A DNA stretch of 41,992 nt. Origin: a virus. Position numbers and translations under genes: made by a program. Shown here piece by piece: positions 1-41,992 of the stretch; within the stretch, counting starts at the first letter, position 1; every line of letters begins with the position of its first letter. The stretch is taken from positions 1 to 41,992 of the IMG/VR virus record IMGVR_UViG_3300032220_000267; one strand, given 5' to 3'. The notes below the pieces were generated by a model. That model did no database searches. It saw only the letters and a program-made list of their open reading frames with translations, and was not told the origin of the DNA.

Positions 1-1
1 G

Positions 2-787
2 CTACAAAGTTTCACTCAATTCCTCCAGCGAAGCTATCTTAACTACGCCTACGCCTGCTACATCACATGCACTTTTGATTGGACAGTTCTTGCAAATTTT
101 AGAATTTGATCTGTAGTTCTTTGTTGGAAGCTCTTTAACTTCCCAAGACTTACGAACAACTCTCATCCATTCAAAAGCTTCATCAATCCACTTTCGGTAA
201 TGATCATTTACCTCAACTGGAATTACAAGAAGTTCATGGTTGTTTTTATTTTCATAAATAAGAACACCCTTCGCCTTCTTAAGAATCTTCATGTAAATAA
301 GTATCTGTACAACGTGACCCATCTTAGGCTTACCAGTACGTTTACGATACTCAAACACTTCGTTATTTGTTGTCTTTACTTCAACAACAACCTCTTCACC
401 CTTCCAATTAATAAAGTTATCTACATAACCAAAAATTGGAGGATCATCATTAAAAATCTTAAACTCTGAATCAATTGAAATACCAGAGTTCTTAAACGCT
501 GTCTCAATTCTTCCATGAGCAAGAGTTCCATTAGTCATATTTGCTACTGCGTATGGGTCAGAGTTATCCTCAAATACCGCTCCCTCAAATGCAAGGTACC
601 AATAACGTGGACATTCTCCATGCCCATATGCAATAGTAGATGGACCAAAAGTTTTCTTTTGTGTATGCTTAGGTTCACGCCCAACAAGATATCCTGCCTC
701 AATAGCCTTCACAAGCTCTTGTGCATCTATCTGTGCTGGAGTATCAACCTCTTTAATCATTATCTGCTTTAGTAAGTTTTTTGTCAT
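2..787 (-). CDS. Cas4/RecB-like PD-(D/E)XK exonuclease with four-cysteine (Fe-S type) motif
   Basis: The 261-residue protein has the ordered motifs of the RecB/Cas4 nuclease family: His91, Asp123 in GYVD, Glu136-Val-Lys138 (EVKTT) and Gln161xxxTyr165. One cysteine at 59 and three at 232, 235 and 241 (CxxCx5C) match the split four-cysteine arrangement that holds an iron-sulfur cluster in Cas4 and AddB-type nucleases. By family knowledge it should degrade or resect DNA ends with divalent metal. It is the last gene of the replication/recombination run, 32 nt after an unknown gene, in a gap with a possible promoter (809-817) and an AAGGA ribosome site before the ATG. I infer a role in recombination with the RecA-like protein encoded upstream; interference with host CRISPR adaptation is a speculative alternative. 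The fold call is firm, the pathway is not. Confidence 0.85.
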   Translation of the reverse strand: MTKNLLKQIMIKEVDTPAQIDAQELVKAIEAGYLVGREPKHTQKKTFGPSTIAYGHGECPRYWYLAFEGAVFEDNSDPYAVANMTNGTLAHGRIETAFKNSGISIDSEFKIFNDDPPIFGYVDNFINWKGEEVVVEVKTTNNEVFEYRKRTGKPKMGHVVQILIYMKILKKAKGVLIYENKNNHELLVIPVEVNDHYRKWIDEAFEWMRVVRKSWEVKELPTKNYRSNSKICKNCPIKSACDVAGVGVVKIASLEELSETL

Positions 788-808
788 AACTATTCCTTTG
801 TCTATATA

Positions 809-817
809 AGTATACCA
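809..817 (-). promoter_or_regulatory. Extended -10 promoter-like site (TGGTATACT)
   Basis: On the minus strand the gap before the Cas4-like gene reads TGGTATACTTATATAGAC, an extended -10 element with no clear -35 box. It lies about 22 nt before the start codon and shares TATACTTAT with the site at 10595-10603. Confidence 0.4.
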
Positions 818-819
818 GG

Positions 820-1122
820 TTAGCGCATAATGTATTTGAGTGCTGATACCAAGTTATTGATTGATTCTGCTGCCGTATAATAAATATTCTTCTTTGCCCT
901 GTCATTTTTGTCAACATTGGCCATCCAAGTTGCCTTGAAAGCCATTTTTGCTGCGATTGCCTGAAGTCTAACAATCTCTATAGTTGCCACATTAAGAGGA
1001 ATGTCAGGCTTGATAATGATCTTAGCAATAAATGTTAAGGCTGCCGTCAACTCCTCATCTTTCATATAGTCTGCTATTTCAGATAATCCATCTACCATTT
1101 CTATCGTTGTTTGTTCACTCAT
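820..1122 (-). CDS. Hypothetical small phage protein in recombination cluster
   Basis: I do not recognise this 100-residue protein. It is predicted mostly helical: an acidic N-terminus (EMVDGLSEIADYMKDEE), then an amphipathic stretch rich in Ala, Ile and Leu, and a basic patch (KNDRAKKN) near residue 75. It has no cysteines or nucleotide-binding motifs. The ATG follows AGGAGAAGAAA, a strong ribosome site lying inside the end of the preceding resolvase-like gene, which it overlaps by 8 nt, so the two are probably translationally coupled. Its place between two nuclease genes suggests an accessory role in DNA metabolism, but this is context only. Confidence 0.75.
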   Translation of the reverse strand: MSEQTTIEMVDGLSEIADYMKDEELTAALTFIAKIIIKPDIPLNVATIEIVRLQAIAAKMAFKATWMANVDKNDRAKKNIYYTAAESINNLVSALKYIMR

Positions 1123-1405
1123 TTTCTTCTCCTATTAATTGCTCCATTATTTCAAACTCAGTTATCATTAATCTTACTTTTGTATTTCCTTCTCCAAGTA
1201 CAACCAAGATAGCAGGATCGTTACCATTCCTAATAGCATCCGTAACAGCCTTAGCCCATACATCTTTATTTAAAGTAAAAGACTTAGAGCATTCCTTAAA
1301 GTCAACCGTAAAGTTTTTCCAGGTTGCATCTCCCTTATGGGTATTACGACCTGAGTTTTTGTGCTGCTTAGCACCAATCCTTTTACTTTCCGTTCTTTCG
1401 CTCAA
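1115..1405 (-). CDS. Putative PD-(D/E)XK Holliday-junction-resolvase-like nuclease, TTG start
   Basis: The 96-residue protein has the layout of small archaeal/phage resolvase-fold nucleases: SGR at 18-20, KGD at 24-26, then beta strands ending Asp35-Phe-Lys37-Glu38 (VDFKE), followed by the KSFTLNKDVW segment (41-50) and AILVV. Asp26, Asp35 and Lys37 would form the metal site. By family knowledge such enzymes cut branched DNA and resolve recombination intermediates. No ATG exists before residue 80, so the start is TTG, supported by AAGGAAAG just upstream. It overlaps the zinc-finger gene before it by 23 nt. Neighbouring RecA-like and Cas4-like genes fit a recombination cassette. The family assignment is by motif pattern only. 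Confidence 0.6.
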   Translation of the reverse strand: MSERTESKRIGAKQHKNSGRNTHKGDATWKNFTVDFKECSKSFTLNKDVWAKAVTDAIRNGNDPAILVVLGEGNTKVRLMITEFEIMEQLIGEENE

Positions 1406-1565
1406 AGTCTTTCCTTGTCATAATAATTGGTACCCTTGACAGGTGTTTGTCAGAACACATCCAAGTCAAGTCTGCACTTTCTTTCCATAGTCTTAAAGAT
1501 GTAACTTCTTTTCCACAAGTCTTACATGGAAACTTTCCAGGAAATACTTTAAATTTTTCAGACAT
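1383..1565 (-). CDS. Small zinc-finger protein
   Basis: This 60-residue protein has a compact metal-binding pattern: Cys14-x2-Cys17, then Cys37 and His41 (MCSDKH), enough for one zinc site of C2CH type. The rest is basic (MTRKDFERKNGK at the C-terminus). Such small zinc proteins are common beside phage recombination genes, but I know no defined function. It overlaps the RecA-like gene by 8 nt and the resolvase-like gene by 23 nt, so all three are probably made from one message. Its ATG has only a weak ribosome site, consistent with coupling to RecA translation. A nucleic-acid-binding role is inferred. Confidence 0.7.
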   Translation of the reverse strand: MSEKFKVFPGKFPCKTCGKEVTSLRLWKESADLTWMCSDKHLSRVPIIMTRKDFERKNGK

Positions 1566-2571
1566 CTAGGATCTTATTCTTGATTGTATCTTGTAGGTTT
1601 AAATCTTCTCTTACCCTATTGACAAAGCCATCACGACCTTGTACCTTTGTACCGTCTGGCAATACATACCAAGCACCTGTGCGCTCAACAATTCCCATCA
1701 TTTCAGCCGTATCAACAAGATCACCAATGCTATCAATACCAACATTATCTCCCCTGAAATAAAAGTCATACTCGCCAGACTGAAAGCCAGGAGAGGTCTT
1801 AGAAAATTGGAGTTCCCAACGAATCTTGCGACCAATCTTTTCTTCAATAAGTTTATCTCCAACATGAATCTTTCCTTTAATTGCTTGATTGTCGGATTCC
1901 GATGAAAATAATTTAATAACGGTAGAAGAATAGAACTTAGTAGCTTGACCACCAGTAGGCTGCTGGCTAGTATACATAGCGCTAATATTATTGCGAGACT
2001 GACTAATAAGGACAAGCATAGTAGGCTTAACCTTATTGTTAGCATAGTTAAGCATTTTCCAAGCGTTACTAAAGTCTCTAGACTCTGCACCGATTTGTTT
2101 CGTATTCTCAAGTTGTTTAAGTTCATCTGAATCCTTTTCAAAGTATATTGCTGGTAATAAAGAAGTTATAGAATCAATAACAATAATATCAACTCCTGCA
2201 TTCATAAGATGAGTTCCAACATCAACCATCTCATTAATTGTACGACACTGAGAAACAATAAGCTTTGAAGAATCTACGCCAAGTCCTTCTGCCCATTTCT
2301 TGTCATATGACATTTCAGCATCAATCCATGCACAGATCTTTCCTTCCTTCTGTGCTAGACCTATCATTTGAAGGCATAGAGAGGACTTTGCAGAGGACTT
2401 AGAGCCCCATACCAGTACCTGACGACCATAGGGTAGTCCACCGTTTAGGGCACGGTTTAAACCAAAGCTGGGGGTCTCTGCATACTGTGTTGCTGGAATA
2501 GTATCTCCAGCCATTACGGTCTTTCTAAGTTTTGGACTAAGTTGAGCTAGTACTTCTTCTACTGTAAGCAT
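1558..2571 (-). CDS. RecA/UvsX-like recombinase
   Basis: The 337-residue protein has the RecA core. The P-loop is GSKSSAKSS at 56-64, where Ala61 replaces the usual glycine before the lysine. The catalytic glutamate is Glu86 (WIDAEMSYD), Walker B is VIDSITSLL around Asp133, the ATP-sensing glutamine is Gln191 (LISQSR), and a GGQATKFY loop follows at 208-214, matching the RecA DNA-binding loop 2 region. It should polymerise on single-stranded DNA and drive strand exchange, repair and probably recombination-dependent replication. It is slightly shorter than E. coli RecA and lacks its long acidic C-terminus. It lies 33 nt after the DnaE gene and overlaps the zinc-finger gene by 8 nt. T4 UvsX also has a non-glycine residue at this P-loop position, so the protein is probably active. 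Confidence 0.93.
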   Translation of the reverse strand: MLTVEEVLAQLSPKLRKTVMAGDTIPATQYAETPSFGLNRALNGGLPYGRQVLVWGSKSSAKSSLCLQMIGLAQKEGKICAWIDAEMSYDKKWAEGLGVDSSKLIVSQCRTINEMVDVGTHLMNAGVDIIVIDSITSLLPAIYFEKDSDELKQLENTKQIGAESRDFSNAWKMLNYANNKVKPTMLVLISQSRNNISAMYTSQQPTGGQATKFYSSTVIKLFSSESDNQAIKGKIHVGDKLIEEKIGRKIRWELQFSKTSPGFQSGEYDFYFRGDNVGIDSIGDLVDTAEMMGIVERTGAWYVLPDGTKVQGRDGFVNRVREDLNLQDTIKNKILDV

Positions 2572-2604
2572 TAGAATCGTACCCCATGTTTTCTTGCCAA
2601 ATCA

Positions 2605-5600
2605 TCAAACATTTTCCACCTCATTCATTGTAACTGTTCCATCTTTTGTTTTTCCAAAATCAAATTTATATACATTGCCTTCTTCAATCTTCATGTAAGC
2701 TTTTGCAAACTGCATTGGAAATACAACAATAGAGTGCATCTCTCTTCCAGCATCTGCAACAACTAAAGACGCCATCTTCTTTCCAGCCTTGGTTACTCTT
2801 GGTTTAAATGAAACTACAAAGTGTTCACCTTCTTTGTATGGCAACATTTTATAATTTAAGAACTTTACCAATGAACTTTTAGATCCTTTTATTTCGTCAG
2901 CAGGTACTGCAGATACAATCCTGTTGTCACTTGCAAGAATAAGATAAGTGCGACCACTCTCAATATTGGTATTTTCGTCATCAAATACACCGACACTGCC
3001 AGTTTTGTCCAAAATTTCAACTCGTGACCATCCTGTTCCTCGCTTAATTGATTTTACCATACCCAACAATACAAAAGATCCAGTCTCTTCATACTCCTCA
3101 ACATCATCAATGTATGCATAATAGTGTTGAGGTATAGATGTATTAAACTCAGGAAGGTTTAGATACTCATATAGATTTTCTTTAACTTCCTGCGGATTTG
3201 CTGGGTTATCTGGAAATGTTAATGCTCCTACACATCTCATTGCTTGAAGTGCACGACTATTAACTCCATTACCCTTAGTAAAAGTAAATTCTTCTACTTG
3301 TTTATATGATGTGAACGGACGGCCTGCGATATATCTGTCTGCAATTTTGTCAGAGATATATTTAATACCCGTAAGCCCAAATCTAATTCCTTTACCTTCA
3401 ATTTTAAAATCAATTTCCGAATCATTAAGATGCGGAAGTTTAACAGTAATACCCATACGTTTTGCTTCAATTAAATACTCCGTTCTTCCGTCTTTGTCTT
3501 TTTCGTTCTTAAGTAATGCAAACATAAACTCTAGAGGATAATGGTACTTTAACCACGCTGTCCAGTATGACAGTGTTGAATATGCTACTGCGTGAGACTT
3601 ATTGAATGAGTAACCTGCGTGAGCCTCAAAGTCATGCCACAAATCTAACGCATCATTTGGCGAAAGGTATTGTGAAGCACCCTTAACAAATTGATCTTTG
3701 AAAACATCAAATTCTTTAGCATCCTTTTTCTTTCCAATGATCTTTCTAACTTTATCTGCTTCCGACATGGACATACCGCCAAGCTGTACGCATGCTTGCA
3801 TAACTTGCTCTTGGTAAAGAATACAGCCATAGGTTTCCTCCGTAAATGCTTTCATAACTTGATGCTTATAATCAATATTTTCTCTTCCATGCTTTCGTGC
3901 AATATAAGATTTACCAATTGTGTTCATAGCACCAGGACGAACAAGTGCATTTGATGCAGCAAGTTCTGATAAGTTTTTAACACGCATCTTAATTAGAAGG
4001 TTTGTGTATGGTGCTGCTTCACATTGGAACACACCCTTGGTGTATCCATCAGATAGCATGTTATAAACGTTTGCATCATCCATATCAATCTTTAATAGAT
4101 CAATCTTTGTGCCTTCACGTTCTTTAACAATATCAATACAATCTTTAAGAACACTCAATGTCTTTAGTCCAAGAGCATCAATCTTAATCAAACCAATGTT
4201 TTCTGCTTCACCCATATCAACTGCCACTACTGGTATGCGCTCATCCTGTCCAGTTACTGAACGTGTTTCCATTGGTGCATATCTAAAGATTGGGTCTTTA
4301 CTTGTTACTACACCTGCTGCGTGAATTCCAGTACCACGAATTCTTCCACGAAGTTGATCTCCGTACAGTTCTACCTCTGGATACTTTTCTCTAAACCACA
4401 AAGTATTCTTAGAGTTACAGTAATCATCCCATGTATCAACAATTTTTAGAACCTTGTTGACATCAGGCAACGGTATGTTTAAGCATCTTGCAACATCTCG
4501 CACAACACCCTTGTCCTTGAACTGTAAGAATGTAGCAATAGATGCAACATGGCGATACTGTCTAACTAGATAATCTTTAACCTCATCACGACGAGTATCT
4601 TGAATATCTGAGTCAATATCAGGGAAGTCATTACGTTCTGGATTAATAAAACGGAAGAACAGTAGTCCATGTTTAATTGGATCAATGTCAGTAATTCCAA
4701 GTGCATAGCAAAGCAATGAACCTGCTGCAGATCCACGACCAGGACCAACCATGATCCCTTCGCTCTTTGCCCAGTTAAGCATATTTCTTACAACAAGGAA
4801 GTATGGACCAAAATTCTTTTGTCCAATAATCTCTAACTCTTCATCAAGTCTTGCAAGATATTCTTCATTAGACTCTAAACCTCTTTCAGATAAACCTTCA
4901 AGGGCAAGCTTTTTAAGTTCATTCATTGGTTTCTTGTATTGAACAGGAAGCAAGTCTAAATGTTCTTTAATATCATAATCTTCAATCTTATTAGCAATCT
5001 CAATCGTAGAAGTAAACATGTCTTCACGATCAATACCCTGCTTTAGCATAGCATCTTTCATCTGTTCGTAAGAAAGCAAATGAATGTCAAACTTATTAAA
5101 ACTCATCATACGGTCTGCGCCATATAGATAATCTAATCTCTCCATAAAAGTATTATACTTTTTTGACTTCTCATATGTAACACCTTTTTCTAACTTTGCG
5201 TGTGTATTCAAAAGAAGCATTAGTTCTTGAACTTCTTTTTGATCTACGTCAGCATGATGACAGTCTGGTGTTACAACAATCTTAATCTTCATTGCATCTG
5301 CTAACTCAATAATTCCTTTATTAATTTCAGCAGAGTTGTGTGGCATTACTTCAATATAGTAATCATCACCAAATTCATTTTTAAACCATTGCATGTGTCG
5401 CTTTGCTGTTGCAAGTTCACCTAATTCAACAGCTTTTGCAATCCATCCACTTAAACATCCAGAAGTTACGATTAGTCCTTCTTTATACTTTGCTAGTGTT
5501 TCAAAGTCAAATCTTGGCTTACTAAAGAAACCATCTGTCCATGCAATCTCATTAATCTTATTAAGATTTTCAAGACCAACTTGGTTCTTAGCGAGAAGGA

Positions 5601-5880
5601 CTATATGATGATAGTTGAGGTCAAGAGGATCTTGGCGATCTGCCTTTACTCTCTTATCCGCCATACTAGTCGTCATATAGCCTTCTACACCAAGTATTGG
5701 CTTAATTCCATTTGCTTTTGCAATACGGTGCAGTTCCCTATGCCCAGATAAAGTACCGTGGTCAGTAATAGCCAATGCTGGCATTCCTAACGCAACTGCA
5801 CGGTTCACGTATTCTTCTGGAGTAGCAACACCATCCATTAAGGAGTAGTGTGTATGGACATGTAAGCCAACGTAGTTCAT
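2605..5880 (-). CDS. dnaE: DNA polymerase III alpha subunit (DnaE-type) with PHP domain
   Basis: The 1091-residue protein is a complete C-family replicative polymerase. It opens with a PHP domain: His7-x-His9 in GLHVHTHYSLMDG, then ITDHG and an intact DCHH cluster, so PHP metal binding and proofreading are possible. The palm carries the PDIDSD motif with Asp421 and Asp423 and a third catalytic Asp568 in KIDALGLK. A helix-hairpin-helix region (FTFTKGNGVNSRAL) and an OB-like fold near the C-terminus follow (VLLGMVKSI...VEILDKTGSVGVF). Length is close to E. coli DnaE (1160). The ATG is 3 nt after the upstream stop codon with no strong ribosome site, suggesting coupled translation. Neighbouring helicase, primase and binding-protein genes complete a fork; no clamp, clamp loader or separate proofreading subunit is in the window. 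Confidence 0.95.
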   Translation of the reverse strand: MNYVGLHVHTHYSLMDGVATPEEYVNRAVALGMPALAITDHGTLSGHRELHRIAKANGIKPILGVEGYMTTSMADKRVKADRQDPLDLNYHHIVLLAKNQVGLENLNKINEIAWTDGFFSKPRFDFETLAKYKEGLIVTSGCLSGWIAKAVELGELATAKRHMQWFKNEFGDDYYIEVMPHNSAEINKGIIELADAMKIKIVVTPDCHHADVDQKEVQELMLLLNTHAKLEKGVTYEKSKKYNTFMERLDYLYGADRMMSFNKFDIHLLSYEQMKDAMLKQGIDREDMFTSTIEIANKIEDYDIKEHLDLLPVQYKKPMNELKKLALEGLSERGLESNEEYLARLDEELEIIGQKNFGPYFLVVRNMLNWAKSEGIMVGPGRGSAAGSLLCYALGITDIDPIKHGLLFFRFINPERNDFPDIDSDIQDTRRDEVKDYLVRQYRHVASIATFLQFKDKGVVRDVARCLNIPLPDVNKVLKIVDTWDDYCNSKNTLWFREKYPEVELYGDQLRGRIRGTGIHAAGVVTSKDPIFRYAPMETRSVTGQDERIPVVAVDMGEAENIGLIKIDALGLKTLSVLKDCIDIVKEREGTKIDLLKIDMDDANVYNMLSDGYTKGVFQCEAAPYTNLLIKMRVKNLSELAASNALVRPGAMNTIGKSYIARKHGRENIDYKHQVMKAFTEETYGCILYQEQVMQACVQLGGMSMSEADKVRKIIGKKKDAKEFDVFKDQFVKGASQYLSPNDALDLWHDFEAHAGYSFNKSHAVAYSTLSYWTAWLKYHYPLEFMFALLKNEKDKDGRTEYLIEAKRMGITVKLPHLNDSEIDFKIEGKGIRFGLTGIKYISDKIADRYIAGRPFTSYKQVEEFTFTKGNGVNSRALQAMRCVGALTFPDNPANPQEVKENLYEYLNLPEFNTSIPQHYYAYIDDVEEYEETGSFVLLGMVKSIKRGTGWSRVEILDKTGSVGVFDDENTNIESGRTYLILASDNRIVSAVPADEIKGSKSSLVKFLNYKMLPYKEGEHFVVSFKPRVTKAGKKMASLVVADAGREMHSIVVFPMQFAKAYMKIEEGNVYKFDFGKTKDGTVTMNEVENV

Positions 5881-5883
5881 CTA

Positions 5884-6540
5884 TTACCAGTCAATGTTTG
5901 CTGATGATGAAGATGAAGGAGTATCAAAGCCTAGATAAAAGGCTTCTTGTTCTGCGTATGGAACCTTGTTTAGTGCCTTCTCCAATGGGAATGGTTCAAT
6001 TCCTGTCCAATCAAATGGAGCAGCATCTGGAGAGCTTGGAATAAGTGTATAACTTGTCTCAGTACCTTGACCGTTACGCTTTACCTTCCAAGTAAGATTT
6101 GAGATGCTACCTGTTTCAAGTGCATACTCACGAATAGTATTAAATGCAGATTGCTTGCTAACACCCATATTCCAAATTGCAACATATGGTGCATCAATGC
6201 CATCATCTACAAGAACGTTGCAATAGAAACGAAGACGTGCACGCCAGCCAGCCTTCATATCCTTGCGGTGCATTTCTTCTGCCCAGTCACGACCTTCTGA
6301 CTCCATAGTATCTACAGCCTTACGCTTATAGTCCTTTGGATTTGTGTGCTCTGATACAACTAGTGCAAGACCACGAGCCTCATTATAATTTGCTGAATCT
6401 TCATCAAGCTCTTCAATAAAACGAATCTTTACTGCTTGACCGTCAGCGATCTTAAACCAACGAACCTTTGTACCTGTGCCTTCAAACTTTGGCTTATCTA
6501 CTAATGCGTTAATGTTTTTTAATCCTTTTACAATTGCCAT
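5884..6540 (-). CDS. Probable single-stranded DNA-binding protein
   Basis: The 218-residue protein sits between primase and polymerase. It has a basic N-terminus, a central beta-rich part containing RARLRFYCNVLVDDG and YVAIWNMG, as in gp32/gp2.5-type phage binding proteins, and a serine-rich linker ending in NIDW. An acidic/aromatic tail after a flexible linker is the feature by which single-strand binding proteins contact replication partners. It should coat unwound template. The ATG follows AAGGAGAAAAACAAA, the strongest ribosome site of the replication cluster, and a possible promoter (6570-6578) lies at the end of the primase gene; both fit a protein needed in quantity. The fold is inferred from pattern and position, not from a decisive motif. 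Confidence 0.65.
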   Translation of the reverse strand: MAIVKGLKNINALVDKPKFEGTGTKVRWFKIADGQAVKIRFIEELDEDSANYNEARGLALVVSEHTNPKDYKRKAVDTMESEGRDWAEEMHRKDMKAGWRARLRFYCNVLVDDGIDAPYVAIWNMGVSKQSAFNTIREYALETGSISNLTWKVKRNGQGTETSYTLIPSSPDAAPFDWTGIEPFPLEKALNKVPYAEQEAFYLGFDTPSSSSSANIDW

Positions 6541-6567
6541 TTTTGTTTTTCTCCTTGTTTGTTTTTT

Positions 6568-7494
6568 CTATTTTAGCATAGATATGATTGAATTGTCAAA
6601 CTGAAACTCCAATTTTCTAATCTCATCATCATCCATGTCTCCTATGTCTTTATATTTTTTATCTAGGCTAATAACTGTTACAAGACTTCCTAATTTTTCA
6701 ATTAGTTTATCTTTCATAATGCTACCAGCCTCATCGTTATCTGCAATAAGTACAACATTATTGAAGTACTTTTCTAATAGTCTGATCTGAGATACAGACA
6801 CATTAGCACCCAGCGTTGCAACTGCTGGAAAACCTACTTGGTCTAAGCGGATAGCATCAAATGATGATTCCACTACATATACTATACTAGAACTCTTTAC
6901 TCTGTGCAAGTTAAAAAGAACCTTACTCTTTGGAAGTCCTGGTGTATTCTTAAACTCTTTTCCTTCAATTGTTCTAGCAACAAAGCCAATACACATAGAA
7001 TCAGGTGAGTGAATTGGTATAGTTACAGAACCTTGCTTTTCTGAATAACCAAGATCAAACTTAATTACAGATTCCTTATTAATTCTACGACTATTAAAAT
7101 AATTCATTGCTATTGGCGTATCAAGTGCTTGTTTATTTAATCTTTTAATCAGCAGTTCGTCATACTGAACAAAATCAGGTGGTGCATATAAAGCTTTTCC
7201 AACTATTGTTTGGATATCAGATTGCTGCTCTTTGCCTTTAATATATCTTACAGTTTCAAAGTATGATCTGTTTGAAGTAAACATGATTAACTCAACAAGA
7301 TTCTTAGTAACTTGACATCCAAAACAAAAAAACAAACCACTGTCTTTTGCTACTTCTCCAGCAGGTGTTCTAGTGTTGTTGTGGTATGGGCAATAGATAA
7401 TGAAGTCATTACCAAACTCTGCTTCAATATCTAGTCCTGCACCATTAAGTACACGACGAATCTGTTCTTCTGTATATATCTCTTTACTTGCCAT
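6568..7494 (-). CDS. DnaG-like DNA primase
   Basis: The 308-residue protein has an N-terminal CHC2 zinc finger (Cys35, His38, Cys57, Cys60), then a TOPRIM domain with Glu209 (YVVESSFDAIRL) and the Asp252-x-Asp254 pair (IADNDEAG). It is much shorter than cellular DnaG (about 580) and lacks the C-terminal helicase-binding domain. It should lay RNA primers for the DnaE polymerase. I chose the ATG at 7494 because AAGGA lies 8 nt upstream and the protein then opens with the usual primase leader helix. The open frame continues to 7536 but would overlap the helicase further and adds a hydrophobic stretch not typical of primases. With this start it overlaps the helicase gene by 11 nt. Confidence 0.9.
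   Translation of the reverse strand: MASKEIYTEEQIRRVLNGAGLDIEAEFGNDFIIYCPYHNNTRTPAGEVAKDSGLFFCFGCQVTKNLVELIMFTSNRSYFETVRYIKGKEQQSDIQTIVGKALYAPPDFVQYDELLIKRLNKQALDTPIAMNYFNSRRINKESVIKFDLGYSEKQGSVTIPIHSPDSMCIGFVARTIEGKEFKNTPGLPKSKVLFNLHRVKSSSIVYVVESSFDAIRLDQVGFPAVATLGANVSVSQIRLLEKYFNNVVLIADNDEAGSIMKDKLIEKLGSLVTVISLDKKYKDIGDMDDDEIRKLEFQFDNSIISMLK
6570..6578 (-). promoter_or_regulatory. Possible extended -10 promoter (TGCTAAAAT)
   Basis: At the primase stop codon the minus strand reads TGCTAAAAT, a TGn extension before a hexamer with one mismatch to TATAAT. It lies about 30 nt before the binding-protein start codon. It is weaker than the other sites of this type in the window. Confidence 0.25.
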
Positions 7495-8707
7495 CTTCAA
7501 AATCCTTATAACGATAGTAACCACGGTCAAAGTCACACTGGACTAAGAAGTCTCCCATAAAACCATTACGGTTCTTTCTAAATGCACACTCAATAATATC
7601 GCTATTAAGTCCACGACCTAATGCTAAAACCCAGTCAGCATCATAGGCAATCTGTCTTGACCAAGCAGTTTGTGCAAGTGTAGGAACAGTAGACATATCT
7701 TTAACATCATCAGGTGTAGCAGATGATATAGCAATAATAGGTACTTCTTCACTAATAGCCATTAGTTTAAGTTCACGTGAAAGGTTTTTCATCTTTACCG
7801 TTTCGTTATCAGCCTTTTGATTTGGAGACATAAGTTGTAGATAATCAACCACAACAAAGTCAGGCTTATACTGATCTAACTTTCCACGGATTACAGAAGG
7901 TGTTACTTCTCCACCAGAATCATTTGAGATAATATGAAATGGTGGACGACCATCAATTCTATCTGTATGCCACTTCTTCATCATGTCAAGTTCTACTTCA
8001 CCATTAGAAAGCTTTCTATGTGACCATAGACCCTCACCCATAATTGTAAAGACACGGTTACGAACCTCTGTCTCACTCATCTCAAGGGAGATAATAAGGG
8101 GTGTCTTACCCTGTTTCCAGGCCTGTACAGCAAAGTAGAGAGCCATCCATGACTTTCCTATACCTGGATAAGCTAAAAAGACTCCTAGTTGCCCTGGCAT
8201 AATTCCAGAAGGTAGGTAGTTATCAAATCCTGGCAATCCTGTTTTAATACCACGATGACCTAAAGCCATTTGCTCTTTTACATTTTCAAAGTATGCAATA
8301 GCAGAATCAATATCTGTGGCATCAATATCACGAATAGAAGATGTATTCTTTTTTAGGGTAGATGTTTTGGTGATAAGTTCTTCAAGTGCTATTGACCCCT
8401 GACCACCCTGCACCTCAGTTGCTGCTGATCTTAAAATATCTTTTAATGTGTCATTTAAATATTCTGTTTGTAATTCTTCTAGGTGGTGCTTGGTTGCTCC
8501 AACCTCTTTAATAATTTCAAAGTCTCTAAACTTTTCTACTACCAAGGATGCTGGAGGAACAGTTCCATTATTCTCAGCATAGAGACGAATAAAATTCCAT
8601 ACGTCATTGTGTGTTCTAAGGAATGTTTCTACGTTTGCCTGTAATAGGACGTGAAGTTGCTTATCCTGTAATACCGCTGAAATTACTTTAGCCTCTGTAT
8701 TATTCAC
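7484..8707 (-). CDS. DnaB-like replicative helicase, GTG start
   Basis: The 407-residue protein has the RecA-type motor of replicative helicases. Walker A is YPGIGKS ending Lys185-Ser186, where the first glycine of the classic P-loop is Ala179. The catalytic glutamate is Glu209 in SLEMS, Walker B is VVVDYLQLM with Asp288, and a basic FRKNRNG segment near 376-382 is in the position of the arginine finger. The N-terminal 120 residues are helical, as in DnaB. It should unwind the fork as a hexamer and recruit primase. The start is GTG with AAGGAG 8 nt upstream; it overlaps the preceding small gene by 8 nt. Motor motifs and the adjacent primase make the call secure. Confidence 0.93.
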   Translation of the reverse strand: MNNTEAKVISAVLQDKQLHVLLQANVETFLRTHNDVWNFIRLYAENNGTVPPASLVVEKFRDFEIIKEVGATKHHLEELQTEYLNDTLKDILRSAATEVQGGQGSIALEELITKTSTLKKNTSSIRDIDATDIDSAIAYFENVKEQMALGHRGIKTGLPGFDNYLPSGIMPGQLGVFLAYPGIGKSWMALYFAVQAWKQGKTPLIISLEMSETEVRNRVFTIMGEGLWSHRKLSNGEVELDMMKKWHTDRIDGRPPFHIISNDSGGEVTPSVIRGKLDQYKPDFVVVDYLQLMSPNQKADNETVKMKNLSRELKLMAISEEVPIIAISSATPDDVKDMSTVPTLAQTAWSRQIAYDADWVLALGRGLNSDIIECAFRKNRNGFMGDFLVQCDFDRGYYRYKDFEDGK

Positions 8708-9008
8708 TTAGCCACTCCTTTGCTTTAGCCCTGCGTTCTTTTCTATCCTTTATATCTTGTTCTACATCTAGTTTACCATTAAGAATTTTTTCTGCATTAT
8801 AAGCAAAGTAATTCCAAGTTGGATCTTGTGCAACAGAAAAGTAATAGTCTAATAAGTCATAGCACTGAGACATTCCGTATGATTCAACTAGGCCGTCTGC
8901 TGCCCATTGTTCAACATTTAAATTTAGAGATGGCTTTTGCTCATACCTTGCTGTGTGCAATTTTGAGTATCTACTAAGCAAAGCCATGCGGTCTTTGCGT
9001 TCAGCCAT
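8700..9008 (-). CDS. Small protein upstream of helicase; possible helicase-loading or replication accessory factor
   Basis: I cannot assign this 102-residue protein to a named family with certainty. It is helical, with two tryptophan motifs (VEQWAADGLVESYG at 32-45 and DPTWNYFAYNAEKIL at 62-76) and a highly charged C-terminus (DRKERRAKAKEW). The pattern of a conserved Trp followed by Phe and an Asn-Ala-Glu-Lys helix recalls the short C-terminal domain of DnaD-like replication initiation proteins. It begins at a TAATG junction with the previous gene and overlaps the helicase start by 8 nt, so it is likely made together with the helicase. A loader role is inferred only from this. Confidence 0.65.
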   Translation of the reverse strand: MAERKDRMALLSRYSKLHTARYEQKPSLNLNVEQWAADGLVESYGMSQCYDLLDYYFSVAQDPTWNYFAYNAEKILNGKLDVEQDIKDRKERRAKAKEWLSE

Positions 9009-9214
9009 TACTCGTTGATTTCAGACTTTGCTTCGTTAATCTTATCAGTTAACTTATCTTCTACAAACTTATAAACACGCTCAAAAGCTTCGCTTGTAGT
9101 TTCTCCATCACGCTTGCTATCTACAACTCCAAGATCAAGCCTTAGTGATTGAAAATTTCCTAGATTAAGTGTATATCCTAGTGTTACATTTACCTTTGTT
9201 GAATCGTTTTCCAT
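9008..9214 (-). CDS. Hypothetical 68-residue protein
   Basis: Function unknown. The protein has a beta-rich first half (VNVTLGYTLNLGNFQSLRLDLGVV) and a charged helical second half (AFERVYKFVEDKLTDKINEAKSEINE). The frame is open to 9271, but I prefer the ATG at 9214: a GGTGGGG ribosome-like site precedes it, and the upstream extension would overlap the helix-turn-helix gene by 38 nt with no good ribosome site. It ends in a TAATG overlap with the next gene. It lies between a DNA-binding protein and the helicase cluster, so a replication-associated role is possible but unsupported. Confidence 0.6.
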   Translation of the reverse strand: MENDSTKVNVTLGYTLNLGNFQSLRLDLGVVDSKRDGETTSEAFERVYKFVEDKLTDKINEAKSEINE

Positions 9215-9233
9215 TACCCCACCCATTTCTAAA

Positions 9234-9776
9234 TTATATAGATTCACTCCACACTGGAATAAATCTTCCATCTTCTGTTCTCGTATATGTAAGTATACCG
9301 TCTCCCATACGCCGTGTCAACTCTTGACTTGTAGGAGTCATGTTGTTTGTTATTAATTTGTCTTTTCTTGGTTGTCCAATATGTATACTTGCAAGTATAG
9401 CACGAATCTCTCTGACATGAGATTCTGAATAATAAGCTCTTACCTTAAAGGATCTTTCACCATTAAGTGATGCACCAATTGGTGGAGGAATGACTCCTCG
9501 TTTAATTAAACTTGGAATATACTTTCTGTGCCTATTGACAAGTTTTGCAGTTTCTGCTACACTATATGCACGTTCACGATTTTTTTTAAAATCAGAAAAC
9601 AAGCATGTCTCTAAACGATCTTTAGTTATATTATAAAACGTTACCATTCCAGTAGAACGAGAACTATGGTAAACCTTTACAAGATCACCATTAATAAACC
9701 ATACCTTAACTTTACCTTTTATTACAGGTTCGTTATTGTATGCTTGGCTCTGGATTTTTCCTTTTGAAGTATCCAT
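9234..9776 (-). CDS. Helix-turn-helix DNA-binding protein (MerR/excisionase-like)
   Basis: The 180-residue protein contains a winged helix-turn-helix-like segment at about 90-137: YSVAETAKLVNRHRKYIPSL, then RGVIPPP, a variable loop and YYSESHVREIRAIL. This is the order seen in MerR-type and excisionase-type domains, where a Pro-containing wing follows the recognition helix. The first 75 residues form a small beta-rich domain (VKVWFINGDLVKVYHSS). It could be a regulator or a replication/packaging DNA-binding factor; no repressor partner is seen. The ATG follows AGAGGGAGC, a strong site. The gene overlaps the zinc-ribbon gene by 55 nt, unusually long for this window. Confidence 0.7.
   Translation of the reverse strand: MDTSKGKIQSQAYNNEPVIKGKVKVWFINGDLVKVYHSSRSTGMVTFYNITKDRLETCLFSDFKKNRERAYSVAETAKLVNRHRKYIPSLIKRGVIPPPIGASLNGERSFKVRAYYSESHVREIRAILASIHIGQPRKDKLITNNMTPTSQELTRRMGDGILTYTRTEDGRFIPVWSESI
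9384..9399. repeat. Perfect 16-bp palindrome TATACTTGCAAGTATA
   Basis: A perfect inverted repeat with no spacer lies inside the helix-turn-helix gene. Its half-site TATACTT recurs in the promoter-like sites at 809-817 and 10595-10603. It could be an operator-like site or a coding coincidence. Confidence 0.35.
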
Positions 9777-9913
9777 GCTCCCTCTTTAGTTGCTGAAGGT
9801 GGATGATAGAAATTTCTATTACCACACGTAATACACGCTGTTTCTATGTGATCTGAATTGCTATATTGTCTATCAACAAAAACACGCCCAGAACATCTTG
9901 TACATTTTAACAT
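9722..9913 (-). CDS. Zinc-ribbon protein
   Basis: The 63-residue protein has two CxxC knuckles, Cys4-x2-Cys7 and Cys27-x2-Cys30, separated by a short beta hairpin: a standard single-zinc ribbon. The basic C-terminus (KEKSRAKHTI) could contact nucleic acid. Function beyond metal and possibly nucleic-acid binding is unknown. The ATG follows AGGGGTTCC. The gene overlaps the helix-turn-helix gene by 55 nt, so their expression is linked. Confidence 0.75.
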   Translation of the reverse strand: MLKCTRCSGRVFVDRQYSNSDHIETACITCGNRNFYHPPSATKEGAWILQKEKSRAKHTITNL

Positions 9914-9926
9914 GGAACCCCTACGG

Positions 9927-10112
9927 TTAGTTATTTATCTTTTCTTCAAGGCTATTAGAATATTCTTCTGTTGCCTTTTCTTTTAATTCTTTTTCTTGAG
10001 AGTACTGTGTTATTTCTGCTCTTAGTACAGCTATCTGTGTTTCATAATTTGAAACTAATTCGCCAATTCTTTGTTGTAAAGCCATGATAATTAATTCTGC
10101 TTTATTTTCCAT
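9927..10112 (-). CDS. Small coiled-coil protein
   Basis: This 61-residue protein is almost entirely a predicted helix with heptad-like hydrophobic spacing (MALQQRIGELVSNYETQIAVLRAEI) and an acidic/lysine-rich end. No catalytic residues are visible. A clear AGGGGTGAAATA ribosome site precedes the ATG. It follows two other short helical genes just after the fibronectin-type tail protein, so it may be a fibre chaperone or a small structural part; this is inferred from position only. Confidence 0.65.
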   Translation of the reverse strand: MENKAELIIMALQQRIGELVSNYETQIAVLRAEITQYSQEKELKEKATEEYSNSLEEKINN

Positions 10113-10130
10113 TATTTCACCCCTTATATT

Positions 10131-10343
10131 TTATGATAAAGAATCTAGTTCATCCTGCAGTATTTGTTTTTGAGAAGCAATGTCTGATAACTGATTAGTT
10201 AAAGTTTGTACATTCTTTTGATTAGGTTCTGACAAAGCTTGCTCTTGAGCTAAAGTTAGAGTTGCATTATATTCTAAGTATGCAATGTTTTTTAAATGCT
10301 GTAAAACAATTACAGATTTTTCTTCATTAGTAAGCTCTGACAT
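10131..10343 (-). CDS. Small helical protein, paralogue of the gene before it
   Basis: The 70-residue protein aligns along its length with the 71-residue product of 10351-10566: both share LTxEEK, QHLKN, a tyrosine and asparagine four to five residues later, a central Glu, and a C-terminal LxxExxSL. It is predicted as a helical hairpin with a coiled-coil second helix. The ATG follows AGGATAA. Function unknown; neighbours suggest tail-fibre assembly or a small structural role. Confidence 0.68.
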   Translation of the reverse strand: MSELTNEEKSVIVLQHLKNIAYLEYNATLTLAQEQALSEPNQKNVQTLTNQLSDIASQKQILQDELDSLS

Positions 10344-10350
10344 ATCTGTG

Positions 10351-10566
10351 TTATCCTAAAGAAGATATTTCTAGCAAGAGTGCAGATTGTTTTGCATTAA
10401 TGCTATCTATTTGTCCCTGGATCTCATCAATTACAATTTGCTGTGGTTGAACTGCAGCAGATTCCTCAACTAAAGAAATCTCCGAATTAAACTTAGAGTA
10501 TTCTAGGTTCTTAAGATGTTGATTGATAATATTAATCTTTTCTTCTTTTGTTAATATATATACCAT
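10351..10566 (-). CDS. Small helical protein, paralogue of the gene after it
   Basis: The 71-residue protein is the first of two tandem paralogues (LTKEEKINIINQHLKNLEY here, LTNEEKSVIVLQHLKNIAY in the other). It is helical with a coiled-coil C-terminal half. A very strong AAGGAGAAAAA ribosome site precedes the ATG and a promoter-like TGATATACT lies about 30 nt upstream, so this gene may start its own transcript after the fibre genes. Function unknown. Confidence 0.68.
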   Translation of the reverse strand: MVYILTKEEKINIINQHLKNLEYSKFNSEISLVEESAAVQPQQIVIDEIQGQIDSINAKQSALLLEISSLG

Positions 10567-10594
10567 TTTTTCTCCTTATACATAGTACTTAATA

Positions 10595-10603
10595 AGTATA
10601 TCA
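10595..10603 (-). promoter_or_regulatory. Extended -10 promoter-like site (TGATATACT)
   Basis: The 52-nt gap after the fibronectin-type gene reads TGATATACTTAT on the minus strand, close to TGGTATACTTAT before the Cas4-like gene. No clear -35 box. A 7-bp inverted repeat (10603-10622) touches its upstream edge. Confidence 0.4.
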
Positions 10604-10622
10604 TAGATTCTCAATAATCTAT
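10603..10622. repeat. Inverted repeat ATAGATT-6 nt-AATCTAT at a gene end
   Basis: A perfect 7-bp inverted repeat with loop CTCAAT spans the stop codon of the fibronectin-type tail gene. No U-tract follows on the minus strand, so an intrinsic terminator is unlikely; an operator beside the promoter-like site is possible. Confidence 0.35.
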
Positions 10623-13477
10623 ACTGGATCTGAACCAAATGATGGAGGGAAGAATGGACCAAATGTAGGTGGGAAGAATGGGAAGAATGGAGGGAAGAAT
10701 GGAGGGAAGAATGGAGGGAAGAATGGAGAAGCAGCACCTGTAGTTTGAGTTACAGTAGCATATGTTCCTGGAATCGTATTTTGATTTAATCCAGTCACAC
10801 TAATAGTGTAATTAGTATTAGGTAGTAGACCAGTCAATGGTCCAGAAGTTGTAGAAGTTGTAAATTTTGAGTATCCACTAATTGAAGTGCCATTGCTAGT
10901 TCTAAAAATATCAACATAAAATTGTGTAGCATTGGTTGATGACCAGCTTGCTGTAAAACCATTTGAAGTAACATTGGTAATACTAATAGCTGCTGGACCT
11001 GCTAACGTGCAAAATGATGTTGAAGAAGATACTGTATCGTTAGCAAATGATATTACAGAAAGAGATGGAGAGTACACAGTATTTGGAGTTAATCCAGTAA
11101 TTGATCTACTTACAGCACTTGTTCCTGTATATGGAGTAGATGGTGCACCTGGGATTGATATGGCGTAAGTTGATTGATTTGTAGATCCCCAAGAAAGTCT
11201 GGAAGAAGTAGCAGTAACTGCAGAAGATGAAAGTGCTGGAGATATTGTTGGAATAGTCATAGATATAGATGATGCAAATCCAGATACATTTGCATTTTTT
11301 GCTCTAACATAAAAATTATTACTTCCAAATAATCCACTTACACTGTAAGTCAATACATTGCCAATATCTACATAACCAAGGTTATTAATCTGATATTCAT
11401 AAGAAGTAACAGTTCCAGGGGGTGCCGACCATGTAAATGTTTTTGATCCACCATTTCCAGCAGACTTTGCTAAATTAGGAGGTGCTGCTGGAATTTCTGA
11501 TAAAGTTGTAAATGATACTCCAATAGCAGTTGCAGTATCTCCAGTTGGTGAAGTTATTGTTAGTCTTGGGCTATAGCTTGTGCTAGGAGTTAGTTTATGA
11601 TTAACAGCATAAAATGTTTCTTCATTTCCAGTAAACGGAGTGTCTGTGGCTCCTGGTATTGATAAAGAAAATGTAGATTGATTGGTAGTCTGGTTTGTCC
11701 AATTAAAAGCTGCACTAACTGATGATACTGGATAAGCATCTGGAAAAGAAGAAATTATTGGTACGGTAATTTGTCCACTAATTGCAGCTGGGCCAGGTCC
11801 TGATCCGTTACGAGCCCTAACATAGAAGCGTACATTAGTTCCACCAAAGTTTGTAAAATTAATAGAATTTACCAAACCAATATTTGTATAACTAAGTACT
11901 CCTCCAAATCCTTGGATTGCATATTCATAAGAAGTTGGAGTTGATCCAGTAGCTGGTGCACCCCAACTAAAAGTTTTGTTAGTCCCATCGCCTAGTGTTC
12001 TTTGTAGGTTTGTTGGCTCTCCTGGCACTGGGGCAAGTGTTGTAAATGAAGTTCCAGTGACTGTGTGTGTATCTCCAGTAGGTGAAGTAATAGTAAGTGT
12101 AGGAGTATAGGTTGTGCTACCTTGCAAATCAAGTGGTGGAGTTGTAGCTAAAGACTCTGTTGTTCCAGAGTATGGTGATGTTGCTCCTGATGGAGATAAA
12201 GATAAAGACCACGATGATTGATCATTAGATGCCCAGTCTATTTCTGCTGCAGTAGAATTTCTGGTAAGCATAAATGGTGCTGTTGTAATTCTTGGTACAG
12301 TAAATGATGGAGTTAAAACTGCAGATGATTCGTTATTGTTTGGTCCAACAGACCTTACAGAGAATACATTTTGTGATCCATAAACTGTTGTTAATGAAAC
12401 ACTAGTCAAAAGATTATTGCTAATCCAGCCTGAATCACCAAATGGGTTTGTGTATCTATACTCATATCGTGTTAATGTTCCTCCACCTACTGGAGCTGTC
12501 CAACTAAAAGTTTTTGATGTTCCATTTCCTAAAGTTCTCTGTAAATTTGTAGGAGGGTTTGGAGGAGTTTGAATTGGTCCCAAAACATCAAATTGTGTTA
12601 TTCCATAATCTGGTCCTATATTATAGTCAGTTCCACTATTTTTTTGTGTGTCAACAGCATAGTAATAAGTGTCTGATGGAATAGTTGATGGTGTGACTAA
12701 AGATGATGTTACATTATAAACATTAGATGTAACAGATGGAGTTGTAGTTGTTACCCCTGATGTTACTTCAGTTCCATATGCTTCTATATTATCTGCTGTG
12801 TATAATCCATTATCTGCTGTGTACCATTTTACTGAGCTTCTTGTAGAGTCTGGCAAGTATGGTTTAGTTCCATTCCATGATGAAGTGTATGTAAGTGTTG
12901 CTGGTAAACTTGTAGTAATTCCAGATATGGCAGCAGTTGTTCCTGTTTGTTTAACTGGATTATTTCTAATTAGTGGAATTCTATATCCAAGACCAGTTTC
13001 TATATTATCTGAATTATCTGAGCCAGTCGTTCCAGTTGTAGTTGTAGCTTTTACTGTTAGCAAAAGCCATTTGCCATCCCATGAATCTGTATCAAATGTT
13101 ATTGAAACATATGATCCACCCATAGATCTTTCAGATATAAGACTAGTATATGGTCCAGTTTCTAGTGTTGCAGAGTCTGAACCTTCAAGCTTATATTTAT
13201 ATGAAGATATCGTTTCACCATTACCGTCCCAAACTCCTCTTTGACCATATTTTGTTGAACCAAAAATAATAGGCTCAATCACATAATCATTTCCTGCTGT
13301 ATCTGAAGAAAAGTATGGAGCAGTTGTTGTAAATGGCCCAAGCTTACCAAAAATAAGCTTCCATTGAGATCCTACTTTTAATAAAGCTTTTGTTAGATTT
13401 CTCCATTCAGATCCTACTTTAAGTTTTAGGGAGGACAGATTTTTCCAACCATTGCTAGTCTTTAACTTTATAGGCAT
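10619..13477 (-). CDS. Fibronectin-III-repeat tail fibre/adhesin with C-terminal Phe-Pro repeat
   Basis: The 952-residue protein starts with short repeats built on LKVGSxWxNL (residues about 10-45), a motif often seen at the N-terminus of phage tail proteins. The middle is a chain of beta-sandwich modules. Three modules of about 175-180 residues each begin PxNLxRTLGxGTxKTFSWxAP or a close variant, include YEY and end near ITSPTGDT-x-SFTTL, typical of fibronectin type III pairs. The last 34 residues are dominated by a repeated FFPP motif before GSDPV. It probably binds the cell surface at the tail tip. It follows the other fibre gene by 24 nt containing three consecutive stop codons, and has a weak GGGGG ribosome site. 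The role is inferred from domain type and position. Confidence 0.8.
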   Translation of the reverse strand: MPIKLKTSNGWKNLSSLKLKVGSEWRNLTKALLKVGSQWKLIFGKLGPFTTTAPYFSSDTAGNDYVIEPIIFGSTKYGQRGVWDGNGETISSYKYKLEGSDSATLETGPYTSLISERSMGGSYVSITFDTDSWDGKWLLLTVKATTTTGTTGSDNSDNIETGLGYRIPLIRNNPVKQTGTTAAISGITTSLPATLTYTSSWNGTKPYLPDSTRSSVKWYTADNGLYTADNIEAYGTEVTSGVTTTTPSVTSNVYNVTSSLVTPSTIPSDTYYYAVDTQKNSGTDYNIGPDYGITQFDVLGPIQTPPNPPTNLQRTLGNGTSKTFSWTAPVGGGTLTRYEYRYTNPFGDSGWISNNLLTSVSLTTVYGSQNVFSVRSVGPNNNESSAVLTPSFTVPRITTAPFMLTRNSTAAEIDWASNDQSSWSLSLSPSGATSPYSGTTESLATTPPLDLQGSTTYTPTLTITSPTGDTHTVTGTSFTTLAPVPGEPTNLQRTLGDGTNKTFSWGAPATGSTPTSYEYAIQGFGGVLSYTNIGLVNSINFTNFGGTNVRFYVRARNGSGPGPAAISGQITVPIISSFPDAYPVSSVSAAFNWTNQTTNQSTFSLSIPGATDTPFTGNEETFYAVNHKLTPSTSYSPRLTITSPTGDTATAIGVSFTTLSEIPAAPPNLAKSAGNGGSKTFTWSAPPGTVTSYEYQINNLGYVDIGNVLTYSVSGLFGSNNFYVRAKNANVSGFASSISMTIPTISPALSSSAVTATSSRLSWGSTNQSTYAISIPGAPSTPYTGTSAVSRSITGLTPNTVYSPSLSVISFANDTVSSSTSFCTLAGPAAISITNVTSNGFTASWSSTNATQFYVDIFRTSNGTSISGYSKFTTSTTSGPLTGLLPNTNYTISVTGLNQNTIPGTYATVTQTTGAASPFFPPFFPPFFPPFFPFFPPTFGPFFPPSFGSDPV
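10645..10730 (-). repeat. 12-bp tandem repeat encoding the FFPP tail
   Basis: A purine-rich unit close to gggaagaatgga repeats imperfectly about seven times near the 3' end of the fibronectin-type gene and encodes the Phe-Phe-Pro-Pro repeat. Such repeats can change length by slippage or recombination. Confidence 0.85.
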
Positions 13478-13501
13478 AGAATAATAACCCCCATTCTACT
13501 A

Positions 13502-16500
13502 TCAGCTATCTGGATCATAAACAAGTAAAACAGAACCACTTGATGCTGATGGAAATACACTTGAATTATATTGACCCTCTGTAATAGTAAACATGTTTCT
13601 TAAGCCACCAGAACGTCTATCTTGTTCACTGTCTGTATAACCTCCAGATATTTCAGCATTTTTTGCAACTTCAACTTGTCTTCCTTCTTGTCCTAAGAAA
13701 ATTCTTTTTATTGTTGTACCTGCAACTAATTCTGTTTTAAACAAAGATATTGGAGATAGTGGATTTGTAATATCCATAATTCTAAAAGAACTATTTGAAT
13801 CTGATGATATTTCAAAATTTCCTACTTTAATTGAGCCACCGCTAGATAAATTAATTAATGCAGTTCCAGTTGCAGTTATGGATGCTGATGTTGTATCACC
13901 AGTTACATCCCAACCATTAACCAGTGCAGCAGTAGTTGGATTATAATATCCAAACCCTCCAAGTTTAGCTTTTATTGTTCCTATAATTGTAGCATTCTGT
14001 GCAAATAGATCACCCTTTGTTGTTACAGAAAATGGAGCAATTGACGGATCTGAAATATTTCCAGCTGAAATAGCATAACCAGTATCTCCAGTTGCCCTTA
14101 AAACAATACCATTAGTTGATAAAGATGTTTTTGATGCAATAATAATTGATTGATCTGATGAACTAATTCTTATATAATTAGCCTTTATAACACCATCTGA
14201 TATTACCCATCCAGATTCTTGATCTGCTCCAAACAAAGCTTTACTACTCCACATTGTAATACCAGTAACTGCTGCTGCTGTTTTAGTAAGGTCTAATGCA
14301 TCTATAATATTTACTGATTGTGGAGATGAATATATTTTTGTAGTTGCTGCATTAGAGGCATTTAATGCTTGTAGACCCATTGAACCTATCTGTACGTTTG
14401 GTCCTACGTTTACTCCACCACTACCAGCAATCAAATAACCATTTCTAACGTTTACGTTTGCATCAAAGTATGATTGACCATCAACCTCAATCGTGCCTTT
14501 AATGATTGCAGATGCTGCAGTTAGTGCTCCTGCCTGTGTTACTATAAAGTTTGATCCACCTGCACGGATTAAGTCTCCACCAGTACCGTCGCCATTTATA
14601 GTTATTTTACTAGCAACAACTTCTCCAGTTGGCTTAACAGAAAACTTAGCAAGTCCATCAGAGTTTAAAGATGATTCTGCTCCAGCCCAGAAAGCATAAG
14701 TTTGATTTGCAGACATTCCAGTATAATCATTATTTAAACCTGATGCAAACAAAGTATTTTGCAGACCATCTGGAGATATGGTCCAGTTTCCAATTACTGC
14801 TCTCTTAGTAAAAAATGTAGGCTCTTCTGATTCAGCACTATTTATAATCTGTGTTGTCCAGTCACCGTCGGCATCGTATGCAAACAGTCCATCCCTATTA
14901 AAAAATACTTGTGGATAAACAGTATGATCTCCAGCACCAGAAAAAATAGAACCATCAGTTGCTATTTTAATTGGAAATTCAATAAGAGATTCTAACCCAA
15001 TATCAATTGGAGTAACCTCTACACCAGAAGTTTGTCCAGATTTTTGCATGCTGTAATAAGAATAATTATCATACTGGTCATAGTAACGAACAATGACATA
15101 CCTTGTGCTATTGTCTGGTGTTGGAATACTTGCAGGGCTAACTCCAGAATAAACAACATTGTCGTCGTTTGTTGGAATAACAGTCCAAGCTGTTGATTTT
15201 TCATATACTTCTAGTCTACTAGCTCCTACTGGCATATCAAAATCAACAATGTATCCACTAGCAGATGGAGTTACTCTAAATAATCCTGTCGGTGTATTTA
15301 CATTTGGTGTTCCTAATGTTGGGTATATGTTTGCTAATGGGTTGGGTCTTTCTACTGGTCCAGCAGATATTACTGCTCCTGTTGTTTCAATTCCCTGTGC
15401 AGACACTGATGTAACATAAGCTTTAAACTTTGAGTAGTATGTTCCAAACTGCCCATACATGTCTAGTGAAAGAATTTTAAATGATGTTTCTGGTGGAACT
15501 ATAACATGATAAAAGTGTGCATATAAAGATGTACTTTCTACACCATTAACATAAGGAACAAGTTTTACTTTAACAGTGGTTCCAGCGTTAGTTGCTGGTT
15601 GAGTAAAAGAAACAGATATATCATTTCCTGACCAAGCAATACTTGCAGCAGTAAACTGAGTTGGTGGATCTGTATTTGTTGGCATAAATGGTAAAGGTGT
15701 GATATCTTTAATATCTGAATAGATTGAAGGTTCACCATACTCTTTAATATATCTTACTCTAACCCAACGATGTAGACCATCTGGTGTATAAACAACTACA
15801 CTTGTACCACTGCTTATTGGTGCAGCTTGCTGCCATCCTGCTGTTAGGCTTACATTAGCTTTAACTAATTCTGTTGTAATTTTTTCTTCAATAATTGCAC
15901 CTAAATAATTTCCTTTACTTACCGCTAAGGCTATATTTTCTGGAACAAAAGTAACTAAATAATAGTCAATACCAGCAGAAAGGGTAAACTCTGGCTGTGG
16001 CAAATCTGAAACAAATGCTGGCATATTAGCTTCTACATATTCACCAACATTTAATATGTCAGCTGTTGCAACAGAAACTTTAGTTATGTTTGATATAATT
16101 GTGCTTATGTCTAAACTTTGAGCTATATCTTTTGCTGATAAAAATAATGTTTGTGATTGTGATATATAGTTTAAGAATGTTGAGCCAGCGTAACCAAAAC
16201 CTGCTTTTAAGTCTGTCCATTCTTCTGTTTCAGAGTCATACACTCTTACTAAAAATCTATCTATAAATATGTTTGCTAAATTAGAGGTATCAAAATTAAA
16301 GGTTAATGTTATTCCCCCATTAGGTCCCCAAGCACCAACTAGATTTGTTACTCCTAGTGGTGGAATACCTTTGCCTGGTACGTCTGGATCTTTTGTAGGC
16401 TTTGGAGTTTTAGGATTGCCATCTGAAGCAACTGGTCTAGAGTTTATATTTAATCCACCAACAGCTAAAGACTTTCCATCAAGACCAACAATATCAATTT

Positions 16501-16621
16501 CTGATCCCTGTCGTGAAAGAGTTTGTTTTATTTTATCCCATGACAGTCTTGGATCATCAACATCAATAGATATCGTTGGATTTTTTGCAACAGACTTATT
16601 ATTTCTATATTCTGACTTCAA
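13502..16621 (-). CDS. Tail fibre / minor tail protein, TTG start
   Basis: The 1039-residue protein has a flexible proline/lysine-rich segment near 66-90 (PKTPKPTKDPDVPGKG), fibronectin-III-like beta modules in the first half (for example from 88 and 320), and a C-terminal half rich in short GTIxA/GTIEV strands and Gly-Ser-Asn turns, as in trimeric beta-helical fibre shafts that follow the J-type hub of siphoviruses. It is probably the central fibre or a host-recognition fibre. No ATG lies near the start; TTG at 16621 follows GGTGA at a suitable distance. The frame is continuous with the upstream lectin-like gene apart from one TAA and four codons. The region 780-1039 may contain the receptor-facing tip, but I see no enzymatic motif. 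Confidence 0.78.
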   Translation of the reverse strand: MKSEYRNNKSVAKNPTISIDVDDPRLSWDKIKQTLSRQGSEIDIVGLDGKSLAVGGLNINSRPVASDGNPKTPKPTKDPDVPGKGIPPLGVTNLVGAWGPNGGITLTFNFDTSNLANIFIDRFLVRVYDSETEEWTDLKAGFGYAGSTFLNYISQSQTLFLSAKDIAQSLDISTIISNITKVSVATADILNVGEYVEANMPAFVSDLPQPEFTLSAGIDYYLVTFVPENIALAVSKGNYLGAIIEEKITTELVKANVSLTAGWQQAAPISSGTSVVVYTPDGLHRWVRVRYIKEYGEPSIYSDIKDITPLPFMPTNTDPPTQFTAASIAWSGNDISVSFTQPATNAGTTVKVKLVPYVNGVESTSLYAHFYHVIVPPETSFKILSLDMYGQFGTYYSKFKAYVTSVSAQGIETTGAVISAGPVERPNPLANIYPTLGTPNVNTPTGLFRVTPSASGYIVDFDMPVGASRLEVYEKSTAWTVIPTNDDNVVYSGVSPASIPTPDNSTRYVIVRYYDQYDNYSYYSMQKSGQTSGVEVTPIDIGLESLIEFPIKIATDGSIFSGAGDHTVYPQVFFNRDGLFAYDADGDWTTQIINSAESEEPTFFTKRAVIGNWTISPDGLQNTLFASGLNNDYTGMSANQTYAFWAGAESSLNSDGLAKFSVKPTGEVVASKITINGDGTGGDLIRAGGSNFIVTQAGALTAASAIIKGTIEVDGQSYFDANVNVRNGYLIAGSGGVNVGPNVQIGSMGLQALNASNAATTKIYSSPQSVNIIDALDLTKTAAAVTGITMWSSKALFGADQESGWVISDGVIKANYIRISSSDQSIIIASKTSLSTNGIVLRATGDTGYAISAGNISDPSIAPFSVTTKGDLFAQNATIIGTIKAKLGGFGYYNPTTAALVNGWDVTGDTTSASITATGTALINLSSGGSIKVGNFEISSDSNSSFRIMDITNPLSPISLFKTELVAGTTIKRIFLGQEGRQVEVAKNAEISGGYTDSEQDRRSGGLRNMFTITEGQYNSSVFPSASSGSVLLVYDPDS

Positions 16622-16633
16622 CTTGTCACCAAA

Positions 16634-17170
16634 TTATTTTGGACCTGTTGCAGTCCAGTTAAGATAGAAAGCGGTGGCTTCAATGGGATCTGGTCTTGTT
16701 GCAGCATTTGTATTGTCTGGTTCAGCAATAGCTCTATTAATTCTAAAGCTGAACTTACTTGTAGTAACACCAAATATATTAAAAATAAAGTCATAGTGAT
16801 TATTATTAATGGCACCTATGTCTGCATGGCCAAATTGAATGGTACCCGTTACTATTGGGTTTGCAGAAAAGGCAGTCGTTCCGCTTTCATCTACAAAGTC
16901 TATATCTCCATAATAAATCTGTTGATTAGATATAGAAGACATTTGACCTGGAACAAGCTTGACTTTTCCATATAACATTTTTTGTGACCCTGGATCAAAC
17001 TGATTAACAAAACCGCTTGAACCGTTATAGTCAATTCCAGTAGGGGCAGCACTGCCTAGATTGTTAGTTACAGAATCAATGCTATCGCTATGCTGATTTA
17101 CAACATTAATGACTTGCTGCCATGCAGCAAGGTCAATTACTTGTGGATCTGATATTTTTACATATGCCAT
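16634..17170 (-). CDS. Tail protein with H-type-lectin-like C-terminal domain
   Basis: The 178-residue protein has a short helical N-terminus (DLAAWQQVINVVNQHSDSIDSV, heptad-like, possibly trimerising) and a beta-sandwich from about 68 to 176. The second part follows the H-type lectin pattern: GKVKL, then FVDESGTTAFSANPIVTGTIQF, a central YDFIFNIFGVTTSKFSFRI and a terminal YLNWTATG matching the family's closing strand. H-type lectins bind N-acetylgalactosamine and related sugars, so a role in host-surface binding is inferred. The ATG has a GGAGATCAAA ribosome site, and an extended -10 promoter-like site (17191-17199) precedes it. The lectin assignment rests on pattern only. Confidence 0.6.
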   Translation of the reverse strand: MAYVKISDPQVIDLAAWQQVINVVNQHSDSIDSVTNNLGSAAPTGIDYNGSSGFVNQFDPGSQKMLYGKVKLVPGQMSSISNQQIYYGDIDFVDESGTTAFSANPIVTGTIQFGHADIGAINNNHYDFIFNIFGVTTSKFSFRINRAIAEPDNTNAATRPDPIEATAFYLNWTATGPK

Positions 17171-17190
17171 TTTGATCTCCTATTTTATTA

Positions 17191-17199
17191 ATTATACCA
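17191..17199 (-). promoter_or_regulatory. Extended -10 promoter-like site (TGGTATAAT)
   Basis: The 42-nt gap between the hub gene and the lectin-like gene reads TGTGGTATAATTAATAAAAT on the minus strand: a perfect TATAAT with TGn extension and no clear -35. It is one of the two best examples of the recurring motif. Confidence 0.5.
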
Positions 17200-17212
17200 C
17201 AGCACGTACTCA

Positions 17213-20200
17213 TTATTTTATTCCACTTAAGCCTAGGGTTGTACTTAAACCACTATCAAATGATTGGGAAACGCTTGTTACCAAGTATTTTTGGTTTAGC
17301 ATACCGTTTAAGGCATAAGAAACAGTTACAATATCACCAATCTGAATCAATGGATTTCCAAAAATGCTTAAAGAGAGCTTTGTTGAAAAACCATCTACTC
17401 CCATTTCAACTATTCTTAACATTTTTCTAGCAGCAGATTTTGACTGTATCCATTGTGAATCAAGCTGTGCTGTGTCCCCACCATTTGATTCAACCAAGAG
17501 CGCCTCTAATATTTCAGGCTCAGATGGTGCTACAATTTCATGTGTCCATAGATTTAAATTTACTGCAACCTTTATAACTTCATCTGATTCTTTTGTTAAA
17601 AAAACCATATGAGGCGAGCTATTTGCTATAGCCATTCTTGCTCTGAACCCTGTATTTAATGGTGTTGAGTATGATAGAGAATCCTCAGTTACTAATTTTT
17701 TTTGCTTATATAATTGTTCTTCTTTTGTTGCTCCTGGAAAATAAGACATCATGTATTGAATAGGAAATACGTCAACTGATACTGCTGCAGGTGTTGAGTA
17801 TTGTACATCGTAATAGTTTATGCCAGAAATCTCTGGTGTAGTTTGTACTATATAGGTTAATGAGTTAGATGCTAATGGTTGGTTTTGAACCATACCGTTT
17901 AAAAATTCTTGATCTTGATAAAAATATCCAGCGCTTCTTGAAAGAAGTGGTTTTTCTGTAGCGTGTATTTCTCTAAGGTTTGCAACATAATTCATAGAAG
18001 TAGGCTCTGGGTAAGTTATATTTGGAAGTGATTTTGGAGCAATAGAAGCATAGAATCCAAAACTTTTTGATTGTTCATATATTTTTGGAACAGATGGCTT
18101 TTGCCTAATTTTTGTTATATTGTTTAGATTTGTTGTAGTCCAGTCTGCATCGCTAGTTGATGTATCAGGAACTTGCCAACCTATAACTTCTACATCATTT
18201 AAGAAAATAGATAATGCTGTTGATGGATCTTCAACTGTTCCGTTTTCACCATCGGAGCCGTCTGTTTGATTAAGAACAACCCTTAAGTTAAAAAATGGAT
18301 CAAATACGTATGAATATGTTGGATCAGGTGGTGTTGCACCTGAGTTTTCTTTAAATATTTTTGGCAATTTATTGAGGGCAGTATTACATTCACCAGTAAC
18401 ATCAGTATAGGCGTACAGTGCTTCTTCATCATATATTGCCAACATATATGTGTATTTTGGTGGCTCATAGAAAAAGCCCTCAGAGTTTGTTTTGCTAAAC
18501 TTAATTAATTCTACGAACAATGGATCAGAAGATGACACACTACTTTGGTTAATGTAAAGTCCAGCTGCAGCAACATACTGGTCTAGTATATCAAACTTTA
18601 CAGAATATGTTTTATAAGATCTTGTTGTTTCAACAGCAGGACGAACCACTGTTTTGTTTGTACCTGAAGCACGAAGTCCTAGCTTTGTTACATTAGGAAG
18701 TTTGTCATCTTGCTCATTGCTATTTGTAATAATTATATTTGAAAGACCACTTGTATTATTAGAAAAAACATAGCTTGAGCTAATAAGTTTTTCTTCTAAT
18801 CCCTTGCTTTGTAGTGTTGTTATCCTGCTATGATTTCTTGGTGTTGTTCCAAACATTCCACGTTGAACATTAGTGATGTTTCCTGTAGTAGTTACCATAA
18901 CATCTGATGTTGAAGCAGTAACAGCAGCACCTGCTTTAGTTACTGGATTAAGTGAATGCGATTTTGTTAAAATTTCAAACTGAGTAGGTGTTGGTTCAAA
19001 CATAACTATTCCAGAAAGATTAAAGTTTGTTGGAATCATACCACTAATAATAACTCTATCTCCTGTAGAAAAATTATTTTCAGCATAGTACGTATTTATT
19101 ACACCATCTCCTTCTGCATCTGTAACTATTGCAGACTTTTGTTGTAGTCCAACACTATATTCTTTTATGTAATCATTTATTGCTCCAGACAACTCATTAT
19201 TATTTTTAATTGATACTGTTTTAGGCTGGGTTCCATCTGCCTTAGAAATGATGTACTGTTTATACTCAAAAGACATTATCTCACCTTCTACTGACACATA
19301 CCCATTTGCATCTCTATTAAAGGTGTGGAATATGTCACGGAGATCATTTGTATTAATGTTTAAATTAGTAGAGTCTATATCCATGTCATCTTTTAAATAG
19401 TTAAATCCAACAGAATCAATTGATTGCTGTTGCCAAACAACATCATTAGAGGTTGTATAAATAAATGCAGGAGAATTTTTTATATCAATGTCTTTTACAT
19501 TTTGTAATGATGGAGACTGCTTAACCTTTGGGCTTTGATATCTTAAAGAAATTTTACCTGGTTTTTGTTGATTGGCTACGGTCAGGCCTCCTTCCATTAT
19601 GTCTGAATCTGATATAGACAAAGATGAAACCTGATCAGATAAAATATCATAAAGACTTAAGAACCTCATTATGCCGTATTCATCAATATACGCACCAATT
19701 TGATAAGCAATAAAAATTTGATTTAATGCTTCAATAAGAGTTACATCTCGTGAGTTACAATAGTAGTACGCCATGTCAACAGGCTGTGCTTTATTGTTAC
19801 AAATCTTGTGTAGTGAGTCATAGTCATAATCTGTAAACCCTGACAAATCAAGAATGTTTGTTATTATTTCAAAGACAGTCTTTAGGTTTGCTACGTAGTC
19901 TGGAGCAGGTCTTGATTGTAAGTATCTAGAAATGTCGTAAGCTTGAACAGTAACTTCTTTAGTGTCGTTTTCTGTCCAAGCGTCAGAATAAAATACTCCA
20001 GACGGTATATAAGTATTTGTGTATGAGGTTACAGACGTGCCACTTACTGCGCTGTTCTGTAAATTAAAACTAACATAAAATTTAATATTATTACGTAACA
20101 TATTAGAAAGTATGGTTAAAGAGTTGTTACTTTGATTTGAAAAGATAGGAACAATTTCACCATTTTTTGTTAATGGTATTCCTGAAAAAGTTAAAGATAT

Positions 20201-21580
20201 ATCATTTGAATTCATAGAAGATATCGGCAAAACACTATTTTGAGCGTCCAGTGATTTTTCTAAATCATATGCTACAACAAAGCTTGATAAATCAATTTCA
20301 AGTCTTGGAGACAACTCTATTAAATGCATTCTGTTTAAATCATTAGTAACACTTGATCCTGAAAAAGAAGTAAATGGTGTATTGATGGCTCTGCTTATTT
20401 GAGTAAGAGTAATCTTATTAACTGTTGTTGTATTATTTAAAGATCCATCAGGTTGAAACTCTGTCATAGTTTCCCAAGGATTTTTAGACCAAGTTGTTCC
20501 AGTCCAATACAAAACAATTAGTCCAGTATTATACTCGTCTGCATTTGCAGAGGGAGATATTGATGTAGTTGCATTTGCTGTTCCAGCATCAACAGTAACT
20601 AAAGAATTATTTATATATAAATTAAAAGTTGGAACAGTCATTAAAGTATTAGTCTTGATTACAATCTTATTTGTTATTAAGTTTTTTTCATAAATGGCTG
20701 TAATGCTTTTTGATGATGAATCTGAAACAAAATATTTATATGGGTTTATGTCTGTTGGAAGAGCAGTCTTTAATACTGCAACTGGTGGGCTTGCTAAAAA
20801 AAATGATGGATTTTGAATAATTGGAGTAAGTGGCATATACTTAGTTCCAAAGAATTTAGTGCCATCTATTGTATTTTCTGCTTCTCCATCTTTAACTTTT
20901 GATGCAATTCTTCTATGTCTTAGTGGAAGAGAACAGTATTTATTCCCAGATGATACGTATGACTCACCTGGTCTAAAATATGAAAAAACAGTATCTGTTG
21001 GGAACAAAGACCCATTCTTATAATCAAAAACAGTTGTTTCGTATACCTCTGGCAAAGTAAAAAATACTGTGGGATTTTCTGTTTCTTCAGCAAAAACACT
21101 TGCTACAATTTTGTAAGTAAAAGAACTAAGCGTATCTGTTTCTTTTGATGATCCAACATAGGTTATGATTTTAGTCCAGCCTAAAGAGCTTACTTCTGCC
21201 TGTGCTGATCCAGCCTGTGATACTGAACTATTTGCGTAACTACTGATCATTATTGGTGTTGAACTATTACTCTTTACATATGTTATTACTTTATATGCCT
21301 TACCAGTTAGTGATGAAAATGTATATGATACTGATCCAGTACCGTTTGACATTTGAAAACTTTTTGTTACAAAGTTTTCTTTTGCTCCAACAGTTACATC
21401 AGATATTGTTCCAGATGGTGTTCCAGATATTTTTGTTCCATTGCCTGCTGTTGTTATATATGGATAGTTAAATAAGTTGTGATTCCATTCAGCGGAAACT
21501 ATTGGTACAAGACTCACTGAGTCTGAGTTTTTAAATATGTTAGAGCTTTGAGTTGTGGTTAATGTTCCTACATTTAACAT
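17213..21580 (-). CDS. Large tail hub / minor tail protein (Tal/J-like)
   Basis: The 1455-residue protein is the second gene after the tape measure, the usual place of the tail hub. A carbohydrate-binding-like jelly-roll appears near residues 65-190 (SFQMSNGTGSVSYTFSSL...WTKIITYV). A hub-like section follows near 545-650 (YLQSRPAPDYVANLKTVFEI, then LIEALNQIFIAYQIGAYIDE), resembling tail-associated baseplate proteins. A laminin-G-like sandwich is suggested around 985-1150 (YKTYSVKFDILDQYVAAAGLYI...LSIFLNDVEVIGW). The C-terminal segment (IQIGDIVTVSYALN, KYLVTSVSQSF) is typical of phage tail proteins. I see no peptidase or glycosidase active site. It starts at a TAATG junction with GGAGAG upstream. 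Probable roles are closing the tail tube and holding the fibres. Confidence 0.8.
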   Translation of the reverse strand: MLNVGTLTTTQSSNIFKNSDSVSLVPIVSAEWNHNLFNYPYITTAGNGTKISGTPSGTISDVTVGAKENFVTKSFQMSNGTGSVSYTFSSLTGKAYKVITYVKSNSSTPIMISSYANSSVSQAGSAQAEVSSLGWTKIITYVGSSKETDTLSSFTYKIVASVFAEETENPTVFFTLPEVYETTVFDYKNGSLFPTDTVFSYFRPGESYVSSGNKYCSLPLRHRRIASKVKDGEAENTIDGTKFFGTKYMPLTPIIQNPSFFLASPPVAVLKTALPTDINPYKYFVSDSSSKSITAIYEKNLITNKIVIKTNTLMTVPTFNLYINNSLVTVDAGTANATTSISPSANADEYNTGLIVLYWTGTTWSKNPWETMTEFQPDGSLNNTTTVNKITLTQISRAINTPFTSFSGSSVTNDLNRMHLIELSPRLEIDLSSFVVAYDLEKSLDAQNSVLPISSMNSNDISLTFSGIPLTKNGEIVPIFSNQSNNSLTILSNMLRNNIKFYVSFNLQNSAVSGTSVTSYTNTYIPSGVFYSDAWTENDTKEVTVQAYDISRYLQSRPAPDYVANLKTVFEIITNILDLSGFTDYDYDSLHKICNNKAQPVDMAYYYCNSRDVTLIEALNQIFIAYQIGAYIDEYGIMRFLSLYDILSDQVSSLSISDSDIMEGGLTVANQQKPGKISLRYQSPKVKQSPSLQNVKDIDIKNSPAFIYTTSNDVVWQQQSIDSVGFNYLKDDMDIDSTNLNINTNDLRDIFHTFNRDANGYVSVEGEIMSFEYKQYIISKADGTQPKTVSIKNNNELSGAINDYIKEYSVGLQQKSAIVTDAEGDGVINTYYAENNFSTGDRVIISGMIPTNFNLSGIVMFEPTPTQFEILTKSHSLNPVTKAGAAVTASTSDVMVTTTGNITNVQRGMFGTTPRNHSRITTLQSKGLEEKLISSSYVFSNNTSGLSNIIITNSNEQDDKLPNVTKLGLRASGTNKTVVRPAVETTRSYKTYSVKFDILDQYVAAAGLYINQSSVSSSDPLFVELIKFSKTNSEGFFYEPPKYTYMLAIYDEEALYAYTDVTGECNTALNKLPKIFKENSGATPPDPTYSYVFDPFFNLRVVLNQTDGSDGENGTVEDPSTALSIFLNDVEVIGWQVPDTSTSDADWTTTNLNNITKIRQKPSVPKIYEQSKSFGFYASIAPKSLPNITYPEPTSMNYVANLREIHATEKPLLSRSAGYFYQDQEFLNGMVQNQPLASNSLTYIVQTTPEISGINYYDVQYSTPAAVSVDVFPIQYMMSYFPGATKEEQLYKQKKLVTEDSLSYSTPLNTGFRARMAIANSSPHMVFLTKESDEVIKVAVNLNLWTHEIVAPSEPEILEALLVESNGGDTAQLDSQWIQSKSAARKMLRIVEMGVDGFSTKLSLSIFGNPLIQIGDIVTVSYALNGMLNQKYLVTSVSQSFDSGLSTTLGLSGIK

Positions 21581-22053
21581 TATCTCTCCACAAATTCAAT
21601 ACTCATATCAACATAATCTGAAACCTTGGTTCTATTAATAATGGTTTTGGAAAAATCATTCATAAACACCTCATATGTTTTAGATCCATTCTGTGCTGTA
21701 ACAAATACTCCTAATGGCTGTGATCCAAAGCCTGAGTCTGTATTAAGTCCTGAAGATACAACCTTTAAATAAATAGGAAGTCCTGCATTAGACTTATAGA
21801 ATGACTCAAGCCAAGCAGCGCTATAAAAACCATCAACACACTCAGATTGCTTTGAAGGAACATATTTCCAAGAACAAGAAATATTGTTTTTTTGAGCAAC
21901 AACATATTTTCTCATTTTGCCATTGGCCATGCGGGATTGTGTTTCAATTAGCTCTGGAGTAATATCAATAGGCTCTCTATTGTGATCTGTTAACTTATAC
22001 CAAGTGGTACCGTCAATAGAAATCTGTATTCCTGAATCAATTAAATATGTCAT
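21580..22053 (-). CDS. Distal-tail-like / minor tail protein
   Basis: The 157-residue protein is beta-rich (IQISIDGTTWYKLTD at the start, YVDMSIEFVER at the end) with Trp and Tyr in the strands. It sits between tape measure and hub, where siphoviruses encode the distal tail ring protein; its length is close to the N-terminal ring domain alone of Dit proteins. It starts at a TAATG overlap with the tape-measure stop codon and ends at another with the hub gene, so the three are translationally coupled. The function is inferred mainly from position. Confidence 0.68.
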   Translation of the reverse strand: MTYLIDSGIQISIDGTTWYKLTDHNREPIDITPELIETQSRMANGKMRKYVVAQKNNISCSWKYVPSKQSECVDGFYSAAWLESFYKSNAGLPIYLKVVSSGLNTDSGFGSQPLGVFVTAQNGSKTYEVFMNDFSKTIINRTKVSDYVDMSIEFVER

Positions 22054-25000
22054 TATCTTCCCACCATGTTCGTTTTGTTGTTCTTATTCTTTGCTCTATC
22101 TAATTCTACCATAACGGCTTGTGCTATTTCTTTTTTATTTAAATCGCTACCGTTGATATTAATAATGTTAGTGGTTGGTGAGGAAGATGAATAGGTTTTG
22201 TTTTCTTCCTTCGTGAGAACACGCTCACCTTGATGAAGCTGTGCAACCATATCATTTGGAAGATAATCTATTCCAGTAGCAAATGATGGAAGGTTATATC
22301 TAGCACTAATTGCTTTTTGGTTTATTAATCCATTCTGTGTTATTAATCCACCAGAGGCTGCACCTGTGATTCTTTTTCCTTTGGGTACGTGTGCAGGCGT
22401 CAGCCTTCCTTCACCCAACAGTGGAAAAATTTTTCCATATTTTTGATATTGATATATAAGTCTTTCAAGCGTTGATTCCATTATTTCTAGATGATTCTGC
22501 CCATACCCATAAGATAAATCCTGCCCAATATAAGATGGAGTGGTAGCTAGTTTCAATATCTCTTTTGGCAAAATGGTTCTAATTTCTTTAATACGTTTTT
22601 CAGGATCTAGTGTTGTTAATACTGAATGGTGTGATCCTCCCATCGTGGCTCCGCCTTCATGAGCTATAGTATCTATGACCCATTTTGGACCTTTTTTACC
22701 CATTTTGCTAAATGCTTCATTGAGTTGTATATTAGTATAACCCTCTACTCTATCTTTAGTTCTATATTTACTTTTAAGAGTCATTGCTATACCTGGTACT
22801 CGTTCACCAGTTAATAACTCTCTAGCTTTTGCTTTTGGGTGTCCTAGCACATTGATATAGTAATCTTCTAGTGCAGCATAACCTTTTTTATTTTGTGACC
22901 ATAAAGATTTTCTGCCTCCTCGCATATCCCAAATTTTTGAAAGACTTTTTGGTTTATTCCATATAGTTTGCTGCAGAGCTACTGCATCTGCTGTTGAATT
23001 TTTACCTGTAGCGTACTGTAATGCCTTTGTTTTATCTACTGTTGTAAATAGATCAAAATTCATTATGTTTCCATGTAGGTGTTTTATTTCTCCAGGCGTC
23101 AATCTATTAAGTAGAGTATCTGGAAGCGCACCTCCATGGAAAGTTGGCATTTTAAATAAATCACGTAATGAAGGGTCGTACTTTTCTGGAATCTCAGACA
23201 CAGAGCGTGACCAAGCCATATCTCCTTCTCCAGCGACTGCATTAATATTTTTTGCTGCACGTAAAGCTTTTATGCTACCAACTGGTGTATATCTGTATAT
23301 GAAGTCATCTAGATTTTCTTTTGATAAATTGTTTATCGTATTGGAAACAAGATTTTTAGAGTGTTGATATTCACCCTTAATTAATCCAGTTCCACGCTTA
23401 ATTGGATTCGTAACTAAAGGTTTTAAAATTTTATCGTTAGCTGATTTTGCAATTAAGCCAAGAAGTTCTCCATAGGCTTGTGATCCGTAATAAAATTTGT
23501 TGCTAACCCCCATGAACGACAAGAAATCCTCTGGGTCTGGCTCTTCTGCAAACTTATCACGTCTATATTGTGTATTAATCATCTCGTCATAGTATGATTT
23601 ACCAGTGCTATAACTATAATCATATCCCAGTTTGCCTTGAAACATAGTAGATGGCTTAGGTATTTTTTTACGTAATTTATAGTTATTAACTCCTTTTATT
23701 TTTCCTAAAGTGTTCCAAAAACCTGATTGCAATAATTCTTGTCCAAATGTTGGTGTTTGTTGTGCAGCTCTTTTTGCTGCTGATTTAATCAATGATGGTG
23801 TTTTTGCTACAGGAGGCTTCTTTTTAAATGGATTACCAAATGGTTGAGATAACTCTTCAATTTTTGGTCTTAAGGAATTGAACTGGTTTCTTATAGGTTC
23901 TGGAATTTTATTTGCTAGTTCAATAGCTTTTGGTTTTAGTAATGGCCCTAATTTTTCAGCAATTTTTCCGAACCCAACTCCAAGGCCACCTCCAATTAAT
24001 GTAGAAATTCCCATATTAATTAATGAATCAAGAGGATTCATACTGTCTAATTGTGCTTTAGGATTAAAACCTTTTACGTTAGAGTACGTTCCGCCCTTTA
24101 CTCCATAATCAGATCCGCTTTGAGCAAGACCAACTATTCCTTCTCCCAAACCATAACCTGTACCAATAAGAGCACTCAAAGGGGTTGCACTTGTGTATAC
24201 TCCTGAAAAAGCACCTTGTAATGCATTAAATGCAACTCTACTAAGTGCTCTGCTCCATTTAGAGAATCCAGATGCATTTTTATTTGCACCCCATCTTAAT
24301 GAAAGTGCTTTTTCTAGCTCTTCCATTGCTTGGTATGCAGCGGCTGATCTGGCACCCATACCAAACATTTGCTTTTTTGAAAGTTTTCCAAGGTCAGAAA
24401 CACCACCAGGACTTCCTTCACTAAATCTCTGAGCATTCAATGCATCAAATGTTTCTGTTCCATATTTCTTTACAGAAGATGCTCTAATTACATACTCTCC
24501 ATCTGAAAGATACGCAGGTATTGAATCAGAGGTTGCAGTTCCTGCACCAAGGATATGTCCACCTGTATTGTAGCCTTTAGGCTTATTAAGTTTAGAATTA
24601 GCAAACGGTATCTTTCCTGAATCAGTTTTTAATCCAAATCCTGGATATCCTACATTCCAGTTTGTTACAATGCCGTCTTCTGTTTTATAACCAGAGTATC
24701 CTTTGAGGCGAAGGAAGTTGGCAAATTCATCGCTTAAGTATGTAGGTTCAGGTAAACCAGTTTGTTTTGCAAAAAGCGCTCTTTCCGCTGGCAGTTGTGC
24801 ATCTGTTATTGCGCCTTTTCCGAATGCAGTTTTAAGCCAAGCAAGAGGGGACAGGCTAAGCTTGTGTGCGTTAGTTGAAAATTGATCACTTGCATACGTG
24901 GTGCTGTCAAGTGCACCGTAGGTACCAGGTCCATAAGTATGCATTGCATCTGTTCGTCTTCCTATGTTAGGAGTTAGAGCATCTGGTGAATTATGTGCAA

Positions 25001-28000
25001 AGTGCGTCCAGGCTTTTGCATCTTTAATGTTTTGTGAAATTTTAGAAATTTTATTAGGAATTGCAAATGCTAACTGCTTTAAGAATGGTAAAATTTTAGA
25101 AATACCACTTTTAGCAAACCTATTAAGTCCACCAGTCCTGAAACCTTTTACAGCACCGCCATTAGCAAAGTCTGTCGTCTGTTTATAAACAGTTTCTTTA
25201 AACCAATCTTCATCAATAGGCATTTTTGCTATCTTTTCATCCCAGCCAAGTGTTGGTTTAGCAGATAATCTATAAGCAATTGCTCTTCTAACGTTATCTA
25301 TATATTTTTGATATATTGGTAATATAATATCTGTTTTGTCATACCCAGATTGAAATAGCATTTCTGCAATCTCAGAATCTTTTATGCTAGATAGCGTTGC
25401 TTCTGCTCTTCTTAACCCTTCTAAATATGCAGGTCTTTCAGAATCTGGTAGTTGCACATATTGTTGGTACTGCTTATTTACTATACTATCAAAGGATTTA
25501 TCTGTTGCAAACATAGGCATTGAGTGTTCAGAGTCTCCAATCCTACCAAAATCAATTGCTCCAGATTTTTTTGTTTTTGGATTTAGATATAAGTTACCTC
25601 CATGAAGATCTGAATATCCTATTGCAGATAATATTGTATCTCTATAAGATTTTTCAGAAGTCATATCCAAGGCAGCATAAATATCTGCAGGCAATAAATC
25701 ATGTACATCAGATTTTCTTTTAAGATTTAGTTGTAACTTATTATATAATGTTCTCTCACTAATTGAGCCTGGAGATAAATCTTCTAATGCTGCACTAAAA
25801 ACTGAAATGTCATTTGGTGGCTCAAATACTGATGATTTAACAGCAGTATTAGTTGGTGCAAGCAAATCAGCTCGTCTTGCAAAAAGTGAACCAAAAACTT
25901 CTCTTCTTGCTTCTTGTGGAGTCATTTCTTGTAAAGACTTTAGATAACCTTTTTGTCCAGTTGGTATATGTTCTACCTTGTTTACAGTATTTAATGACGA
26001 CATAAAATTTTGTGACTGTGCAAAATCTGAGTAATCCATTATTTCTGGAAACACTATTTTTTCATAAGATGAAGATTCCTGTATTATTCTAGCCTTGTTC
26101 CTGGCAATGTCAGCAGCAATCATGGCATCCATCCACTCTTGCTTTTTCTGACTTGAAGTTAATAATGAAGCGCTGGGTGCAGATTTTGAACCAAAAAGTT
26201 TTGAACTAATTAATTTACCTATACTAGATATACCACTTTTAGCAATTCTGTTAATTCCACCAGTGCTAAAACCTTTTACTGCTCCACCATTAGCAAAACC
26301 TCGCTCTTTAAATGATAGGTCTGAAAATCCTACGGCATGCCCAGACTGTCTTTTTCGTAATTTTAATTCTTCAGCTTTTTTAGCAAGTGCTGCTGCAGAT
26401 GGTTGTTTTACTGGTGCTGGAACTACGCTTGCTGCCATTGATTGGAATCGTGACCAATCTACTCCTGGTGCTGCTCCAGCTTTTAGTCTACCTATCAGAT
26501 TTGCATAAGATTGTATTTCATCTGGATCAGTGAGATTAAATGATGCTATGGCTTCTTCTACTAATGGAATTTGTCTGTTAATTTCTTTTATAATTGCATC
26601 ATTGTATTCTGATGGTGTCATTGATTGTGCAATTGGTGCTGTTGTTTCAGCAAACCATCTTTTTGCCCCGCCCTTTACACCTAGTAAATTAATAGCAGCC
26701 TGGTCTTGCATTGATGGCATTGAGGTAGACAGCTTTCTCATTCCAGAAGCTAGATCGTATACTCCTGAAGTTCCTGCATCAACAAGATTTTTTCCAGACA
26801 AGTTTGCTTTTTGTAAATCTTTATCTCCACGCCACAGTGATGCAACCAGTTGTGTTATATATTCACCCTGTGTAAATTCTCCAGATGGGTTTGCAAATTC
26901 TGGATTATAAGCAGACCTTAATGCTAGCAGTGTTCTTGTTGCTTTTGCATCTGAAGGATCCATTATTCTTATTAAATCTTGAATTGGTGTAGTTAGTCCA
27001 ACTTTTCTTGAAATTACATTAGATCTAATTTCAGATAAACCAGATAAAGAATCTGTTACTGGCTTGACAAATTCTTTTGTTCCATTTGCTCCCTCATATA
27101 GACCACCAATTCCTCTGACTGGAAAGCTTTTACCAACTGTTGCTTCTAGTTGTTTTCCTAATTGTGTGATTGGAAGATCTTTAAAGTTACCATTTTTAAT
27201 AGCAGCATCTATTACCTTCATTGTTTCTTCAGCTGTACGGGCTTCTTCTAATGCTTTTATTCCACGTGGCATTCCAAGGAATAAACCTCTACCAGCACCC
27301 ATTCCCATAAAGTTAAGTGGCAGCATAGATGCTCCTAGAGCGTCTCCACCTTTACCTTGTCCAGCAATAAGTCTTAATAGTTGTGCTGTTCCAAACATTT
27401 CAGCAGCTGGTGTATCCTTAGAATTAAATCCAGACACATATCTTTGGAACCAATTTTGTTTTTTAGATGCTGGCTCTCCATACTTATGCTTATGTCCAAC
27501 AGGGCCTCCCTGGTGGAATCCTTTAGCATTCCGCAGTTTGCGTATATTCTTAAGCACTGGGTTAACTGGGCTGCTGCCTAATTGAATTCTGTTTGCGACG
27601 TCACCCCAGTTGAGACCTGTTGATTCCTGTGCGGTGGTTGTCAGCTTGCTTCCACCTTTTCCAAGCATGTCTCCAACTTGTTTATACCAATCTTCATTCA
27701 TAGATATTTTTGGTATATTTTCATCCCAGCCTTTTATTGGTTTGGCAGCAAGTCTACCTTCAATTGTCTTTATAACATTATCTATATACTGTTTATTAAT
27801 ACCCAAAAGTCCACTTATTTCAGACTTCTCATATCCAGATGCAAGTAGCATGTCTGTAATCTCAGCATCTTTTATACCAGATAGAGTCTCTGATGCTTTT
27901 CTTAATCCTTCTAGATAAGCAGGTCTTTCAGATTCTGGTAGCTGAACATATTTTCTATAATATTTATTTTCTAAACTCTTTAAAGCATTATCATTATTCC

Positions 28001-31000
28001 CACCAAACTTAGCTATAGAGTGTATAGAGTTTCCAGTTCTTCCAAAATCAATTGCACCAGAGTTTTTCTGCATTGGATTTAAAAATAAGTTACCTCCATG
28101 ATTATCTGAATAACCCATAGCATCTAATATTGCATCTCTATAAGATCTTTCAGAAGTCATTCCTAAAGCAGCATATATTCTTGCAGGCAGTGCAAAAGTT
28201 CTGTCATCCATTGCTTTAGAAGGAGCTAAGTTAAATGCTTCAAACACAGACTTTTCACTAAATGAGCCTGGAGACATTTCATCTAATGATCTGCTGAAAA
28301 CTCCAAAATTATATGGGTACTTTTTGCCAGTTTTAACAGCAGTATTTTCTGGAGCAAGTATGTTGGCTCGTTGTGCAAAAAGTGAGCCAAAGACTTCTCT
28401 TTGTACTTCTTCTGGAGTCATTTCCAAACTAGTTTTAAAATATCCCGATTTGCCACTTGATAAAATTGTTGCTTTCTGCACATTATTTAGTGAAGTATTA
28501 AGTGAACCAAAAGTCTGTAGGTCTGATTGATTTAGCATTTTTTCAAATTGAAGTCCTTCATAAGGTGAGGATGCGCCAATTCTTACTTTTATTACATCTA
28601 ACATCTTTACTCTATTAGCACGATCAAGTTGTCTATGCCATTTGTCAATACCCTTTAATTCGGCCCTGGCTGCTTTTGCCTTATCTTTAAATGCTTTCTG
28701 TTCAGCCCTGATATCTGCTAGCTCTTTTACCATTTTTTGATTTAATGACAATGAACTTAATTCAGGAGTACCTTCAGGACCCATTGCATATACTGTAGTT
28801 TTTGGAATTGCTACTGATTTAGCACCAGAACTAACTTTTCCTAATCCACGAACTCCAAGCCCAACTCCTGGCAAAACACCAAGAATATCTGCTAAAACAC
28901 CCAATTTTTGATTTCCAAAAATTTCTGGGCTTGTGTTATTTTTTAAATTAAATGCAGAGGTATAACCAGAAAACATCTGAGCAGTTTGTAAAGCCATGTA
29001 ATCTTTTTCTTGCTGTGTTACTTTAGATTTAATATTAGTATTTGTATTAAAAGTATTAGATGCACCCATATTAAACATACCGCTAAGCATTGAAGATATT
29101 GCATTTACTGGATTGAATCTGCTAAAGAAATTTCCATTTGTATCCTGATGAGGATGTGGGTGTACGTAACCACCTTCGTGGAATCCCTTAGCGTTCATTT
29201 CAATAATCTTGGCTCGCATTGCGGTCTTAGATAAATCGCTAAGGATTTGGCTTTCTACTTCACTTGCAGAACCCATGCCAGCATCTACGTACTTATACTT
29301 ATCGTGTCTGCTATAACCAACAGTTCCATCGCTACCTAGCCACGAGTACGCAGGCCCGTCAGAAACTTTTATTGGCTTAGTAAGTTTAGCAGCAGCCTTT
29401 GCTGCGCCACCCCTTTTAGCCATTTCGTATGCGTACTTGGCATAGGCAGTAGTACCTTTGCGAGGTGCTTGAATTAACGTATTTGTAAGAGCGTCATGAG
29501 GGTGTGGGTGTACGTAACCACCGTCATGGAACATTTGTCCGCCACCGCCACCAAGTAGCCCACCAAACCATGCTGATGCGCCAGAACCAACTAATGGAGG
29601 AGTAATTTTGTCAAGACCCATACCTGGACCACTGGATTTACGTAATTGCTCTGCTAGCTGATGCCAGTAATCTGAGAATTGTCCTACCTTGCCATTAAAT
29701 GGAAGTCCTGGAATTTCAACTCCGCCCCATGGATCTTTACCAGCATTATTAAATATAGGCTTTCCATTTTTATCAAACCCAATAGGAGATCCCTGATACA
29801 GTCTTTCTAGTTCTCCCCAGTAGCGACCATATGGACTTCCAGTAGGTTGGTTTTTAGAGTTGTATGGTGATGATGGTTTTTTCCATGAAGGAATAACTCT
29901 TCCACCTTCTGCAAACTTTCCAGCATTCAATGCATCAAATGTATTAACACCGTATTTTGCAACAGAGTCTGCTTTAATTACATATTCACCATTTGAGAGA
30001 TATGCTGGTATAGAATCAGATGTTCTTGTGCCTGGACCTCTTACATTTCCACCAGGTTCAAATCCTTGTACTTTTCCACCAGTGTTAAATTTAACTGGTG
30101 CGCCATCTCTATCAAATCCTCCTGTAGCAAGGAACCATCCCTTATAGTATTTTCTTGCTGGTGCTTGTGTTACAAAATAACTTTGTGTTCCGACTTGAAA
30201 ATGATGATAAGGAATTCCGAAATCATATAGTATATTTGATGTTTCTTTTTGTGCTTCTGCAGCAAGTTTTGCTAGATTTACTTTTCCTTGAGGATTATCT
30301 ACTCTTTCTTTATCTGCTGCAGCCTTTGCCTCTGCTGCTGCCTTTGCCTTTGCTGCAGCTCTTGCTGCATCTGCTGATTTTTGTGCTGTAACAGGTGGAG
30401 TTACTGTCTCGTTAGAAGTTCCAGATGTTGTTGACGTACCTGAAGAAGTTCCAGATGTTGCTGACGTACCTGAAGAAGTTTCAGATGTTTTTTTCTTTAT
30501 AGCACTAGATACTCCTGATTCAGCCTTAACAAGTTTCTTTTCTAAGTCAGTTACTTTTGCTCCATTTTCTAAAGCATCAATTCTATCTTGAATATCTTGA
30601 ATTTGTCTTTCAAGATCAAGCTCTGCAGTTTTTCTATCATACTGACTCTTATTATAAAGCTTTTGTTGTCCAAGAAGTGCTGCCTGTATATAGTTACCAG
30701 AAATTTTTGCCTGAGCCATGTCAGCATCAAGCTGTTGCTGTTTTTCTTGGAATTCTTGCTGACGATCAAGTTCATCATTGACACCTTGAAGAGCTTTCTG
30801 TTTATCTTCTAATAACTTTATTTCTTTTTTAAGTGCTTCAATTACTTTTTTAGATAAATCAGACAAGCCCTTTCCAGCAGTAGGGTTTTCTATGTACTCA
30901 TTTGTTTTTTTACTAGCAAAAAATTCATCATATGATTTTGTTGTAGCTTCAATAAGATCTTTAAACTTTTGTATTCTTATACCTGCAAAAACCTTATCGC

Positions 31001-34000
31001 TAACATCTGCATTTGGATCAGCAATCAAATTCATTGCTTCAATAATACCAAGCAAGTTTCCAGTTATTCCAACAGATCTTGCCTGAATAATGAGTAGCAT
31101 ATCATTAAAGTTATCAAGCCCTTCAACTGCACCACGAACATCTTCTGGTAATTCTTGAATTATTTTTCCAACTACCATCATAGCCTGTGGCGCTGGCATT
31201 GCAGAAATTTTTGCTGATATCATGCCAAACGCTTGATTAAACTGATTTGCATTCATTGTTCCATTTGCAAGCTGTCCAGAAATTCCATCAATAAATCCTG
31301 TGAATACCTTACCAGCTAAATGAAGATTTTTCTTTAATGAATCACTGAATACTTCAACACTTTTTAGCCTATTTGTCTGGTTTTCAAAATAATACTCTGT
31401 CTGTTTAGCAAGAGGATCTGCAAGAGAGTCACTGAGTTTGTTGGATACTGAATCAAGACGTTGCTGTAAGTTTTTAATTCCTTTATCTGTAGTAAGATCA
31501 ATATTTTTAAATTCAAAATCAACACTTGTTTTTTGAGATTCTTCTCTTAGTGCATTAATTATTGTTTCTATGTTTTCTTTAGCAAAACCTGAACCACTTA
31601 ATTGAACAGATAAAGAATCAAAGATTATTGCAGCTTCTTCATCGGTTGCTGTTTTTAATGAAGCAATAGTATTCTTGTAGTCTGTTTTAAAAGTATCACT
31701 TTCTCTTAATGCTTTAATCTTTGACTTTTCTTCTACAGTGCCCTTAGCTTGTGGAGTCTCAGATAGAAATGGGCTAACAGTTGTAGCAGTACCAAAGAAA
31801 TCACCAAGATTTTTTATTTGAGTTTTTGTTAATAATGCAGCATCTCCAAGACCTTCAATTGCAAGTCTTTCACGTTCACGAGCAGCAAGAGTCATTTTAA
31901 TAAGTGCAGTTGTTACGCCAACTAATGCTATTATTGCACCTACTGGGCCAGCGAATCTTGCAAGCATTTGGCCAAATCTTAATAAATTAGGAAAAAGTTT
32001 TTTAATGCCACCAGCAAATAAGCCTGGTGTTGCACTAAATGCTTTAGTATTAACATTTTGAACAAGCATTCCTGCAGTAGCAGCTCTGTTTGCAGCAAGC
32101 TGAAGAACCTGAGCTTGAGTCAATAGTTGTGTTATCTGCATTAAACCAAACATTAGTCCTGAGTATTTAAATATTTGATTAGATAGTTCGCCTATTTTAC
32201 CGCCAAACATTGTGCCTGCACCTGATGCTGCAGTTAGTCCAAATGTAAGGGAATTCAATCCATTATTAAGTGAAGTAAGTCTACCTGGTGAAAGACCTAT
32301 ATCTTTTTGAGGTTTTGGTGTTGATTCTGGCTCTGTAGGTGCATCAGCAGCCATGCGTGGAGCTGCAATAATAGGAAGCAATGAAGTACCTGAAGGAACA
32401 ACTGGTCCAATAGGAGCTGGTCCTTGTGGTCTATAAGCAACACCACGTGTTTTACTACCCCTAGTAAGTTCTCTATCTACTGCTCTAGTATATGCTCGTG
32501 CATCATCTCTTCCGTCTTGTGGTGCTAAACGATGTGGACTCTTACGCTTTCTGCTTTTTACATAAATATCTTTTGTACCTTTTTCAACTGCGTCACTATA
32601 TGCTTTTGCATCTTTGGCTCCAGCTGCTTGAGCAACGCTATCGCCACCAATAAGTAAGTTTGTATTACCTACATCCTTATAGTTTGTAAAGTTTCTTGGT
32701 GTTCCAACAGCAACTCTTAAACCTCTATCTTTTTTACCAACAGTTCTTCTTTCAAGAGCTTTTCCAGAAACGCTATTATCCACAGCAAGCATTGATGTTT
32801 TTTGCATATTAGAAATTGCTTTTGCAAGCCTTTTATCTTGTTTATCAATTCTTGCTACTGCTCTATCAACTGCAGCATAGAACTGTTTTTCTCCAAAGTT
32901 TTTAGGAAGCCCAGAAATTTCATCTCCAACTAAAGCACCAAACTTAGCAACACTTGAATGCATTTCTTTTGTTAGTTTTGGATCTGCAAGAACAGATTTT
33001 AAAGTTAGTCCATTACTTTCTGCCCAAGATTGATAAATTGGTGCAAGCGTTCTTTCAGCTTTTGGACCTGTAAAGAGAGAAGCCATTTCATTTCTTCCCA
33101 TTTCAAAATCTCCACCAGCAGTTCTTTTATTCGCAGACTCTGGCATCATGAATCCAAAACTACTTAGTTGTTGGACTGTACCACCCTTAGATGCAGTTGC
33201 ACGTAAATCTCTAGCCAAAGACTTTGAAGATGTAGCATCAGCTAGGGCATTAATTCTTTTTGGATCTACTATTTCTTCATTCTGTGGTTTGGCATGAGCA
33301 AAAACATATTTTTCACCATCATAAACAGTGGCAGATGTTCCTTTTGGATTATTTCTTGGAACACCTTGTTCGTCTAAAGTTTCTTTAAGTGCATCAGCAC
33401 TTAAACTCTTAAAGCTATCTCCAGCCGATCTTGCTTCTTGTTCAAGGGTTGATAAAACTCTTGTCACACCATCAAGGTCTTTACTAAACCTTCCTAATGC
33501 TTCATTTAAAGTTTTTTCATTTGAGGAAACTGGAATATCATAAGTTTGTCCACCAAAGGAAATCCCCTTTCGTCCTTTGCTGTAACCAGGAATATTGCCA
33601 GCAATCATTCCATTAATAAGTGGAGCATACTTCTTACTCATCTTTGTTGGAATTACTGTTTCTCCAGGCATTAGTAATGCTAATTCTGTATCTTGATTTC
33701 CTGTACCGCCAACTCTTGCAGGCTTTCCCTTTGCTCTCTTTTTAATTGCGCCTCTTTGAAGTGGTACTCTAATTGGCATAAATTGTGATTGGGCTGCAAC
33801 TGCTCTGTAATAGGCTCTTGTTAGTCCATCAACTGCTGCTGCTTCAGAGCTAAATGTTTGTGCAAGCTTTTTATGAACCTGATCAAGTGAGGCTGCAACT
33901 GCTGCAGCATTTCTTTGTTCAGTAGTCATATACTTGACTTCATTGCCAAGAGTTCCAGTTTCTCTTCCTGCTTTATTAAATATAGACTTTAAGAATGTAA

Positions 34001-35726
34001 AACCTTTAATTATATTTGCAAGTCCATTCATAAGCAAACCAAATGTCATAAGCAATACTGGACCAAGGCCAGCAACTACAGCTGTTAATACAACAATAAC
34101 CTTTTTTGTTCCATCTCCAAGGCTATTGAATTTATCTAAAATCTTTGTAATAAACTCAGCAATTGGTGTTATAACCTTTAAGAACTGTTCTCCAACTGGC
34201 ACTAAGGCTAGCTTTAATTGTTCAACTGATGATTTAAATTTGTTCATTGCAGACTCTGATGTCTGTCCTAACTCTTTTTCAGATAGAGCTGCAAGCTCTT
34301 GAACTGATGCTCCCGCTAGGTCAAGGACACGAGCTGCCTGAGTTCCTTCTTTTGTAACGTTTGCAAATAGTGTAGACAAACGAGCAAACTGAAACTTACC
34401 AAACATTTGCTCAATTGCTTGTGCTCTATTAAGTGGATCAAGTTGATTTAATGCTGTTGCAAAATCAGTTACAGTCTTTTTTAAATCACCCTTATTATCT
34501 ACAACAATTTTCTTTATATTGATTCCAAAACCTTCAAGCATTGCTGATGCTTTTCCAGTAGGATTAATCATAGATGCAAGACCAGACTTAAGTGCATTAG
34601 CACCTTCTGATGCGTTGATTCCACCTTCCTTCATTGCAGCCATAAAGAACGCTAAATCTTTAATATCTCCGCCAAGCTGTTGAATAACTGGAGCTGCTTT
34701 TGGAATTGCAGTTGACATGTCATCAAGAGATAATACTGTCTGGTTTTCTACTGCGTTAAGAAAGTCAATATTTTTTGCTAAATCTTCAGAAGACATTGCA
34801 AAAGCATTTTGTAATGCAATTGTAGTTTCAAGTGCTTTTTGACTTTCAACTTGACCTAAGATAGAAAGTCTTGTTGCTGCTGTTGTTTGTCTTTGAAGGT
34901 CAACACCTTTAAAACCTGCTGCAGCTGCTTCTGATGCAAGACCAACTGTATCTGATACTGCAATTCCATACTTTGTAAATTCTTTACCAAGATTTTTTAT
35001 TGCATCTAATGCTGCAGTACTTTCTGTTGTTGAAGTAAATAAATCTCCGTAAACCTTTTTAAAACGGATAGCCTGTGTTTCCATATCCATAAACGTTTTT
35101 GATGCTGCAGCTCCAAGAGCCATAAGTGGTATTGTAAAACCAACCATAAGCTGACGACCAGCCCACTGTGTATTTTTACCAAAGTTTAAAAGATTAGTTG
35201 ATCCTTGTTTTAATAGCTGATTAAGGATTGCTTGTTTTTGAGCAGCAACCATAGTTTTTGTTGCAAGATTATTCATATCAAGAGAAAGTGGTCTTACAGC
35301 AATTGCCTTCATTGCACCGTTTGCATCACGGCCCATCTTGATGTATTGTGTTTGAAGATCTTTTACATTTTCTCTTGCTACTTTATTTATTGTTTCAAAC
35401 TCAGTTTTAAATAATCTACCAAAAGTTTTTGATGCACCACCAGCATACCTAAAGTATTCTCCCATAGAGAACTTGTTCTTTTCTAAAGAACTTGTAAAAG
35501 ATTCAGTTGTTGTTTTAATGGTTCTCATTTGGGCAGAGAACTTGCCTGTAGCATTAACTGAGTTAATTAAGTTTTGCTGTAATTGGCTAGTGACTGCATT
35601 AGCAGCAGCACCACCCTTAGCCATTGATGTGTGAAAGGCTGATATCTGTCTTTGTAAGTTTTTGATACTGGCTAGTGCGTCAGTAGTATCAATACTTACT
35701 TTAATGTTAGACTGAACATCAGCCAT
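22053..35726 (-). CDS. Giant tape measure protein with inserted enzyme-like domains
   Basis: The 4557-residue protein has a TP901-type tape-measure core in its first 600 residues, with repeated amphipathic helices (ASEGANALKSGLASMINPTG) and a hydrophobic segment near 536-565 (VIVVLTAVVAGLGPVLLMTF). A second hydrophobic segment lies near 1260-1285. A coiled coil (about 1626-1738) leads into a Ser-Gly-Thr and Ala-Lys linker. The rest is a chain of domains: a kinase-like domain (2410-2690), a divergent kinase-like domain (2870-3090), a second close kinase-like copy (3240-3510) and two ADP-ribosyltransferase-like regions (3565-3690, 4190-4395), separated by GG-rich linkers. The C-terminus (FATGIDYLPNDMVAQLHQGERVLTKEE) is typical of tape measures. 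It sets tail length and should be ejected with the DNA. The ribosome site is AGAGGTG. It is far longer than most tape measures. Confidence 0.95.
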   Translation of the reverse strand: MADVQSNIKVSIDTTDALASIKNLQRQISAFHTSMAKGGAAANAVTSQLQQNLINSVNATGKFSAQMRTIKTTTESFTSSLEKNKFSMGEYFRYAGGASKTFGRLFKTEFETINKVARENVKDLQTQYIKMGRDANGAMKAIAVRPLSLDMNNLATKTMVAAQKQAILNQLLKQGSTNLLNFGKNTQWAGRQLMVGFTIPLMALGAAASKTFMDMETQAIRFKKVYGDLFTSTTESTAALDAIKNLGKEFTKYGIAVSDTVGLASEAAAAGFKGVDLQRQTTAATRLSILGQVESQKALETTIALQNAFAMSSEDLAKNIDFLNAVENQTVLSLDDMSTAIPKAAPVIQQLGGDIKDLAFFMAAMKEGGINASEGANALKSGLASMINPTGKASAMLEGFGINIKKIVVDNKGDLKKTVTDFATALNQLDPLNRAQAIEQMFGKFQFARLSTLFANVTKEGTQAARVLDLAGASVQELAALSEKELGQTSESAMNKFKSSVEQLKLALVPVGEQFLKVITPIAEFITKILDKFNSLGDGTKKVIVVLTAVVAGLGPVLLMTFGLLMNGLANIIKGFTFLKSIFNKAGRETGTLGNEVKYMTTEQRNAAAVAASLDQVHKKLAQTFSSEAAAVDGLTRAYYRAVAAQSQFMPIRVPLQRGAIKKRAKGKPARVGGTGNQDTELALLMPGETVIPTKMSKKYAPLINGMIAGNIPGYSKGRKGISFGGQTYDIPVSSNEKTLNEALGRFSKDLDGVTRVLSTLEQEARSAGDSFKSLSADALKETLDEQGVPRNNPKGTSATVYDGEKYVFAHAKPQNEEIVDPKRINALADATSSKSLARDLRATASKGGTVQQLSSFGFMMPESANKRTAGGDFEMGRNEMASLFTGPKAERTLAPIYQSWAESNGLTLKSVLADPKLTKEMHSSVAKFGALVGDEISGLPKNFGEKQFYAAVDRAVARIDKQDKRLAKAISNMQKTSMLAVDNSVSGKALERRTVGKKDRGLRVAVGTPRNFTNYKDVGNTNLLIGGDSVAQAAGAKDAKAYSDAVEKGTKDIYVKSRKRKSPHRLAPQDGRDDARAYTRAVDRELTRGSKTRGVAYRPQGPAPIGPVVPSGTSLLPIIAAPRMAADAPTEPESTPKPQKDIGLSPGRLTSLNNGLNSLTFGLTAASGAGTMFGGKIGELSNQIFKYSGLMFGLMQITQLLTQAQVLQLAANRAATAGMLVQNVNTKAFSATPGLFAGGIKKLFPNLLRFGQMLARFAGPVGAIIALVGVTTALIKMTLAARERERLAIEGLGDAALLTKTQIKNLGDFFGTATTVSPFLSETPQAKGTVEEKSKIKALRESDTFKTDYKNTIASLKTATDEEAAIIFDSLSVQLSGSGFAKENIETIINALREESQKTSVDFEFKNIDLTTDKGIKNLQQRLDSVSNKLSDSLADPLAKQTEYYFENQTNRLKSVEVFSDSLKKNLHLAGKVFTGFIDGISGQLANGTMNANQFNQAFGMISAKISAMPAPQAMMVVGKIIQELPEDVRGAVEGLDNFNDMLLIIQARSVGITGNLLGIIEAMNLIADPNADVSDKVFAGIRIQKFKDLIEATTKSYDEFFASKKTNEYIENPTAGKGLSDLSKKVIEALKKEIKLLEDKQKALQGVNDELDRQQEFQEKQQQLDADMAQAKISGNYIQAALLGQQKLYNKSQYDRKTAELDLERQIQDIQDRIDALENGAKVTDLEKKLVKAESGVSSAIKKKTSETSSGTSATSGTSSGTSTTSGTSNETVTPPVTAQKSADAARAAAKAKAAAEAKAAADKERVDNPQGKVNLAKLAAEAQKETSNILYDFGIPYHHFQVGTQSYFVTQAPARKYYKGWFLATGGFDRDGAPVKFNTGGKVQGFEPGGNVRGPGTRTSDSIPAYLSNGEYVIKADSVAKYGVNTFDALNAGKFAEGGRVIPSWKKPSSPYNSKNQPTGSPYGRYWGELERLYQGSPIGFDKNGKPIFNNAGKDPWGGVEIPGLPFNGKVGQFSDYWHQLAEQLRKSSGPGMGLDKITPPLVGSGASAWFGGLLGGGGGQMFHDGGYVHPHPHDALTNTLIQAPRKGTTAYAKYAYEMAKRGGAAKAAAKLTKPIKVSDGPAYSWLGSDGTVGYSRHDKYKYVDAGMGSASEVESQILSDLSKTAMRAKIIEMNAKGFHEGGYVHPHPHQDTNGNFFSRFNPVNAISSMLSGMFNMGASNTFNTNTNIKSKVTQQEKDYMALQTAQMFSGYTSAFNLKNNTSPEIFGNQKLGVLADILGVLPGVGLGVRGLGKVSSGAKSVAIPKTTVYAMGPEGTPELSSLSLNQKMVKELADIRAEQKAFKDKAKAARAELKGIDKWHRQLDRANRVKMLDVIKVRIGASSPYEGLQFEKMLNQSDLQTFGSLNTSLNNVQKATILSSGKSGYFKTSLEMTPEEVQREVFGSLFAQRANILAPENTAVKTGKKYPYNFGVFSRSLDEMSPGSFSEKSVFEAFNLAPSKAMDDRTFALPARIYAALGMTSERSYRDAILDAMGYSDNHGGNLFLNPMQKNSGAIDFGRTGNSIHSIAKFGGNNDNALKSLENKYYRKYVQLPESERPAYLEGLRKASETLSGIKDAEITDMLLASGYEKSEISGLLGINKQYIDNVIKTIEGRLAAKPIKGWDENIPKISMNEDWYKQVGDMLGKGGSKLTTTAQESTGLNWGDVANRIQLGSSPVNPVLKNIRKLRNAKGFHQGGPVGHKHKYGEPASKKQNWFQRYVSGFNSKDTPAAEMFGTAQLLRLIAGQGKGGDALGASMLPLNFMGMGAGRGLFLGMPRGIKALEEARTAEETMKVIDAAIKNGNFKDLPITQLGKQLEATVGKSFPVRGIGGLYEGANGTKEFVKPVTDSLSGLSEIRSNVISRKVGLTTPIQDLIRIMDPSDAKATRTLLALRSAYNPEFANPSGEFTQGEYITQLVASLWRGDKDLQKANLSGKNLVDAGTSGVYDLASGMRKLSTSMPSMQDQAAINLLGVKGGAKRWFAETTAPIAQSMTPSEYNDAIIKEINRQIPLVEEAIASFNLTDPDEIQSYANLIGRLKAGAAPGVDWSRFQSMAASVVPAPVKQPSAAALAKKAEELKLRKRQSGHAVGFSDLSFKERGFANGGAVKGFSTGGINRIAKSGISSIGKLISSKLFGSKSAPSASLLTSSQKKQEWMDAMIAADIARNKARIIQESSSYEKIVFPEIMDYSDFAQSQNFMSSLNTVNKVEHIPTGQKGYLKSLQEMTPQEARREVFGSLFARRADLLAPTNTAVKSSVFEPPNDISVFSAALEDLSPGSISERTLYNKLQLNLKRKSDVHDLLPADIYAALDMTSEKSYRDTILSAIGYSDLHGGNLYLNPKTKKSGAIDFGRIGDSEHSMPMFATDKSFDSIVNKQYQQYVQLPDSERPAYLEGLRRAEATLSSIKDSEIAEMLFQSGYDKTDIILPIYQKYIDNVRRAIAYRLSAKPTLGWDEKIAKMPIDEDWFKETVYKQTTDFANGGAVKGFRTGGLNRFAKSGISKILPFLKQLAFAIPNKISKISQNIKDAKAWTHFAHNSPDALTPNIGRRTDAMHTYGPGTYGALDSTTYASDQFSTNAHKLSLSPLAWLKTAFGKGAITDAQLPAERALFAKQTGLPEPTYLSDEFANFLRLKGYSGYKTEDGIVTNWNVGYPGFGLKTDSGKIPFANSKLNKPKGYNTGGHILGAGTATSDSIPAYLSDGEYVIRASSVKKYGTETFDALNAQRFSEGSPGGVSDLGKLSKKQMFGMGARSAAAYQAMEELEKALSLRWGANKNASGFSKWSRALSRVAFNALQGAFSGVYTSATPLSALIGTGYGLGEGIVGLAQSGSDYGVKGGTYSNVKGFNPKAQLDSMNPLDSLINMGISTLIGGGLGVGFGKIAEKLGPLLKPKAIELANKIPEPIRNQFNSLRPKIEELSQPFGNPFKKKPPVAKTPSLIKSAAKRAAQQTPTFGQELLQSGFWNTLGKIKGVNNYKLRKKIPKPSTMFQGKLGYDYSYSTGKSYYDEMINTQYRRDKFAEEPDPEDFLSFMGVSNKFYYGSQAYGELLGLIAKSANDKILKPLVTNPIKRGTGLIKGEYQHSKNLVSNTINNLSKENLDDFIYRYTPVGSIKALRAAKNINAVAGEGDMAWSRSVSEIPEKYDPSLRDLFKMPTFHGGALPDTLLNRLTPGEIKHLHGNIMNFDLFTTVDKTKALQYATGKNSTADAVALQQTIWNKPKSLSKIWDMRGGRKSLWSQNKKGYAALEDYYINVLGHPKAKARELLTGERVPGIAMTLKSKYRTKDRVEGYTNIQLNEAFSKMGKKGPKWVIDTIAHEGGATMGGSHHSVLTTLDPEKRIKEIRTILPKEILKLATTPSYIGQDLSYGYGQNHLEIMESTLERLIYQYQKYGKIFPLLGEGRLTPAHVPKGKRITGAASGGLITQNGLINQKAISARYNLPSFATGIDYLPNDMVAQLHQGERVLTKEENKTYSSSSPTTNIININGSDLNKKEIAQAVMVELDRAKNKNNKTNMVGR
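22542..23159 (-). other. ADP-ribosyltransferase-like region B in tape measure
   Basis: Residues about 4190-4395. FHGGALPDTLLNRLTPGE with His4197 is followed by HGNIMNFDLFTTVDKTKALQYA, resembling the layout of an N-terminal catalytic residue, a strand ending in Ser-Thr-Ser (here Thr-Thr-Val) and a helix with Ala and Tyr, as in R-S-E transferases. A later RIKEIRTILPKE could supply the glutamate. The canonical Arg and STS are not conserved, so it may be inactive or a different fold. Confidence 0.35.
24418..24548 (-). repeat. SDSIPAYLS-GEYVI module, copy 2
   Basis: Encodes TSDSIPAYLSDGEYVIRASS, then KYGTETFDALNAQRF. It matches the module at 29901-30038 in protein and largely in DNA. Such modules are widespread in tape measure proteins. 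Confidence 0.85.
24657..25034 (-). other. ADP-ribosyltransferase-like region A in tape measure
   Basis: Residues about 3565-3690. The order is THFAHN with His3575, then YGPGTYGALD at 3598-3607 followed by YASDQF, a long helix pair, and LRLKGYSGYKTEDG around 3672-3681. This resembles small phage-type ADP-ribosyltransferases, where a His motif is followed by GxGxY, an alanine/tyrosine helix and a KGYDG-like segment. The catalytic glutamate is not certain. It lies between two GG-rich linkers, as do the kinase-like domains. Confidence 0.45.
25200..26009 (-). other. Kinase-like domain, copy 2, in tape measure
   Basis: Residues about 3240-3510. Key positions: Lys3263 in GYLKS, Glu3276 in RREVFGS, Asp3373-x-His3375-x2-Asn3378 in SDLHGGNLYL, and Asp3392 in AIDFGR. 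These match the beta3 lysine, helix-C glutamate, catalytic-loop Asp/Asn and metal-binding Asp of protein-kinase-fold enzymes of the ABC1/aminoglycoside-kinase type. Every spacing equals that in copy 1. The copy is complete and lacks no key residue. Confidence 0.7.
26440..27125 (-). other. Divergent kinase-like domain (third) in tape measure
   Basis: Residues about 2868-3095. A glycine-rich opening GIGGLYEGANG leads to Lys2888 (FVKP) and Glu2899 (SEIRSN). Then GDKDLQKANL gives Asp2970-x4-Asn2975, followed by Asp2983 in VDAGTSG. The Asp-to-Asn spacing is the same as in the other two domains, but overall sequence is unrelated by eye and the final Asp is closer. It lies between the two similar kinase-like copies. 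Confidence 0.5.
27657..28499 (-). other. Kinase-like domain, copy 1, in tape measure
   Basis: Residues about 2410-2690. Lys2431 in GYFKTS, Glu2444 in QREVFGS, Asp2541-x-His2543-x2-Asn2546 in SDNHGGNLFL and Asp2560 in AIDFGR fit a kinase-fold active site. A helical C-lobe follows (YVQLPESERPAYLEGL, shared almost exactly with copy 2). The match extends to DNA over the catalytic region, so one copy arose by duplication of the other. Confidence 0.7.
29148..29183 (-). repeat. Linker repeat encoding GFHEGGYVHPHPH, copy 1
   Basis: This 36-bp segment matches 29496-29531 at 33 of 36 positions. It encodes a His-Pro-rich linker at the edge of a tape-measure module. Confidence 0.85.
29496..29531 (-). 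repeat. Linker repeat encoding FHDGGYVHPHPH, copy 2
   Basis: Direct repeat of 29148-29183. A third, more divergent relative (GFHQGGPVGHKHKYG) is encoded near 27480-27525. Confidence 0.85.
29901..30038 (-). repeat. SDSIPAYLS-GEYVI module, copy 1
   Basis: Encodes TSDSIPAYLSNGEYVIKADS, then KYGVNTFDALNAGKF. The DNA is clearly similar to 24418-24548. A weaker relative (LLMPGETVIPTKMSKKYAPLIN) lies near 33600-33700. Confidence 0.85.
30415..30489 (-). repeat. 30-bp tandem repeat, about 2.5 copies
   Basis: Units 30415-30444 and 30445-30474 differ at one base and a half unit follows to 30489. They encode the Ser-Gly-Thr-rich linker after the tape-measure coiled coil. Confidence 0.9.
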
Positions 35727-35752
35727 TCACTACACCTCTTTATTTAGTTATA

Positions 35753-36076
35753 TTACTCATCAGAACTGAAAATTGATGATGCTTCAGAAAGCTTTATTCC
35801 TGATGCAGTTTCAACAATTTCATATACTGTAGGTAAGTCAATATTTTCCTCAAGAGCAGAAATATCTGCTGCTAGTTCTGGCTTATATTGTTCCATTGCG
35901 ATTAGTACACATTCCATTAGTAGGTTGATTGACTTATCGTTATCTTCTACTACTGCTGCAATACCCTCAAACTTTTTCATAAACTTTCGTAAAAGTGAAA
36001 TCTTAAGCGGTCTTAAGGTTATTTCTGTACCATCAATTAGTTTGACTTTATGCGCTTCATGCACAGTTGTTGCCAT
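35753..36076 (-). CDS. Short tail assembly chaperone (G-like)
   Basis: The 107-residue protein is a paralogue of the N-terminal half of the preceding gene: both have DGTEIxxxPLKI, LRxFM, ECxxIAM, a tyrosine-Pro segment and ENIDLPTVxEI in the same order. It lacks the C-terminal T-like part. It sits directly before the tape measure, as expected for tail chaperones that coat the tape during assembly. GGGAGGGATCAAA is a strong ribosome site and a promoter-like TGGTATAATT (36103-36111) lies just upstream, so this form may be made in excess over the long one. Confidence 0.82.
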   Translation of the reverse strand: MATTVHEAHKVKLIDGTEITLRPLKISLLRKFMKKFEGIAAVVEDNDKSINLLMECVLIAMEQYKPELAADISALEENIDLPTVYEIVETASGIKLSEASSIFSSDE

Positions 36077-36102
36077 TTTGATCCCTCCCTAGGTTCATAT
36101 CA

Positions 36103-36111
36103 ATTATACCA
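36103..36111 (-). promoter_or_regulatory. Extended -10 promoter-like site (TGGTATAAT)
   Basis: At the end of the long chaperone gene the minus strand reads ATGGTATAATTGATATG. It has a perfect -10 with TGn extension and no obvious -35. It would drive the short chaperone and the tape measure. Confidence 0.5.
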
Positions 36112-36820
36112 TGACAGAGGGGTCTCTTGCGTCTTCATAATCAAGACCCATGCCAATTCCAAATCCTGCCTTTTTAGCATTTTGTCCTTGTAATGCTAAA
36201 ATGTCATTGCTGTCAGATGTTGCACCACCACTAAAGACTCTAGCCTTTAAGTTTTCCCATTCTTTTTGTCCTCTTTCAGGTTCTGATGCCCCTTCTAAAT
36301 CAACACCTTGAATTGCTGCAAAAAATTTCTTTTCTTGGAAGTCTAACTCTCTTTTACTTGTTATTATTGCAAATAACTCAGATAACGATATTGATGCTTC
36401 TAGTTCACTGTAATCTTTCCATATACCCAGCAAAAATACTTCTGATTCAAGTTTTGCTAAATCAAAATCTTCCCATGTTGGACCAGCTTCGCTGCTTTGA
36501 GCTTGAGTCTTTATACTTTCTTCTGAGTCTTCACCTATTTTTATATTTCCAGCAATCTCTAAAATTTCATGCACTGTTGGTAAATCTATGTTATCTTCAA
36601 GATCTTCTATGTTTTTAGATATTTGAGGATAATATTGTTTCATTGCAATTCTTGCACACTCTAATAAAACCATCATTGATTCATCATCATTTGAGGTTTG
36701 CTTTATGTTATTAAATACATTCATAAACTCTCTAAGATACTTAATTTTAAGAGGCATAACTTGCACTTCTGTACCATCAAATAAATAGATATTTTTTGTT
36801 TTATATACTTCTGTAGCCAT
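36104..36820 (-). CDS. Long tail assembly chaperone (G-T-like)
   Basis: The 238-residue protein has an N-terminal part (about 1-95) homologous to the next gene and a C-terminal extension. The extension includes FLLGIWKDYSELEASISLSELFAI, FFAAIQGVDLEG, and a final ARVFSGGATSDSNDILALQG...GIGMGLDYE, typical of the T portion of siphovirus tail chaperones. In many phages the long form comes from a -1 frameshift; here it is one continuous gene. It probably binds the tape measure while the tube assembles. The ATG has only a weak ribosome site and lies about 20 nt after a terminator-like hairpin, which suggests low expression. Confidence 0.82.
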   Translation of the reverse strand: MATEVYKTKNIYLFDGTEVQVMPLKIKYLREFMNVFNNIKQTSNDDESMMVLLECARIAMKQYYPQISKNIEDLEDNIDLPTVHEILEIAGNIKIGEDSEESIKTQAQSSEAGPTWEDFDLAKLESEVFLLGIWKDYSELEASISLSELFAIITSKRELDFQEKKFFAAIQGVDLEGASEPERGQKEWENLKARVFSGGATSDSNDILALQGQNAKKAGFGIGMGLDYEDARDPSVMV

Positions 36821-36840
36821 AGTATACTAAGTTTACCACA

Positions 36841-36875
36841 AAAACAACAAAGCCCACCTCATTATGAGATGGGCT
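36841..36875 (-). terminator. Intrinsic terminator after the major tail protein gene
   Basis: On the minus strand AGCCCATCTC-ATAAT-GAGGTGGGCT forms a 10-bp stem (one G-U pair) with a 5-nt loop and is followed by TTGTTGTTTT. It lies 22 nt after the major tail protein stop codon. Partial read-through would lower expression of the chaperones. Confidence 0.85.
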
Positions 36876-36896
36876 AAGCTGTATTATTAAGTTATA

Positions 36897-37532
36897 TTAT
36901 GAAGATGGAGTCCATGTGCGGTCAACAATCTTACCGTATGATCCTGAAGTATCTTCTGGAAGTAGACGGAATGAAACTTCAAACATTGAAGCTTCTTCAC
37001 GCTTTGCAGATACTGTTACATTCTCAATTGAGAGTGCACGGTATGCTGAGTAAACTCGCTCTACGTATGCAGAGTCAACACAGTCACCTGTGCCTGGACC
37101 TACTGCAACGATACCACGCTCTACTGGGCATTCACCAATATCTCCAGCAGAAAGATTAAGAGTCTTTCCTGCTGATGTAGCTGAATTGCCTGTTAGCTTT
37201 GAATCGCCATATGCTAAAGCCAATAGAAGATTTTCTAGTGTTGCTTCTGCAAATGCTGTTGCAAGGTTAACCTGCATTCCTTGCTTGTAAAGCTTAGCAA
37301 CGTCAAGAATTTGGTCAACTTGTACTTCACCGAAGTCAGGTTGGAACTGCAATTCAAGACCGTTCATTGTATAACCTACGTTTGTGTAGGCTGCGTCATC
37401 AGCCAAAGTTTCTCTGAATGACTCATTTGCTACTGCTGTCTCCAATGTATTTGGAGTTAATGTTTCATCTGCAATAAAAAGTGCAGCTGCTCCAACGATG
37501 ATGTTGTTGGACGTTCCACGACTATATGCCAT
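36897..37532 (-). CDS. Major tail (tube) protein
   Basis: The 211-residue protein has the size, position and composition of a siphovirus tube protein: after the terminator protein and before the chaperones, with immunoglobulin-like beta content (NVTVSAKREEASMFEVSFRLLPE near the end). Hexamers should stack around the tape measure. I start at the ATG at 37532, which has AAGAGGTACCAAA upstream; the open frame extends to a TTG at 37589 with no ribosome site. A TGTTATAAT promoter-like site (37594-37602) precedes it and a strong terminator follows, so it is probably also expressed as a short single-gene message, fitting its need for many copies. Confidence 0.88.
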   Translation of the reverse strand: MAYSRGTSNNIIVGAAALFIADETLTPNTLETAVANESFRETLADDAAYTNVGYTMNGLELQFQPDFGEVQVDQILDVAKLYKQGMQVNLATAFAEATLENLLLALAYGDSKLTGNSATSAGKTLNLSAGDIGECPVERGIVAVGPGTGDCVDSAYVERVYSAYRALSIENVTVSAKREEASMFEVSFRLLPEDTSGSYGKIVDRTWTPSS

Positions 37533-37593
37533 TTTGGTACCTCTTTCTGTTAAGTGGATATTTAGTTGTACGGCGTTGTGTTTCCTCAAGATA

Positions 37594-37602
37594 ATTATAA
37601 CA
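37594..37602 (-). promoter_or_regulatory. Extended -10 promoter-like site (TGTTATAAT)
   Basis: The gap between the tail terminator gene and the major tail protein gene reads TGTTATAATTATC on the minus strand, about 60 nt before the ATG. With the terminator at 36841-36875 it would make a single-gene transcript. Confidence 0.5.
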
Positions 37603-37607
37603 GCGTT

Positions 37608-38192
37608 TTATAAGATAATTTTTGTGGCTAGCTTCTCAGGCTGCCAGTCTCTGGACGTTAATTCTTTCATAGGGTGATAGTCAAAGTCAATAATTATCTT
37701 GTTACCGCCATAGGTTCTGGCTGTGCCAAAATCAATTATGTCTCTAGTCTCCTCAAGTTGGTATACCTTAAAATTGTGAAAGTAGAACATGTTATCTATT
37801 AAGTTTGGGTTTTGATCTGTTCCTAGATTTATCTGTCTGTTAGAGCACCAGTTGTTTATTTCTTCTGCTGTTTCATCAAAGCGATCCATTAGTCTTAAAA
37901 CAGACTCTTGAACCTGTACCATATTTTCTATTGTATTTTCTGCTGTTGCATAAAAATAGTACAACAACTGCTCACACTTAATGTGTGGGAATCCTTTGCG
38001 ATTCATTTTTATTAGTCGGTCCCAAGTTGCCATAACTCCACCTGCAGGAAACATCTCTGTAAGATTATCTATGGTAGATGGTGTTGATGGGAAAAAAGGA
38101 ATCTTATCAATACCCGTCATGCCCAGTATATTTTCTTCTAAATATTTGTTGATCCAAAGAACTGGAGTATTTAAGGTTGAGTTATTAGCCAT
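37608..38192 (-). CDS. Tail terminator / tail completion protein
   Basis: The 194-residue protein lies between the neck gene and the major tail gene, where siphoviruses encode the terminator that caps the tube. It mixes helices (LLYYFYATAENTIENMVQVQ) with late beta strands (YGGNKIIIDFDYH). No enzymatic motif is present. It starts at a TAATG overlap with the previous gene, preceded by GGGGATTAGATA. The assignment is from gene order and size. Confidence 0.68.
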   Translation of the reverse strand: MANNSTLNTPVLWINKYLEENILGMTGIDKIPFFPSTPSTIDNLTEMFPAGGVMATWDRLIKMNRKGFPHIKCEQLLYYFYATAENTIENMVQVQESVLRLMDRFDETAEEINNWCSNRQINLGTDQNPNLIDNMFYFHNFKVYQLEETRDIIDFGTARTYGGNKIIIDFDYHPMKELTSRDWQPEKLATKIIL

Positions 38193-38863
38193 TATCTAAT
38201 CCCCGCATTCACTATCCATTTATATCCTACTTGCTGGCCTTTAATCTTTCCAGAAGCTTTTCCTGCTAACATATTCTTTTTATATACATCAGCGTTGCTT
38301 AGGTGTTGATACATTCCGCTTGATTTTAAAAATGCTTGAGTAAAATATCTATTAAAAAATGTATCTACTACGGTTTCAAAAGAACCTTTTGTTGCTGTTC
38401 CACCAGGTGACTGTACTACAACCTCGCCTTTAGTAAAGACTGTTTCTCCACCATCTTCAAAAACCAATGCGTTTGCCTGTGTTGGTCTTATGGTTACTGG
38501 AGTGCCTTCTTCCATTATTTTAGCCTTATTATAAAAAGGTACTGATGAGCCATCTTTAATTGATGTTGATTGCTTCATTGTTGACACAAACGAAAGGCCA
38601 AGGTTGCTTATAGTATAGTTTATATTATATAGACGTGCATCAGGACTTCCCACTTTATACCATTCATACATATGGTGTAGTGCTTTTGGATTTACCCTGG
38701 CATTTGAGTCAATATATTGCTCTAATATTTCTTTTGTCATTAATCCAACATTGTTTAAAAATTTTGTTTTTCCTATTTGTATACCATCTAAAAACCCAAT
38801 TGAATAGTTCATTATATTTTTCATATCCTTTTTAAAGGCAGCATTGTTCATTATAACTTTCAT
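38192..38863 (-). CDS. Neck / HK97 gp10-like tail completion protein
   Basis: The 223-residue protein is the third of four genes between capsid-proximal and tube genes. It includes a helix-rich N-terminus (MTKEILEQYIDSNARVNP) followed by HHMYEWYKVGSPDARLYNI, a beta part, and a basic C-terminus (KASGKIKGQQVGYKW). HK97 gp10-like proteins have the same order and length. It overlaps both neighbours at TAATG junctions, so it should be made in step with them. The call is inferred from layout; specific residues are not diagnostic. Confidence 0.65.
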   Translation of the reverse strand: MKVIMNNAAFKKDMKNIMNYSIGFLDGIQIGKTKFLNNVGLMTKEILEQYIDSNARVNPKALHHMYEWYKVGSPDARLYNINYTISNLGLSFVSTMKQSTSIKDGSSVPFYNKAKIMEEGTPVTIRPTQANALVFEDGGETVFTKGEVVVQSPGGTATKGSFETVVDTFFNRYFTQAFLKSSGMYQHLSNADVYKKNMLAGKASGKIKGQQVGYKWIVNAGIR

Positions 38864-39309
38864 TATAGATCACTTGCCTGGTTCTCTGAACGTCTCAAGA
38901 CTACCTTGTAATACTCTACACTACCAAATGGTCCAACTATAGCTTCAGTTGATGCTATTTCATATATAGTTGATCTTCCATTTCTTGGGCCAGAGGTTTC
39001 TAGATATACGTCTTCTTGTTGTGGTGTTCTTATATTTGTTATAACTACGTTAGTTACTGAATTTCTATTGTTTGATAAAGATACTCTAAGATCTGTCTTA
39101 GTTCTTCCTAATAATATATTTTCTTTTGTAATATTTACATTTGGCTTTACTTCTTCAGTTGTAGACTGTCCAGTTGGAGCAAAGTTACAAGCAATAGATC
39201 TATCAATAATCCACTGCTTTTTTACATTTCCATACGCTCCCTGATCCACTATTGGATAGTAGACATCTGCAAGCATTGGGTACACAAAGTCTGTTATCTC
39301 GCATTGCAT
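38863..39309 (-). CDS. Head-closure / stopper-like connector protein
   Basis: The 148-residue protein is mostly beta (FVYPMLADVYYPIVDQGAYG, VTNVVITNIRTP, VEYYKVVLRR), as expected for gp16-like stopper proteins that close the connector channel after packaging. It follows the adaptor gene through a TAATG overlap and overlaps the next gene in the same way. No catalytic motif is visible. Function is inferred from position and fold type. Confidence 0.65.
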   Translation of the reverse strand: MQCEITDFVYPMLADVYYPIVDQGAYGNVKKQWIIDRSIACNFAPTGQSTTEEVKPNVNITKENILLGRTKTDLRVSLSNNRNSVTNVVITNIRTPQQEDVYLETSGPRNGRSTIYEIASTEAIVGPFGSVEYYKVVLRRSENQASDL

Positions 39310-40271
39310 TAAAGAATACCAATTCTTGTTATACTCTTCTTATATTTATCAAGAATCTTGTCAACAAGCATATTTCCAGTACCGTCTAAAACTGTCTTAT
39401 CAAACTGAATTCTGAACTGTTCAGTGTTATATGATGTTACGTATCTCTTATAATAATCTATTTTGCCACACTTAATGTCATCAATAAGCATTAATGCTGC
39501 TTCATATATGTCATGAGGAATAACCTTATATCCTGATTCAAGCAAGAATAGATAATCCCATCCTTCTGGGAAAGCTGCTCCAGTTGAGAATGTATATGCA
39601 TTTTCGCTATAGTCTGTATCATAAACATTAAATGAATCTGATGAGGCAGTATTAATAGTTAAGCTTTTTTGCTCAGATCTATTTCCAATCATTCCTGGAG
39701 TTTCTGTATTTTTCATAATAGCAGTTTTATCTTTTGTTAATTCGTATACCCATTCACCAAGAACAGGAGATGCTAAGCTTGCATCATAAACTAGTAATGA
39801 GTTTTCATATGCCTTTAAAATCTTATAAACTCTTTCCCAGATAGGAAGGTAGTCTGTTCCTTGCCCAGTCTGATCAAGCCACTCAACCTTATAATAAAAT
39901 CCACCTGTAACTGAATCAATTATTGCTCTTGCAATTCTTTCATATTTAGCATATTCTGCAACCTCAGAGGCTGTTGTTCCTAGCATAGCAGGGTTTACAT
40001 ATGGTCTTCTTATTTCTAAATTATCTTCAACAACTATTGAGTCTTGGTCTATTGTTTCCTGATAAACAACTAAATAATAACTGTCATCATACTTAGTTAA
40101 ATCTCCAGCAATCTCTATAGAAATTTTTGAGTCTGCAGAGGACTCTACTTCGTACTCTGCAAGTATATCATTTCTGTCTTTATCTTTGATTTCTACTATA
40201 TGATCCGTGTTTGGCTCTGCAACGGTATAGGTAACAAGAATAGGATATGGTGGGACTCTTAAGGCTTCCAT
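39309..40271 (-). CDS. Head-tail adaptor protein
   Basis: The 320-residue protein has an N-terminal beta domain (PYPILVTYTVAEPNTDHIVEIKD) and a helical C-terminal half with YEAALMLIDDIKCGKIDYYKRY (about 255-277), the helical bundle pattern of gp15/gp6-type adaptors that dock under the portal. It is longer than simple adaptors (about 100 residues) because of the beta domain. A GGTAAGTAAACC site precedes the ATG, 3 nt after the previous stop codon. Gene order supports the call. Confidence 0.72.
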   Translation of the reverse strand: MEALRVPPYPILVTYTVAEPNTDHIVEIKDKDRNDILAEYEVESSADSKISIEIAGDLTKYDDSYYLVVYQETIDQDSIVVEDNLEIRRPYVNPAMLGTTASEVAEYAKYERIARAIIDSVTGGFYYKVEWLDQTGQGTDYLPIWERVYKILKAYENSLLVYDASLASPVLGEWVYELTKDKTAIMKNTETPGMIGNRSEQKSLTINTASSDSFNVYDTDYSENAYTFSTGAAFPEGWDYLFLLESGYKVIPHDIYEAALMLIDDIKCGKIDYYKRYVTSYNTEQFRIQFDKTVLDGTGNMLVDKILDKYKKSITRIGIL

Positions 40272-40274
40272 GGT

Positions 40275-40613
40275 TTACTTACCGTATGCTCTCTTCACTT
40301 CTTCTGGAGAAGCTGTGCGTACAGACTTGTTTGTTATCCATTTATCAGCATCCTCCTTAGTGACTATGTTGTACCCCCTGGTCAGTTCACCAACACCATT
40401 CCAGCTAAGGTTACGAACTGAATAGATTGCTACCTTCTCTGTTGACTCTGGCTTGCTAACTACTATCTTTGATGACTCTTTAGGAACAAAGCTAAATATT
40501 ACTTCTAAAATATCATTTTTTGTGCTTACCCCAAATAGGTCAATGTTATTTTTTTTCGCATATGACTTTAACTCAAACACGGTTTTACTTTTTAAATCTT
40601 CAATTAATGACAT
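40275..40613 (-). CDS. Small protein with HeH/Rho-N-like N-terminal domain
   Basis: The 112-residue protein opens with KTVFELKSYAKKNNIDLFG then VSTKNDILEVI, the helix-extension-helix pattern of SAP/HeH/Rho-N domains that bind nucleic acid. A short basic C-terminal part (LSWNGVGELTRGYNIVTKE...ASPEEVKRAYGK) follows. Proteins of this kind are common directly after the capsid gene of actinobacteriophages. I use the ATG at 40613, which has GGAGG 6 nt upstream; the open frame extends to a TTG at 40649 with no ribosome site. Its role is unknown. Confidence 0.75.
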   Translation of the reverse strand: MSLIEDLKSKTVFELKSYAKKNNIDLFGVSTKNDILEVIFSFVPKESSKIVVSKPESTEKVAIYSVRNLSWNGVGELTRGYNIVTKEDADKWITNKSVRTASPEEVKRAYGK

Positions 40614-40629
40614 TGTATCCTCCACTGCT

Positions 40630-40638
40630 ATTATATCA
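40630..40638 (-). promoter_or_regulatory. Extended -10 promoter-like site (TGATATAAT)
   Basis: The minus strand reads TGATATAATAGCAGTGGAGG between the capsid terminator and the next gene. Transcription would begin close to the GGAGG ribosome site, giving a very short leader, so this site is less certain than the others. Confidence 0.35.
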
Positions 40639-40647
40639 GAATATGAC

Positions 40648-40680
40648 AAAGGAGGGCAGATCTCTCTACCCTCCTTGTCT
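40648..40680 (-). terminator. Terminator-like hairpin after the major capsid gene
   Basis: On the minus strand GACAAGGAGGG and CCCTCCTTTGTC pair as an 11-bp stem with one bulged base and a 12-nt loop. The following tract is short (TCATATT), so termination may be partial. It starts about 12 nt after the capsid stop codon. Confidence 0.65.
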
Positions 40681-40692
40681 TGGAATCAAATA

Positions 40693-41820
40693 TTATGATT
40701 CTGATGCTGCATCTGCGTAAGCAACTGCATCAAGCTCTTCCCATTGAAGACCGAAACGAACGAATACTGTGTATTCAATTGTATCTTTCTTTGGTTGGTA
40801 AGTACGGTTTACAGTGATATCACGCTGGAATCCCCATACACGGTTTGAAGGGAATGTAAGATCTACATAGCCTGCTGGGTAGTATGGAACTTCCTGTACG
40901 TCAACACCAAGAACACGTGTTGTACGTGCTCCACCAAATGTCTGTGCTCCACCATCTAGGTAAGCCTGACGATTAGCCTGTGTTGATCCTGCGATCTGTC
41001 CTGCAAATGCTTCTGCAACTGCATCAGCAAGTGTACCGTTATTCTTAACGATTCCCTGGAATGCATCTGTACCAGCATAGAACTTTAGGTTGTTCTTGAT
41101 AGCACGGTACTTGCGTGGCATTGCTAGGATAATATCCTGCATAACTTCTGGTGTCCATGCGTTATTTGATACAGTAACGATTGACTCGTGAGCATCTCCA
41201 TCAGTCTTGACACGATTTACGAAACCGTCCATGATTGAAAGGAAGTCGCCTGTTGAACCATCACCATTAATGGCAAGGTCTTCAATATCGTTTGCGAATG
41301 CATTTGTCATCAAGCGAACTAGATGATCTTCAAGTGCTGCGCCTTCAATATTGTCTTCAAGTGCTTCTGTTGAAACTTCCCAGTCAAGACGAATCTTCTT
41401 GGTTGTAAGTTCTACCTTAGAGAATGTTGCACCTGCATTTGTGAATGTAGGTTGTGCCTGTGCTGCTGCACGAATGACACGCTCTCCAACGTTGACCTTC
41501 TCAAGTTCCATTGTGTTAGCACGCATTGTAACTCTACGACCATCCTTGGCTAGTACAGTTGCATCCCATACATAATCAATGAAGCGACGAGCCTGTTCTG
41601 GTGCAAGGATACCACCAGGTGTACCTGATGGGTTTACTGCATTTGCGCCTGTTGTTACTCCAAAGTTCGCTGTGGCAATGTTACCAAGTGATTCTGCTGG
41701 AGTTAGATTTCCAAGAGGTCCTCGTGCTGTTGCACCTCCGATTCCACCTGATACGGCAACGCCGTCACCAGTTGGGTGAGAAAAAGACTTTTGAAGATCT
41801 GTGTTTGTTGTTTCTGACAT
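40693..41820 (-). CDS. Major capsid protein, HK97 fold
   Basis: The 375-residue protein has the features of HK97-type capsid proteins: a glycine-rich N-terminal arm, a central spine-helix region (ALEDHLVRLMTNAFANDIED), the AINGDGS turn, a P-domain helix (TPEVMQDIILAMPRKY), an A-domain (KFYAGTDAFQGIV) and a C-terminal RDITVNRTYQP...YTVFVRFGLQWEELDAVAYA. It forms the head shell. The start is the ATG at 41820, with a perfect AGGAGGTG ribosome site 6 nt upstream; the frame extends to a GTG lying inside that site. The DNA is visibly more GC-rich than the tape-measure region, consistent with strong expression. Confidence 0.94.
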   Translation of the reverse strand: MSETTNTDLQKSFSHPTGDGVAVSGGIGGATARGPLGNLTPAESLGNIATANFGVTTGANAVNPSGTPGGILAPEQARRFIDYVWDATVLAKDGRRVTMRANTMELEKVNVGERVIRAAAQAQPTFTNAGATFSKVELTTKKIRLDWEVSTEALEDNIEGAALEDHLVRLMTNAFANDIEDLAINGDGSTGDFLSIMDGFVNRVKTDGDAHESIVTVSNNAWTPEVMQDIILAMPRKYRAIKNNLKFYAGTDAFQGIVKNNGTLADAVAEAFAGQIAGSTQANRQAYLDGGAQTFGGARTTRVLGVDVQEVPYYPAGYVDLTFPSNRVWGFQRDITVNRTYQPKKDTIEYTVFVRFGLQWEELDAVAYADAASES

Positions 41821-41850
41821 ATTGTTCACCTCCTAGTGATTTTGTTTTAG

Positions 41851-41992
41851 TTAAATAGGTCGGAATTTGTGAGGAAACGTCCGCCCCATAGGGATTTCTG
41901 AATCACTTTAGGTGATTCCTGTACAATCTCGCCGAGATCGCCAGACTTGCGGAAAGCGGTATCTGCAACTACGGCATCTACGGTCTTTCCAA
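41851..41992 (-). CDS. Partial CDS: C-terminus of the gene upstream of the capsid (possible protease/scaffold)
   Basis: An open frame enters from the right edge and ends at TAA 30 nt before the capsid ATG. It encodes about 46 residues (GKTVDAVVADTAFRKSGDLG, then QESPKVIQKSLWGGRFLTN and SDLFN). The gene is cut by the window, so only its tail is seen. In siphoviruses this position usually holds the capsid maturation protease or scaffold; no active-site residues are in view, so that is inference from order alone. Confidence 0.65.

Follow-up and report, generated by a model that had tools for sequence, protein, structure and literature searches.

The substrate of algal and extensin-type prolyl 4-hydroxylation is an extended, polyproline-II Pro-rich repeat with an extracellular, adhesive or structural use. 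The algal prolyl 4-hydroxylase (P4H; 2jig/3gze) has the same fold as the phage enzymes described below. However, the algal and extensin repeats are Ser-Pro repeats, whereas the repeat of this study is [F/Y/H/W]FPP and its hydroxylation and glycosylation are putative. A P4H is also encoded by Paramecium bursaria chlorella virus 1 (PBCV-1; vP4H/vCPH, 5c5t), and this enzyme matches the phage enzymes, which are likewise virus-encoded, in a profile search (2.9e-5) and in fold. For the chlorovirus P4H, it was proposed that viral proteins contain 4-hydroxyproline (Eriksson 1999, cited in PMC9301287). Unlike in PBCV-1, the genes in the tailed-phage genomes studied here are present in several tandem copies, which immediately follow the gene of a fibre that has an aromatic-proline array.

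Phage 2OG-Fe(II) oxygenases have been labelled auxiliary metabolic genes (PHROG 61) and belong to the same superfamily. According to three papers, viral P4HA genes are abundant and their use "remains cryptic" (PMC9301287), EGLN3-like phage proteins are widespread (PMC12774648), and cyanophage 2OG oxygenases are tied to nitrogen and 2-oxoglutarate metabolism (PMC3037559); in the passages covered, a fibre array is not proposed as the substrate. In cyanophage P-SSM4, the oxygenase gene sits between uvsX and gp41, apart from the fibres, unlike the enzymes considered here. Because this copy lies among replication genes, we set the cyanophage PF13640 genes apart from the present system. Collagen-like phage tail fibres resemble the FFPP fibres in that both possess extended Pro-containing repeats, and one of them adjoins the FFPP gene in the viral contigs G003 and G005. 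However, collagen-like fibres consist of Gly-X-Y triple-helix repeats, whereas FFPP arrays are almost free of Gly.

The window adhesin and its Phe/Pro array

The window is the whole stretch of DNA that was analysed, a virus record of 41,992 bases classed as linear (IMG/VR record IMGVR_UViG_3300032220_000267). Because relatives with the same adhesin are found on contigs of up to 114 kb, the window is a genome fragment. Its genes (Table 1) include a siphovirus tail module in which the tape measure protein (4557 aa) and the minor tail protein (1455 aa) are separated by a 157-aa protein and followed by a 178-aa protein, the 1039-aa protein and, last, the adhesin. Replication genes (primase, helicase, SSB and DnaE-like polymerase) follow. 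The polymerase is closest (55%) to those of Streptomyces phages such as Wakanda, which points to a likely actinobacterial host. An initial reading of the sequence without database searches (hereafter, the sequence-only reading) had called the gene a tail adhesin. Its place as the final gene of the tail module, after the tape measure and minor tail genes, and its fn3 domain support this call.

Table 1. Features of the window around the adhesin gene
Feature	Coordinates	Strand	Evidence or remarks
Small protein p61	9927..10112	minus	kept in relatives
Small protein p70, paralogue of p71	10131..10343	minus	
Small protein p71, directly 3' of the adhesin gene	10351..10566	minus	kept in relatives
Tail adhesin / fibre-type protein, 952 aa, with C-terminal Phe/Pro array	10619..13477	minus	ORF; fn3; homologues with arrays in L141-L149
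Phe-Phe-Pro-Pro array, residues 918-952	10622..10726	minus	five FFPP, one FFP, TFGP and SFGS units
fn3 domain directly N-terminal of the array, residues 828-901	10775..10996	minus	Pfam PF00041, E 9e-13
Upstream tail-module protein, 1039 aa	13502..16621	minus	no family match
Minor tail protein, 1455 aa	17213..21580	minus	phrog_10359, E 6e-37
Tape measure protein, 4557 aa; very long siphovirus tail	22053..35726	minus	phrog_10030, E 5e-103; PF10145

Residues 918-952 of the adhesin are PFFPPFFPPFFPPFFPFFPPTFGPFFPPSFGSDPV. These 35 residues contain 14 F and 14 P, and FFPP occurs five times. The sequence-only reading had described an FFPP-repeat tail encoded by 12-bp tandem repeats at 10619-10730. 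The position is correct to a few bases, since the array DNA spans 10622-10726 and adjoins the stop codon at 10619-10621. The repeat itself was confirmed by the ORF, by TRF and by shuffling. TRF detected an in-frame 12-bp period at 10642-10728 with 7.5 copies, 76% matches and indels. A two-unit DNA pattern occurred twice in the window and never in 100 shuffles, and the five FFPP of the adhesin compare with a maximum of two among 20,000 protein shuffles. Because FFPP is mixed with FFP and TFGP/SFGS units and indels are present, the repeat is imperfect.

The array gave no match in PDB, Pfam or PHROG. In the literature covered, which leaves out most subscription journals, nothing relevant was found for FFPP together with phage or for FPPFFP. 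Thus, the statement that the array has no assigned function still holds. Pfam detected fn3 alone in the adhesin and no S74 domain. Gly-X-Y repeats are absent from the adhesin sequence, and the array lacks the Ser-Pro repeat of extensin-like hydroxyproline-rich glycoproteins. When the adhesin and two other FFPP fibres were compared with 50,697 phage records by tblastn, no match was obtained; a third FFPP fibre (L046) matched through its S74 domain only. The AlphaFold model of the adhesin C-terminus had a pLDDT of 42, and its tail part was uninformative.

Aromatic-proline arrays are widespread on phage fibres and selected as protein

An exact-match scan of IMG/VR for FFPPFFPPFFP gave at least 120 viral contig stretches, and a control pattern of equal degeneracy with Tyr in place of Phe (YYPP) gave one match. 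The same FFPP pattern was found in 17 stretches from 84,980 cellular genomes, with few convincing proteins. Among these, a few in metagenome bins resemble phage fibres (L127, L131, L138 and L139), and L136 (Marinithermofilum) is possibly a genuine cellular protein; the others are mostly short or unrelated frames. Because the motif is almost missing from the cellular genomes, host mimicry by the array was rejected. Among the viral matches listed, the arrays are located near the C-terminus, behind fn3-like or PASTA-like domains. They are longer than that of the window, and they either end the protein (often with an xFK or Cys-rich tail) or precede Hint-like, S74 chaperone or fn3-like domains. 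The fibres of many lake phages end in the same repeats. The window array is a short member of this widespread class of ([F/Y/H/W]-F-P-P)n + FFP end-arrays on phage fibres and adhesins. The class is common in viral metagenomes, yet it is missing from the family libraries and literature searched.

We examined 902 units that have repeats on both sides: 714 were FFPP, 136 YFPP, 16 HFPP and 7 WFPP, and the other 29 were mostly TFGP-like. Residue 2 was Phe in all 902, and the first position of intact xFPP units was never Leu, Ile, Val or Met. The 873 units that differ from FFPP by at most one residue were compared with the reference TTCTTCCCACCA, and 1040 synonymous differences were found. Non-synonymous differences were confined to codon 1, where all led to Tyr, His or Trp, and none occurred at residues 2-4. 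Because the synonymous sites drift and residues 2-4 are fixed, selection acts on the protein; chance and a DNA-only repeat were rejected on this pattern. Furthermore, because Tyr, His and Trp are the sole replacements at position 1, this residue must carry an aromatic or imidazole ring, and mere hydrophobicity is insufficient. The array class is real, selected as protein and widespread on phage fibres.

It may be supposed that it is the DNA repeat that is maintained, either as a site where recombination shuffles fibre ends or as a slippage tract, and that the peptide is a tolerated linker. Three observations agree with this idea: 85% of the Phe codons in arrays are TTC versus 22% elsewhere, independently of GC; varied C-terminal modules lie behind the array; and arrays of unequal length occur between flanks that are otherwise identical. 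However, the 12-mer exists in 47 versions among 1206 units, with free variation at synonymous sites, while residues 2-4 do not change, and we regard this explanation as very improbable. As for the TTC preference, high GC was rejected as its cause because TTC use in arrays does not climb with genome GC. Dipeptide context was also rejected, since, at low GC, 7% of the FF pairs that lie outside arrays are encoded by TTCTTC. Translation through Pro-Pro and avoidance of T runs are guesses.

The suggestion that repeat number could vary was borne out when relatives were compared. An 84% identical relative (L141) has an array one 12-bp unit shorter than that of the window, the array of L142 is rearranged, and the three differ by whole units. 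In L143, L146 and L148, far longer arrays are followed by another domain. In the phage pair L048/L039, array lengths are 88 and 103 aa, although 400 bp of flank on either side are 100% identical; assembly collapse is possible in this case.

The sequence-only reading had also considered that the array inserts into a membrane or envelope layer or forms a rigid, trimeric stalk tip. A hydrophobic segment that enters the host membrane or a lipid-rich envelope layer would agree with the Phe content (40%) and with the location of several arrays at the very C-terminus. However, position 1 accepts Tyr, His and Trp and no aliphatic residue, and this ring-only preference argues against simple insertion. 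Moreover, Pro fills half of the positions, and arrays of up to ~100 aa often precede folded domains (Hint, S74, fn3 and Cys-rich). Thus, insertion is disfavoured, and we give it very little probability. A rigid, extended stalk or tip is compatible with the data. In L046, the array runs as ...FFPPAFK straight into the S74 trimer-chaperone domain, and 27 of the 129 arrays without S74 stop at xFK, the same sequence that precedes S74 in L046. These arrays look as if they correspond to the mature end of the S74 form.

Prolyl-hydroxylase-fold enzymes behind FFPP fibres

The new finding of this study is the gene neighbourhood, which the sequence-only reading had missed: the array class is coupled in genomes to tandem genes for prolyl-hydroxylase-fold enzymes, and the coupling follows array type. 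Directly downstream of the FFPP fibres in L036, L042 and L043, 2OG-FeII_Oxy_3 proteins are encoded. PF13640 scored above the cut-off in 45 of 50 FFPP records, many with 6-13 copies, and in none of 35 random viral contigs, which are only a coarse control because they are unmatched for habitat and length. Enough downstream sequence was available for 96 FFPP genes, and 64 of these are followed by a same-strand enzyme gene that starts within 1 kb, against 0.35 expected from random positions in the same loci. The reverse search, which started from the enzyme and used loci with at least 3 kb of upstream sequence (n = 47), gave an FFPP array in 45 loci and a GFFAPP/GFFSPP array in one more; since it was seeded with FFPP-linked enzymes, it is no survey of the whole superfamily. 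The link was observed in non-homologous fibres, namely those of the fn3 type (50/53), the PASTA-like type (7/7) and singletons (4/6).

When five of the enzymes were used in a PDB profile search, the best matches were Bacillus prolyl 4-hydroxylases (3itq/5hv0, 2.6e-7), and PiuC, the chlorovirus P4H mentioned above, prolyl 3-hydroxylase and LH3 were also matched. The AlphaFold model of the first enzyme (pLDDT 88.8) has the double-stranded beta-helix fold of the P4H/PHD type. The top Foldseek folds for it were PHD2 with HIF peptides (1.8e-10), algal P4H with (Ser-Pro)5 (2.5e-9) and P. putida P4H. H158 and D160 (HxD), the distal H212 and K222 (+10) are invariant in 24 sequences, and all ten G003 paralogues keep HxD and His, with Lys or Arg near +10. 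The best PHROG was phrog_61. Judged from sequence and predicted structure, the FFPP-linked enzymes are 2OG-Fe(II) oxygenases that share their fold and active site with protein prolyl hydroxylases, and they would act on peptidyl proline.

In our best control, the fibre family was held constant: homologues were fetched with the N-terminal fn3 part alone. An oxygenase gene is present within 2.5 kb downstream of 59/59 homologous fibres with FFPP versus 3/13 with PP-free arrays, which are PYSFTP- or PFGVFGFSP-like and thus aromatic repeats without Pro-Pro. The Fisher test gives p = 5e-10, but this value overstates the evidence, because only two to three independent co-changes underlie it. Pfam searches of 13 whole records of each kind detected 6-9 PF13640 copies with FFPP versus 0-2 with PP-free arrays, and ten genes just downstream of PP-free fibres gave no PF13640 match. 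The fibre tree contains three changes of array type, two of them on well-supported branches. Over random pairings, the enzyme changed in parallel with the array in 1.6 of the 2 well-supported cases and in the opposite direction in none; otherwise there was no difference. The co-occurrence of FFPP and enzyme thus goes beyond lineage, with two to three independent changes on the tree.

The hydroxylases could alternatively act on collagen-like fibre proteins that the same phages encode, with FFPP as a bystander. In G003 and G005, a collagen-like protein is indeed encoded directly upstream of the FFPP fibre and the cluster (PF01391, E 1e-8 in G003). However, a collagen-like gene is near the cluster in just 13 of the 151 loci in which oxygenase and FFPP occur together, and the collagen-like prolines are mostly at X of Gly-X-Y, which is not the usual P4H position. 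Collagen was rejected as the main substrate because it is too rare near the clusters, and we consider this alternative improbable.

Candidate hydroxylation of fibre tips

Because of the genomic association and the fold, we propose that these phages' oxygenases hydroxylate the prolines of their own aromatic-proline fibre tips, an assignment that we favour on balance and with modest confidence. The array probably forms an extended, polyproline-II-like tip or stalk, with ring side chains that make contacts. In most phages with the array, its gene heads an operon of tandem oxygenases, and these enzymes would hydroxylate the array prolines during fibre assembly. With the hydroxyproline of collagen and plant extensin as a model, hydroxylation may render the very hydrophobic repeats soluble and stiff and may add hydrogen-bonding groups to the adhesive surface. 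No paper in the literature covered brings the hydroxylation of proline into connection with bacteriophage tail fibres.

A different explanation is that the extended aromatic-proline array serves unmodified, as a stalk or sticky tip whose rings stack on the host envelope, and that the oxygenases, although part of the same fibre island, act on other targets, for example small molecules, glycans of the host or other proteins of the virion. PYSFTP and PFGVFGFSP arrays are found at the corresponding position of homologous fibres that lack the cluster, so an aromatic array can function by itself. In addition, the window adhesin does not adjoin the enzymes, and genes for DUF6065, SDR and sulfotransferase-like proteins share the fibre islands. 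Against this explanation, the cluster tracks the array type and not the fibre family, it recurs with non-homologous fibres, and the closest folds to the enzymes are protein prolyl hydroxylases. We think an unmodified stalk rather unlikely.

Hydroxylation of the array also has points against it: ten paralogues seem many for one substrate. We tentatively entertain the possibility, which we think doubtful, that the genes are a dedicated fibre-finishing cassette, in which as many as ten paralogous prolyl hydroxylases impose a pattern of hydroxylation on the Phe/Pro array. If this is true, the adhesive surface would be set by post-translational chemistry plus sequence, and viruses of bacteria would possess a hydroxyproline-based adhesin. 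The neighbouring FFPP array is a concrete candidate substrate for one subgroup of phage P4H-like enzymes. Because a candidate substrate can be named, the question of what this subgroup acts on can be tested by a single co-expression experiment. If array prolines are hydroxylated, the gene sequence would not suffice to predict the chemistry of lake-phage adhesins, a point of importance for host prediction.

No PF13640-type oxygenase gene is present within the 42-kb window, and the large adhesin of the window type adjoins an oxygenase in 0 of 9 cases; both observations count against hydroxylation of the window array. If hydroxylation extends to this short array, it would be modified in trans by enzymes encoded elsewhere in the genome, as a close relative, G003, suggests. 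G003 (114 kb) has a polymerase 94% identical to that of the window and 13 PF13640 copies. Its window-homologous adhesin lies at about 19 kb; at about 67 kb there is a second FFPP fibre with a longer array, which has two fn3-like domains and 39 FFP units. A collagen-like gene precedes the second fibre, and about 13 genes follow it, ten of which encode oxygenases. G004 and G005 resemble G003, and an FFPP fibre followed by the cluster is found in G003, G004, G005 and G099. From these gene orders, we infer that the window's own phage carries an oxygenase cluster outside the 42-kb fragment.

In the lineage of the window polymerase, G099 (113 kb) is the one FFPP record among 33. It has ten oxygenase copies, and nine of them follow the FFPP gene immediately as one run. 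PF13640 is also found apart from FFPP, which counts against hydroxylation of the array: besides the P-SSM4 gene, FFPP-free records of this lineage (90-116 kb) have 0, 0, 5, 6 and 5 scattered copies.

Aromatic arrays and the domains behind them

In homologous fibres, which were fetched by their N-terminal fn3 part, the position of the Phe-Phe-Pro-Pro (FFPP) array is occupied by (PYSFTP/PYSFVP)n and (PFGVFGFSP)n, and a Hint-like domain often comes next. Because different aromatic arrays share this position, sequence comparison indicates that the aromatic end arrays of phage fibres are a wider, exchangeable class beyond FFPP. Hint/intein-like domains with weak PF13403/PF14890 matches also lie immediately C-terminal to FFPP arrays (in loci L010, L043, L057, L112 and others); by a simple motif rule, such a domain stands behind the array in 13 of 129. 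Such a domain might allow the end of the fibre to cleave itself or to become attached to a lipid.

Codon use in FFPP arrays

In the arrays of 122 loci (for example, L080 and L083), TTC accounts for 85% of Phe codons, versus 22% elsewhere, and this preference is independent of genome GC. In a codon comparison, dipeptide context did not account for it.

Neighbouring genes and side observations

The collagen-like protein of L270 matches PF01391. Behind the window adhesin, the 71-aa and 70-aa proteins are paralogues, and all three small genes are kept in relatives. A Pfam search with the 71-aa protein gave no match. The three proteins are candidate fibre-assembly partners.

Tape measure proteins scale at ~0.15 nm of tail length per residue, so the window's protein implies a predicted tail of roughly 0.7 micrometre.

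Features by location
Feature	Location	Strand	Remark
Collagen-like protein genes	L270:17505-18221; L271:8750-9457		directly upstream of second FFPP fibre in window's relatives
Other aromatic C-terminal arrays	L384, L386, L392, L402, L404, L410, L415, L421, L427, L436		homologous fibres
Three small genes	window 9927-10566	-	71, 70, 61 aa; directly after adhesin gene
Array stretch, Phe-codon observation	window 10642-10723		
Tape measure protein	window 22053-35726	-	4557 aa
18-bp and 30-bp tandem repeats	window 30313-30359 and 30414-30489		inside tape measure gene

The nuclease at window 2-787 has PHROG matches to CRISPR-associated/Cas4-domain exonucleases. Among cellular genomes, the FFPP scan matched a 105-aa Marinithermofilum abyssi protein (L136:894-1208), the C-terminal end of which is FFPPFFPPFFPIFPFFGPPFFGPFWW; it is the only candidate from that scan for a genuine cellular protein with the FFPP motif.
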